Positions 1 through 50,673 of a stretch of 50,673 bases of DNA are shown one piece after another. Origin of the DNA: Ruminiclostridium sp. GTDB lineage: Bacteria; Bacillota; Clostridia; Oscillospirales; Ruminococcaceae. The stretch's first letter is position 1; each line of letters starts with the position of its first letter. The stretch spans positions 1-50,673 of the forward strand of contig JAGBMA010000174.1 in assembly GCA_017635095.1 (NCBI GenBank), read 5' to 3'. The position numbers were made by a program, and so were the translations under genes. The notes beneath the pieces were generated by a model. It was not told the origin of the DNA, ran no database searches, and saw only the letters and a program-made list of their open reading frames with translations.

Positions 1-181
1 TCTTATGCCGCTGATTAAAGCGCATCCATGCGCTATTGGGGCGGCATAGTCAGAGCATCCTGCTCTGGCATCGGATACAAGGAAAGCCGACGAAGCCGGG
101 CTGGCGCCCGGTTAGGAGGTTTGACGCAGTAGACGGCGTGGATAGCTCTTTTTCTCTCAAATTGGGTTTTTAGAGGTTCCC
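1..181 (-). repeat. structured dispersed repeat, copy R1
   Basis: A run of perfect hairpins ends in a conserved terminal module. Seen: a nested stem (ATGCCGC 5-11 with GCGGCAT 41-47, enclosing AGCGCAT 19-25 with ATGCGCT 28-34), a second stem (CAGAGCA 51-57 with TGCTCTG 61-67) and a third (CCGGGC 96-101 with GCCCGG 106-111). Then a module starting TTAGGAGGTTTGACGC (112-136) that recurs inverted at 50649-50673, and the 44-base terminal module (138-181) also found at 10738, 16790 and 50538. On the minus strand the terminal module begins GGGAACCTCTAAAAA directly after the stop codon of the hybrid kinase. I see no coding capacity. It is probably a non-autonomous mobile or structured-RNA element; the family is not one I can name. 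Confidence 0.8.
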
Positions 182-182
182 T

Positions 183-3100
183 TTATTTCATTATCTCAGG
201 CAGCCGGTCATAATCCAGGTTTTCGACTGCCGATATCATATTCTTTACGCGCTCTTTTTCCGGTTCGGGGATACTGTAATCCCGGAAGCTTCCGACGATC
301 TCGTTGATATTGTCGAACTGGAATGCATCAAGCGCTTCTTTTATGAGCCCGTAGGCTTCTTTAAGCTCCTCCGCGGAGATCGGCGGCTTGTCGCCGTCAT
401 CTTCCTCCGGGGTCTCGCCGATAAGGGGTCGGAGCCGCTCACCCAGATCCCTGCATCTCGACAGAAGCTCGTCTATCTTCTCTCCGAGCTTTCCGGTGTC
501 CCCCTGCTTGCCCGCAGTCTCAAGCTCCTGGGCGAGCTCGCCGATATCGGCGGCTCCTATGATGCGGGAAGTGCTCTTCATAGCGTGTATCTTTATGGTT
601 GCGTTCCCGATATCGCCGGCCTGCCAGTACCGCTCGGTCTCGTCGGCGTGGTCCCCTATCATGCCCGCGTAGGTTTTAAGCGTTTCCATGTACGCTTCCT
701 CACCGCCGCAGTTCTTTATGCCCGCAGTCGTATCTATCTCCGGGATCTCCTCTATGAAAGGCGGCAGCCCGGACGCGGGGGCATTCTCCGGCTCCGCCGC
801 GCCGTCGTCATCGTCATATTTCAGCACCTTTTCCGCCGGCAGATACTCCGCAAGCATAGCTTCGAGCTTCGCGGAATCTATCGGCTTGGTCAGGTAATCG
901 TCAAAACCCGCCGCGAGATACTGCTCACGGGCACCGGATATCGCGTTCGCCGTGAGGCAGATCGTCGGGGTGGAAAGGTTCGGGTTCTTCTCCTGGGAAC
1001 GTATCTCATGGAGGGTCTCGATACCATCCTTTTCCGGCATCATATGGTCGAGGAAGATGATATCGTATTTCTTGTCGTAGGCAAGAGAAACTCCCTCGGC
1101 ACCGCTGTTCGCGGTGTCTATCTTCACGGCGGTCTGTTTGAGCAGGCTTCTGAACACCACAAGGTTCATGGGCGTATCATCGACCACAAGCACTTCCGCG
1201 GTGGGCGCGCGGAACTTTTCATGGTACTTCCTGCGCTTGCCGAGAGAAGCTTTGTAGGCTGCGGCATAATCGCCGAGTTCCTCCCACTTCACGACACGCT
1301 GTTTAAGCTCGAACGAGAACTTTGAACCGAGCCCGTAGATGCTCTCCGCCACGAGGGAAGAATCCATCATCTCAAGCAGCCGCTTCGTTATGCTCATTCC
1401 GAGACCAGTACCCTCGACGTTGCGGTTTCTCTCCTCGTCTATGCGGTCAAACTCGGAGAAGAGCTTGCGCATATCCTCTTTTCTGATGCCTATGCCCGTA
1501 TCCTTGACCATTACCCGGAGCATTATATGATCCGGCTCCTCGGGTATCGTTTCGTAGCGGATACCGAATGTGACCGTACCTGTCTCGGTGTACTTGACTG
1601 CATTCGTAAGTATATTCGTGATGACCTGCTTGATGCGGACTTCGTCGCCGTGGAGCTGTTTCGGGACTGTCTCGCTTATCTCAAGGTCAAGCTTGAGCCC
1701 CTTATCGTCGGCCTTGGTCTGTATCATATTCACAAGGTCGTTGATAACGCTCGACAGGTCATAATCCACCGGGATTATCTCCATCTTGCCCGCTTCGATC
1801 TTCGAGAAGTCGAGGATATCGTTCACAAGTCCCAGAAGCGTTGAACCCGCAGTTCTTATGCTTTCGGCATAGGTGAGGATATTGCGGTCGTCGCATTCGC
1901 GGAGTATCATCTCGTTCATGCCGAGAACGGCATTGATCGGCGTTCTGATCTCGTGGGACATATTGGAAAGGAATGAGGATTTCGCTTCGCTTGCAGCAAG
2001 GGCGCGCTCGGACATATCTATGAGCTTTTCACGCTCGGCCTTCTCGGAGTTGATATCCTCGGCAAGCCACAGCACATGGGTGACTTTACCGGCTCTGCCG
2101 CGCTGGGATACCATGAATCTTACTCTGACCCATTTATGTGTGCTCGTGAGCATCTCCAGCGCTATGGATTCGGTGTCGCGAAGGCGCCGGTCAAGGGTCG
2201 CGAAGTTTATGAAGCTCATGACATCGTCCATGGACGATTCGTCCGTCATCTGTCTCATGCTCGCTATCATAAGCTTCTGGGCATCGCCGCGCTGGTCCCT
2301 GATATGGCTGTTGACGATGCTGTTCTCGGATTTTATGACGCTGAAGCTGTCCTCGACAAGGTCGATATCGAAAACGGTCATGTAGATGTTTGAGATAGAT
2401 GCCATCTGAGTATTGAGGTTTCTTGCAGCCTCGGATATCTCGTCACGCTTGCGCTTCTCTTCATCTATGCTCTCAACGAGCCACAGAACGTGCTCGATCG
2501 CGCCGTCATCGCTGCACCTCGATACGACGAAACGGGCTCTGCACCAGATCTCGTCGTTGTTAAGGAACTCCTGGGTGATCGTATTTGTCTCAAGAAGCCT
2601 GTCATCAAGGGTGGAGAAGTCGATGAATTCACGCATAGCCTGTCTGGTGCTCCGGCTTGTGATCCTGTCAACTATGGCAAGAGCGGACGACTGGGCATTA
2701 TCCATATAATCGGTGTTGAGATCGGCAATATTGGCAGCGTGGGTCTTGACCTCGCGGAACCTGTCATTCTCAAGATCTATATCGTACATGGTGAAGTAGA
2801 TGTTTGCAACGGAGGACACCTGCTCATTCATCATCTTGACTGCGTCCATTACCGTATCACGTTCGCGCTTCTCGGCGTCGATATCCTCGATGAGATACAT
2901 TGCCGTGGAGACGCGTCCGTCGGCAAGCCTTCCGGACACTATGTAACGGGCTCTGCGCCATTTCTTGTCGGCGCTGAGAAACTCGGAAGTTATGGTGCTC
3001 CGGTCTTTGAGGCGGGAATCGAGCTTTGAGAAATCCACGAAATCGAGAATGCTTTCCCGGGTCGATTCGTCCGAAAAACGCGTCATTATCGCGCGGATCA

Positions 3101-4202
3101 TCTGCTGGCAGTTATTTCTTGTCTCGCCGATGATACGGGCGGCTTCCGCCTTGTTGTTCTGCACCTCGGTGAAAGTATCGGTCACGAAGTTTATCTCATG
3201 CATCGAGATGTATATTTCCGCAGTGGAAGAAAGCTGCTTGCTTATCTGCTCGGTCATGCGGCTGTGCCGTGCGGAGCTTCCCATTATCCCGGTCACCACA
3301 AGAACGATCGCGGCTGCTACCACAACGGTAAGGACAAGTATCAGGCTGAGCGAGCCGAATACGCTTGAGGCATTCTTTACCGAGATGCAGCGCCAGCCGT
3401 TCTGCATATCCGCGTAATAAGCTATGTAATGGGAATCGCCGAGAACAAATTCAAAATAGTTGTTTTCGACCGCTCTGACGTTTTCCATTATCATAGCGCC
3501 GAGAGTTCCGGTCTCGGAGGTATAGTCATTCCCTATCTCGGACTTGTCGGAATGCGCAACCACCACGCCGTGGTCGTTAAGTATCATTTCAAAGTCCGCA
3601 AGTCCGGACGTTACCGCATCTTCGGTGATCTGCTGGATCTGGTCGAGGGACACGTCCACGGAGATAACGCTCACGCCGTCGCAGAGGGTCTTGCCTATCG
3701 CAAGCATGGTGTTTCCGGTCTGGACATCGACATAGGGCTCAAGGATCGCTATTTCGCCTTTCTTCTCTAAGGCATTCGTGTACCACGGCCGCGCCTTTGC
3801 ATCATAATCCGCCGGCGGTTCCCAGTTCGTGCCGCTGAAAAACCTTCCGTTTATGTAGCCGTACAGACCGGTCATATTTTCAAGCACCGCGCTTCTGATA
3901 GCGGTGGACTGGCCGACAAGATAGTCCTGTATCTCGCTGTCCGACCTTTTTTCAGCTATCATACCGTCGAGAGTATATGCGGAAAGCTTTATGGAATCCA
4001 CATTGGTGGAAAGGTAATTGTCAAACTGCTCGGCAGCCTTTACAGATGACAGCTCGCCTTTCAGGATAATATTGTCCCGCTCTCTGAAATATACCATGTT
4101 ATAGTACATGATAACGATCCCGACAAAAAACACAATGACAAGTATGCTTACTAAAAGCGTGCGCACTGTGCCGTTACCAAGCAGTGCTTTTTTAATGTTC
4201 AT
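183..4202 (-). CDS. hybrid sensor histidine kinase with dCache sensor, receiver and Hpt domains
   Basis: Membrane sensor kinase of 1339 residues. In order: transmembrane helix (about 13-35), extracellular double Cache domain (about 36-285), second helix (about 283-308), three consecutive PAS-like repeats of about 125 residues starting near 325, 455 and 585, each ending in a W-x-R-x-R...ED/ES-IDxEK pattern, HisKA with MSHEIRTP (His750), HATPase with intact N, G1 and G2 boxes (DTGIGI, GTGLGM), receiver with Asp1052 (FLDHMMP) and a C-terminal Hpt domain with His1206 (IHAMKST). A full phosphorelay is therefore present in one chain. The Cache domain has Y133-x4-R138-P-W140-Y141 followed by PYVD, matching the spacing of the known amino-acid-binding dCache motif, so an amino-acid ligand is inferred. 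AAGGAG lies 8 bases before the ATG. It follows its paralogue by 42 bases and ends at a repeat element. No DNA-binding output regulator is adjacent. Confidence 0.95.
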   Translation of the reverse strand: MNIKKALLGNGTVRTLLVSILVIVFFVGIVIMYYNMVYFRERDNIILKGELSSVKAAEQFDNYLSTNVDSIKLSAYTLDGMIAEKRSDSEIQDYLVGQSTAIRSAVLENMTGLYGYINGRFFSGTNWEPPADYDAKARPWYTNALEKKGEIAILEPYVDVQTGNTMLAIGKTLCDGVSVISVDVSLDQIQQITEDAVTSGLADFEMILNDHGVVVAHSDKSEIGNDYTSETGTLGAMIMENVRAVENNYFEFVLGDSHYIAYYADMQNGWRCISVKNASSVFGSLSLILVLTVVVAAAIVLVVTGIMGSSARHSRMTEQISKQLSSTAEIYISMHEINFVTDTFTEVQNNKAEAARIIGETRNNCQQMIRAIMTRFSDESTRESILDFVDFSKLDSRLKDRSTITSEFLSADKKWRRARYIVSGRLADGRVSTAMYLIEDIDAEKRERDTVMDAVKMMNEQVSSVANIYFTMYDIDLENDRFREVKTHAANIADLNTDYMDNAQSSALAIVDRITSRSTRQAMREFIDFSTLDDRLLETNTITQEFLNNDEIWCRARFVVSRCSDDGAIEHVLWLVESIDEEKRKRDEISEAARNLNTQMASISNIYMTVFDIDLVEDSFSVIKSENSIVNSHIRDQRGDAQKLMIASMRQMTDESSMDDVMSFINFATLDRRLRDTESIALEMLTSTHKWVRVRFMVSQRGRAGKVTHVLWLAEDINSEKAEREKLIDMSERALAASEAKSSFLSNMSHEIRTPINAVLGMNEMILRECDDRNILTYAESIRTAGSTLLGLVNDILDFSKIEAGKMEIIPVDYDLSSVINDLVNMIQTKADDKGLKLDLEISETVPKQLHGDEVRIKQVITNILTNAVKYTETGTVTFGIRYETIPEEPDHIMLRVMVKDTGIGIRKEDMRKLFSEFDRIDEERNRNVEGTGLGMSITKRLLEMMDSSLVAESIYGLGSKFSFELKQRVVKWEELGDYAAAYKASLGKRRKYHEKFRAPTAEVLVVDDTPMNLVVFRSLLKQTAVKIDTANSGAEGVSLAYDKKYDIIFLDHMMPEKDGIETLHEIRSQEKNPNLSTPTICLTANAISGAREQYLAAGFDDYLTKPIDSAKLEAMLAEYLPAEKVLKYDDDDGAAEPENAPASGLPPFIEEIPEIDTTAGIKNCGGEEAYMETLKTYAGMIGDHADETERYWQAGDIGNATIKIHAMKSTSRIIGAADIGELAQELETAGKQGDTGKLGEKIDELLSRCRDLGERLRPLIGETPEEDDGDKPPISAEELKEAYGLIKEALDAFQFDNINEIVGSFRDYSIPEPEKERVKNMISAVENLDYDRLPEIMK

Positions 4203-4244
4203 TCGTTCTTCTCCTTATTCCCCCGGGAAATTTTCTGCAAAAGA

Positions 4245-7145
4245 TCACCCGTTTACCGTCCCCTGTTTCAGTTCAAACGAAAACTTTGAGCCAAGCTCAT
4301 ATACGCTTTCGACTTCAAGATCAGAATCCATCATACGAAGCAGTTTTTTGGTGATACCGGCGCCGATGCCGTTTCCGCCGGCGCTGTCGTCAGGACCGGA
4401 ATAATACTGCTCGATCTCCTCGCGCTTCATGCCGATACCGGTGTCCTTGACCACGACGCTGAGCATGACGCTTCCCGGCTCGTTCTCTGCCTCCTCACAG
4501 CCGACAGAGAGTGTCACGGTCCCCTTCCGGGTGTACTTGACCGCGTTCGTGAGAAGGTTCATCACAATCTGTCTGAACCGATCCTTATCTCCGTACAGCT
4601 TCCCCGGCACATTGCCGCTTATCTCGGTAACGAACCGCAGTCCCTTTTCGGCGGCTTTCATCTGTATTATATCCTTCATCTCGCCGATAACTTCGTTAAG
4701 ATCATATTCCGCGGGGACGATCTTCAGCTTTCCCGCTTCTATTGCCGAATAGTCCAGGATATCGTTGATGATGCCGAGGAGCTCTGCGCCGTCGCGGCGT
4801 ATTTTCTCTGAGCACTCGATGATATGCTCGTCCCTGCTGTCGCGGCGTATTATCTCGTTGGTATTGAGCACGGAATCGAGAGGAGTGCGTATCTCCTGGG
4901 ACATATTGGACAGGAACGACGATTTCGCTTCGTTGGCTGCTATCGCGCGCTCGGACATATCTCTGAGCTTATCACGCTGCTGTTTTTCGGAGTCTATATC
5001 CTCGGTCAGCCAGAGGACATGGGTGGGACGTCCGTTTTCGCTGCGGCGCGAGGCGACGAATCTGCCGCGTCTCCACTGTTTGTCCCTGTTCATGAACTCT
5101 ATCGCTATCGTGTCCCTGTTGCGGAGCCTCTTGTCGAGGGTATCCACATTGAGGAATCTCAGTACGCGGGCTCGGGCGGAATCGTCCGTTACCGTTGCCA
5201 TGATCCGGTTCAGCGTCTCACGGGCGTTTTCATGCACGGCGGAAAGATCTTCGCCCACAAGGCGGATGTCCGATTTCATTTCCGTGAACGTATCGTTGTC
5301 GATGTCGATATCGTGGGCGGTAAGATAGATATTTGCAATGGACGAGATCTGGTAATTGAGCTCGCGTGCCGTATTTGCAAGTTTTTCACGCGTTCTTCTC
5401 TCCGCGTCTATGTTTTCAACTGCCCATATAACGTGGGAGATCTCTCCGTCATCGGTACGCTGGGAGAGGATAAATCTTCCTCTGCACCAGCTTCCGCGGG
5501 AATTCAGGAACTCCACTGTAGCCGTTCCCGTTTCAGCCACATTTTTCCTGATACTATCGTATTCTATGAATTCAAGGACGTCGTCGAGACAGCTCTTGTC
5601 CGTGAGCTTGGTCATGGCGGAGCGGAGCACCTGCTGTGCGTTGTGCACATCATTGCCTATAGCGTTCTGGACAACGGAATCGTTCATCTTGATGATCGTG
5701 AACGTGTCGTTTATTATGTCAAGATCGTGAACAGAGGTGTAGATGTTGGCGATAGAACCGAGCTGGGAACTGAGCTGCTTTGCGGTATCGTGCATCTTAT
5801 CGCTGTCACGCCTCTCAGCGTCGATATCCTCTATGAGGTACATCGCGCCGGCGACCCGTCCGTCCGCAAGTCTTCCCGATACGATATAGCGCGCCCTGCG
5901 CCATTTGTTATCCGCGCTCAGGAACTCGCAGGTTATGGTGTTGCGGTCTTTAAGGCGTGCATTGAGCTTGGAAAAATCAACAAAGTCGAGGATACTGCTC
6001 CGGGTAGAATCATCGGAAAACTTCGTCATTATCGCGCGGATCATCTGCTGGCAGTTGTTCCGGGTCTCACCGATCATCTTCGACGCTTCTTCCTTGTTGT
6101 TGCGCACCTCGATGAACGTATCCGTGACGAAGTTTATCTCATACAGCGATATGTAGATATCCGCGGTCGATGAGAGCTGCTTGCTGAGGCGCTCGGCTAT
6201 GATGCTGCGGTTCGCAGAGCTTATCGTCATTCCCGCGATCATTCCCGCGATCACTATTACCACAACGATAGTGAGCAATAATATAACGGTGATCGACGCG
6301 AACGTTCTCGTGGTGTCTTTTACGGAAACGCAGATCCAGTCGTTATGTATCTTCGTGGAGTAAACGATATAATGCAAAGCGCTGTGTGATATCTCAAAAT
6401 AGTTTTCCCTGGACGAACGGAGCTCCTTGAAGATCTCCGCGCCGAGGGACCCGTTCTCTTCACCGAATGACTTTCCGACTTCCGCCACGTCCGAATGCGC
6501 TATAACGGAGCCCGAAGCGTCGATGATAAATTCTGTATCCGACATTCCGGAACCTACCGCCTGCTCGGTTATTTCCTGTATCCTTTCAAGCGTCATATCG
6601 AATGCAACAACGCTCTTTCCGTCCACGAGCGTCTTTGCGAGAGCCATCATCATATTCCCGGTCTGTGCGTCAAGGTACGGCTCTATTATCACGATCTCTC
6701 CGGCGTTCGCCATAGCCTTTATATACCACGGACGTTCCGTTGCCACAAATCCGTCAGGGGGCCTCCAGTTCGAGCCCGACACGAACTTGCCGTTTATATA
6801 GCCGTACATTCCGGTCGTATTCTCAAAAACCGTGTTCATTATCGCGTTGGACTGGCCCACAAGGTAATCGAGTATCTCGGCGTCGCTCTTGTTATCCGCA
6901 AGCATTCCGTCGAGCGTGTAAGAGGTCATCTTTAAAGCATCAAGGCTCGTGGAGAGATATTCGTTGAACTCTGTTGCAGTCTGGACAGCCGATGTCTCGC
7001 CGTTCTTGATTATGAGCTCACGTTCCCTTGTATAGACCATGTTGTAATAAAACAATACCACCCCGACAAAGAACATGAGAATAAAAATGCTCACCAGCAG
7101 GGTTCTCATGCCTGATCGTCCGAGACTTTTTATTTTCTCTGTCAT
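4245..7145 (-). CDS. hybrid-kinase paralogue with phospho-acceptor His replaced by Gln (probable pseudokinase)
   Basis: 966 residues from the ATG at 7145, chosen over an upstream ATG because GGAGG lies 5 bases before it. It aligns without net gaps to the following kinase through residue 750: N-terminal helix, dCache domain with R138-P-W-Y, second helix, three PAS-like repeats, HisKA and HATPase. The DNA reads ATG TCC CAG GAG, giving MSQEIRTP, so residue 750 is Gln, not His. The G1 box (DTGIGM) remains, but the F-box region and G2 (GNGIGAG) are drifted, and the protein stops after HATPase with no receiver or Hpt. The Tyr at 133 of the ligand motif is Phe. Autophosphorylation at the usual site is impossible. 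A role as partner or decoy for the neighbouring hybrid kinase, perhaps by heterodimerising, is inference. Confidence 0.93.
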   Translation of the reverse strand: MTEKIKSLGRSGMRTLLVSIFILMFFVGVVLFYYNMVYTRERELIIKNGETSAVQTATEFNEYLSTSLDALKMTSYTLDGMLADNKSDAEILDYLVGQSNAIMNTVFENTTGMYGYINGKFVSGSNWRPPDGFVATERPWYIKAMANAGEIVIIEPYLDAQTGNMMMALAKTLVDGKSVVAFDMTLERIQEITEQAVGSGMSDTEFIIDASGSVIAHSDVAEVGKSFGEENGSLGAEIFKELRSSRENYFEISHSALHYIVYSTKIHNDWICVSVKDTTRTFASITVILLLTIVVVIVIAGMIAGMTISSANRSIIAERLSKQLSSTADIYISLYEINFVTDTFIEVRNNKEEASKMIGETRNNCQQMIRAIMTKFSDDSTRSSILDFVDFSKLNARLKDRNTITCEFLSADNKWRRARYIVSGRLADGRVAGAMYLIEDIDAERRDSDKMHDTAKQLSSQLGSIANIYTSVHDLDIINDTFTIIKMNDSVVQNAIGNDVHNAQQVLRSAMTKLTDKSCLDDVLEFIEYDSIRKNVAETGTATVEFLNSRGSWCRGRFILSQRTDDGEISHVIWAVENIDAERRTREKLANTARELNYQISSIANIYLTAHDIDIDNDTFTEMKSDIRLVGEDLSAVHENARETLNRIMATVTDDSARARVLRFLNVDTLDKRLRNRDTIAIEFMNRDKQWRRGRFVASRRSENGRPTHVLWLTEDIDSEKQQRDKLRDMSERAIAANEAKSSFLSNMSQEIRTPLDSVLNTNEIIRRDSRDEHIIECSEKIRRDGAELLGIINDILDYSAIEAGKLKIVPAEYDLNEVIGEMKDIIQMKAAEKGLRFVTEISGNVPGKLYGDKDRFRQIVMNLLTNAVKYTRKGTVTLSVGCEEAENEPGSVMLSVVVKDTGIGMKREEIEQYYSGPDDSAGGNGIGAGITKKLLRMMDSDLEVESVYELGSKFSFELKQGTVNG

Positions 7146-7183
7146 AATGACCTCCGCATTTATCTTCCAAAATACGCACAAAG

Positions 7184-7215
7184 CCTGCAAGTACCGATAA
7201 ACCGGCGCTTACAGG
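7184..7215 (-). promoter_or_regulatory. stem-loop over the stop codon of the 31-residue ORF
   Basis: CCTGTAA pairs with TTGCAGG and encloses a GCCG/CGGT inner stem. The hairpin covers the stop codon (7209-7211) of the small ORF and lies about 30 bases before the kinase ribosome site. A ribosome finishing the small ORF would melt it. Without a T run it is not an intrinsic terminator; coupling of translation is inferred. Confidence 0.5.
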
Positions 7216-7304
7216 CATAAATATCTGTTATCGGAGACGGGGCACAGCAAAAGCACGATGCCGGCGCTGCTGCAATTCCCGGTTTTAAAGCGAGTACCAA
7301 GCAT
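7209..7304 (-). CDS. small ORF of 31 residues leading the sensor-kinase operon
   Basis: ATG at 7304 with an AGGGGG purine block 7 bases upstream, TAA at 7211, inside the 339-base gap before the kinase operon and about 50 bases downstream of its -10 box. The peptide has a basic start (MLGTRFKTGNC), a hydrophobic centre (AGIVLLL) and three cysteines (residues 11, 21 and 30). I do not recognise it. It could be an exported or modified peptide, a leader peptide controlling the kinases, or chance. The good ribosome site, the position and the hairpin on its stop codon favour a real, probably regulatory, ORF. Confidence 0.5.
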   Translation of the reverse strand: MLGTRFKTGNCSSAGIVLLLCPVSDNRYLCL

Positions 7305-7357
7305 TTTATCCGCCCCCTTCAATCTGTTTCGGTTCTCCGGAATTTATTATCCTAACA

Positions 7358-7386
7358 ATTATAACATATTCCGCAAAAAAAGTAAA
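7358..7386 (-). promoter_or_regulatory. promoter of the sensor-kinase operon
   Basis: On the minus strand TTTACT (7386-7381), a 17-base spacer and TATAAT (7363-7358). Transcription would start near 7350 and give a leader of about 205 bases holding the 31-residue ORF. Confidence 0.55.
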
Positions 7387-7422
7387 GCACTTGGAAACGT
7401 TTTGTTGTAAAACTTTAGTAAC

Positions 7423-7462
7423 AAAAAAACACGGACGGTACGGAAATCACCGTATCGTCCGT
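7423..7462 (-). terminator. intrinsic terminator of the cupin operon
   Basis: ACGGACG-A-TACGG pairs with CCGTA-C-CGTCCGT on the minus strand (7462-7431) and is followed by seven T (7429-7423). It ends the TetR operon just before the kinase promoter. Confidence 0.85.
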
Positions 7463-7484
7463 ATGTTTCTGCCATGTGCGCCGG

Positions 7485-8240
7485 TTATGCAAGCTTACCG
7501 TAATCCTCGTCCGCGACCGGTTCGCACCACTCGGTAGATGCGTTCTCTCCGGGCACCTCGAACGCAAGGTGGCTGAACCAGGAGTCGGGAGCCGCACCGT
7601 GCCAGTGCTTCACATTCGCCGGTATGTTTATGACCGTCCCGGGCACGAGCTCCTGAGCGGGCTTGCCCCATTCCTGATAATAGCCCCTGCCGCCGACGCA
7701 TATGAGCATCTGACCTCCGGCAGCGTCGGAATGGTGTATATGCCAGTTGTTGCGGCAGGCGGGCTCGAAAGTGACATTGAACACCGGGACCTGCTTATCG
7801 GAAAGCGGTGCGAGATAGCTCTGACCGACAAAGAACTGACCGTAGGGATTGGGTTCGCCTATGGGGAAGAAGATCGTGTTCTGATACCTGTCCTTTTCGG
7901 TATTTTCGGGCTGAGGGTCATTCCAGACTTCCTTGGCGAGCCGGAATACTGCCCAGCCTTTCGGCCAGCCGCAGTACATCGTCGCGTGTGTTATTATTGC
8001 AGCGATCTCTTCCTTTGTAACGCCGTGAGCCTTTGCGTTCTGCAGGTGGTAAGAAAGGGAGCTGTCGGTGATGCCGGAAGCCATGAGCGACACGACCGTT
8101 ATGATGCACTTAGTCTTTGTGTCTATCGCTTCTTCGTTCCATACTTCGCCGAACAGCACGTCGTCGTTGAGATGCGCGAACATGGGCGCAAAATCGCCGA
8201 GCTGCTGTCTTCCCGCGGTCTGTGTTATCTTTTCTTTCAT
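7485..8240 (-). CDS. carboxymuconolactone decarboxylase-like domain fused to a cupin
   Basis: 251 residues from the ATG at 8240 (GGAGG 8 bases upstream; an earlier ATG lacks a ribosome site). The N-terminal half is an AhpD/carboxymuconolactone decarboxylase-type helical domain ending in THATMYCGWPKGW. The C-terminal half is a small cupin barrel with metal-ligand type motifs WHIHH and HWHG. Such fusions are common in gut Firmicutes and Bacteroidetes and are usually annotated as carboxymuconolactone decarboxylase family proteins; the true substrate is not known. Only one Cys sits in the AhpD-like motif, so a CxxC peroxidase role is unlikely. It is the last gene of the TetR-led operon, 55 bases after the monooxygenase-like gene, and ends at a strong terminator. 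A role in dealing with a small electrophile or oxidant is inferred. Confidence 0.88.
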   Translation of the reverse strand: MKEKITQTAGRQQLGDFAPMFAHLNDDVLFGEVWNEEAIDTKTKCIITVVSLMASGITDSSLSYHLQNAKAHGVTKEEIAAIITHATMYCGWPKGWAVFRLAKEVWNDPQPENTEKDRYQNTIFFPIGEPNPYGQFFVGQSYLAPLSDKQVPVFNVTFEPACRNNWHIHHSDAAGGQMLICVGGRGYYQEWGKPAQELVPGTVINIPANVKHWHGAAPDSWFSHLAFEVPGENASTEWCEPVADEDYGKLA

Positions 8241-8295
8241 TGCGTTGTCCTCCGTTATTGCATTTCCCGGGCTTTTACACAAGTCCGGGGATATT

Positions 8296-8931
8296 TCATA
8301 TCCGACTCTCCGATCTCATGAAAAGCTCAAGTTCTTTATGAAACAGTTCAAATGCTGAATTTTCATCATCGTTCATTTCAGTCAGATACCTGTCCCACAA
8401 AACAGAGCCGGTAACATTGTATTTCGCGGCAAGCCATTCGTTGAACCTGTCATATTCCGATTTGCCGTAATCAATATTCTCGCTCCTTGCGAGCTCCTGA
8501 TACCCCTCCAAAAAACAGCGGAGCCCGATCAGCGATCTTTCACCTATGTACATTCCGGGTTTTTCCATGACCTTCATCATCACGTCCAGAATACCGGGAC
8601 TTTCCGATACGATGAACTTTCTGTCGGATCCCGGGATACCGCCGTCCGCGACGTAACGTTCGACCCGCATTTTAAGGTCGTATTTCTGCCGCAGTACGAC
8701 GATCGTGTTCATCATCGGGGACGCGTGGTGCAGATCTATCGCAGCCTGATCCTCCCATGAATCTATAAGCAGAACGGTTTCCGGGGAATCAAGGGGCTGA
8801 AAATATTCATACCTCAGATTTCCCTTTTCACTGCGGATCTTATCTACCGTCCCACTTGCGACCATTTCCTCCGCGAATTTTCTTGCGTTTCCGTTTTCTC
8901 CGCTGTAATAAATATTTACTGTTATACTCAT
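8296..8931 (-). CDS. antibiotic-biosynthesis-monooxygenase-like protein with extra C-terminal domain
   Basis: 211 residues. Residues 1-97 look like a ferredoxin-like ABM/YgiN fold (VNIYYSGENGNARKFAEE, then YEYFQPLDSPETVLLIDSW and HHASPMM), a class of cofactor-free quinol or small-aromatic monooxygenases. Residues 98-211 are a separate module containing a KPGMYIGERSLIGLRCFLEG stretch, seen in unrelated bacterial proteins of unknown role. The ATG overlaps the TetR stop by 4 bases (ATGA), so the two are translationally coupled. Context with a CMD-cupin protein and a TetR repressor suggests a detoxification unit. The function of the second half is unknown. Confidence 0.75.
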   Translation of the reverse strand: MSITVNIYYSGENGNARKFAEEMVASGTVDKIRSEKGNLRYEYFQPLDSPETVLLIDSWEDQAAIDLHHASPMMNTIVVLRQKYDLKMRVERYVADGGIPGSDRKFIVSESPGILDVMMKVMEKPGMYIGERSLIGLRCFLEGYQELARSENIDYGKSEYDRFNEWLAAKYNVTGSVLWDRYLTEMNDDENSAFELFHKELELFMRSESRI

Positions 8932-9554
8932 TTTTCCACCAACATCTTTCTTACGCAGTTATATATCATCTTATAGACCGAACACTTCGTGAATTTCACG
9001 CCCGCTTCTTCCATTGCCGCAAGCTGTTTTTCGGTGGTCACGGCATACGGATAGATACCGAACATAAACGGGAAAAACACGAATATAAAGCGTTCCCGCG
9101 CGTCCTCGTCCATTTCCGGACAGAACTTCGTCAGGCATTTTCTCACCGCGTCAAGGGAACCGCCGTAGGATCTCTTGAACTCCGTCAGGCGCTCGGGGCG
9201 GGAATTTTCCTCCATGTCGTAATGGTTCATCGACAGCAGCTTCAGGAGCCGGGGGCGGTTTTCGAGGGAGTGGGCTATCGCTCCCGCAAGCTCGTCGGCG
9301 GTAAGGGTATCGTTGTCGTGTATGACAGCCAGCAGGTCGGCGTTCCAGAGATCATACTCACGCTGCATAAGCGCAAGGAATATCTCTTCTTTCGTCCGGA
9401 AATAGTTATAGATCGACGGGCGGGAAAACGACGTTTCCCGGCTTATATCCCCAAGCGTGATATCCCGGAAATTCATTGTGCCGTAGAGCTTCTCACAGGC
9501 GTTTATTATCTCGTCTTTGCGCGAATTGGTAAGTTCTCTCGATCCTTTTGGCAT
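8928..9554 (-). CDS. TetR/AcrR family transcriptional regulator
   Basis: 208 residues from the ATG at 9554, set by GGAGGA 4 bases upstream; longer starts have no ribosome site. The N-terminal helix-turn-helix (about 10-55) has the usual TetR pattern: INACEKLY, then ITLGDISRETSFSRPSIYNYF and RTKEEIFLALM. The C-terminal ligand domain has no family match I can name. It is first in an operon with the ABM-like and CMD-cupin genes, so it most likely represses its own promoter at 9680-9707. The divergent promoter at 9866 may also be under its control, but I found no clear palindrome to prove it. Confidence 0.9.
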   Translation of the reverse strand: MPKGSRELTNSRKDEIINACEKLYGTMNFRDITLGDISRETSFSRPSIYNYFRTKEEIFLALMQREYDLWNADLLAVIHDNDTLTADELAGAIAHSLENRPRLLKLLSMNHYDMEENSRPERLTEFKRSYGGSLDAVRKCLTKFCPEMDEDARERFIFVFFPFMFGIYPYAVTTEKQLAAMEEAGVKFTKCSVYKMIYNCVRKMLVEK

Positions 9555-9679
9555 GATCTCCTCCTGTTTTACGGCGCCGGCAGAATGCGGCGGGACGGGG
9601 CGGGCAAAAATCTCTGACACATCGTTGTATCAGGCGCAGGCATTTCGGTCGATATGCCCGCGATATACCCACAAATACT

Positions 9680-9707
9680 ATTATACACGATTCTGACGAA
9701 ATGTCAA
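9680..9707 (-). promoter_or_regulatory. promoter of the TetR operon
   Basis: Minus strand TTGACA (9707-9702), 16-base spacer, TATAAT (9685-9680). The leader to the TetR start is about 120 bases. Confidence 0.75.
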
Positions 9708-9865
9708 TACCGCAGCGGGATTTTTCCGGTACATACAGTCCGCAGTTCCGCGTGATCGCAGGACAGAACGGGGAGCAGGACAGATAAAATGCACCAAATT
9801 TTATAACGACAGACGCCCCGGAGACAGAATTTTGCACGAAAATCAGTTGTACAGCGATCGGGGTC

Positions 9866-9895
9866 TTGATTTTACCTCAGGATATATGGTATAAT
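9866..9895 (+). promoter_or_regulatory. promoter of the DUF2798-like gene
   Basis: TTGATT (9866-9871), 18-base spacer, TATAAT (9890-9895). The start site would be near 9902, leaving a leader of about 125 bases. Confidence 0.7.
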
Positions 9896-9926
9896 GTGAA
9901 GAAAATAAGAAAAACAACGCAACGAC

Positions 9927-9999
9927 ACACGCAGCAGGGTCCCGCCCCGCATAAGTCTGATCACGGTAACGCGGACAGCTTATGACGCTGCGTGTTTTT
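9927..9999 (+). promoter_or_regulatory. structured leader with intrinsic terminator before the DUF2798-like gene
   Basis: ACACGCAGC (9927-9935) pairs perfectly with GCTGCGTGT (9987-9995), followed at once by five T (9995-9999). The 51-base interior forms a second stem, CATAAG with CTTATG, closed further by TCTG/CAG. There is no gene between the promoter at 9866 and this structure, so it would stop transcription early unless switched. The layout is that of a riboswitch or attenuator; I could not match it to a known class. Confidence 0.55.
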
Positions 10000-10025
10000 G
10001 TCTGCAAAAGAAAGGAACAGAAGAT

Positions 10026-10604
10026 ATGCCACAGAATCAGTTTCAGAGAATGATGTTCGCACTTATGACGGTCATCATCACCGTCCATGCCTATGTGTTC
10101 TACAGCCTTTATGTGATAAACGGCGCAACGCTTATGTCGGTAACGGGGAAAGATACCGTGATAGGCGCGATAGACGCTATGGGCGGAGTTTATATGTTCG
10201 GTACGAACCTGCCGATATGGGCTGTTGTCGCAGTCGAATTCGTTTTCGCCTACACCCTTGAGATATTCGTCGGGAGCCCCCTTTCATTCAGGCTCGCAAG
10301 CAAGGTCTTCGACCCTGCAAAGACCCACCCCGTTTTGTTCGAGACCGCGATAATCTGCGCCACAGTCGGGATAATGTGCCCCGCCATGAGCTTTATCGCA
10401 GCGTTCCTCTACTATCCCTATTACGCGGGATTTTCGGTCGTAACGCTTCTCGCCAACTGGCTCAGGCTCGTATGCTTCAATTTCCCGTTCGCGTTCTTCT
10501 CACAGCTTTTCTTCATTCAGCCGCTTATCCGTACCCTCTTCAAGCTCATTTTCGTCAGAAAAAACACCGGGGTCAGCAACACAGCCGCTCAGTCCGAACA
10601 GTGA
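10026..10604 (+). CDS. DUF2798-like four-helix membrane protein
   Basis: 192 residues, largely hydrophobic, with about four membrane helices arranged as two similar halves: F-x-R-MMFALMTVIITVHAY near the start, and IICATVGIMCPAMSFIAAF in the second half. This resembles proteins with DUF2798 repeats, of unknown function. A purine-rich AAAGGAAC lies about 8 bases before the ATG. It stands alone between a terminator-containing leader and its own terminator and is divergent from the TetR operon. Transport or membrane sensing of a small molecule is possible but not shown. Confidence 0.75.
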   Translation: MPQNQFQRMMFALMTVIITVHAYVFYSLYVINGATLMSVTGKDTVIGAIDAMGGVYMFGTNLPIWAVVAVEFVFAYTLEIFVGSPLSFRLASKVFDPAKTHPVLFETAIICATVGIMCPAMSFIAAFLYYPYYAGFSVVTLLANWLRLVCFNFPFAFFSQLFFIQPLIRTLFKLIFVRKNTGVSNTAAQSEQ

Positions 10605-10623
10605 TACCCGCGCATTGTAATAT

Positions 10624-10652
10624 CCCGGTCACCGATACCGGGGTATTTTTTT
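10624..10652 (+). terminator. intrinsic terminator after the DUF2798-like gene
   Basis: CCCGGT (10624-10629) pairs with ACCGGG (10637-10642) over a 7-base loop, followed by seven T (10646-10652). Confidence 0.85.
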
Positions 10653-10737
10653 ATCCCGTTCGTGAGGTACGCAGAAAAAGACGGAACGTGCAGAAAATTT
10701 CGGAAAAACCGCAACGCACAACCCGTTTTTGATATAA

Positions 10738-10771
10738 GGGAACCTCTAAAAACCCGATTTGAGAGAAAAAG
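10738..10771 (+). repeat. dispersed repeat terminal module, copy R2
   Basis: GGGAACCTCTAAAAACCC then GATTTGAGAGAAAAAG: the terminal module of the repeat family without its hairpin body. It differs from R1 and R5 by one base (CCCG for CCCA). It lies between two terminators, preceded by ATAA as in copies R1 and R4. Confidence 0.8.
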
Positions 10772-10784
10772 CAGCCGAAGGATA

Positions 10785-10820
10785 CAAAAAACCGTGTGCG
10801 GAGAACCGTACACGGATTTT
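10785..10820. terminator. bidirectional intrinsic terminator
   Basis: CCGTGT-G-CGG pairs with CCG-T-ACACGG (10792-10815). Six A precede it and five T follow it on the plus strand, so it can end transcripts from both sides. Its main client is the lipoprotein gene ending at 10850. Confidence 0.8.
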
Positions 10821-10849
10821 TGCTTTTCCGGACGCCGGAGGGGGCACTT

Positions 10850-12241
10850 TTATCCGACTGTCTCCGGCATAAGATCGGGGTGCATGAGTCTGTTGTGATC
10901 CGTGAAGTCGCGGATCGCTTTCCGGGTGTTGTTTTCGGTCACAACGCTTCCGTCTTTCCCGCTTATACAGGGACTCCATTCAAGAAGCTCGCCGCTGCTG
11001 TCGGTGAGCCGCACTATAACATCGGGCATTATCTCGCTGCGGTTGCATTTGAGCAGTACCGGGCGCAGGTCATCGTCCCGGCTGTACAGAACGTCGCCCT
11101 CTTTCGCTTCACCGGTGGTTTCATCGTACACAAGCTCCGATATCGTGATACTGCCGTGGACATCGGACGGGAGAAGCAGATAAAGCTCCTGACCGCCGCC
11201 GGAGGTAACGAAGCTGTCGGAGGGGAAGCTCCTGAGATACCGGACTTTCCTGTCCATATCCGTGATCTCGAACATACGGAGATAGAGGTCGCGGAAGTTA
11301 TCGAAATTATCCATGTCCGGTTCGACATAGCCTATGTACCAGAAGCCGAGCATCTCCCCGTTCTCGCGCAGGGTGCCGAGCTCCTTTATCGCGGGCATGG
11401 AACCGAACGTGTTCGGGTACGGCATTTCTGCCCACTCGCCGTCGAACATGGCAAGATCTATCGGGTTGCCGTCGCTGTCATTGCCCGTCGCGGTGTATCT
11501 GTCAAGAAAATACCATGCAACGATAGACCGTGCATCGCTTTCTTCAGCAGGATCGCGCAGGATAACGGATATCTTGTCGAACTCGAACGCGGTCTCGACT
11601 GTGGGATCCGCGATGCTGTACTGACCCATTCCGTAGAGAAACTTCGACATAAGCCCGAGGGAGTAGTTGTCGTAGAAGCTGAATTCGTCCGCAGAAGAGA
11701 GATACTCCCATTCCTCGGTCGTATCGGAACCGTCCCACTGCACCATGAAACGATCGTCTTCCGGGGCTCCGTCAACGAGCTCCATATAGCTGTACGAGCC
11801 GACTCCGCCCATTTCAAAGCGGAACCTTTCCGGCGAGCCGTCTTCCCTTTCATAGCCGAAGCCTACGCCGATACCCATGCTCTGTGACATAGTCGAGCCG
11901 CTCCCGTCCTCACGGAAACAGTAGTATGTTTCATCATAGTCCGCGCTTCCCCGCTCGCCTCTTGCGATCCACACGCCTGTCCTGAACGGGTACTTTTCCT
12001 GTTCGCCGGTGCTTTCCGACGCAGCTGCAGTCTGCCCGGCTGTCGTTGTTTCTGCGGCAGTCGTTGTCTGCTCCACGGTGGTGGTGGTCTGCTCTGCGGC
12101 GGCTGCGGTCTGCTCCGCAGCGGTCATTGTCTGCTCCACGGTGGTGGTTTGTGCAGGCGAATTGCCCTGCGCACAGCCGGAGACTGCGATCACGGCTGCG
12201 CACAAAAGCGCTCCGGTACCGAATTTAATTGCATTTTTCAT
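10850..12241 (-). CDS. secreted lipoprotein of unknown function
   Basis: 463 residues from the ATG at 12241 (AAGGAG 9 bases upstream). A signal peptide ends in a lipobox V-S-G-C23, so the mature protein is anchored in the outer leaflet of the cytoplasmic membrane. Residues 32-80 are a Thr/Ala/Glu/Gln-rich linker built of repeated VEQT and AEQT units, encoded by a degenerate tandem repeat at about 12010-12150. The remaining 380 residues are a folded acidic domain rich in aromatic residues and Asp, with no motif I recognise. It starts 20 bases after the zinc-ribbon gene and is co-transcribed with it. Both are predicted envelope proteins, so a shared surface function is likely but unknown. Confidence 0.85.
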   Translation of the reverse strand: MKNAIKFGTGALLCAAVIAVSGCAQGNSPAQTTTVEQTMTAAEQTAAAAEQTTTTVEQTTTAAETTTAGQTAAASESTGEQEKYPFRTGVWIARGERGSADYDETYYCFREDGSGSTMSQSMGIGVGFGYEREDGSPERFRFEMGGVGSYSYMELVDGAPEDDRFMVQWDGSDTTEEWEYLSSADEFSFYDNYSLGLMSKFLYGMGQYSIADPTVETAFEFDKISVILRDPAEESDARSIVAWYFLDRYTATGNDSDGNPIDLAMFDGEWAEMPYPNTFGSMPAIKELGTLRENGEMLGFWYIGYVEPDMDNFDNFRDLYLRMFEITDMDRKVRYLRSFPSDSFVTSGGGQELYLLLPSDVHGSITISELVYDETTGEAKEGDVLYSRDDDLRPVLLKCNRSEIMPDVIVRLTDSSGELLEWSPCISGKDGSVVTENNTRKAIRDFTDHNRLMHPDLMPETVG

Positions 12242-12261
12242 AGGATCATGCTCCTTTCGCA

Positions 12262-13218
12262 TCATATCCTTATCCCGTCATCTTTGGTGTCGTTTCTCAC
12301 GGTGGTGAAGTCGCTGAGCAGCCAGTCGAAGCTGCCGGAAGTTACCGTACTTCCGCAGTATCCGCACTTGCCGGAGCTTGCTATATCGAGGGGCGCTCCG
12401 CAGTTCGGACAGTATTTCGGCTGATCGGGTCTTCGTTCCACGCTTCTCATGAACTTCATCAGATAGCGCATTTTCCACATGGTGGTCTTGTCGCCCCTGA
12501 TGATGCTTCCGGTGTTGTCATCGACCTGATAGTCAATATACTGGGTGTTCAGATATACCGTGATGTATTCGTACTCGCGGTCACGCACATAGCTCGTGAG
12601 GTACACGTTCCGGAAAGTGTAGTTCTCGTAATGATATGTAACGTGCTGGTCGATCTTTGCCTGCACCTGACGCAGGGTGGTGCTGTAGAGGTTGTTGTGC
12701 ATCAGACCGCGCACAGGTTCAAGGTCTTTCGCGCACCATGCGTCCTGCACAGCGATAAAGGTATTCTTCGCGAATGTGAGCATTTCTTCGCTGCTGAACG
12801 AGGGGTCGAATCTCTGCACCGCATCACGTATATCAACATTGCGGTTAGGCACTGTGACCTGTCGGGAACGGGGTGCCGTCAGCTTTTTTTTGGACGATTT
12901 CAGGGGCTTGTTTGCCCAGATTCCTACGATTATGAGCGCTGCTGCCACAACAGCTACTGTGATGAGGGTCTCCTCCCATGTCATATCGCTGCTGCCGCCG
13001 GAGCTTCCGTAATAATGATCATCGGCATCGTAGCTGTTTGAATAGCCTCCACCGTAACTGTAATCATCATCGTCATCGTAATCCCACGAGCTTCCGCCGT
13101 AATCGTAGCCACCGCCACCGTAGTCATAGTCATTGGCATCAAAAGCGGAAGCGCCGGCACAGAGCAGCACAGCTGTCAGCAGTAGAGACGATACCGCAGT
13201 CAACGGTCGTTTTTTCAT
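12262..13218 (-). CDS. membrane protein with Tim44-like domain and C-terminal zinc ribbon
   Basis: 318 residues. Signal peptide (1-25), an extracellular Gly/Tyr/Asp-rich low-complexity stretch (about 26-80, repeated YDYGG and DDDDDYSYGG units), one membrane helix (about 86-107), a cytoplasmic Tim44-like domain (about 130-260: FDPSFSSEEMLTFAKNTF, VQDAWCAKDLEPVR) and a zinc ribbon C270-P-N-C273 with C285-G-Y-C288. Tim44-like domains with zinc ribbons occur in many Firmicutes proteins of uncharacterised role. AAAGGA lies 6 bases before the ATG. It leads an operon with the lipoprotein gene. Confidence 0.82.
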   Translation of the reverse strand: MKKRPLTAVSSLLLTAVLLCAGASAFDANDYDYGGGGYDYGGSSWDYDDDDDYSYGGGYSNSYDADDHYYGSSGGSSDMTWEETLITVAVVAAALIIVGIWANKPLKSSKKKLTAPRSRQVTVPNRNVDIRDAVQRFDPSFSSEEMLTFAKNTFIAVQDAWCAKDLEPVRGLMHNNLYSTTLRQVQAKIDQHVTYHYENYTFRNVYLTSYVRDREYEYITVYLNTQYIDYQVDDNTGSIIRGDKTTMWKMRYLMKFMRSVERRPDQPKYCPNCGAPLDIASSGKCGYCGSTVTSGSFDWLLSDFTTVRNDTKDDGIRI

Positions 13219-13255
13219 TTTCTGTCCTTTTCCGTAAATAGTATAACTATATATT

Positions 13256-13283
13256 ATTATATCACATGATCGTGATATATCAA
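13256..13283 (-). promoter_or_regulatory. promoter with palindromic operator for the Tim44-like operon
   Basis: Minus strand TTGATA (13283-13278), 16-base spacer, TATAAT (13261-13256). The spacer is almost filled by a perfect 7-base inverted repeat, ATATCAC (13259-13265) and GTGATAT (13272-13278), 6 bases apart, overlapping the -10 box. This is a good site for a dimeric repressor; the protein is not identified. Confidence 0.65.
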
Positions 13284-13363
13284 GCCCCTGAATGTGACGG
13301 GTCTTACTTCCGATCAGGCAGTTCGGCCGGCGTACAGCGCCGTATCATGCGCTGAAACAGCGC

Positions 13364-15043
13364 TCAGGCTTTTATTGTTTTTCCCACATTTATGAAGTGG
13401 TCTGCGACCCTTTCCGCGTCGGACGAAAGCGAAAGGTACTGAGCTCCGACATCGGCGGTACATACGCCCTCGCTGAGGCGCCGGATATGGTTATCCGCCA
13501 TTTCGGAGGTGATGATATCGACCTGGTCTTCCGCTTCAAGAGCAAGTCTGAGAGCATTCGTATCGCCGCTGATGTAGGCTCTGACGATATGCCCGAACAG
13601 CTCCTCTATAAGCTCGCGCACTGCTTTTATCTCGCTTATCGCCTCATCGGAGAACTTCTCGTCCGCCGCTTTCAGGTGCTCCGCGTACTCGACGATATTC
13701 TCCGCATAGTCGCCGACTCGTTCAAGATCGGTAACTGCATGAAAAGCGGTAGAGATATACTTCACATCGCGGGCACTGAGCTGGGTGTTTGAAAGCTTTA
13801 CAAGGAAATCAACTATCTTGTGATTAAGGAAATTGAGTTCTTCCTCGTTGGCGCGGAACTGGTCGATATCGGTGAAATCGAGTGTGCAGATGATATGGCA
13901 GGAAAGCGAGAAATTCTGCATCGCTATCTCCGCCATATTGACTATCTCGTTTTTCGCCTGCTGGACCGCGACAGGCGGGGTCGCAAGCATATGGTCGTCT
14001 ATATAATGCAGTTTCGGAGCGTTCCTGTCTTCCTGCACTATCTCTCTTTCGTCGGGAATAATTACCGTCACCGCACGCACCAGCATATCCGTGAGGGGCA
14101 GCACCAGTACCACCGTCAGCACGTTGAACACCGTATGGAACATAGCGAGCTGGGTCTGCGGAGCGCCGGGGAAAAGACTCTCGAACATAGTCCCGAAGTT
14201 CACCGTGCCGCCGGACAGCAGATCTGTAAGCCCGCCTACTATCGTGAATACCACGACGCCGCTGATGTTGAAGATAAGGTGGATAAGCGCAGTTCTTTTC
14301 GCGTTCTTTCCGCTGGTAAGACCTGCCATAAGCGCAACTACGCAGGAACCGATGTTTGAGCCCATCGTCAGGTAAATGCCCTGCTCAAGGGTGATGAGCC
14401 CGGAAACCACCATAGTTATCGCTACCGATGTCATAACGGAAGAGCTCTGGACTATCGCGGTAAGGATCGCGCCTATCACTATCAGGAGCACTATGTTGTC
14501 TATTCCGGCGAGGAAGTTTTTTACGCTGTCGAGCCGCGCGAAACTGTCCATAGAGCCGCTCATCATTTCAAGACCCACAAAAAGCATACCGAACCCGGCG
14601 AGGATGCCGCCGCTTTTCTTTACGGTATCGCTTTTGGCAAATGTCACGATAAATGCGCCGACACCCGCCAGCGCGGAGAAGATCACCGTAGTTGAGATCA
14701 TATCCCCGCCGAACATTCCGAGTGCTACTATCTGTCCGGTTATAGTCGTACCGATGTTTGCGCCGTAAACGATGGTCGCGGCCTGCGTGAGCGTCATTAT
14801 CCCCGCGTTTACGAAACCGATGACCATTACGGTCGTTGCGCCGGAGCTCTGGATCGCGGCAGTTCCTACCGTTCCTATGCCGACGCCGAGCAGCTTGCTC
14901 CCGGAGGCTTTCGAGAAAAGCGACTTGAGTTTGCTGCTGCTGAGCGATTCGAGATTTGCGCTCATCATGGAGCAGGCGATAAGGAATATACCTATGCCCG
15001 CCGCGAGCTGCAGTATTGCTGTCAAAACGTCTGTTGTACTCAT
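13364..15043 (-). CDS. Na/Pi cotransporter family protein with PhoU-like tail
   Basis: 559 residues. The N-terminal 320 residues are the SLC34/NptA-type transporter with the characteristic inverted QSSGATT (QSSGATTVMVIG) and QSSS (QSSSVMTSVAI) repeats and about nine membrane helices. Residues about 345-555 form a PhoU-like helical domain (ATPPVAVQQAKNEIVNMAE, SDAERVADHFINVGKTI). The protein imports inorganic phosphate with sodium, and the PhoU part probably regulates flux. AAGGAC lies 5 bases before the ATG. It follows the exported phosphatase by 96 bases on the same strand, consistent with release of phosphate outside followed by uptake. Confidence 0.93.
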   Translation of the reverse strand: MSTTDVLTAILQLAAGIGIFLIACSMMSANLESLSSSKLKSLFSKASGSKLLGVGIGTVGTAAIQSSGATTVMVIGFVNAGIMTLTQAATIVYGANIGTTITGQIVALGMFGGDMISTTVIFSALAGVGAFIVTFAKSDTVKKSGGILAGFGMLFVGLEMMSGSMDSFARLDSVKNFLAGIDNIVLLIVIGAILTAIVQSSSVMTSVAITMVVSGLITLEQGIYLTMGSNIGSCVVALMAGLTSGKNAKRTALIHLIFNISGVVVFTIVGGLTDLLSGGTVNFGTMFESLFPGAPQTQLAMFHTVFNVLTVVLVLPLTDMLVRAVTVIIPDEREIVQEDRNAPKLHYIDDHMLATPPVAVQQAKNEIVNMAEIAMQNFSLSCHIICTLDFTDIDQFRANEEELNFLNHKIVDFLVKLSNTQLSARDVKYISTAFHAVTDLERVGDYAENIVEYAEHLKAADEKFSDEAISEIKAVRELIEELFGHIVRAYISGDTNALRLALEAEDQVDIITSEMADNHIRRLSEGVCTADVGAQYLSLSSDAERVADHFINVGKTIKA

Positions 15044-15139
15044 AACTTGTCCTTATATCTGTAATTCTCCGGCAGCCGCAAATTCACCGTCGTACTGCCG
15101 TTCGCTGTACTTTCCTGCCGGATCCCGGCTTTCATCATA

Positions 15140-16492
15140 TTACGCCGCGTCTGCCGCAGCATCGCCGTACTGAGCTGCAAGATCGTCGTAGGCGGCGATA
15201 GCCTTGTCGAGCCGCTCTATCACGTCATCATATCTGTAAAGTCCGTCGGAGTTCTTCTCCATTCCCACGAATGACAGACCGTAAACTGCGGGCGGGGTGT
15301 CGAGCGTGAGGACAGACGCGTTTCTGAGCTGATCCGTGCTTTGATATACAAGCTCAACGGCTGCAAATTTATTGCCGTCCTTGTCCTCCCACTTTTCAAA
15401 CACAAGCTTTACGCCGATAGGGGTTTTCTTGTCAAGCGTGTACGGAAGCTCGTAATCCTCGGCTTCCATTGCAGTCAGGACGTTTACTATATTTGCGTCG
15501 TGTCCGCACAGGAAAGTGAACTTCCGGCTTTCGTCCGTAAACTCACTGCGGATTTCCCGGAGCAGGGGGTTTGCGGCATTTACCGCAATAAGCGGAAGTC
15601 CGTGGCGCACCATAGTGTACTTGGTCGTTATGGCGGCGATCTTTTCCCACTGTTCGGCTGTGAGCTGCTTGCCGAATGCAGCCTTTACGGGATCCGGCTC
15701 TTCGTAGTACTGAAGGATAAGCGCGTCACTCACCGAGCTTGCGGTTTTGAGCGAACCTCCGATCCTGAGCTCACTTCCCCCGACAACTTCGATAGTGGTG
15801 TCGTCGGTCACAAGATCGCTCAGCTCTCCGCTCTTGTACCCCTCAGAATCCGTATAATCCACCACATCGGCGAGCAGCTTGTAGTTTTCACCGAGCTCAC
15901 GGGCGATAGCGGCTCCGCCCGCCTGCTCAAACTGCTCCTCCACCGCCGCAATATATGCGTCGGAACAGAACTCGATCGCAGGGTCGAAGGTCGGCTGCAT
16001 CGAACCGATCTCACCGGTATGCTCTATCGTGACGTTGGCAACGGGAAGAAATCCGCTTGAAAAGTACTGTGCAGTCGCAATAGTGCGCTGTTTGGAATTG
16101 GCGTAAAATCTCACTTCATTTTCTCCGGGGACATAGTTCTCGGGGATAAGTTCTTCGGCTTCGAGCCACTTGCGGAAGTACTGACCCATTTCCGTCTCAA
16201 GCACGCCGCCTCTGAGAGAAAGCTCGCTTGCGTTTGCAGTCCAGCTGAACCACTCGTGCGGAGTGGCTATGACATTTGCCGCGCCGTTGCTCACCAGCGG
16301 AGAACGAATATTGTGCCTGCTGAACACCACCGCTTCGGTGAGCTTGTAGTCCCCGGTGTCGGGGCGGTTCGTGTACATGAGCACGGGGTTTTCCTCTGCC
16401 GGCTGTGTGTTTGCCGGCGATGTACCGCAGGCGGTAAGCTGGAAGCAGACAGCGGCCGCTGATATCAGCGATATCAGTTTGTTCTTTTTCAT
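15140..16492 (-). CDS. histidine acid phosphatase lipoprotein (clade 2)
   Basis: 450 residues. Lipobox L-T-A-C22 predicts surface anchoring. The catalytic signature reads R59-H60-N-I-R63-S-P65, with Asn where phytases and acid phosphatases usually have Gly, and the proton-donor motif appears as CGHDANI near residue 335. The family hydrolyses phosphomonoesters such as glucose-1-phosphate or inositol phosphates through a phospho-histidine; the substrate here is unknown. AAGGAA lies 6 bases before the ATG. The Na/Pi transporter gene lies directly downstream, so phosphate scavenging is a reasonable inference. Its promoter appears to have been altered by a repeat (see 16697 and 16717). Confidence 0.88.
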   Translation of the reverse strand: MKKNKLISLISAAAVCFQLTACGTSPANTQPAEENPVLMYTNRPDTGDYKLTEAVVFSRHNIRSPLVSNGAANVIATPHEWFSWTANASELSLRGGVLETEMGQYFRKWLEAEELIPENYVPGENEVRFYANSKQRTIATAQYFSSGFLPVANVTIEHTGEIGSMQPTFDPAIEFCSDAYIAAVEEQFEQAGGAAIARELGENYKLLADVVDYTDSEGYKSGELSDLVTDDTTIEVVGGSELRIGGSLKTASSVSDALILQYYEEPDPVKAAFGKQLTAEQWEKIAAITTKYTMVRHGLPLIAVNAANPLLREIRSEFTDESRKFTFLCGHDANIVNVLTAMEAEDYELPYTLDKKTPIGVKLVFEKWEDKDGNKFAAVELVYQSTDQLRNASVLTLDTPPAVYGLSFVGMEKNSDGLYRYDDVIERLDKAIAAYDDLAAQYGDAAADAA

Positions 16493-16696
16493 AAATTATT
16501 CCTTTCTTTCATAACTCTGTTATATACCGACTATATACCAACCCGACAGGCTTTTCCTTTCCCGTACAAGCGGAAGCTCATCTGTCCGGGTCTTTTATCT
16601 GCATATTCGCATACGTTATATCGGACGATCCGCCGGAAGCGAGACGAGAACAGCTGTTTTGTCACCGTTTTCCCGGGAAATCGCACTTACCGCTGT

Positions 16697-16702
16697 ATTA
16701 TA
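16697..16702 (-). promoter_or_regulatory. extended -10 box for the phosphatase gene
   Basis: TATAAT with TGC immediately before it on the minus strand. The -35 position falls at the broken end of repeat copy R3 and holds no recognisable -35 hexamer, so the promoter would rely on the extended -10. Confidence 0.45.
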
Positions 16703-16716
16703 GCATTTTTTGTCCG

Positions 16717-16790
16717 GCAGGACGCGCGCATACAAAGCGGCATAAAGTGGATAGCTCTTTTTCTCTCAAATTGGGTCTTTAGAGGTTCCC
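16717..16790 (-). repeat. dispersed repeat, truncated copy R3
   Basis: Reading the minus strand, this copy is identical to R5 (50538 onwards) for 74 bases except one substitution (AAAGACCC for AAAAACCC). It then breaks off in the middle of the first hairpin, after GCGCGCGTCCTG. It lies between the 26-residue ORF and the phosphatase promoter. Confidence 0.85.
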
Positions 16791-16859
16791 ATCATACAGC
16801 CCGCCGAGCCTGTCGCTCCAGCCGCGCAGCCGAAGATCCCAGTCAAGTATGTAATTCAT
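16779..16859 (-). pseudogene. 26-residue ORF whose 3' end is replaced by the repeat
   Basis: ATG at 16859 with AAGGAG 5 bases upstream, an excellent start. It reads MNYILDWDLRLRGWSDRLGG and three more residues, then enters the repeat, whose first bases GGG AAC CTC TAA supply the last codons and the stop. The strong ribosome site and the sudden end inside a mobile-looking element suggest the 5' remnant of a longer gene. No continuation is visible beyond the repeat. Confidence 0.5.
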
Positions 16860-16963
16860 GTAAACTCCTTGTTATGTGAGAAGCAGTCTCTCCGGCACCG
16901 GCAGTCCGGGGAATGTGCGCCGGTTTCCGGGACACCGCAATAAGACATCACGTTAAGGATAAG

Positions 16964-19117
16964 CTACATCAGTATTATTGCAAGCATAGTAAGGTCATCA
17001 AACTTTTCCGCGTCGCCGACAAATTCATCGACTGTCTTCTGGACAGCCGGAAGGATATCATGCGGGCCGCTATCCTTGTTTGCATTGAGCACTTCGAGCA
17101 TACGATCCTCGCCGAACAGCTCATCTTCGCTGTTCGTGGCTTCGGGAAGACCGTCGGTATAAAGGAACAGCATATCGCCCTTTTCGAGAGGTATCTCGTA
17201 TTCGCTGAACTTCATTCCGTCCATTCCGCCGACCACGAACCCGTGCTTGTCTCTCAGGAACTCAAAATCCCCGCCGGCTTTTCTTATGACCGGGAACTCG
17301 TGACCCGCATTCGACGCGGTCACCTTTCCCGTCGATATCTCAAGCACCCCGAACCACACGGTCACGAACATTTCCTCATCGTTTTTCTTGCATATCGCGG
17401 CGTTGGTCTGTTCAAGCACCTTGCCCGGAGAACCGCCCTGCATAGCGTAATTCTGTATGAGTATCTTCGACATCATCATGAACAGAGCCGCCGGAACGCC
17501 CTTTCCGCTCACGTCCGCCATTACCATGCCGAGGTGATCGCTGTCTATGAGGAAGAAGTCGTAGAAATCGCCGCCGACCTCCTTTGCGGGAGTCATGGTC
17601 GCGTAGATATCGAACTCCTTTCTGTCCGGGAACGCCGGGTATATGTTCGGGAGCATATCCGCCTGGATCTTACGGGCAAGCTCAAGCTCTGTGCCTATGC
17701 GCTCCTTTTCCTTGGTGATCTCGGTTATATCCATGATATACTGCTTCGTTTTCTTTGAAAGGTCGTCGAACGCCTCGGCAAGCACTTCTATCTCGTCATT
17801 TGTCTTATAGAGCTCTTTCATTTCAAACAGCTTGCCGGTCTTTGCGCCTTCAATGATATCGGCGGTCATGCTTTCTATCGGTTTTACGATCTTTCCCGCA
17901 AAATTCAGTATGCCGACAATGCAGATCACAAGCACGGAGCCGGCTATTATCGTCATGGCGTTTGCAGTGGTGGTGCTCTCCTCCTCGTATGCCGCACTTG
18001 CTTCTTCGTTTATGCGATCGTACTCTGAAAGCATACGGACGGTGGACTGCTCCGCCGCTTCACGGCTCACTATCGAAACTGCAGTCCAGTTGATAACGCT
18101 GAGCGGGGTCCCGCACATATAGTATTCATTCCCGCCTATCTCAACGGATCTGAGCCCGGTCTCCGAAACGAGCGCATCTTTCACAAACGCGGCGAGCTCC
18201 TTTTCGCTGCCGTTCCTGAGATCGCCGGCGGTATCGGAGATCTCAACGCTGAAGATCTCGTTATCCGTGGGAGCGAACACGACCTGACCCTTATCGTTTA
18301 TGATTATCATGAAGCCGCTGTCGGAATAGGATTCCTCCACATAAGCCTCCATAGTATCGAGGTAGATATCTATGCCGACGACGCCGATAAGAGTGCTTCC
18401 TTCATACACCGGAGCCGAGCAGGTGACGCATATCCGGTCGGTGAACGTATCTTCCGTCACACCGGAGAAATATATCTCCCCCGAATCCGCGGCTCCCCTG
18501 TACCACGGTCTGTCAAGCACGGGGAAATAAATCTGCCTGCCGTTTTCGTCAAACTTGTTGGACGCCATGTTGTCGATACCGATGTGGGTGCCGTCCTCAA
18601 AGCCTATGTACACGTTGGTGCTGTATGGCGAGCTTGAAAATATCGCCGACATCATACCGGTCATATGCGCGGCGACCGGCAGGTATTCCGAGTTTTCGTA
18701 GTCCGCGCCTTCCGCATAGAGCAGCTGGGCGGTGACGGTACCGTCTGTTGAGGGGTCGGGGAGCTCCACCTTCCCCGGCGCTACACTGCTTCTGTTATTG
18801 AACAGCCCCTCCGCGAGAGTTCTGAGCGTGACCACATCTTTCCGGACGGTCATAAACATCTCGTCGGAAATATACGCCTGCATATCATTGATCTTTACCA
18901 TGGCGGATTCAAGCGCCCCGTGCATCGTTTCCTCGGATATGGCGCTGATGGCTTCCTGCTGTTCCGTCCTTGTCTTCTCAACGATCCCGGTCAGGGTCGT
19001 TCTCTGGTACATGGATATCAGCACATATACCCCCACAAACGCTGCAAGGATAACGATGAAAAGGTTGAGTATCTTCTGATGGATACCGCCTATAGTGATC
19101 CCGAAAAATTTTTTCAT
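16964..19117 (-). CDS. SpoIIE-family PP2C phosphatase with Cache sensor and HAMP domain
   Basis: 717 residues. Transmembrane helix (about 15-38), extracellular double Cache domain (about 40-375) with an RPWY motif near residue 205, second helix (about 384-403), HAMP (about 404-455), short coiled coil with ITEITKEKERIGTELELAR, and a PP2C/SpoIIE serine phosphatase domain (about 485-717) with metal-binding EVGGDFYDF and MADVSGKGVPAALF. Such proteins relay an extracellular signal by dephosphorylating an anti-anti-sigma factor or similar protein; no such partner lies nearby. AAGGTG lies 5 bases before the ATG. It is transcribed divergently from the beta-galactosidase gene. Confidence 0.94.
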   Translation of the reverse strand: MKKFFGITIGGIHQKILNLFIVILAAFVGVYVLISMYQRTTLTGIVEKTRTEQQEAISAISEETMHGALESAMVKINDMQAYISDEMFMTVRKDVVTLRTLAEGLFNNRSSVAPGKVELPDPSTDGTVTAQLLYAEGADYENSEYLPVAAHMTGMMSAIFSSSPYSTNVYIGFEDGTHIGIDNMASNKFDENGRQIYFPVLDRPWYRGAADSGEIYFSGVTEDTFTDRICVTCSAPVYEGSTLIGVVGIDIYLDTMEAYVEESYSDSGFMIIINDKGQVVFAPTDNEIFSVEISDTAGDLRNGSEKELAAFVKDALVSETGLRSVEIGGNEYYMCGTPLSVINWTAVSIVSREAAEQSTVRMLSEYDRINEEASAAYEEESTTTANAMTIIAGSVLVICIVGILNFAGKIVKPIESMTADIIEGAKTGKLFEMKELYKTNDEIEVLAEAFDDLSKKTKQYIMDITEITKEKERIGTELELARKIQADMLPNIYPAFPDRKEFDIYATMTPAKEVGGDFYDFFLIDSDHLGMVMADVSGKGVPAALFMMMSKILIQNYAMQGGSPGKVLEQTNAAICKKNDEEMFVTVWFGVLEISTGKVTASNAGHEFPVIRKAGGDFEFLRDKHGFVVGGMDGMKFSEYEIPLEKGDMLFLYTDGLPEATNSEDELFGEDRMLEVLNANKDSGPHDILPAVQKTVDEFVGDAEKFDDLTMLAIILM

Positions 19118-19167
19118 TATATCACCTTATAACAATCTCATAGAATATAAATGGACATACACAATAT

Positions 19168-19197
19168 ATTATATCACACATTCACAGGGATTGTCAA
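19168..19197 (-). promoter_or_regulatory. promoter of the SpoIIE-family phosphatase
   Basis: Minus strand TTGACA (19197-19192), 18-base spacer, TATAAT (19173-19168). Confidence 0.7.
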
Positions 19198-19271
19198 TAA
19201 CGGCAAAGCAAATGGTTTTTCTTATAACGGAATATTATGCAAGCAAGGTCCGTGCGTATATTTGCGCGGTA

Positions 19272-19300
19272 TTGCATTATTTGCAGATATCTGGTATAAT
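19272..19300 (+). promoter_or_regulatory. promoter of the beta-galactosidase gene
   Basis: TTGCAT (19272-19277), 17-base spacer, TATAAT (19295-19300) with an extended TGG in front of the -10. No clear catabolite-response palindrome was found in the 90-base leader. Confidence 0.7.
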
Positions 19301-19388
19301 AGGCTGAGAAGATGTTTTTATGAGGGTCGGTGTTTTATACACATCGTCAGGCGCTCATAAAGACCCGGAAATTCACAGGCAGGTGTAA

Positions 19389-22406
<3,018 letters not shown>

Positions 22407-22417
22407 AGACCCGGCGC

Positions 22418-24290
<1,873 letters not shown>

Positions 24291-24312
24291 TAAACATAAA
24301 GGAGTTGATAAT

Positions 24313-24573
24313 ATGTTGGATATAAGACCTGTTTCGGAACTCCGGAACAACTTCACCGACATTGAAGCCGCCGTAAAAAACGGACACCCAGTTTACCTCA
24401 CCAAAAACGGCTACGGCTCAATGGTCGTTATGAGCATCGAACAGTATTCCGCACTCACAGATGACATCGGGCGCAAACTCGATGAAGCCGATGAATATGC
24501 CGCAAAGCACAGCGAAAGAATGACACATGAGCAGGTATTCGGGAAGGTGCGTGAAAAGCTTGCCGGAAAGTGA
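24313..24573 (+). CDS. antitoxin of the Phd/YefM family
   Basis: 86 residues. The N-terminal fold (RPVSELRNNFTDIEAAVKNG, then PVYLTKNGYGSMVVMSIEQY) is typical of Phd/YefM antitoxins, which bind their own operator and neutralise the partner toxin with the flexible C-terminal tail. AAAGGAG lies 8 bases before the ATG. The toxin reading frame starts inside the last codons of this gene, the usual coupled arrangement. It probably binds the TTATGATA repeats in its promoter. Confidence 0.92.
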   Translation: MLDIRPVSELRNNFTDIEAAVKNGHPVYLTKNGYGSMVVMSIEQYSALTDDIGRKLDEADEYAAKHSERMTHEQVFGKVREKLAGK

Positions 24574-24877
24574 ATTTGAGATACGATATCTGCCGCTGTT
24601 CGAGCACGATCTTGCAGAAGCTGCGCTGTATATCAGCGAAGTATTGATGAACGAAACTGCCGCAAACAAGCTTATCGACGACACCGAAGCCGCAATTCTC
24701 AAACGCGCAAAGTCGCCTGCATCTTTCAAGCCGTACCGCTCCGCAAAGAAGCGCGAACACGAATATTACCGTATAAACGTTGGGAATTTTTCGGTATTCT
24801 ATGTCATTGTCGGAAACGTCATGGAAGTCCGCAGATTCATCTATTCAAAGCGTGATATAGACAGTCTTTTGCGGTAG
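24551..24877 (+). CDS. toxin of the RelE/ParE family
   Basis: About 108 residues with a GTG start at 24551; TTG at 24557 is equally possible, since AAGGTG lies 10 bases before it. The ATG at 24527 has no ribosome site and gives an odd extension. The core EIRYLPLFEHDLAEAALYI, a central AAILKRAKSPASFKPY and the C-terminal YRINVGNFSVFYVIVGNVMEVRRF follow the RelE/ParE fold, so the target is either ribosome-bound mRNA or gyrase. The tail RRFIYSKRDIDSLL is common in YafQ/RelE-like members. It overlaps the antitoxin by 23 bases. It ends 1 base from the stop of the converging glutamate-synthase operon. Confidence 0.88.
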   Translation: MKSLPESEFEIRYLPLFEHDLAEAALYISEVLMNETAANKLIDDTEAAILKRAKSPASFKPYRSAKKREHEYYRINVGNFSVFYVIVGNVMEVRRFIYSKRDIDSLLR

Positions 24878-24878
24878 T

Positions 24879-25598
24879 TCAATTATTCACATAAAGCCGT
24901 CTGTACGGGTTGCTCGTGTTCGGTGTGAGCTTGTAAAAATGCGCGTTCAGAAGCTCTTCCGCATCGTACCCGAACTTCTTCGCGAACAGCTCCACGTCCG
25001 CTTTTATCGCTCTCATATCAGCCTTGTCCGCGTCCTCGCAGAGCACCTGCGCGGGCAGTTCCGGCGCGTGTTCCGTGCGGATATACATTACCCCGCCGTG
25101 CATTCCGGTACAGCAGAAATCCCCCACCGGACACTGCTTTTCATAGCCGATGCCGAGGACGATTATGCGCCCGCCGGCCTGATATTCCGCGAGGAAATCC
25201 CCGGTCTTGCCGCCGATGACCATGAGCGGCTTCTTCTCCATATACTCCTTCATGTGAATGCCCGCGCGGTAGCCCGCCGAGCCTTTCACAAGTATCTTCC
25301 CGTCGCGCATTCCGTAGCCTGCCGCATCGCCGACATTGCCGTGAATAGTGATCGTGCCGTCGTTCATCGCGTCGCCCACAGCGTCCTGCGCGTTGCCGTA
25401 AACGGTGATGTCGCACTCGGTCAGATACGCGCCGAGAGCGTTGCCGGGAATGCCCGAAATGTGGATATCCTTGCCGGTGCAGCCCGAACCTGTGTAGCGC
25501 TGTCCGAGCATATTTTCTATCTCAACTTTCCGGCTTTTCGAGCTGCGGATTTTTTCGTTCAGCTCCCGGAAGCTGAGGTTTTCAGCGTTGATTTTCAT
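24879..25598 (-). CDS. glutamate synthase GXGXG-domain protein
   Basis: 239 residues from the ATG at 25598, which shares one base with the stop of the upstream gene (TAATG). The right-handed beta-helix of the glutamate synthase alpha C-terminus is visible as spaced glycines: AVGDAMNDGTITIHGNVGDA, then GYGMRDGKILVKGSAG. In usual GltB this is part of one 1500-residue chain; here it is a separate subunit, as in archaeal-type enzymes. It probably packs against the FMN subunit to scaffold the ammonia tunnel. Last gene of the glt operon. Confidence 0.9.
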   Translation of the reverse strand: MKINAENLSFRELNEKIRSSKSRKVEIENMLGQRYTGSGCTGKDIHISGIPGNALGAYLTECDITVYGNAQDAVGDAMNDGTITIHGNVGDAAGYGMRDGKILVKGSAGYRAGIHMKEYMEKKPLMVIGGKTGDFLAEYQAGGRIIVLGIGYEKQCPVGDFCCTGMHGGVMYIRTEHAPELPAQVLCEDADKADMRAIKADVELFAKKFGYDAEELLNAHFYKLTPNTSNPYRRLYVNN

Positions 25599-26845
25599 TA
25601 CGCCGCACCCCCTTTTGCAAGTATTTCTTGTCTCTTTTCTTTTGCAAATGCCGCCAGCTGCGGAGCCTTGCAAAGCAGGTCATAATCGACGTTTGCGAGG
25701 TCTGTCTGTTCGCGGATAAGGGCGGTGTAAATGCCCGCTCTTGCAATTTTTTCGCCCATGAGAATGAAGCCGCACAGTTTGTTATTGCAGCTAAACAGCT
25801 TCTTCACATTTTCGCCGTCAGCTTCCTCATAACAGTCGCCCGTGTACGCGCCCGCCGTGATGATGTGCAAGCCGAAAAATCCGATCGCGTTCATCGGGAA
25901 AGCCTGCTCGAACTTGTCAGCTGCACCCGCCATATTATGCCCCGCGACAAGCCCCTGCGCATACGCGTTTGGCATGATCGCGATAATGTGGGAAGTGCCT
26001 GTGGTGATGTCCTCGGACACGGTGCAGTCCCCCGCTGCCCAGATGTTTTTCACGCCTTTCACAGCCTGTTTTTTGTCGGTAAGAATGCCCTTTTCCACCT
26101 TTGCTCCTGCGTTTTCCGCAAGCTCGGTATTCGGGCGGACTCCGACTGCCGTTATCAGGATATCAAACTGCAATTCCTCGCCGTTTGTGAGTGTTGCAGT
26201 ATTTTTGTTGAGGCTTTTCGCGCTCGTGTTCAGCAGGAATTTTACGCCGTGGGCTTCGATGTGCTTCTGCATGATCTCGCTCGTCTGCTTGTCGAGAATT
26301 GACGGCAGAATGCGGTCTGCGAGGTCGATAACGGTCATTTCACAGCCGTAATGTTCAAGCGCTTCGGCGGCTTTCAGTCCGATCAGACCCGCGCCGATGA
26401 TAAGCACTTTTGAGCCTTTCTGCACGACTTTTTCAATGCCCTTAACGTCGTCAATTTTTATAAAACTGAAACGGTTTTTAACGCTGTCAAGTCCGTCCAT
26501 TGGCGGGACAAACGGCTTTGAGCCTGTCGCTAAAAGCAGCTTTCCGTACTCAACTTTTTCGCCAGTTTCAAGCTCCACAACTTTAGTTTTGCTATCAACC
26601 GAAACTGCGCGCTTTCCGAGCATAGTTTCGACACCGTTGACCTTGTAAAAGTCTGCGGGGCGGTACTGCATACGGCTTTCCGACACGTCACCTTTGAGCA
26701 GATACGAGATGAGCGGGCGGGAGTAGATGTGATATTTTTCGTCCGAGATCACCGCTATACTGCCCTTTTTGTCGTGTTCGCGTATGCCCTCTATACAGCC
26801 CGCAGCGGCTGCCGAATTGCCGACGATAACGTAATCAAACTTCAT
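25598..26845 (-). CDS. FAD/NAD(P)-dependent oxidoreductase of the glutamate synthase operon
   Basis: 415 residues, pyridine nucleotide-disulphide oxidoreductase class 2 fold. FAD-binding start YVIVGNSAAAAGCIEGIR, NAD-binding motif LIIGAGLIGLKAAEAL near residue 150, second FAD motif GVKNIWAAGDCT. It resembles rubredoxin-reductase or NirB-type modules. It begins 4 bases inside the stop of the ferredoxin gene. The likely job is to take electrons from NAD(P)H and pass them to the ferredoxin and then to the FMN subunit, standing in for GltD. The electron donor is inferred. Confidence 0.88.
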   Translation of the reverse strand: MKFDYVIVGNSAAAAGCIEGIREHDKKGSIAVISDEKYHIYSRPLISYLLKGDVSESRMQYRPADFYKVNGVETMLGKRAVSVDSKTKVVELETGEKVEYGKLLLATGSKPFVPPMDGLDSVKNRFSFIKIDDVKGIEKVVQKGSKVLIIGAGLIGLKAAEALEHYGCEMTVIDLADRILPSILDKQTSEIMQKHIEAHGVKFLLNTSAKSLNKNTATLTNGEELQFDILITAVGVRPNTELAENAGAKVEKGILTDKKQAVKGVKNIWAAGDCTVSEDITTGTSHIIAIMPNAYAQGLVAGHNMAGAADKFEQAFPMNAIGFFGLHIITAGAYTGDCYEEADGENVKKLFSCNNKLCGFILMGEKIARAGIYTALIREQTDLANVDYDLLCKAPQLAAFAKEKRQEILAKGGAA

Positions 26846-27282
26846 GCCGTTTCACCTCGCTCCTCGAATACGATTGCCCCGTTGATGCAGTTCTTCACAC
26901 AGGCGGGAGTTCCACCATTTGCCGTGCAGAGTTCGCACTTGCTTGCGGAATGCCCGCCGTCTGCGACTACACAGCCATATGGACATGACAGCACGCAGGT
27001 GTAACAGCCGACGCACTTTTCGTGGTCTATCTTCACCACGCCGTCAACTTTGCTGATAGCCCCGGCGATACAGTTTTTCATACATTGCGGGTCGTCGCAG
27101 TGACGGCACTGCACCGCGAAATTTATGCCGTTCCCGTCCTCGACTTTTATGCGGGGGACTGCGTTCCTACCGAGCCGGAAAGCCTTGTAAAACTCCGGCT
27201 CCGAGCCATTCGCAAATGCGCAGTAATACTCGCACAAATGGCAGCCGAGGCACCTTTCTTCGTTCACATATATTTTTTTCAT
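26842..27282 (-). CDS. poly-ferredoxin with four 4Fe-4S clusters
   Basis: 146 residues from the ATG at 27282, chosen because AGGAG lies 9 bases before it and it follows the preceding stop by 4 bases. Sixteen cysteines fall in the four-cluster pattern of the HycB/DmsB family: CLGCHLCEYYC, CRHCDDPQCMKNC, CVGCYTCVLSC and CELCTANGGTPACVKNC. It is an electron-transfer subunit linking the FAD protein to the FMN synthase subunit. Overlaps the FAD gene by 4 bases. Confidence 0.92.
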   Translation of the reverse strand: MKKIYVNEERCLGCHLCEYYCAFANGSEPEFYKAFRLGRNAVPRIKVEDGNGINFAVQCRHCDDPQCMKNCIAGAISKVDGVVKIDHEKCVGCYTCVLSCPYGCVVADGGHSASKCELCTANGGTPACVKNCINGAIVFEERGETA

Positions 27283-27286
27283 ATCT

Positions 27287-28792
27287 TTATTCTCCTGCAT
27301 GAAGGATTCCGAGAATTTGCAGCTCCTTTTCGGTCAAGCCGATACCGCGGAGCATAAGCCGGTTGCCCCTGAGCGCTTCAATGGAGTTGATGCCCATACC
27401 GCCCATGATCTCCTGAATTTCATGGTTCCAAGCGGTCACGAGGTTGACAAGACGGTGGTAGGCAATGTCCGGGTTAAGGCGCTTGACGAGCTCCGGGTTC
27501 TGGGTAGCAATGCCCCAGTTGCACTTGCCGGTGTGGCAACTCCTGCACAGGTGACAGCCCATTGAGAGCAGCGCCGGAGTAGCTATGTAAACAGCGTCCG
27601 CGCCCAGTGCGATAGCTTTCACAGCGTCGGAACTGCAACGGATAGAGCCTGCCGCGACTATCGAAACTTCGTTGCGTATCCCCTCGTGGCGCAGTCTGCC
27701 GTCAACTGCCGCAAGGGCGAGTTCGATCGGTATTCCCACGTTATCGCGGATTCGTGTAGGAGCCGCGCCCGTTCCTCCCCGGAAGCCGTCAATCGCGATT
27801 ATGTCCGCGCCCGAACGTGCAACGCCCGAAGCTATCGCCGCAACGTTGTGGACTGCCGCGATCTTGACGATGACGGGCTTCTTGTACTCGGTGGCTTCCT
27901 TGACCGAGAAAATGAGCTGGCGCAGGTCCTCGATGCTGTAAATGTCGTGGTGGGGTGCGGGTGATATCGCGTCTGTCCCGCGGGGTATCATGCGGGTGTG
28001 CGCCACATCTTCCTTTATCTTCTCGCCGGGGAGATGCCCGCCGATACCGGGCTTTGCGCCCTGCCCCATTTTAATTTCGATAGCCGCGCCCGCGTTCAGG
28101 TAGTCCTTGTGTACGCCGAAACGTCCGCTTGCCACCTGCACTATCGTGTTTGCGCCGTACTTGTAAAAGTCTTTGTGCAGACCGCCCTCGCCGGTGTTGT
28201 AGAATGTGCCGAGTTCTTCTGCCGCTCTTGCAAGACTTTCGTGTGCATTCTTCGAGATCGAGCCGTAGGACATTGCGCTGAACATTATCGGGACGTTGAG
28301 CGTCAGCGACGGTTCAAGTGTGGTGTCAAGCTCGCCGTTCTTGTCGAACTTCATCTTCGTGGGCTTCTTGCCGAGGAAAACGCGCGTCTCCATTGGCTCG
28401 CGGAGCGGGTCTATCGGCGGGTTCGTGACCTGCGACGCATTCAGCAGAATTTTGTCCCAATAGACGGGATAATCCTTCGGCGTACCCATTGACGAGAGCA
28501 GGACGGAGCCCGTCCCCGCCTGTCTGTAGGCTTCGGTCATGAGGGGCTGGGTGTAGTTCGCGGACTTGCGGAATGCGTTCTCGTTCGGACGGATCTTCAG
28601 CGCACCCGTGGGGCAGATACAGACGCATCTCTGGCAGTCCACACACCGGTTTTCGCGAGCTAACATCTTGCCGAAATCCGCGTCGTAGTAGTGGACTTCG
28701 TTTGCGCACTGGCGCTCACAGGCGCGGCAGCTTATGCATTTATCGTAATTGCGGATGACTTCAAATTCCGCAGGAAAATAGTTCACAGGCAT
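27287..28792 (-). CDS. glutamate synthase FMN-binding subunit with N-terminal ferredoxin domain
   Basis: 501 residues. Residues 1-70 hold two 4Fe-4S motifs (CISCRACERQC, CVDCQRCVCIC). Residues about 80-500 are the FMN synthase barrel: MFSAMSYGSISKNAHESLA, GEGGLHKDF, GAKPGIGGHLPG, and the 3Fe-4S loop CHLCRSCHTGKCNWGIATQ. It reduces 2-oxoglutarate plus ammonia to glutamate. It begins 10 bases inside the amidotransferase gene (ATGCCTGTGA overlap), a tight coupling that suggests 1:1 synthesis. Confidence 0.94.
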   Translation of the reverse strand: MPVNYFPAEFEVIRNYDKCISCRACERQCANEVHYYDADFGKMLARENRCVDCQRCVCICPTGALKIRPNENAFRKSANYTQPLMTEAYRQAGTGSVLLSSMGTPKDYPVYWDKILLNASQVTNPPIDPLREPMETRVFLGKKPTKMKFDKNGELDTTLEPSLTLNVPIMFSAMSYGSISKNAHESLARAAEELGTFYNTGEGGLHKDFYKYGANTIVQVASGRFGVHKDYLNAGAAIEIKMGQGAKPGIGGHLPGEKIKEDVAHTRMIPRGTDAISPAPHHDIYSIEDLRQLIFSVKEATEYKKPVIVKIAAVHNVAAIASGVARSGADIIAIDGFRGGTGAAPTRIRDNVGIPIELALAAVDGRLRHEGIRNEVSIVAAGSIRCSSDAVKAIALGADAVYIATPALLSMGCHLCRSCHTGKCNWGIATQNPELVKRLNPDIAYHRLVNLVTAWNHEIQEIMGGMGINSIEALRGNRLMLRGIGLTEKELQILGILHAGE

Positions 28793-29898
28793 CTTCTTTT
28801 ACCCTCCTCGTTGAGAGTTATGATAACGGGCTCTCCGCCCTTCGGCGACCACACGTTTTCGCAGTCCGGGCATATCGCGCGGATAGCGCATTCCTCGCTT
28901 GCGATGTACGTTGTGTCGCCCTTGTCGGCAACTACCATTGACCGCAGTTTCAGCCGGTCGTTGAGCGCCATTAACCCTCCGGTGTAGCCGAGGATTATGG
29001 AGAATGGACCCGTGATGAGCAGTCCGGACATAGCCTGCCGCAAGTATCTGAGCTTCGCGGCGCGCTTCGGATCGGTCTTTTCGATGCTGTCTATCTTGCT
29101 CCAGAACGGAGCGGCGATGACGCTTGCCACATCTTCAAGTGACAGGCTTTGCTTGCGGTTGAGCCAGTCGAAAATGTAGGTGATGACCTCGGTATCGGTG
29201 AGGAGCGTGCATTTGTAGCCGAACATCTCTATGAACCGGCGGTTCGCGTCATACGAACTGATCTCGCCGTTATGCACGATCGAGTAGTCGAGCAGCGCGA
29301 ACGGGTGTGCGCCGCCCCACCAGCCGGGGGTGTTTGTTGGATATCGTCCGTGGGCTGTCCACGCGTAGCCCTCGTACTCGTCCAGCCGGTAGAAGCGCCC
29401 CACATCTTCCGGGTAGCCCACCGCCTTGAACACGCCCATATTCTTCCCGCAGGAAAACACATACGCGCCGTCAAACTCGGTGTTTATGCGGATAACGCAC
29501 TTGACGGTGAACTCTTTCTCGTCGAGCTGAGAAGACGCAAGCTTTGTGGGGCGCGGGTCGAGAAAGTACCGCCAGATAAGCGGCTCGTCCTTGATCTCGG
29601 GGATATGCCGGATCGGTATGCGGCTGAGGTTTATGATGTCGAAGTGACGGTCGAGGAACTCCTCCGTCTTCACCCGGGCTTCGGTGTTGTCATAGAAAAC
29701 GTGGAACGCGTAATGCTCCTTGTACTCGGGATAGATGCCGTAGCCCGCAAACCCGCCGCCCAAGCCGTTTGAGCGATCATGCATATACGCTATGGACTTT
29801 ACGATATCGGCGCCGCTCACCCGTTTTCCGCTGCGATTTATGAATCCGGAAATTGCACATCCTGCAGGTATTCGGACTTCTCCTTCTTTAAAGCTCAT
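28783..29898 (-). CDS. glutamate synthase class II glutamine amidotransferase subunit
   Basis: 371 residues. Class II (Ntn-type) amidotransferase; the nucleophile is Cys14 in IPAGCAISG, so a 13-residue propeptide must be removed. Further family motifs: HGRYPTNTPGWWGGAHPFAL and SIVHNGEISSYDANRRF. It releases ammonia from glutamine for the FMN subunit. GGGAGG lies 9 bases before the ATG. First gene of the operon, transcribed from the promoter at 29939-29967. Confidence 0.93.
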   Translation of the reverse strand: MSFKEGEVRIPAGCAISGFINRSGKRVSGADIVKSIAYMHDRSNGLGGGFAGYGIYPEYKEHYAFHVFYDNTEARVKTEEFLDRHFDIINLSRIPIRHIPEIKDEPLIWRYFLDPRPTKLASSQLDEKEFTVKCVIRINTEFDGAYVFSCGKNMGVFKAVGYPEDVGRFYRLDEYEGYAWTAHGRYPTNTPGWWGGAHPFALLDYSIVHNGEISSYDANRRFIEMFGYKCTLLTDTEVITYIFDWLNRKQSLSLEDVASVIAAPFWSKIDSIEKTDPKRAAKLRYLRQAMSGLLITGPFSIILGYTGGLMALNDRLKLRSMVVADKGDTTYIASEECAIRAICPDCENVWSPKGGEPVIITLNEEGKRRCL

Positions 29899-29938
29899 GT
29901 TCTGAAACCTCCCGGAACAGTATTATTTCAATGGCTAT

Positions 29939-29967
29939 ATAATATCACGAGCTTTTGACAATGTCAA
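29939..29967 (-). promoter_or_regulatory. promoter of the glutamate synthase operon
   Basis: Minus strand TTGACA (29967-29962), 17-base spacer, TATTAT (29944-29939). The -35 lies in a perfect palindrome, TTGACA-A-TGTCAA (29955-29967), which could be a regulator site. Confidence 0.75.
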
Positions 29968-30088
29968 CCGTTTTTGCAAGATTTATTTTTGATTCCTGCA
30001 TATTTTGTAGAAAGGCAACATTTTGAACAAGTGCGGGGCTGTTTTTTGCATAATTATCACAAATTTAATTCATTGTGTTGCTTATTTT

Positions 30089-30142
30089 CTCGGAAGTGCG
30101 TTCGGCGCATACCGCCGTATCAATGCATTCCGAGCTGTTTTT
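30089..30142 (+). terminator. orphan terminator-like hairpin between the divergent nitrogen operons
   Basis: CTCGGAA (30089-30095) pairs with TTCCGAG (30128-30134). TGC/GCA and CGGCG/CGCCG continue the stem inside, and five T follow (30138-30142). No gene lies upstream on this strand, so it would terminate a short RNA from the 29.97-30.09 region. I found no convincing promoter for one. Confidence 0.45.
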
Positions 30143-30211
30143 GCTATATTATAAAGGAATAACCCAGAGAAATATTTTTGCAAGTTTTCAGAATTTTTAT
30201 TGCAAAAACTA

Positions 30212-30240
30212 TTGACAAACCGAAAAGTCTGTGCTATAAT
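30212..30240 (+). promoter_or_regulatory. consensus promoter of the glutamine synthetase operon
   Basis: TTGACA (30212-30217), 17-base spacer, TATAAT (30235-30240): a perfect match to both hexamers. Start expected near 30247. Confidence 0.9.
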
Positions 30241-30258
30241 ACGAATTGTGGAACGGCA

Positions 30259-30305
30259 AAGGCGCCGGTGCAGGGATAAGTGTCTCTCACCGGCGCTTCT
30301 GTTTT
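30259..30305 (+). promoter_or_regulatory. terminator-like hairpin in the glnN leader
   Basis: GCGCCGGTG (30262-30270) pairs with CACCGGCGC (30288-30296), flanked by AAG/CTT, followed by TTCTGTTTT. It begins about 15 bases after the predicted start site and ends about 20 bases before the glnN ATG. A constitutive terminator there would silence the operon, so it is probably an attenuator or a stability element. Confidence 0.55.
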
Positions 30306-30323
30306 ATAGAAAGGAAGATACTT

Positions 30324-32387
30324 ATGAAAAATGTTGCAGATTACTTCGGAGAAAACGTGTTCAACGAAAACGTCATGAAAGCAAGGCTCCCGAAAGAAAC
30401 TTTCAAGGCAGTTAAGAACACAATGGACAACGGAAAGCGCCTTGATCCGGCAGCGGCAGCAGTCGTCGCAAACGCAATGAAAGAATGGGCGATAGAAAAG
30501 GGTGCGACCCACTACACCCACTGGTTCCAGCCCATGACCGGCATCACCGCCGAGAAGCACGACAGCTTCATCTCCCCCAGCGCAGGCGGCAGCGTGATAA
30601 TGGAGTTCTCCGGCAAGGAGCTGATACAGGGCGAACCGGACGCGTCCTCGTTCCCCTCCGGCGGCTTGCGCGCAACATTCGAGGCTCGCGGCTACACCGC
30701 CTGGGATCCCACTTCCTACGCGTTTATCAAGGACGGAGTGCTCTGCATACCAACGGCGTTCTGCTCCTACGGCGGCGAGGCGCTTGACAAGAAAACTCCG
30801 CTGCTCAGGTCAATGGAGGCTGTCAACAGACAGGCGATGCGCATTCTGAAGCTGTTCGGAAACGAGAATGTCACATCGGTCAAGACTACAGTTGGTCCCG
30901 AACAGGAATACTTCCTTGTTGACAAGGACGACTACGACAGGCGCAAAGACCTTATATATACCGGACGCACGCTGTTCGGCGCAATGCCGCCGAAAGGTCA
31001 GGAACTTGAAGACCACTACTTCGGCGTGATAAAGCCGAGAGTTCAGGCATTCATGAAAGAGCTGAACGAAGAACTCTGGAAACTCGGCATACTCGCAAAG
31101 ACAGAGCACAACGAAGTTGCACCCGCACAGCATGAGCTTGCACCTATATTTGCAACAACCAACATCGCCGCCGACCACAACCAGCTCACAATGGAGATAA
31201 TGCAGAAAGTCGCAAAGAAGCACGGACTTGTATGTCTGCTGCACGAAAAGCCCTTTGACGGTGTGAACGGTTCCGGCAAGCACAACAACTGGTCGATAAG
31301 CACCAACACCGGCGTGAACCTGCTTGAACCCGGAGATACGCCCCACGAAAACGCGCAGTTCCTGCTGTTCCTTTGCGCAGTCATCAAGGCTGTTGACGAC
31401 TATCAGGACTTGCTGAGAATATCAGTTGCAAGCGCCGGCAACGATCACCGTTTAGGTGCAAACGAAGCGCCTCCCGCCGTTATCTCGGTATTCCTCGGTG
31501 AGGAACTCACTGAAATTCTTGAAGCAATCGAAAAGGACGAACCCTACGGCGGCAAGGAGAAAGAGCTGATGAAAGTCGGCGTTCATGTTCTCCCGAAGTT
31601 CCCGAAAGACACCACCGACCGCAACCGCACTTCCCCGTTCGCGTTCACCGGAAACAAGTTTGAGTTCCGTATGCTCGGTTCGGCTGCATCTGTTTCCGGC
31701 TCGAACGTGGTTCTGAACACGGTAGTTGCCGAGGAACTGAAACAGTTCGCGGACGAACTCGAAAACAAGCAGGATTTCAACGCCGCGCTGCACGATCTCA
31801 TACAGCGCACCATAAAGGAGCACAAGCGCATAATCTTCAACGGCAACGGCTACGATGACGCGTGGATAGCGGAAGCGGAAAAACGCGGGCTGTCCAACCT
31901 CAAGACCACTCCCGACGCGCTGTCACACTGGCTCGACGAGAAGAATGTGACGCTGTTCACAACTCACAAAGTCTTCTCGGAAGCAGAAATGAAGTCCCGC
32001 AACGAGATACTTTTTGAAACTTACGAAAAACTCATCAAGATCGAAGCACGGACAATGGTCGATATGGCATATCACGACCTGCTCCCCTGCATCAGCAAGT
32101 ACGTCCGCGATCTCGACCTCAACATCACCTCAGAATACGAGAAGAACATCTCCGCACAACTCTCGGGGCTTATGGACAAAGCGTACAACGCCCTCACGGA
32201 GCTTGAAGCGCAGCTTGAAAAAGCGGTGAATGAGGAAGATGTGATAAAGAGCGCGTTTGTCTGCAAGGACAATGTTATCCCGGCAATGGCGGAACTCCGC
32301 AAGTACATAGACAAGGCGGAGACACTGACGGCGGCGGAATACTGGGCGATACCCACTTACGGCGAACTGCTGTTTGATGTAAGATGA
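30324..32387 (+). CDS. glnN: glutamine synthetase type III
   Basis: 687 residues from the ATG at 30324 (AAAGGAAG 8 bases upstream), the length of the GSIII class rather than the 450 residues of GSI. Class features: [16 protein letters not shown] near the start, [34 protein letters not shown]-type region ([16 protein letters not shown]), [10 protein letters not shown] and KHNNWSIST. It makes glutamine from glutamate, ammonia and ATP in the cytoplasm as a large homo-oligomer. GSIII near gdh/glt and amt genes is typical of Ruminococcus. It is driven by a consensus promoter with a leader hairpin, and its stop overlaps the purF start. Confidence 0.97.
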
Positions 32388-33802
32388 TCGGCTCGATACA
32401 CGAAGAATGCGGTGTCTTTGGAATTTATTCCAAAAACACGGTTGACGCGGCGCACGAGGTATATCTCGGCTTGTACGCCCTCCAGCACAGAGGTCAGGAA
32501 AGCGTTGGCATCTCGGTCTGCGACGACGGCATAATGCGGCACCGCAAAGGCGCGGGGCTTGTGCATGAAGTCTTCGGCGAATCCGACTTGCAGGCGTTAG
32601 GCGCGGGGAATATCGCAGTCGGGCACGTCCGCTACTCGACCACGGGCGGCGGCAGTCCCGAGAACTTCCAACCCCTCGTCGTCCGCCACATCAAGGGCAA
32701 TATGTCCCTCGCTCACAACGGCAATCTCACCAACGCGGAGCAGCTGCGGCGAAAATTCGAGCTGAACGGAGCGATATTCCACGGCACTTCCGACACCGAA
32801 GCGATAGCCTATTCCATAGTCGCGGCGCGGCTGAAATGCGGCTCCACGGAAGAAGCTGTGGAGCTTGCAATGAACGACATCAAGGGCGCGTATTCCTGCG
32901 TGCTTATGACTGCAACAAAACTGATAGCATTCCGCGACCCGAACGGGTTCAGACCGCTTGTTCTCGGCAAGACCGACGGCGGGTATATTGCAGCCTCGGA
33001 ATCCTGCGCTATCGAGAGCGTGGGCGGAACGGTGCTCCGGGACGTGAAGCCGGGAGAAATAGTAGTCATCGGCGCGGACGGTCTGCGCAGTATAGAAACT
33101 CACTGCGGCAATAAGCAAAGTCTCTGCGTGTTTGAGTGTATCTATTTTGCAAGACCCGACTCGGTGATCGAGGGAATGCCGGTTCACGAATGGCGAATGA
33201 ACGCGGGAAAGGCGCTTGCAAGGTCAGCACCTGCGGACGCGGATATCGTGATAGGAGTCCCGGATTCCGGCATAGACGCGGCACTCGGTTACTCAGCCGA
33301 AAGCGGCATACCCTACGCCACAGGCTTCGTCAAAAACCGCTACATCGGGCGCAGCTTCATACAGCCGAAACAGTCCGAACGCCGCGACGCGGTGCGCATA
33401 AAGCTGAACGCGGTGGCAAGCGCGGTAGCCGGAAAGCGCGTGGTAATGGTAGATGATTCGATAGTGCGCGGAACGACGAGCGCCCGGATAGTGGGACTGC
33501 TCAGAAGCGCGGGGGCAAAGGAAGTCCATGTGCGCATCTCCTCGCCGCCGTTCCGGTTCCCGTGTTACTTCGGGACGGACATCGACTCACAGGAAAACCT
33601 GATCGCGTGCAGATTCACGGACACTGCCGGAATTGCAAAAGCGATAGGCGCGGACAGTCTCGCATATCTCAGCGTAGAGGACGCGAAAGCGCTGACGAGC
33701 TGTGATATATGCGACGGCTGTTTCACCGGAGATTATCCGGCAGATGTGAGCGGCTGCGGCGAAAAGAACAAATTTGAAGAGAAGATACATAAATCAAACT
33801 GA
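32384..33802 (+). CDS. purF: amidophosphoribosyltransferase
   Basis: 472 residues. First enzyme of purine synthesis: PRPP plus glutamine to phosphoribosylamine. Class II amidotransferase with an 8-residue propeptide before Cys9 (EECGVFGIY), LQHRGQES, and [11 protein letters not shown]. The phosphoribosyltransferase half has the PRPP loop [14 protein letters not shown]. Cysteines in FPCYFGTDI and CDICDGC near the end suit the Fe-S cluster of the Bacillus-type enzyme. The ATG overlaps the glnN stop (ATGA), so purF is translated from the glutamine synthetase message rather than from a pur operon. Confidence 0.95.
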
Positions 33803-33823
33803 AATAAATGTGTAGAAACAAGC

Positions 33824-33866
33824 AATGGGGCTTGACGGAGGATAACTCTGTCTTGCCCCATTTGCA
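33824..33866 (+). terminator. long hairpin between purF and amt
   Basis: AATGGGGC (33824-33831) pairs with GCCCCATT (33855-33862); after a TT/TT mismatch, GACGGAG (33834-33840) pairs with CTCTGTC (33846-33852) over a 5-base loop. Only a short T run follows. It may partly terminate after purF or act as a leader control for amt, whose ATG is 20 bases on. Confidence 0.55.
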
Positions 33867-33886
33867 TAAAGAAAGGAATTGATCTT

Positions 33887-35638
33887 ATGGATGCCAACAA
33901 CATCATGCAAGCAGTAGATACCGAAATTTTCGGCATCTGGTACCTCATCGGAGCCGCGCTTGTATTCTTCATGCAGGCGGGCTTCGCAATGGTCGAGACC
34001 GGCTTTACCCGTGCGAAAAACGCGGGCAACATCATAATGAAGAACCTCATGGACTTCTGTATCGGCACCGTCGTGTTCGCACTTCTCGGCTTCGGTCTGA
34101 TGATGGGTGAGGACGTTCTCGGCGGGTTCTGCGGAATGCCCACACTCGGCGTATTCACCGATTACGCGCATTTTGGCTGGTCGCCCTTCGTGTTCAATCT
34201 CGTGTTCTGCGCGACTGCGGCAACTATCGTTTCCGGCGCAATGGCAGAGCGCACGAAGTTTCTCTCCTACTGCATCTATTCGGGCGTTATCAGCCTTGTG
34301 ATATACCCGATAGAAGCGCACTGGGTATGGGGCGGCGGCTGGCTCGTTCAGCTCGGTTTCCACGACTTCGCTGGCTCTTGTGCAATTCACATGGTCGGCG
34401 GTGTCTGTGCGATAATCGGCGCGGCTATGGTGGGACCCCGTATCGGCAAGTTCGACAAGGACAAAAAGCCGAAAGCTATCCCCGGTCACTCTCTCACTCT
34501 CGGCGCGCTTGGCTGTTTCATTCTCTGGTTCGGCTGGTACGGCTTCAACGGTGCGGCTGCAACTTCCGGCGGTCAGCTCGGCTCGATCTTCGTGACAACA
34601 ACTATCGCTCCCGCTGTGGCAACCGTCGTATGTATGATCTTCACATGGCTCAGATACGGCAAGCCCGATGTATCCATGTGCCTGAACGCGTCGCTTGCGG
34701 GACTTGTGGGAGTTACGGCGGGCTGTGATGTTGTAGATGCGCTCGGCTCCGCGATAATCGGTATCGTGTCCGGACTTCTCGTTATCTTCGGCGTTTGGTT
34801 CCTCGATAATGTTCTCAAAATAGACGACCCTGTGGGCGCTGTTGCCGTTCACTTCTGCAACGGCGTGTGGGGTACTCTCGCGGTCGGCTTGCTCGCAAAT
34901 CCGGAAGTTCCCGGCTACGCTCTTGCAAACGCAAACGGCGATACACTCGCGGGTCTGTTCTACGGCGGCGGATTTGAGCTGTTAGGTTTACAGGCTCTCG
35001 GATTTGTGACGGTCGCAGCCTGGACGGCAGCCTGCATCACCGTGACATTCCTCATCATCAAGAAAACTATCGGTCTGCGTGTCAACCGCCACGAGGAGGT
35101 TGTGGGACTTGACGCGACCGAACACGGCTTGCAGTCCTCTTATGCGGACTTTATCCCGTCAATGCACATCGAGACTACCGCTTCCGGCAAGGAAAAGGAA
35201 GTCGCAAACGTTATCCCGGTTGTTTCCGAGGACAAGGCTGTTCCCGTTGCTCACCGTAAAGCTGAGAACACAGCGTCCGACGTGAAGATGACAAAGGTTG
35301 ACATAATCACATCTATGGAGAAGTTCGACCAGCTCAAATCCGCGCTCTACGCTATCGGCATCACGGGTATGACCGTAACGAACACAATGGGCTGCGGAAT
35401 GATGAAAGGCAAGACTGAATACTACCGCGGAATTCCCGTAACGCCGCAGTTACTGCCCAAAGTTAAGGTCGAAGTCGTTGTGTGCAAGGTGCCTGTGGTC
35501 GATGTTGTGAGTGCCGCTAAGAACGCGCTCTACACCGTAAATGTCGGCGACGGCAAGATCTTCGTTTACGACGTTGAGGACGTTATGAAGATACGTACCG
35601 GCGAGTCGGGATATGACGCATTGCAGGACAATGCATAA
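33887..35638 (+). CDS. amt: ammonium transporter fused to a PII signalling domain
   Basis: 583 residues. Residues 1-405 are an Amt channel of about 11 membrane helices (MVETGFTRAKNAGNIIMKNL, FNGAAATSGGQ, HFCNGVWGTLAVGL). After a linker, residues about 467-583 form a complete GlnK/PII domain with T-loop GCGMMKGKTEYYRGIP, including the Tyr at the uridylylation position, and the C-terminal VGDGKIFVYDVEDV. In most bacteria GlnK is a separate gene that blocks the Amt pore; here the block would act in cis. AAAGGAA lies 8 bases before the ATG. Confidence 0.96.
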   Translation: MDANNIMQAVDTEIFGIWYLIGAALVFFMQAGFAMVETGFTRAKNAGNIIMKNLMDFCIGTVVFALLGFGLMMGEDVLGGFCGMPTLGVFTDYAHFGWSPFVFNLVFCATAATIVSGAMAERTKFLSYCIYSGVISLVIYPIEAHWVWGGGWLVQLGFHDFAGSCAIHMVGGVCAIIGAAMVGPRIGKFDKDKKPKAIPGHSLTLGALGCFILWFGWYGFNGAAATSGGQLGSIFVTTTIAPAVATVVCMIFTWLRYGKPDVSMCLNASLAGLVGVTAGCDVVDALGSAIIGIVSGLLVIFGVWFLDNVLKIDDPVGAVAVHFCNGVWGTLAVGLLANPEVPGYALANANGDTLAGLFYGGGFELLGLQALGFVTVAAWTAACITVTFLIIKKTIGLRVNRHEEVVGLDATEHGLQSSYADFIPSMHIETTASGKEKEVANVIPVVSEDKAVPVAHRKAENTASDVKMTKVDIITSMEKFDQLKSALYAIGITGMTVTNTMGCGMMKGKTEYYRGIPVTPQLLPKVKVEVVVCKVPVVDVVSAAKNALYTVNVGDGKIFVYDVEDVMKIRTGESGYDALQDNA

Positions 35639-35673
35639 AAAGTAAACACTCCTCTGAATATTGGCTGAAAAGA

Positions 35674-35713
35674 CAGGAGCGCTGCTCATTCCGGGCGGCG
35701 CTCCTGCCTTTTT
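35674..35713 (+). terminator. intrinsic terminator after amt
   Basis: CAGGAGCGC (35674-35682) pairs with GCGCTCCTG (35698-35706), followed by CC and five T. It closes the glnN-purF-amt group. Confidence 0.9.
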
Positions 35714-35849
35714 ACGGAGATATGGCGCATCTGACTGTAATAAGGTCTCCCGCCCCAAAAAAATTTTTAGGTACATACAGTTAAAGACAATTGTGCAGAA
35801 ATAACAATATCGGCAAATCAGCTAATATGCATCAAGGAGGAACACAACC

Positions 35850-36044
35850 ATGTCAAAGCGCACGCGATGCGCGCATAAAAGAAACCTTCAAAACGAGCTT
35901 TTTTTGCACTATGACAGCACTTCACGGATCGCCGATGCAGATGTACCGCGCCTGTGTCCGCCGTTCCGGTCTATTATCCGGGCGTTCGGTTCCCGCCCAG
36001 TAGTTTTCTGTATATTTCATAGTCAACATCTCCGAACACATTGA
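35850..36044 (+). CDS. possible 64-residue small protein
   Basis: ATG preceded by AAGGAGG at 9 bases, a better ribosome site than many real genes here. The product starts MSKRTRCAHKRNLQNELFLH and is basic, with no recognised domain or membrane helix. Its last 71 bases run antisense to the end of the macrodomain gene, which argues against the full length. It may be a gene remnant or a short peptide. The 35714-35849 stretch before it shows no clear promoter. Confidence 0.25.
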   Translation: MSKRTRCAHKRNLQNELFLHYDSTSRIADADVPRLCPPFRSIIRAFGSRPVVFCIFHSQHLRTH

Positions 36045-36750
36045 ATATCACTTGTATATCATGTGTCATGCGGAACTCCCTGACGGTGCGCACGGCGATC
36101 TGCGCCGCATTTTCCTGTGGAAATCCGAATACGCCGGTCGAGATACAGCAGAAAGCTATGCTCGCGATCCCGTTCTGTACCGCAAGCTCAAGACAGCTTT
36201 TGTATGAGCTTTCAAGCAGCCGGCAGTGCTCGTCGGTGAGACTTCCCCGCACTATCGGTCCGACGGTGTGTATCACATAGCCGCAGGGCAGGTCGTATGC
36301 CGGGGTGATCTTCGCCTTTCCCGTGGGTTCTTCATGCCCCTGCTCCTCCATTATCTCCGCGCACCTGTACCGCAGCCGCACTCCCGCAAAGGTGTGTATG
36401 CAGTTGTCGATACAGCTGTGGCAGGGCTGCCAGCACCCGGTCATTCCCGAATTTGCGGCGTTTACTATCGCACCGCATCTGAGCGTGGTGATATCGCCTT
36501 TCCAGAGGTAAATGCCGTTCTCTATGGGCGTTAAGTCCGCGATATCCGTGATGCCCTTTTCCCGGGTAAGCGCCGTGAGATATTCGTCCTCGGCCTGCAG
36601 ATAATCCTCGTCCGCCTTGACAGCAGGGCGGATATTCACAAGGCTTCTGTAAAGGCGGAATTTATCCGCACCATTGTTTGGTATCTCAATTCCGTCAACA
36701 TCATTTCTCTCGGATAGCAGATAGTCTATCAGAAAGTCGAGCTTCTCCAT
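35974..36750 (-). CDS. zinc-type macrodomain protein-ADP-ribose hydrolase
   Basis: 258 residues. An N-terminal helical extension (1-80) precedes a macrodomain (about 80-250). Ligand motifs are AIVNAANSGMTGCWQPCHSC followed by IDNCIH, TVGPIV, and CISTGVFGFP. The G-C-x-x-P-C-H-x-C signature is that of zinc-containing macrodomains, which remove ADP-ribose from proteins. In staphylococci and streptococci that class sits beside a sirtuin (SirTM) and a lipoylated GcvH-like protein; neither is present here. AAGGAG lies 8 bases before the ATG. Cytoplasmic. Confidence 0.92.
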   Translation of the reverse strand: MEKLDFLIDYLLSERNDVDGIEIPNNGADKFRLYRSLVNIRPAVKADEDYLQAEDEYLTALTREKGITDIADLTPIENGIYLWKGDITTLRCGAIVNAANSGMTGCWQPCHSCIDNCIHTFAGVRLRYRCAEIMEEQGHEEPTGKAKITPAYDLPCGYVIHTVGPIVRGSLTDEHCRLLESSYKSCLELAVQNGIASIAFCCISTGVFGFPQENAAQIAVRTVREFRMTHDIQVIFNVFGDVDYEIYRKLLGGNRTPG

Positions 36751-36811
36751 ACGATCATCTCCTTATGACTTCACCCACAGGACAGACCACCGCCGACATA
36801 TTGTCCTATGG

Positions 36812-36849
36812 AAAGAGTGTGCCGGTTTTTTTCGGCACACTCTCTTTTT
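36812..36849. terminator. intrinsic terminator between the Rrf2 and macrodomain genes
   Basis: AAAGAGTGTGCCG (36812-36824) pairs with CGGCACACTCT (36833-36843); T runs follow on the plus strand and, more weakly, on the minus strand. It probably ends the leftward ywnBA-like transcript. Confidence 0.75.
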
Positions 36850-37285
36850 ATTCCTCTTCTATGATCTTTCGCGTGTCCGCGACGACTTGTGCAAGCGTAG
36901 TGCTTTTAAGCTCGTTTTCAAGAGCCTCCTGAGCCGCTTCAAGTCTGCCGTCCATAGCCTTGTGGATATTGCGTCCCACGGGACATTCGACATTGGGATT
37001 TTCGTGGAAGTGGAACAGTCCCTCGTCATCTACGCAGTCAACCGCCTTGTAAATATCGTACAGCGTTATTTCGTCAAGTGCTTTTGCAAGGTGTGCGCCG
37101 CCGCTGCCCTGACGAGTTTCGACTATCCCTGCCGTGCGAAGCTGTCCGAGGACGTTACGGACGATCACAGCATTTACCCCCGTACTGCCCGAAAGGACAT
37201 CACTTGTCACTCTCATCTGACCGTCAAAAATGTCAATACAGGTGAGGATATGCACCGCTGCTGTGAATTTACTTGTGATCTGCAT
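36848..37285 (-). CDS. Rrf2 family transcriptional regulator (YwnA-like)
   Basis: 145 residues. N-terminal winged helix (AAVHILTCIDIF, VIVRNVLGQLRTAGIVETRQGSGG) and dimerisation helix. It has a single cysteine, in VECPVGRNIH, so it lacks the three-Cys Fe-S ligand set of IscR/NsrR and resembles YwnA or CymR-like members. It lies 15 bases after a YwnB-like oxidoreductase gene, matching the ywnB-ywnA pairing in Bacillus. It probably represses this operon through the AAAGTTGT motifs at 37972-38055. Confidence 0.88.
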   Translation of the reverse strand: MQITSKFTAAVHILTCIDIFDGQMRVTSDVLSGSTGVNAVIVRNVLGQLRTAGIVETRQGSGGAHLAKALDEITLYDIYKAVDCVDDEGLFHFHENPNVECPVGRNIHKAMDGRLEAAQEALENELKSTTLAQVVADTRKIIEEE

Positions 37286-37300
37286 AGACTATCATCTCTC

Positions 37301-37930
37301 TTATTCCTTTACAACGCCGATGCGCTGTTTGATATGACCGCCGTTAATAACCTCGTCGATCATTGCAATCGCATAGTCTGCATAGCTGATAACGCTCTCA
37401 CCGCTGCTGCTGAGGATAAGCTCCTCACCGCCGAGAAGATACTTGCCTGTACGCTCGCCCTCCGCCTGAAAATCTCCTGCGGGGCTGATGTATGTCCACT
37501 TCACGTCATTTCTCTGACGGAGTTCACCCAGCGCCTTTGCCATAGCAGAAGCCAGCGGCTTGAAAACTTCCGGGAAATCAGCACCGTCAGAAACGCAGGC
37601 AGTATGCTCTGCGTTCACATACAGGCTGCCTGCACCGCCGACAACGAGAAGTCTTGTGTCAGTTCCCGAAAGAATATCGCACAGGTGAGCAAGTGAAGTG
37701 GAGTGCTGCGGAAGTGTCTCGGGTGTCCATGCACCGAAAGCGTCTACAACAGCATCAAAGCCCGTGAGGTCTGCTGCGGTCAGGTCGAACAGGTCTTTCA
37801 CGATAACGTTCTGAGCAGCGGACTTGTTCTCTCCCTTGACAACTGCGGTAACGTCTAACCCTCTGTTTACAGCCTCTTTGACGATGAGCTGACCTGCCTT
37901 GCCGTTTGCGCAAACTACTGCGATTTTCAT
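37301..37930 (-). CDS. NAD(P)-binding atypical short-chain oxidoreductase (YwnB-like)
   Basis: 209 residues from the ATG at 37930 (GGAGG 8 bases upstream). A Rossmann start IAVVCANGKAGQLIVKEA carries the atypical-SDR nucleotide motif, with VDAFGAW and LLVVGGAGSLY later. It resembles NmrA/YwnB proteins, reductases or redox sensors of unknown substrate. First gene of a two-gene operon with the Rrf2 regulator, which points to a response to electrophiles or redox stress (inference). Confidence 0.87.
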   Translation of the reverse strand: MKIAVVCANGKAGQLIVKEAVNRGLDVTAVVKGENKSAAQNVIVKDLFDLTAADLTGFDAVVDAFGAWTPETLPQHSTSLAHLCDILSGTDTRLLVVGGAGSLYVNAEHTACVSDGADFPEVFKPLASAMAKALGELRQRNDVKWTYISPAGDFQAEGERTGKYLLGGEELILSSSGESVISYADYAIAMIDEVINGGHIKQRIGVVKE

Positions 37931-37971
37931 AATAAGTACCTCCTGATTATAACATGATTTAAACGATTTGT

Positions 37972-38055
37972 AAAGTTGTAACTTCGCTTGTTTCAACTTT
38001 CTGAACTCAGTATATCACACAGCGCGTAAGTTGTCAATATATCAATTACAACTTT
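37972..38055 (-). promoter_or_regulatory. promoter and repeated operator of the ywnBA-like operon
   Basis: Minus strand TTGACA (38037-38032), 17-base spacer, TATACT (38014-38009). The motif AAAGTTGT or its complement occurs at 37972-37979, 37994-38000 and 38048-38055, with a related GTAAGTTGTCA over the -35, so copies flank the promoter on both sides. These are likely Rrf2 sites. Confidence 0.65.
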
Positions 38056-38142
38056 GGAGAATTGCATAAAAATCAATGGCGATCATGCGCATAATAACCA
38101 AATACGCAGTGCGCTATCGGCGGTGAAACTGCATTTTCAGGT

Positions 38143-38171
38143 TGACATATCGGCGAAAATATGGTAATATA
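38143..38171 (+). promoter_or_regulatory. promoter of the LCM-like methyltransferase
   Basis: TTGACA (38143-38148), 17-base spacer, TAATAT (38166-38171) with an extended TGG. Confidence 0.75.
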
Positions 38172-38214
38172 ATATAGTTATCATCTGCTAACCAACAGGA
38201 CGGAGGTCAACGAA

Positions 38215-39033
38215 ATGGAAAAGATAAAAATACAAAAAAACACGGTCATGGAAACGCTGGTGCTGCCTCTTTACGGGCGGGCATACTGCTCAAAGAACTA
38301 TCCCGACACTTTCCCGGACAAAGAAGCCGAAGCCCTTATAGACAGGATAGATTACGACTTTGAGCACCTTGACACCAATAAGCTCACGACCGTTGTGTGG
38401 GCAGTCCGCAAGCGCTTTCTGTGCGACCGGGCAAAGGCGTATCTCGCAAAAAAGCCGAATGCGACTATAGTAAATCTCGGCTGCGGCGCAGATGACAGCT
38501 TCCCCGACGTCGATAACGGAAAATGCAGGTGGATAAACCTTGATCTCCCCGATATAATAGAAGCGCGCAAAAGCTTGTTCACGCTCCGCGAGCGGGAAAA
38601 GAACGCCCCGTACAGCGCATTCGACACAAGCTGGTTCGGCGAGGTGGAGACTAAACCCGAAGACGGGCTTTTTGTGATAAGCGGCGGCGTGCTGATGTAC
38701 TTCGACGATGAGACGGTAAAGGGTCTGTTCACCGCGCTTGCAGAAAGATTTCCGGGCGGCGGGATATGCTTCGACGCCGAAAATCAGGCAGGGACGGACA
38801 AATCCAACAAAGTCCTCGAAAAGAGCGGAAATACGAACAAGTGCCTGCTGGTCGTAGATGACGCGGAAAAGAAATTCAGACCGTGGTCGGAAAATTTCGG
38901 CACGATAACGACCTTTGACAAACTTCCCGAATATGTGAGGAAGGCAAGATCCGTCCCGTTCACCACAAGAAAAATTGTCGGTATGGGCATGAAAATGGGC
39001 TACGTCAAAATGGTAGAGATCGGATTTAATTAA
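38215..39033 (+). CDS. SAM-dependent methyltransferase of the leucine carboxyl methyltransferase type
   Basis: 272 residues. The SAM site reads ATIVNLGCGADDSF, preceded by the class mark VVWAVRKRFLCDRA, then INLDLPDIIEARK and VISGGVLMYFDDE. These belong to the LCM/TcmP-like O-methyltransferases, many of which act on polyketides or unknown small molecules. GGAGG lies 8 bases before the ATG. It has its own promoter and terminator and faces a six-gene operon that also ends in a methyltransferase. Confidence 0.9.
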   Translation: MEKIKIQKNTVMETLVLPLYGRAYCSKNYPDTFPDKEAEALIDRIDYDFEHLDTNKLTTVVWAVRKRFLCDRAKAYLAKKPNATIVNLGCGADDSFPDVDNGKCRWINLDLPDIIEARKSLFTLREREKNAPYSAFDTSWFGEVETKPEDGLFVISGGVLMYFDDETVKGLFTALAERFPGGGICFDAENQAGTDKSNKVLEKSGNTNKCLLVVDDAEKKFRPWSENFGTITTFDKLPEYVRKARSVPFTTRKIVGMGMKMGYVKMVEIGFN

Positions 39034-39121
39034 AGTATGATGTCTGCTTCCCTCGACACCGGAAAGAGAAAATGCAGGCGGGTGCTCCCCCTGCCTGCAC
39101 TGTACGGTATATATGCTTCGG

Positions 39122-39157
39122 ATACTTGTTTACTGCGCGGTAAACAAGTATTTTCAT
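39122..39157 (+). terminator. intrinsic terminator after the LCM-like methyltransferase
   Basis: ATACTTGTTTAC (39122-39133) pairs perfectly with GTAAACAAGTAT (39140-39151), followed by TTTC and TTTT. The stem also lies just past the converging operon. Confidence 0.85.
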
Positions 39158-39828
39158 TTTCCGGCGCCTTTTTTCACTGCGCGGAAATAGACCATAGATC
39201 CGCGGATATGCCAGTTCGTCACCTCGTATGAGCGCTCAAGCCGCCGCATGAGCTGAGCCGATGTGTCGAAGGGCGGCGTGAACCAGCCTTTTCTTGCAAG
39301 CACATTATTTACCAGCGCGTCGGTTATGAGCGACCTGCCTTTTATGTAGAAGCAGGCAGCAAGCTTACCGCCGGGTTTCAGCACTCTCGTTATCTCCGCG
39401 AAAGCTCTGTCCTTATCGGGGAACGCGTGAAATCCGTTCATGCTCAGCACGATGTCGAAAGTTCCGTCGTCAAATCTCAGATCGCCCACGTCACCCCGGA
39501 CAGTGTGTATATTCGTCGTTCCGTCGTTCTCAAAACGGGTCTTTGCCTGTTCAAGCATATCCTCCGAATAATCGAGGCTGGTTATGTCCGCTTTCGTCAT
39601 GCGCCTGTACTTTTCATGGGTGAAAACGCCTGTTCCCACCGGCACATCGAGCAGCTTGCCCGAAAATCTGTCGGGAATGTATTTAAGAACTTCCCGGGCG
39701 ATCTCGTTATCATCTACCCCGCCCCAGAAGCATTTTATGTACATTCTGCTCCGGAAGCTGCCCTGGGTCAGAACATCATCGTAGATGTTCTTCGACGCTT
39801 TGTAGGACTCCTTTATCTTATCACTCAT
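39154..39828 (-). CDS. class I SAM-dependent methyltransferase (UbiE-like)
   Basis: 224 residues from the ATG at 39828 (AAAGGGG 7 bases upstream; a GTG one codon earlier is possible). SAM-binding motif LLDVPVGTGVFT with Val-Pro in place of the usual Gly-x-Gly start, then DYSEDMLEQAKTRF, GDVGDLRFDDGTFDIVLSMNGFHAF and RVLKPGGKL. Methyltransf_11 class; substrate unknown. Its start overlaps the preceding membrane-protein gene by 8 bases. Last gene of the six-gene operon. Confidence 0.9.
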   Translation of the reverse strand: MSDKIKESYKASKNIYDDVLTQGSFRSRMYIKCFWGGVDDNEIAREVLKYIPDRFSGKLLDVPVGTGVFTHEKYRRMTKADITSLDYSEDMLEQAKTRFENDGTTNIHTVRGDVGDLRFDDGTFDIVLSMNGFHAFPDKDRAFAEITRVLKPGGKLAACFYIKGRSLITDALVNNVLARKGWFTPPFDTSAQLMRRLERSYEVTNWHIRGSMVYFRAVKKGAGK

Positions 39829-40513
39829 CACGGTACCCCTTTCGTCTCATTTCAAATATCAGCATTACGGCAAACCATACTATCATGCTCTCGCTCATAA
39901 GACCGTTTGTGAAGCCGAGCCTGAATGCGCTTTCCGGCATGAGCAGTGTCAGCCCTTTCAGCAGTCCGAAAATTATCAGAACGTTCGTGAACGCCACAGG
40001 CTTCGGAAACGAAGTAAGCCCCCTTACCTGCAAATAAAACCAGTACACAAAGACCGGCAGCATGAACGCTTCGCTTGCGGCTATCACCCACGATGTGTTC
40101 TCATACAGCATCATGCATATCGGTCTGATATCGTTCAGGTCGTAACCGAAGTCCGGGCTCTGCGAAAGTCCGCTGAAAAGCACGAGTATCATTATGTAAT
40201 AAAGGTGCAGCGCCAGCCACGGCGTAAGCCCGAACGCATTCAGATAATGGTACACTTTTCTGTGCTTTTCATCGGTGATGTAATTCTGCACCGCAAACAG
40301 CGCGATACCGTAAAGGATTATCCCCGGAAAAGCAAGCGCCATCGCGAGCATGAACCTCCACTGAGGTATCTGTGCAACACCTGACGTGAGCCAGCTCAGA
40401 TAACGGGTATCATAGTCCGCAGCCCCGTACATCATGAGCCAGTCTCCCGCGCCGAAGCACAGGCAGCCGACCATTCCGCAGACAACAGCGATCATCATTT
40501 TTCTTTTCGTCAT
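39821..40513 (-). CDS. small polytopic membrane protein, paralogue 3 of 3
   Basis: 230 residues with about six hydrophobic segments. The N-terminus has a G-x-x-x-F-G-A-G-D-W-L-M-x-Y pattern, then IPQWRFMLAMALAFPG, matching the GD-x-L-x-x-Y and MPEWRFVLSAVLGFIG of the protein encoded at 41213-41911. These resemble DUF6796-type proteins of unknown function, though I am unsure of the number. No charged catalytic motif is obvious. It starts 43 bases after paralogue 2. Confidence 0.75.
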   Translation of the reverse strand: MTKRKMMIAVVCGMVGCLCFGAGDWLMMYGAADYDTRYLSWLTSGVAQIPQWRFMLAMALAFPGIILYGIALFAVQNYITDEKHRKVYHYLNAFGLTPWLALHLYYIMILVLFSGLSQSPDFGYDLNDIRPICMMLYENTSWVIAASEAFMLPVFVYWFYLQVRGLTSFPKPVAFTNVLIIFGLLKGLTLLMPESAFRLGFTNGLMSESMIVWFAVMLIFEMRRKGYRDE

Positions 40514-40556
40514 AGATCACACGATCCTTCCTTTTCATTTTACCCCGTATCCGTTC

Positions 40557-41216
40557 TTACGGTAACGCGGCAGCCCCCGCGACAGTCAGAACCACCGCGA
40601 ACAGCGTACATCCGATCCCGATAGACCCGCCGATCTTTGATCCGAGCCTTTGCAGCGGCACCAGTACGAGCACAGCGGTCACCGGATTGAGCAGTATCAT
40701 CGCAGCAGGCACATTCAGAGCTCCGGTAAGTATCGCAGCGGTCACGATCACAGTGCTTGCCGCGATAAGACTTACGGCGCTTATTAGCGACGGTATCTTC
40801 GGATACTTGCCGACCGCGTCTATCGCCGCCTGTGCATCATCGTCGGAGATCTTACCGGCAAGCCTTCGATAGACGATGTACTTTGTCACGATCGCTCCGT
40901 GATAGTAAAGCCCGGTGTACGCGCCTATGAACGTATTGATCTTCAGCGCCAGCGCAAGCCCCTCGTTGTTCTGTCCGATAAGCTCCGCAAGGAACCACAT
41001 TGTGAGGTATGTTCCCGGCTGACCTATGCAGGAGAGCCAGAAAGATCTGTCGAACCAACTCTCGTTCACTTCCGTCCACCAGGGTGAGATCTTTCCGAGA
41101 CTCCGGGGATCGGCTTTGTCGCCCCTGCGTCCCGACCACACGAGCGGTATATCCGCTCTTGCGCAGAGTATCCCGCTTATCATGCCGATAACTCCGATGA
41201 TAATATAGATATTCAT
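40557..41216 (-). CDS. small polytopic membrane protein, paralogue 2 of 3
   Basis: 219 residues, about six hydrophobic segments. It shares the overall plan of its neighbours (N-terminal helix, a polar loop after a GILCARADIPLVW stretch, then SFWLSCIGQPGTYL) but is more diverged. Its ATG overlaps the stop of paralogue 1 by 4 bases. Function unknown. Confidence 0.72.
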   Translation of the reverse strand: MNIYIIIGVIGMISGILCARADIPLVWSGRRGDKADPRSLGKISPWWTEVNESWFDRSFWLSCIGQPGTYLTMWFLAELIGQNNEGLALALKINTFIGAYTGLYYHGAIVTKYIVYRRLAGKISDDDAQAAIDAVGKYPKIPSLISAVSLIAASTVIVTAAILTGALNVPAAMILLNPVTAVLVLVPLQRLGSKIGGSIGIGCTLFAVVLTVAGAAALP

Positions 41217-41911
41217 TTCCCCGCGGTCCCTTTCTTGTGATAAAAATACGCGGTAAGGAATATCAGCCCCTCGCCGAGACTTTCACAGGAGCCGTATGCA
41301 CCCTCGGCGGCTGTTCCCGCAAAGACAAGCTTCCACAGGATCCCGAGCGCAAACGCTCCGACGGGTCCCACAAGACAGAACCACCTCGGAAGCCCCGATC
41401 TCCCGGAGACCGTAACGTAGAAATGCAGCGCGAAACCCAAGCAAAGAAAACCTATCAGGACTATATTCAGCCCTGCAAAATATCCGCCCCAGCGCTGTGC
41501 GGCGCTTGCGGCAAGCTCTTCCGTACCGCCTTCCGAAAGCACGGATATGTATGTGAGCGGCATAAGCGACCCAAGCGAAAAATGCAGATATCCGGTGGAC
41601 GCGACACCGATAAGATACAGCGTCGTCAATATCCTGCAGACCTTTCCGCAGCTTTCCGCGATCATACGGTAAACGCTTATACCGGCAGGAAGCATCAGCG
41701 CCGTTCCGATAAATCCGAGCACCGCCGAAAGGACGAACCGCCATTCCGGCATCTGAGCCCAGAGCGGCTGTACTCCCGACGCGCCAAGCCCCTCATAACA
41801 GAATATGAGGCAGTCTCCGACCATAAACAGCACTCCTCCCGCCATTCCGAGCAGAGCGTATTTTTTCGGTTTCCGACCCGTGAACTGCATCCGGATCACT
41901 TCATTATCCAT
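41213..41911 (-). CDS. small polytopic membrane protein, paralogue 1 of 3
   Basis: 232 residues from the ATG at 41911 (AAGGAG 8 bases upstream). The motif GGVLFMVGDCLIFCYEGLG then QMPEWRFVLSAVLGFIG recurs in paralogue 3. About six hydrophobic segments. It begins inside the last 16 bases of the hydrolase gene, so the two are translationally coupled. A role for the three proteins as a hetero-oligomeric membrane unit is possible but not shown. Confidence 0.75.
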   Translation of the reverse strand: MDNEVIRMQFTGRKPKKYALLGMAGGVLFMVGDCLIFCYEGLGASGVQPLWAQMPEWRFVLSAVLGFIGTALMLPAGISVYRMIAESCGKVCRILTTLYLIGVASTGYLHFSLGSLMPLTYISVLSEGGTEELAASAAQRWGGYFAGLNIVLIGFLCLGFALHFYVTVSGRSGLPRWFCLVGPVGAFALGILWKLVFAGTAAEGAYGSCESLGEGLIFLTAYFYHKKGTAGK

Positions 41912-42807
41912 TCGATGATCTCCTTCTCCGCCCGGGCAAAGTATCCGAGATTCTCTTTTCTGTACTTTCCGAACGTCTTGTAGGCTATCCCGATGAGCGG
42001 CATCAGCCGGTACAGCTTTTTCTCACGTTCGCGGTTTGGCATAAGCCCGCATAAATGACTTCCATGTGGGAATATCAGCGACCTGACTTCGTGCTCATAC
42101 CCGTGTTCTTTCAGATGTTCTTCCAGCTTTCCCACCGAGTAGGCGGCGTTCCAGTCCTCGTCCTCTGCGCCCGCGATCATAAGTATCCGCGCGCCGGACT
42201 TTTCCGGGTGCAGCATAGCACGCTCCTCCTCTTCACTGTCGTCATACGCTTTCTGAAAAGCCGCCCACATTCCGGTGACCTTGTACTGCATACCGGGAAG
42301 CTTTTTGTATTTCACGGCCTTTTCCTTTGAGAAATCGGGGCGGACGAACGGGATCTCCATGCCCTGCCAGATCGCGACACTGTGGCCGGACATGGTTTTC
42401 CTGTCGGGGGCTGTTCCCTCAAAGGGAACGTGTGTGGGCGAAACGATCACAAGGTTCTCAAACCCGCCGATGTACTGTGCGACAAGTGCCGCGAATATCG
42501 AACCCATCGACTGACCGTAAACGCTGAGGTGTTTTATACCTTTCACGTTACGAAGATATTCCGCGGCGGGAACAAACATATCCACCGGGACTCTGTCGGG
42601 CGAATCCGGAAGCCCCTCCGCCCCGAAAAGCGAGACTGCAAGCCCCGTAATGCCGAAGTCGGCGAATCTTTCCGCAAATACTATCCCGGGCAGCAAACTC
42701 TGCTCACCGCCCATTATGATGATGACGGCACGGTCGCTTCCGTTATCCGGCTCGGCGAGATGACCCACAAAGCCGTGTTCCTTCATGCTGAAATTTTCAT
42801 GTTTCAT
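41896..42807 (-). CDS. alpha/beta hydrolase of the BAAT acyl-CoA thioesterase C-terminal type
   Basis: 303 residues. Alpha/beta fold with nucleophile elbow YGQSMGS, an acid in AGAEDEDW and a His in FPHGSHLCG, in the order Ser-Asp-His. The body matches BAAT (bile acid-CoA:amino acid N-acyltransferase) C-terminal domains; the bacterial members are mostly uncharacterised acyl transferases or thioesterases. Ser rather than Cys at the elbow favours hydrolysis. GGAGA lies 7 bases before the ATG. Fifteen bases after the thiazoline-hydrolase-like gene. Confidence 0.85.
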   Translation of the reverse strand: MKHENFSMKEHGFVGHLAEPDNGSDRAVIIIMGGEQSLLPGIVFAERFADFGITGLAVSLFGAEGLPDSPDRVPVDMFVPAAEYLRNVKGIKHLSVYGQSMGSIFAALVAQYIGGFENLVIVSPTHVPFEGTAPDRKTMSGHSVAIWQGMEIPFVRPDFSKEKAVKYKKLPGMQYKVTGMWAAFQKAYDDSEEEERAMLHPEKSGARILMIAGAEDEDWNAAYSVGKLEEHLKEHGYEHEVRSLIFPHGSHLCGLMPNREREKKLYRLMPLIGIAYKTFGKYRKENLGYFARAEKEIIEWIMK

Positions 42808-42822
42808 ATTATTATCTCCGTA

Positions 42823-43455
42823 TCAGATGCTCCTGCTTCTTTCCCAGCCGTCCCCCGCGTCAGTATCATGCCGGATAAAATCGAAATCACAGCAGTCTCC
42901 GCCTTGGCAAAGCGTTTTTGTGCGCTTGAAATCCGTAAACGGGAGTTCGCCGAAATTTATGATGTCGGAATGGCAGAACATAGATCCGAGCTTCATGAGA
43001 TCGTGCTTTTCAAAAATATGGCGGTAAACGCACTCCCTGCACTCGAAATGAAATCTTTCCTTCGGATCGTCGGTATGCCACTCGTAACGCCAGCCCACAC
43101 CGGAGCCGTGCTTAAATCCGAACGGAAGTATCTTCTTCATCATCGGAATGAAAAACGGCAGCTTTGCCATTCTTTTATAGCTTTCCGGAGTCAGCATCTT
43201 CCACATCTCCTCCGACACGATCCGGTACGCCTCTTCCTCGCTTTTACCGTGCTTCTGCAGCACCTCGTACAGCGCGATGGAAGTAAATATCTGCGCCATG
43301 TGTTTATAATTCCCCTTGTCGCAGTAACGCGCATCTTCCCCGATAAGTTCTTCCATTCTTTTGCAGATATCCTGCTGCATATTATCCGGCAAAGTCGGAA
43401 AGTATTTCCGGTACCGGCTTATTCCGATCAGAGCCTTTGGTTCATACTTTTTCAC
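42823..43455 (-). CDS. L-2-amino-thiazoline-4-carboxylate hydrolase-like protein
   Basis: 210 residues with a GTG start at 43455 (GAGGTGA 5 bases upstream). Cysteine-rich C-terminal signature CRECVYRHIF, MFCHSDIINFGELPF and LCQGGDCCDFDF matches the ATC hydrolase family, named for the Pseudomonas enzyme that opens a thiazoline ring on the way to cysteine. Most Clostridial members have no tested activity. First gene of the six-gene operon, with a palindrome (43474-43489) just past the -10 box. Confidence 0.85.
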   Translation of the reverse strand: MKKYEPKALIGISRYRKYFPTLPDNMQQDICKRMEELIGEDARYCDKGNYKHMAQIFTSIALYEVLQKHGKSEEEAYRIVSEEMWKMLTPESYKRMAKLPFFIPMMKKILPFGFKHGSGVGWRYEWHTDDPKERFHFECRECVYRHIFEKHDLMKLGSMFCHSDIINFGELPFTDFKRTKTLCQGGDCCDFDFIRHDTDAGDGWERSRSI

Positions 43456-43473
43456 TCGGATCACCTCGTCTGT

Positions 43474-43521
43474 GTTAGCTCAGTCTAACCTCATTATAAC
43501 ATAATCCTGCAAATAAATCAA
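43474..43521 (-). promoter_or_regulatory. promoter and operator of the six-gene operon
   Basis: Minus strand TTGATT (43521-43516), 17-base spacer, TATAAT (43498-43493). Immediately downstream is an inverted repeat GTTAG (43474-43478) and CTAAC (43485-43489), placed to block initiation. No regulator gene is in the operon. Confidence 0.7.
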
Positions 43522-43608
43522 GTGCAATGTCAAACGACATTCCCGGCGGAAGCCCCATTTTCTTAATGCAAAAAAACAAACTCATGCCGGTTATGCCGCA
43601 CCGGAATA

Positions 43609-43637
43609 TTGACTTTCCGGCGGCAATATGGTAAAAT
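43609..43637 (+). promoter_or_regulatory. promoter of the HD-GYP gene
   Basis: TTGACT (43609-43614), 17-base spacer, TAAAAT (43632-43637) with an extended TGG. The leader to the ATG is about 220 bases. Confidence 0.75.
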
Positions 43638-43726
43638 ATACAGAGCAGCGGCGAAAAAGAAACCGTATGAAACAGGAAGTACCCATATGATTTCCCGGAT
43701 AACTCGTCCCAAAATGAAAAAATGGG

Positions 43727-43862
43727 TGCGGCGTCACGCTGCCGCAGGTCAGGGGGCGAAGCTCTTAAGCCGTCTGCAAAGACAGCCCGCAGGCGCTTTG
43801 GTGAGCTGTCCTGCCGGCTGCATAAAGGGTACCTCTAAAAATACGATACTGAGAGGTTTGGT
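43727..43862 (+). promoter_or_regulatory. switch-like structured leader of the HD-GYP gene
   Basis: Two exclusive pairings are visible. TGCGGC (43727-43732) pairs with GCCGCA (43741-43746). Alternatively GCTGCCGCAGG (43738-43748) pairs with CCTGCCGGCTGC (43810-43821), enclosing GTCT/AGAC and AGCTC/GAGCT stems. A separate hairpin, ACCTCT (43831-43836) with AGAGGT (43852-43857), hides the ribosome site of the ATG at 43863. This is the layout of a translation-control riboswitch. It does not match the c-di-GMP-I or -II consensus as I know them. A 62-codon ORF at 43687 with AGGAAG in front runs through it and could be a leader ORF. Confidence 0.5.
43827..43857 (+). repeat. dispersed repeat terminal module, diverged copy R4
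   Basis: GGGTACCTCTAAAAA matches the repeat end GGGAACCTCTAAAAA in 14 of 15 positions, is preceded by ATAAA as in R1, and continues TACGATACTGAGAG where R2 has CCCGATTTGAGAG. Here the GAGAGG becomes the ribosome site of the HD-GYP gene. Homology is likely but the copy is short. Confidence 0.5.
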
Positions 43863-44762
43863 ATGGATCTTCTGATCTATGGAATGATAATTCTCGGAGC
43901 GGGACTGATGGTTTACAACGTCATCAGCTACCTCCTTTTTATAAAAAGCACCCGGGACGTACTTTCGGGAAGCAAGCGAAGCGATAAGATATGGGCGCGG
44001 GCGGCGCTCGTTCTTCTCTCGTTCTTCCTGCTGGGGTACATATACGTTGCGCTGTTCGGCAGACCGGATCTTATGGTCGCCATGATACTCTTCGGCGGAA
44101 GTGTCTTTGTTTCGATCGTCAACAGCCTTATGGCAAAGCTTCTCCAGACTGCAAAAGAACGAAGCATAGATGTGGCGGAGATCATCATAGGCGCGATAGA
44201 CGCCCGGGACCCGAACCTTAACGGTCACAGCCGCCATGTGCAGAACGTAACGATGACGCTGTTCAGGCATCTGTCCCCGTCTTTGAAGAGCGGTATCAAT
44301 CCCGTCAGCCTTGAATACGCGTCTCTTATGCACGATGTCGGGAAACTCGGCATTCCCGAATCTATACTGAATAAACCTGCCAAGCTTTCCGACGACGAGT
44401 GGAAGGTCATGAAGATGCACCCGAAGATAGGCGTTGAGATATTGCAGCCGCTCAGGTCGTTCAAAGAGATAATGCCCTGGATAGAGTATCATCACGAGCG
44501 CATCGACGGGAAAGGCTACTATGGTATCCCCGGAGATAAGATCCCGCTTGCTGCAAGAATAATCGCCGTTGCAGATACATATTCCGCGATAACGATGCGG
44601 CGCTCATATAAGGATCCGAAAACACACGACGAGGCTGTCGCGATAATAAGGGACATTGCCGGCACACAGCTCGACGCGGAACTTGTGGATATATTCATTA
44701 AGATCCCGAAGGAAGAACTTGTTGCCTGCGCACCGCCAAAGATAGAGATAGAAGAGATATGA
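43863..44762 (+). CDS. membrane-anchored HD-GYP domain protein
   Basis: 299 residues. Three N-terminal membrane helices (about 1-24, 43-63, 66-92), then an HD-GYP domain (about 105-285) with MHDVGKLGIPESILNKP, HHERIDGKGYYGIP and ARIIAVADTYSAI. The metal-binding HD and HHE residues are intact, but the GYP triplet reads GYY. HD-GYP proteins hydrolyse cyclic di-GMP, and some act on other cyclic dinucleotides; activity with GYY is uncertain. No receiver or sensor domain, so control may be through the structured leader. Followed by a strong terminator. Confidence 0.92.
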   Translation: MDLLIYGMIILGAGLMVYNVISYLLFIKSTRDVLSGSKRSDKIWARAALVLLSFFLLGYIYVALFGRPDLMVAMILFGGSVFVSIVNSLMAKLLQTAKERSIDVAEIIIGAIDARDPNLNGHSRHVQNVTMTLFRHLSPSLKSGINPVSLEYASLMHDVGKLGIPESILNKPAKLSDDEWKVMKMHPKIGVEILQPLRSFKEIMPWIEYHHERIDGKGYYGIPGDKIPLAARIIAVADTYSAITMRRSYKDPKTHDEAVAIIRDIAGTQLDAELVDIFIKIPKEELVACAPPKIEIEEI

Positions 44763-44775
44763 ATACATAGTAAAG

Positions 44776-44801
44776 GACCCCCGGCACAGCCGGGGGTCTT
44801 C
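44776..44801 (+). terminator. intrinsic terminator after the HD-GYP gene
   Basis: GACCCCCGGC pairs with GCCGGGGGTC over a 3-base loop (44776-44798), then TT. The very stable stem with a short T run can also block the converging flavodoxin transcript. Confidence 0.75.
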
Positions 44802-44859
44802 GTATCACAAAAAAACGCAGAAAACTGCGGCAAACAGCGGGGTGCTCCTCACTGACGCC

Positions 44860-45342
44860 TTACAGAGAAAGCAGTTCCGTCCAGAGCTTTACTTCCTCGG
44901 CAGAACCCTCGGCGCCGAGACGCTTTCCTTCCTCAACTACAGCCTTATCGCCGATGATGCCTCTGATATGCTCGGTTGCTTTTTTGCAGTCGCTCATGCC
45001 GGAGGTGCAGAAAGGAATGATCTTCTTTCCGGAGAAGTCATAACTTTCAAGGAATGTGTCGATGATGCTCGGTTCACGTCCCCACCATATCGGAAAACCT
45101 ACGAATACTGCATCGTACCCCGCCATATCTGCCGCTTTTCCGGCGATACCGGGTCTGCACGACTCGTCCGCCATTTCGAGATTGCTGCGGCTGTCCTTTA
45201 CCTGATAGTCAAGGTCTGCGTCCGTATAGGGCTTTTCCGGCTTTATCTCAAAGAGCTCGCCGCTCTCTGCCTTGCAAAGCTCTTCCGCCACCTTTGCGGT
45301 AGCGCCCTTTGTCGAAAAATACGCAACCAATACTCTGCTCAT
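44860..45342 (-). CDS. flavodoxin
   Basis: 160 residues from the ATG at 45342 (GGAGG 9 bases upstream). FMN-phosphate loop AYFSTKGATAKVAEEL and second loop FVGFPIWWGREPSII, then TSGMSDCKKA. This is the short flavodoxin-like family common in gut Clostridia, small electron carriers or quinone reductases. Upstream at 45396-45415 is a perfect 8-base inverted repeat (CGATAAGC/GCTTATCG), possibly an operator. It is not in an operon with the radical SAM gene, 198 bases upstream. Confidence 0.9.
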   Translation of the reverse strand: MSRVLVAYFSTKGATAKVAEELCKAESGELFEIKPEKPYTDADLDYQVKDSRSNLEMADESCRPGIAGKAADMAGYDAVFVGFPIWWGREPSIIDTFLESYDFSGKKIIPFCTSGMSDCKKATEHIRGIIGDKAVVEEGKRLGAEGSAEEVKLWTELLSL

Positions 45343-45540
45343 AATAATGTACCTCCGTCTTTCTTCGTTCGCTGATCTGTTTGTTGTTATGTTTCCGATA
45401 AGCATGAGCTTATCGCTGTTGTATCATAAGCAGGTGAAATATAACGCAATATCCCGCCTGTCTATAGATCCGTTCCTGATTCTGCTCATTCAAGCATTGA
45501 TGTACACCGGCTTTTTGCTCTCTTATGTTCAGCCGTCGCG

Positions 45541-46635
45541 TCAGCCCTGCACCAGGAGCGACTCAACGAGTGCCTTCTTCTGATAAAGCACACAGCCGCC
45601 CTCGTGGTCATCGAGCAGTATATCCCCGTCGCGAAGCGCCGTGAACAGTGGTGATGATATAGCCTCGCGCAAAGATGTGTCCCTCACGTTTATGTCGGAA
45701 TAAGGCGAGAAGGGGCACGGTTCCGCGCCGCCGTGGGAGTTGATATGAAAGAAGCCGCGCCCTGCCGCGAAACAGCCGCCGGAGCTCTTCTCGTCACCCG
45801 GGAAGGACACATACATCATTTCGGAATTTCCGGCTCTGAGCCGCTCTGTCGCCCTGTCGAGTATCTCACGTTCTCTGTCGCCCGGCGCAAGGTCCCTGCT
45901 TTCGTCCGTGACCGGGACATACTCGACAAATATCACCGCCTTGCAGCCGAGTTTTTCAAGCTCGCCGAGGAACCTGTCGGAAGAAACTTCTTCCGCGTTT
46001 TCGGTAGTGACGGTGACCGACGCGCCGAATACGAGCCCGCGCCTTTTCAGCTCGGTCATGTTGGCAATAAGTCTGTCGTAGATGCCGCTGCCGCGTCTTG
46101 CGTCCGTTACATCCCTGCCGCCCTCGATGCTCATTATCGGTATAAGGTTGCGGCACTTGTCGAAAAGTTCAAAGTACCGTTCGCTTATGAACGTGCCGTT
46201 GGTGAAAACGGGAAACAGAATGCTCTGCTTCTTTCCGGCGGCTTCGATCACATCGCGGCGGATCGTGGGTTCACCGCCCGCAAGGATAATGAAGCTTATA
46301 CCGAGCTCGTCGGCTTCGTCGAAGATCCGTGACCACTCCACGTCCGAAAGCTGTGACACCGGCTCCGCGTCCGTGGTGGATTCGTTGCAGCGGGAGTAGC
46401 ACCCGGCACAGTGAAGATTACAGCTGCTGGTGATGCTCGCTATCAGGAACGACGGGATATGAAGCCCCTGCTTTTCGGCTGCGATGCGCTTCTTTGACGC
46501 GGCTTTGCTTGCAGCCGCGAATTTCAGCATGAACGCGCTTTCTTTCGGATTTTTCAGAGAAGCCCTGAGCGCGTCCGCCACCACCCGCTCTACTCCCTCA
46601 ACGAGATACTCCTGCAGATCAAAATTATTCTTCAT
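45541..46635 (-). CDS. radical SAM protein
   Basis: 364 residues. The radical SAM cluster is C72-N-L-H-C76-A-G-C79, followed by ILAGGEPTIRRDV (the GGE SAM motif) and FTNGTFIS. A C-terminal region with GGCFAAGRGFFHINSHGG and EPCPFSPYSD resembles a shortened SPASM/twitch region, which in related enzymes binds extra Fe-S clusters and often modifies peptides. No substrate peptide or other biosynthesis gene is nearby. AGGTGA lies 6 bases before the ATG. Confidence 0.88.
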   Translation of the reverse strand: MKNNFDLQEYLVEGVERVVADALRASLKNPKESAFMLKFAAASKAASKKRIAAEKQGLHIPSFLIASITSSCNLHCAGCYSRCNESTTDAEPVSQLSDVEWSRIFDEADELGISFIILAGGEPTIRRDVIEAAGKKQSILFPVFTNGTFISERYFELFDKCRNLIPIMSIEGGRDVTDARRGSGIYDRLIANMTELKRRGLVFGASVTVTTENAEEVSSDRFLGELEKLGCKAVIFVEYVPVTDESRDLAPGDREREILDRATERLRAGNSEMMYVSFPGDEKSSGGCFAAGRGFFHINSHGGAEPCPFSPYSDINVRDTSLREAISSPLFTALRDGDILLDDHEGGCVLYQKKALVESLLVQG

Positions 46636-46770
46636 TGCTCATCACCTGTTACCTTTCCCACAGATCTCCCGGCTGCCGTTATACCGGCTACGGAATTTTT
46701 GGAGATGCAGCTGTATATATTGCAATACCGCGTCCCCTGAATTTACATTGAGCCTTATTCTATCGAGCAC
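46636..46770 (-). promoter_or_regulatory. leader of the radical SAM gene
   Basis: A leader of about 135 bases. It contains CATCTCC pairing with GGGAGATC around an inner CCGT/ACGG stem, close to the ribosome site. Structure is possible but weak, and no known riboswitch is recognised. Confidence 0.3.
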
Positions 46771-46776
46771 AATTTA

Positions 46777-46805
46777 AGTATAATACATATTTCATCTTAT
46801 GTCAA
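46777..46805 (-). promoter_or_regulatory. promoter of the radical SAM gene
   Basis: Minus strand TTGACA (46805-46800), 17-base spacer, TATACT (46782-46777). Confidence 0.8.
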
Positions 46806-46983
46806 TCGTTTAATAAACAATTCCATGAATTTTCATTAAATTTTCACAATGCATTCTGTCCCATACCCACATCTTATTACCGCGAAAACCGTATATTTGT
46901 CCGAAAGTATCACTCGCCGGGGCTACTGTACCGGCTCAGCCCGGTCATATTGCAGCTTCTGTAGGATTTTGACAGAAAAGGGC

Positions 46984-47012
46984 TTGACAAAGAATATCGT
47001 TTATGTTACATT
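46984..47012 (+). promoter_or_regulatory. promoter of the PAP2 phosphatase gene
   Basis: TTGACA (46984-46989), 17-base spacer, TACATT (47007-47012). The leader of about 90 bases has a TCCCG/CGGGA long-range pairing. The stretch 46806-46983 between the two divergent promoters shows nothing else. Confidence 0.6.
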
Positions 47013-47109
47013 CATAAAAGAGATGCTTAATCCCGGACTTTACCGCCTGCCCGGTACCGGCTTTATGACAATGCCGTATCGGGACTATCGAAAACAAGGA
47101 GAAGTAAAA

Positions 47110-48069
47110 ATGGATATTGATTACCTGCTTTTTTTGCAGAACTTCCGTGACACCATAAACGATGCTCTGACGCCGTTCATGGAGATGATATCGCTTTTTG
47201 CGGTGACATACCTCATCATCGTGCCCGCTTTCATCTACTGGTGCGTCGATAAGAGAAAGGGACTGTACACTCTCGCGTCATACAACGTCAGCGTTGCAAT
47301 AAACGCGGTAATAAAGCTGACATTCTGCGTTTACAGACCGTGGATACGGGACAGCAGGATCCTTCCCGCGGGTGACGCGATAACCACGGCGACAGGCTAT
47401 TCATTCCCGAGCGGGCATACCTCAACGGCTGTTCCGATCTACGGCGGACTTGCGGTCGGTGCATGGAAAAAGATGCGCTGGATATCCGTCATCTGCATCG
47501 TCTGCATTGCTCTCACCGCCTTTTCCCGCAATTATCTCGGAGTGCATACCCCTCAGGACGTGCTTGTGGGACTTACGCTCGGGCTTGTGATATTGTGGCT
47601 GATGTCCGTTCTTTTCAAGTATCTCGCGGCGCACCCCGAAAAAGAGAATATATTCCTTGCGGCCGGCGTTGTACTTGGTATCACGGCGCTGTTCTACATA
47701 ACACTTAAATCCTATCCTACAGATATCGTTGACGGAGCGCTTCTTGTGGATCCGCAGAAGATGATGAAGGACGGCTACGGCGATGTGGGAATTATGATCG
47801 CGTTCTGCATTTCACGGTTTGCAGAAAAGACATGGATAAAGTATGAGCCTGTCCTCACAAAGAAAACGCTTGCGGCAGGCGTTACCGGGGCTGTGCTGAC
47901 ATTCTTCCTTATAGAGACGATAAAATTCCCGATGCACGAACTTCTGGGTCTGCACTGGGGAACTCTCGCCGCCAATTCGGTCATTATGATCTTTATTGTT
48001 GCGCTCTGGCCGGCTGTGATGAAGGCTGTGACAAAGAACGAAAAGGAAAATGCCGGGTCAACAGCGTAA
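47110..48069 (+). CDS. PAP2 family membrane phosphatase
   Basis: 319 residues from the ATG at 47110 (AAGGAG 8 bases upstream); the open frame extends 87 codons further up but without initiation signals. About eight membrane helices. The three PAP2 phosphatase motifs are present: KLTFCVYRPW, PSGHTS and SRNYLGVHTPQDV. It likely dephosphorylates a lipid phosphate such as undecaprenyl diphosphate or phosphatidic acid at the outer face of the membrane. No terminator is obvious before the downstream lipoprotein gene 61 bases on. Confidence 0.92.
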   Translation: MDIDYLLFLQNFRDTINDALTPFMEMISLFAVTYLIIVPAFIYWCVDKRKGLYTLASYNVSVAINAVIKLTFCVYRPWIRDSRILPAGDAITTATGYSFPSGHTSTAVPIYGGLAVGAWKKMRWISVICIVCIALTAFSRNYLGVHTPQDVLVGLTLGLVILWLMSVLFKYLAAHPEKENIFLAAGVVLGITALFYITLKSYPTDIVDGALLVDPQKMMKDGYGDVGIMIAFCISRFAEKTWIKYEPVLTKKTLAAGVTGAVLTFFLIETIKFPMHELLGLHWGTLAANSVIMIFIVALWPAVMKAVTKNEKENAGSTA

Positions 48070-48130
48070 CTTTTTGCCTTTTTATTCGTTTTATAAGTAG
48101 AGGATATTTTTACATATCGGAGGTCACGAC

Positions 48131-49087
48131 ATGAAAACAAGAACAAAACTTATATCTTTTGCAGCTGCGGCGGCTCTGCTTCTTTCGGGGTGCGGAACGG
48201 GAACGCCCGCACCGTCGATGTCGGAGAGTGAGACGACATCGACATCTGCTGCTGCGGAAAGCAGCATATTTGTTTCCGAGGATACGCTGCCGACGCCTGA
48301 TGATACAGCGGAAACTTCGGAGATCGCCACAGATGCTTCAACGCCCGCCGAAACCAAAGTCTCACTGAATGAACTGCCGAACGGCCATTATGAGCTTGAC
48401 GGGAGGATCAGTCTCTATAAGATAGTAATTGGCGAGCATGAGCATGACGGCATTGACACTTCGGATAATGCACTTATGGAACTCGGGAACGAAAAACTCA
48501 CTGACGCTCTTAAAATTTTTTGCGTGACGCGGGGATTTGCGCCTGTCGATAACGCACATACTATTCCTGCAGGCACATTGGATCCGGATGATGTGTATTA
48601 TGAATTAGATACCGGATTCGGAACATATGATGCCATTACGGAGCTTGCGGATGATACATTTGTTTCTGAGATCTGGGAGTGGCCGGGGTGTTATGCAGTC
48701 GAGAAGCCTTCCGAGCTTTCAGACAATAATGCTGTGTACGATCACACATTATCCGATGTTCTGGAGAGAAGCCTTAAAGTTGTTGACGGAAGGACATATC
48801 TTACAAAAAAAGGATATCTTGACGGGCACACATTAAAAACAAAGATCGTCGGTGTGATAAGCAGTGATGACAGTAATATAGAATATCAGCTTTGTACTAT
48901 CTGTCTTGACGAATCGCCCGAAGCACTTGCTGTATCGGAAGTGATACCGCAATTCTATTATGAGCATTCGATCATGAAGCTTGTAAAAGAAGATGATAAA
49001 TGGCTCATATCACAGATAAGATATCCGCTCGGGAATGAAGAACCGAACAACGAGTCGTTTCTGAGCAATAATGATATTATATTCTGA
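48131..49087 (+). CDS. secreted lipoprotein of unknown function
   Basis: 318 residues. Signal peptide with lipobox L-S-G-C21, then a Ser/Thr/Glu/Ala-rich linker (about 25-80) and a folded domain with no motif I can name (YELDGRISLYKIVIGEHEHD, GYLDGHTLKTKIVGV, YYEHSIMKLVKEDDKWLIS). The last segment resembles the end of an NTF2-like or DUF-type repeat. GGAGG lies 6 bases before the ATG. It may be co-transcribed with the PAP2 gene. The coding sequence is noticeably more A/T-rich at third positions than its neighbours, a weak hint of separate origin. Confidence 0.85.
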   Translation: MKTRTKLISFAAAAALLLSGCGTGTPAPSMSESETTSTSAAAESSIFVSEDTLPTPDDTAETSEIATDASTPAETKVSLNELPNGHYELDGRISLYKIVIGEHEHDGIDTSDNALMELGNEKLTDALKIFCVTRGFAPVDNAHTIPAGTLDPDDVYYELDTGFGTYDAITELADDTFVSEIWEWPGCYAVEKPSELSDNNAVYDHTLSDVLERSLKVVDGRTYLTKKGYLDGHTLKTKIVGVISSDDSNIEYQLCTICLDESPEALAVSEVIPQFYYEHSIMKLVKEDDKWLISQIRYPLGNEEPNNESFLSNNDIIF

Positions 49088-49176
49088 CAGGCAGTTTACA
49101 TCACCGAATGTCATCATTTCGGAAAACGTGATAATTTGCAGCACACATCAGACTGAATCAGAGGTCGATATAGGAT

Positions 49177-49225
49177 AAAAGGCATATAACCTATGAAGTG
49201 ATATAGGTCGTATGCCTTTCTTATT
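49177..49225. terminator. bidirectional intrinsic terminator
   Basis: AAAGGCATA-T-AACCTAT pairs with ATAGGT-CG-TATGCCTTT (49178-49219). T runs follow on the plus strand and an A run precedes it, so it serves both the lipoprotein gene and the converging G5/3D gene. Confidence 0.85.
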
Positions 49226-49253
49226 CTCAAACCTTCAAGACGGGCGCGATGTA

Positions 49254-50495
49254 CTACCGCCACGATACGCTGTTGTCACCCACGGAGAGAACGTAAACGT
49301 TGCAGTACTGAGCCTGCCACCAGAGACAGTCCTCATACCGCGTGCCCATATACGCGTCACACAGGACGCCCGAGCCCTTGATATAGCCGGTATCGGAAGC
49401 GACTGCATAACCATAGACGTGGGAGCCGTCCTCCGAAACGATGTAAAGCTCGGAGCCGAATGGGATAACATCGGGATCTACGCCCACGGATCCGATCACA
49501 AGCGGACGGCCGCTGTAAGTGCCGCTTCCCGCAGGAGCATAGTAGGCTGTCACCTTTCCGTTGAGCATATACTCATACTCCGTGGGAATGCCGTCTTTCA
49601 GCGTGTAGCTGCCCTCACGGGTGCTGTATGGAACGTTGAACGCTTCACCCTGCATTATGACCTCATTTACCGCATCGACCACATCTGTTTCGGTCACTTC
49701 GCTCGATACAAGCTCGCCCTCAACATACTTGTCGGTTATGGTAATGGACGCAGAGCCCTCTTCTCCCTCGGTGATGACCTTGCTGTCACCGATCTTCATG
49801 TGCGGAGATGAAACGTACTCCGTTTCGTACGGTATCGCATGGGATCTCTCGCGTTCCTTGTACTCGACACGCGTGATCTCAACGTTCATTCCCTCATATA
49901 TCATGTCGTTGGTGCTGCAATTAAGCTCGTCATAGCCGCCGAGACTTATCCCCTCGCGGACGAGCAGCTCTCCGACAGTTATCCCTGCAGCAGCAGTCGT
50001 TTTTGTGCCTCCGTCAACGGAAATGCTCACAGGGAACGAACGTGCGACTGTTACCGTGCAGTTTCCCCTTATTGCGGAAGACGGATCCGGTTCAACATGA
50101 TCGAGGGCATCATATACGATATGCTCACGGGCAAGCAAATCCGCCACTTTCTCGCCGTTCAGCGCCCGCACGGTGATCTCTTCGCCGTCGGCGGAGATCG
50201 TAACTTCCGGGGCACGCTCCACCGTCATCTCAAACCGTCCGTTCTCACCTATACCGGCATAGGTTATCCTGTCGAACGGGTGCAGTCTCGCGCTCTGCTC
50301 CGCGATAAAACCGTCAATGTCGGCGGCTCTTGTGCTGAACGTTTCTATATACTCGCCGTCAGATACAACGGCTTCCGTTTTCGGTACAGTCAGTTTTGCG
50401 GCACACAAAGAAGTTGCCGCCGTCAATACTGCCGCAGCCGATATTATTGCCGACGCAGTCCCTGCGCCGCTTTTCTTCAAGCAGAATGGTCTCAT
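49254..50495 (-). CDS. secreted G5 and 3D domain protein (YabE/RpfB-like)
   Basis: 413 residues. Signal peptide or anchor (1-34), two DUF348-type ubiquitin-like repeats (about 90-135 and 150-195: ITVRALNGEKVADLLAREHI and GITVGELLVREGISLGG), a G5 domain (about 205-300), and a C-terminal 3D domain with the three Asp motifs VDPDVIPFGSELYI, ASDTGYIKG and VLCDAYMG. The family resembles YabE and resuscitation-promoting factors, with a 3D barrel like lytic transglycosylase MltA, so it likely cuts peptidoglycan during growth or spore revival. AAAGGAG lies 11 bases before the ATG. A repeat element starts 42 bases upstream of it. Confidence 0.93.
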   Translation of the reverse strand: MRPFCLKKSGAGTASAIISAAAVLTAATSLCAAKLTVPKTEAVVSDGEYIETFSTRAADIDGFIAEQSARLHPFDRITYAGIGENGRFEMTVERAPEVTISADGEEITVRALNGEKVADLLAREHIVYDALDHVEPDPSSAIRGNCTVTVARSFPVSISVDGGTKTTAAAGITVGELLVREGISLGGYDELNCSTNDMIYEGMNVEITRVEYKERERSHAIPYETEYVSSPHMKIGDSKVITEGEEGSASITITDKYVEGELVSSEVTETDVVDAVNEVIMQGEAFNVPYSTREGSYTLKDGIPTEYEYMLNGKVTAYYAPAGSGTYSGRPLVIGSVGVDPDVIPFGSELYIVSEDGSHVYGYAVASDTGYIKGSGVLCDAYMGTRYEDCLWWQAQYCNVYVLSVGDNSVSWR

Positions 50496-50536
50496 TTTAC
50501 TGAGTTCTCCTTTCGGGTCGGCCTGTTCCTTCCTTT

Positions 50537-50673
50537 AGGGAACCTCTAAAAACCCAATTTGAGAGAAAAAGAGCTATCCACTTTATGCCGCTTTGTATGC
50601 GCGCGTCCTGCGCGCTTTTGGCGGCAATACCACGGCTTCCTGCCGTGACCGTCTACTGCGTCAAACCTCCTAA
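50537..50673 (+). repeat. structured dispersed repeat, copy R5 (runs off the end)
   Basis: The terminal module GGGAACCTCTAAAAACCC (50538 on, to 50581) is followed by a nested hairpin (TGCCGC 50586-50591 with GCGGCA 50621-50626, enclosing GCGCG with CGCGC), a second hairpin (CACGGC 50631-50636 with GCCGTG 50642-50647), and the module CCGTCTACTGCGTCAAACC (50649-50673). In R1 the nested hairpin lies at the far side of the last module, so the two copies differ in the order of their parts. The hairpins share TCC-type loops (TCCT, TTCC) with those of R1. Confidence 0.8.

Follow-up and report, generated by a model that had tools for sequence, protein, structure and literature searches.

A clade of histidine-less sensor kinase paralogues in Ruminiclostridium, mostly encoded beside an intact hybrid kinase

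What is a sensor histidine kinase kept for once it has lost the histidine it should phosphorylate? In the literature searched, the pseudo-histidine kinases encountered (DivL, RcsD, FasC) are described singly; here, one genus holds a whole clade of them, and because several substitutions at one site, intact paralogues as controls and a usual partner come together, the purpose of a dead transmitter can be asked about directly. Candidate purposes are those of a subunit, a titrator or a regulator sensor. Counts of HisKA domains may, moreover, overstate the number of active kinases per genome. We addressed this question in the window, a 50,673-nucleotide stretch of Ruminiclostridium sp. DNA (contig JAGBMA010000174.1).

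The gene at issue (Table 1) begins with an ATG at position 7145, with GGAGG ahead of it, and ends with a stop codon at 4247-4245. Reading of the codons bore out the original prediction that glutamine (CAG) stands at residue 750, where the neighbouring hybrid kinase has histidine (CAC): the surrounding motif is NMSQEIRTP in the pseudokinase and NMSHEIRTP in the hybrid. The two genes are adjacent on the same strand, and the predicted spacing of 42 nt between them was correct. Pfam matched HisKA and HATPase_c in both proteins, in the pseudokinase above the curated cut-offs (PF00512, 47 bits; PF02518, 66.8 bits), and matched Response_reg and Hpt in the hybrid only, in agreement with the predicted lack of both domains; just 7 residues follow the CA motif of the pseudokinase, with no Response_reg match there. 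Among the 33 HisKA domains of this genome that exceed the Pfam cut-off, 31 carry the histidine, and the two that lack it belong to the window protein and to a second receiver-less paralogue. By this count, the His-less state of the window gene is more than chance would give. Across 55 aligned relatives, the acceptor histidine is present in 46 and absent from nine.

Table 1. Features of the pseudokinase gene, its leader and the adjoining hybrid kinase gene in the window
Feature	Position	Strand	Remarks
His-less, receiver-less histidine kinase paralogue (pseudokinase)	4245..7145	-	966 aa
N-terminal part with dCache-type sensor, residues 1-308	6222..7145	-	aligns to PctA
Cytoplasmic repeat 1, residues 309-449	5799..6221	-	79% identical to the hybrid's repeat 1
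Cytoplasmic repeat 2, residues 450-588	5382..5798	-	subtype confined to His-less proteins in genus search
Cytoplasmic repeat 3, residues 589-725	4971..5381	-	
DHp/HisKA region, residues 726-812	4710..4970	-	95% identical to L062 orthologue; His absent
Pseudokinase acceptor-site codon CAG (Gln750)	4896..4898	-	replaces His
CA/HATPase_c, residues 813-961	4263..4709	-	N box and G1 retained; F-box Phe substituted; ATP lid reduced by 7 residues
Hybrid kinase, downstream gene	183..4202	-	1339 aa; has HATPase_c, receiver and Hpt besides a HisKA with His750
Hybrid kinase acceptor codon CAC (His750)	1953..1955	-	
Promoter-like site TTTACT-17-TATAAT, TG ahead of -10	7358..7386	-	upstream of pseudokinase gene; pattern match only

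The loss of the histidine extends beyond this gene. Seven members of a His-less clade were found in five of 71 genomes of the genus (two in the genome of the window, five in four others), all of them receiver-less and without the acceptor histidine, and they form a single clade in the core tree (93/95). At the acceptor site, the members carry Q, Q, N, R, N, D and D; the glutamine, whose conservation was to be checked, recurs in the nearest orthologue only. The conserved trait is the loss of histidine, not the glutamine, and a special role for a conserved glutamine is ruled out by the variation among members. Close homologues that keep the histidine, named in advance as the finding that would speak against a pseudokinase, were sought and none emerged: the three nearest (78, 73 and 69% identity) and the three other members all lack it.

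These genes are also held under constraint. Against the nearest orthologue, omega is 0.077 for the whole gene and 0.015 for the DHp region, with omega = 1 rejected (2dlnL 636), and it is at most 0.18 for each domain in three pseudokinase comparisons, leaving aside the hybrid-hybrid 'CA' rows, which contain receiver columns, and the CA row of L063 versus L064, in which dS runs away. The reading frame is open in six of six full-length members. Purifying selection on the pseudokinase gene is strong. Decay and a strain mutation are both ruled out by the clade-wide loss, the core tree and the low omega, and the sensory pseudokinase of the original prediction is well supported by the loss in five genomes together with this selection.

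Examination of the transmitter revealed both kept and altered parts. The F and G2 boxes had been described as drifted; this holds for the F box of the window protein, where Tyr replaces Phe, but not for the G2 glycine spacing, which is intact (GNGIG). Across the clade, firstly, the N-box Asn and the G1 Asp and Gly are retained in all seven members in the alignment; secondly, the G2 glycine spacing is retained in the window protein, L062 and L063, and the glycines are lost in L064, L031, L065 and L075; thirdly, the F-box Phe is retained in L031, L065 and L075 and replaced in the window protein, L062, L063 and L064, whose lids are 7, 7, 10 and 7 residues shorter, respectively. No member has a complete set of boxes. 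Were the protein a trans kinase donor, it would bind ATP and its CA domain would phosphorylate the histidine of the hybrid, being itself unchargeable; the kept N-box and G1 residues, with the G2 spacing or F-box Phe that some members retain, fit such a role, yet the replaced Phe, shortened lids and lost glycines, never all spared in one member, make it very unlikely. The same shortened lid and replaced Phe mean that the CA domain probably performs poorly as a trans kinase.

The DHp region carries changes specific to the clade, M762T in six of seven members and M765I and Y778C in all seven, and these conserved changes point to a retained new role. Around the acceptor, only one of six positions conserved in intact kinases is retained in at least six of the seven members, as compared to 65 of 111 in the remaining core (p 0.08), so that a loss focused on the H box is only suggestive. 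That the gene is a duplicate heading for loss might be argued from the way its acceptor motif has drifted in several directions, along with the F and G2 boxes, and from an internal TGA reported for the G459 relative of L107, which is a different degenerate gene; the open frames, the low omega of every domain and the conserved clade-specific residues contradict this reading, which we find scarcely credible.

Transfer of the phosphate to another residue, or conversion to a dedicated phosphatase, is most improbable. A second histidine (DEHIIEC/DGHILEC) is common to the window protein, L062, L063 and L064, but it is missing from L031 and L065; with a presence in just four of six members inspected, it was rejected as an alternative DHp phospho-acceptor. 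The HExxT motif has a role in phosphatase activity. Its E and T are retained in the window protein and L062, whereas the two positions read G,T in L063, E,S in L064, E,A in L031, R,D in L065 and R,T in L075, and a dedicated phosphatase was rejected on the ground that the motif is not retained clade-wide.

On the input side, the dCache_1AA amino-acid motif Y, R, W, Y, Y, D is described at PctA residues Y121, R126, W128, Y129, Y144 and D173 (PMC10104139), and the window sensor aligns at these positions with F133, R138, W140, Y141, Y157 and D183, its first position being Phe. It scores 42.1 against dCache_1, below the cut-off of 45; the sensor is a candidate dCache of the amino-acid type. The region between sensor and DHp, predicted to be PAS-like, consists instead of three tandem repeats of ~139 aa each; Pfam PAS matched none of them up to E 10, and the name was dropped. 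The subtype to which repeat 2 belongs occurs five times in the 71 genomes, always inside His-less proteins of the clade, and an order-wide search at E <= 1e-15 found it in one of 394 genomes, that of the window. In the five members, repeat 2 is conserved at 76-87%, even in places where all other domains have diverged to 38-54%, so that this input repeat and the dead transmitter may have been selected to stay together as other domains were swapped. In three of five pairs, the neighbours share 79-85% identity over repeat 1; in the remaining two (C143, L065) identity is only 19% and 49%, and repeat 1 is therefore not a general interface.

An intact hybrid kinase gene lies directly downstream of the pseudokinase gene at five of seven loci, with gaps of 42, 36 and 24 nt and two 4-nt overlaps. 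This retained gene order, overlaps included, favours pairing; the case for a strict pair is weakened by the nearest orthologue (L062/L106), which lies beside no hybrid, and by L075, which has none downstream (upstream, its contig ends). In the repeat tree the window hybrid falls with L069, and in the core tree with L072, each time apart from the hybrids of L063 and L064; co-inheritance of the neighbouring hybrids is not clear. In the leader, an RNA element was rejected after an Rfam scan of the window, in which no family reached its cut-off; the window holds no tRNA. Because related genomes retain the disabled sensor, mostly beside a hybrid, the sensor probably serves as a conserved regulatory subunit, rather than being a broken gene.

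On balance, the evidence leans towards a pseudo-histidine kinase that gives the neighbouring hybrid a second sensory subunit, presumably by dimerising with it. The protein would be a membrane receptor composed of an amino-acid-type dCache sensor, the three repeats in the cytoplasm and a receiver-less HisKA/HATPase transmitter, in which the usual site could not take a phosphate. Produced together with the hybrid, it would join it via the DHp four-helix bundle, and its own ligand state, acting through the sensor and the special repeat 2, would shift the hybrid's kinase/phosphatase balance, with the His-Asp-His phosphate route confined to the hybrid chain. Dimerisation, the sign of the effect and the ligand are points that we infer; that the protein pairs with the downstream hybrid, or titrates it, likewise remains an inference from the original prediction.

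Instead of an allosteric subunit, the pseudokinase might be a titrating, dominant-negative partner that, depending on its own ligand, would do no more than leave fewer active homodimers of the hybrid; heterodimers would be dead since the hybrid would autophosphorylate in trans. The altered lid and F box agree with titration, as do the two overlaps, which suggest coupled synthesis, but pure titration would not require the sensor, repeat 2 and the residues of the ATP site to be strongly constrained, and each of these is retained; we regard it as rather unlikely.

How does this arrangement compare with known systems? DivL of Caulobacter is a pseudo-histidine kinase, HK-shaped and with a His-less acceptor site, that regulates the hybrid kinase CckA; devoid of kinase activity, it forms dimers and binds DivK~P (PMC4211667). 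By analogy, a homodimer of dead transmitters might bind the receiver of the hybrid or a response regulator, which would make its output face a detector of phosphorylated receivers. A protein of 272-288 aa with a receiver domain does follow the hybrid in L031, L102, L103 and L104; after the window's hybrid, however, no response regulator gene starts within the remaining 182 bases. DivL, as described there, has a Tyr acceptor (Ala in one homologue) and keeps its N, G1, F and G2 boxes, whereas the clade has Q, N, R or D, every member has a change in its F or G2 box, and the usual location of the gene is beside a paralogous hybrid; the window protein, with Gln and an altered F box and lid, falls outside the DivL family. 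Together with the drift around the acceptor, these differences leave a DivL-like role unlikely.

Other precedents differ in further ways. FasB and FasC of group A Streptococcus, likewise two kinase-like proteins of one locus, reportedly formed heterodimers, not homodimers, in two-hybrid tests, and FasC was proposed as a pseudokinase; in that account its histidine is essential and its kinase domain dispensable, whereas the clade has lost the histidine and kept N box and G1, and the window neighbour is a hybrid kinase with Hpt (PMC12675982). RcsD, a membrane HK-like protein without the conserved histidine, partners the hybrid kinase RcsC, but it has a C-terminal Hpt and joins the relay, unlike the window protein, which has no Hpt or receiver match; RcsD was reported to be labelled from ATP, a caution against calling such proteins dead (PMC3762810). 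RetS chains rank among the best PDB matches to the core, and RetS and GacS of Pseudomonas heterodimerise and modulate each other, though the review's treatment of RetS describes a hybrid HK and does not mention loss of the acceptor histidine (PMC12189002). A disabled ChrS variant of Corynebacterium glutamicum alters the output of a paralogous kinase; it arose in laboratory evolution by a frameshift within the CA domain and does not represent a natural clade, and heterodimers are reported for the native kinases, not for the truncated pseudokinase (PMC9491836), which counts against the dimerising model. The general kind is already known from DivL, FasC and RcsD, and the window clade is a variant of it.

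More tentatively, rumen-type Clostridia may have evolved receptor kinases with built-in asymmetry, in which a phosphate-carrying hybrid chain is joined by a permanently uncharged, ATP-binding chain with a private input repeat. A family-wide search at E <= 1e-90 scored two candidates per genome, so that misses are likely, and found a match in six of 396 genomes, the window's own included. Five loci came from a scan of named genomes; judged by length, four of these are contigs of loci already included here, and the fifth is a fragment truncated at the end of its contig. Matches occur in one of four genomes in the genus of G364 and in two of 11 in the genus of G358.

Comparison of the two adjacent genes at one end of the window confirmed the original prediction that one product is a kinase paralogue whose acceptor histidine is replaced by glutamine while its neighbour is intact (CAG versus CAC, both at residue 750). 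Pfam likewise agreed that this paralogue, here called the pseudokinase, is missing receiver and Hpt domains: HisKA and HATPase_c were found in both proteins, receiver and Hpt in the hybrid kinase only. We placed the pseudokinase start at the ATG rather than at a TTG at 7190, which likewise leaves the frame open, because a ribosome-binding site precedes the ATG, which aligns with the ATG starts of the orthologues at loci L106 and L102. The two genes are separated by 42 nt. Promoter-like and terminator-like patterns stand ahead of the pseudokinase gene, and the two therefore look like an operon in which that gene comes first. The leader matched no Rfam family at its cut-off.

Features of the window gene pair, and kinases of related loci with a converse lesion
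Feature	Position	Strand	Details
Pseudokinase gene	ATG at 7145 to stop 4247-4245	-	966 aa
Acceptor site of pseudokinase	4898-4896	-	NMSQEIRTP, codon CAG, residue 750
Hybrid kinase gene	183-4202	-	1339 aa; NMSHEIRTP, codon CAC, residue 750
Promoter-like site, 5' of pseudokinase gene	7386-7358	-	pattern match only
Terminator-like stem, 5' of pseudokinase gene	7453-7435	-	pattern match only
Leader, promoter-like site to pseudokinase start	7146-7357		~210 nt
Converse-lesion kinase, L076	1368-4340	-	receiver kept
Converse-lesion kinase, L084	1863-4850		receiver kept
Converse-lesion kinase, L085	2199-5213		receiver kept
Converse-lesion kinase, L087	2271-5300		receiver kept

The H box could be read in all 34 HisKA matches of the same genome, and 31 of the 33 above the Pfam cut-off have the acceptor histidine. 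Only two lack it: the window gene (Gln) and one at locus L031 on contig C143 (8233-11133, minus strand; Asn, MTNEISAP), whose product of 966 aa likewise stops after the CA domain. Here too an intact hybrid kinase gene comes next, after 24 nt (4873-8208, minus strand). The L031 pseudokinase has a different sensor (16% identical), and the N-terminus of its hybrid seems, by eye, to be multi-spanning.

We searched 71 genomes of the genus, this one included, at E <= 1e-90, scoring at most 11 candidates per genome, and obtained matches in 16; a search of 396 family genomes was the second source of loci. Open frames from both searches that matched P0001 and carried the transmitter core gave 55 aligned rows, leaving out duplicate loci (L106, L102, L103 and L104, which repeat L062, L063, L064 and L065), the fragment L109 and rows whose core was too incomplete. 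The acceptor histidine is present in 46 rows and absent from nine, seven of which also lack a receiver. These seven proteins, from five genomes, carry Gln (window, L062), Asn (L063, L031), Arg (L064) or Asp (L065, L075) at the acceptor position, and the core tree groups them in a single clade (bootstrap 93, SH-aLRT 95, slightly below the program's starred level). Their single origin is likely, though short of proven because the repeat tree is unresolved in its deep branches and requires more than one change of the His-less label. The remaining two His-less rows, L073 (Arg) and L108 (Glu), have a Pfam receiver and a receiver-like tail, respectively. A further orthologue, whose sensor is 75% identical, is present as a MAG fragment (L105, 7001-7906); its contig ends before the acceptor site, and it was not counted.

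A protein that had lost its acceptor might simply be decaying. Codon-model omega values, which are rough because dS exceeds 1 and is near saturation in all pseudokinase comparisons, are yet far below 1: 0.077 for the whole gene between the window and L062 (omega = 1 rejected, 2dlnL 636), with 0.12 in the sensor, 0.05 in the repeats, 0.015 in the DHp and 0.10 in the CA domain, and 0.114 overall between L063 and L064, where the CA value is unusable because dS ran away. The DHp is the best-kept part between the window and L062 proteins (95-96% identical, Gln included), but not in the more distant comparisons (75-76%). Moreover, at four core positions at least six of the seven clade members share a residue that departs from the prevailing one in a set of 40 intact kinases. 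Three of these residues lie in the DHp (Thr762, Ile765, Cys778) and occur in at most one of the 40; the fourth, Leu864 of the CA domain, occurs in eight. Low omega and these shared residues disfavour decay and look like the mark of a new role that has been kept; together with the clade-wide histidine loss, they support the prediction of a sensory pseudokinase.

Within the ATP site, all seven members retain the Asn of the N box and the Asp and Gly of G1. In the window protein, L062, L063 and L064 another residue takes the place of the F-box Phe, and L064, L031, L065 and L075 have broken G2 glycines, so no member retains both features. The lid is shortened by 7 residues in the window protein and by 7, 10, 7 and 1 in L106, L102, L103 and L104. 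Ahead of the transmitter lie three tandem repeats of about 139 aa each, none of which Pfam recognises. Between neighbours, repeat 1 is 79-85% identical in three pairs, with 49% and 19% for the remaining two, and repeat 2 is 34-38% identical in four pairs and 28% in the C143 pair. Among five pseudokinases repeat 2 is 76-87% identical, and it is conserved in L065 though the other domains of that protein are only 38-54% identical to those of other pseudokinases. This repeat-2 subtype (at least 77%) occurs five times in the 71 genomes, always in His-less, receiver-less proteins, and the next match is at 47%. It is absent from the C143 and L075 members (best matches 40% and 37%), so it marks five of the seven.

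In five loci the pseudokinase gene precedes the hybrid gene, with gaps of 42, 36 and 24 nt and a 4-nt overlap in two. In L031, L102, L103 and L104 the gene 3' of the hybrid encodes a protein of 272-288 aa in which a single receiver domain was recognised; no such gene was seen to begin in the 182 bases between the window's hybrid and the contig end. Two members count against strict pairing: L062/L106 has no adjoining hybrid, and L075, at a contig start, has none downstream. The cassette has moved between related genomes, because the L103 pair (6668-13668) adjoins genes 84-96% identical to window 28786-35635, away from the window's own pair (183-7145). At L069, a family hybrid kinase gene has upstream of it a 737-aa ORF (5834-8044, minus strand) whose start resembles, by eye, a serine recombinase.

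A HisKA chain without acceptor histidine and receiver cannot carry phosphate along the known route. Conservation of the DHp, of the sensor and of ATP-site residues, together with gene order and the coupled repeat 2, suggests that the pseudokinase would be a sensing subunit read by a partner kinase. We infer that the simplest partner would be the adjoining hybrid, through a mixed DHp bundle; whether the effect would be activating, inhibiting or titrating hinges on cis versus trans autophosphorylation of the hybrid. Published studies report heterodimeric kinases of such a kind for FasB/FasC (PMC12675982) and RetS/GacS (PMC12189002), and a transmitter retained without kinase activity in DivL (PMC4211667). 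Two further studies urge caution: RcsD, likewise without the conserved histidine, reportedly becomes labelled from ATP (PMC3762810), and the truncated pseudokinase ChrS gave no heterodimer in two-hybrid tests (PMC9491836). The window protein has the HisKA/HATPase fold but not the defining residue of active kinases; unlike DivL it has no Tyr at the acceptor position, unlike RcsD no Hpt, and unlike hybrid kinases no receiver. By analogy, it would work like the heterodimeric pseudokinase pairs. In the open-licence papers searched, we found no such clade described from rumen Clostridia.

Other rows are damaged differently. Row L107_8613, from another genus, is receiver-less with the histidine kept, the RTP motif lost and the N box partly lost; this kinase sits next to a solitary receiver gene and a hybrid kinase (L107 8619-11534, 5234-8155), and its match in genome G459 is reported with an internal TGA. 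Four rows (L076, L084, L085, L087) show the converse lesion, in which the histidine is kept, the next Glu is Asn, and G1 and/or G2 is damaged. Ahead of each of these four kinases lies an ORF of roughly 450-505 aa whose N-terminus is similar. The other 41 rows, set apart as intact, all have His, then Glu or Asp, with Thr at +4. All eight rows with no more than 18 residues after the CA motif have a damaged active site; the script detected no CA motif in eight further rows, one of which is cut by the stretch end while the others extend at least 100 residues beyond the core.

Residues 1-308 of the window protein score 42.1 bits against Pfam dCache_1, slightly under the 45-bit cut-off, and can be aligned with PctA, a chemoreceptor for amino acids. 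At the amino-acid motif positions of PctA, as published (PMC10104139), the window protein reads F133, R138, W140, Y141, Y157 and D183. R138, W140, Y157 and D183 are identical in all nine aligned pseudokinases and hybrids, and therefore both chains may sense amino acids. A protein at L096 (2686-4578, minus strand) matches the sensor and first repeat and ends, by Pfam, in GGDEF with no kinase, so the input module is common to different output types.
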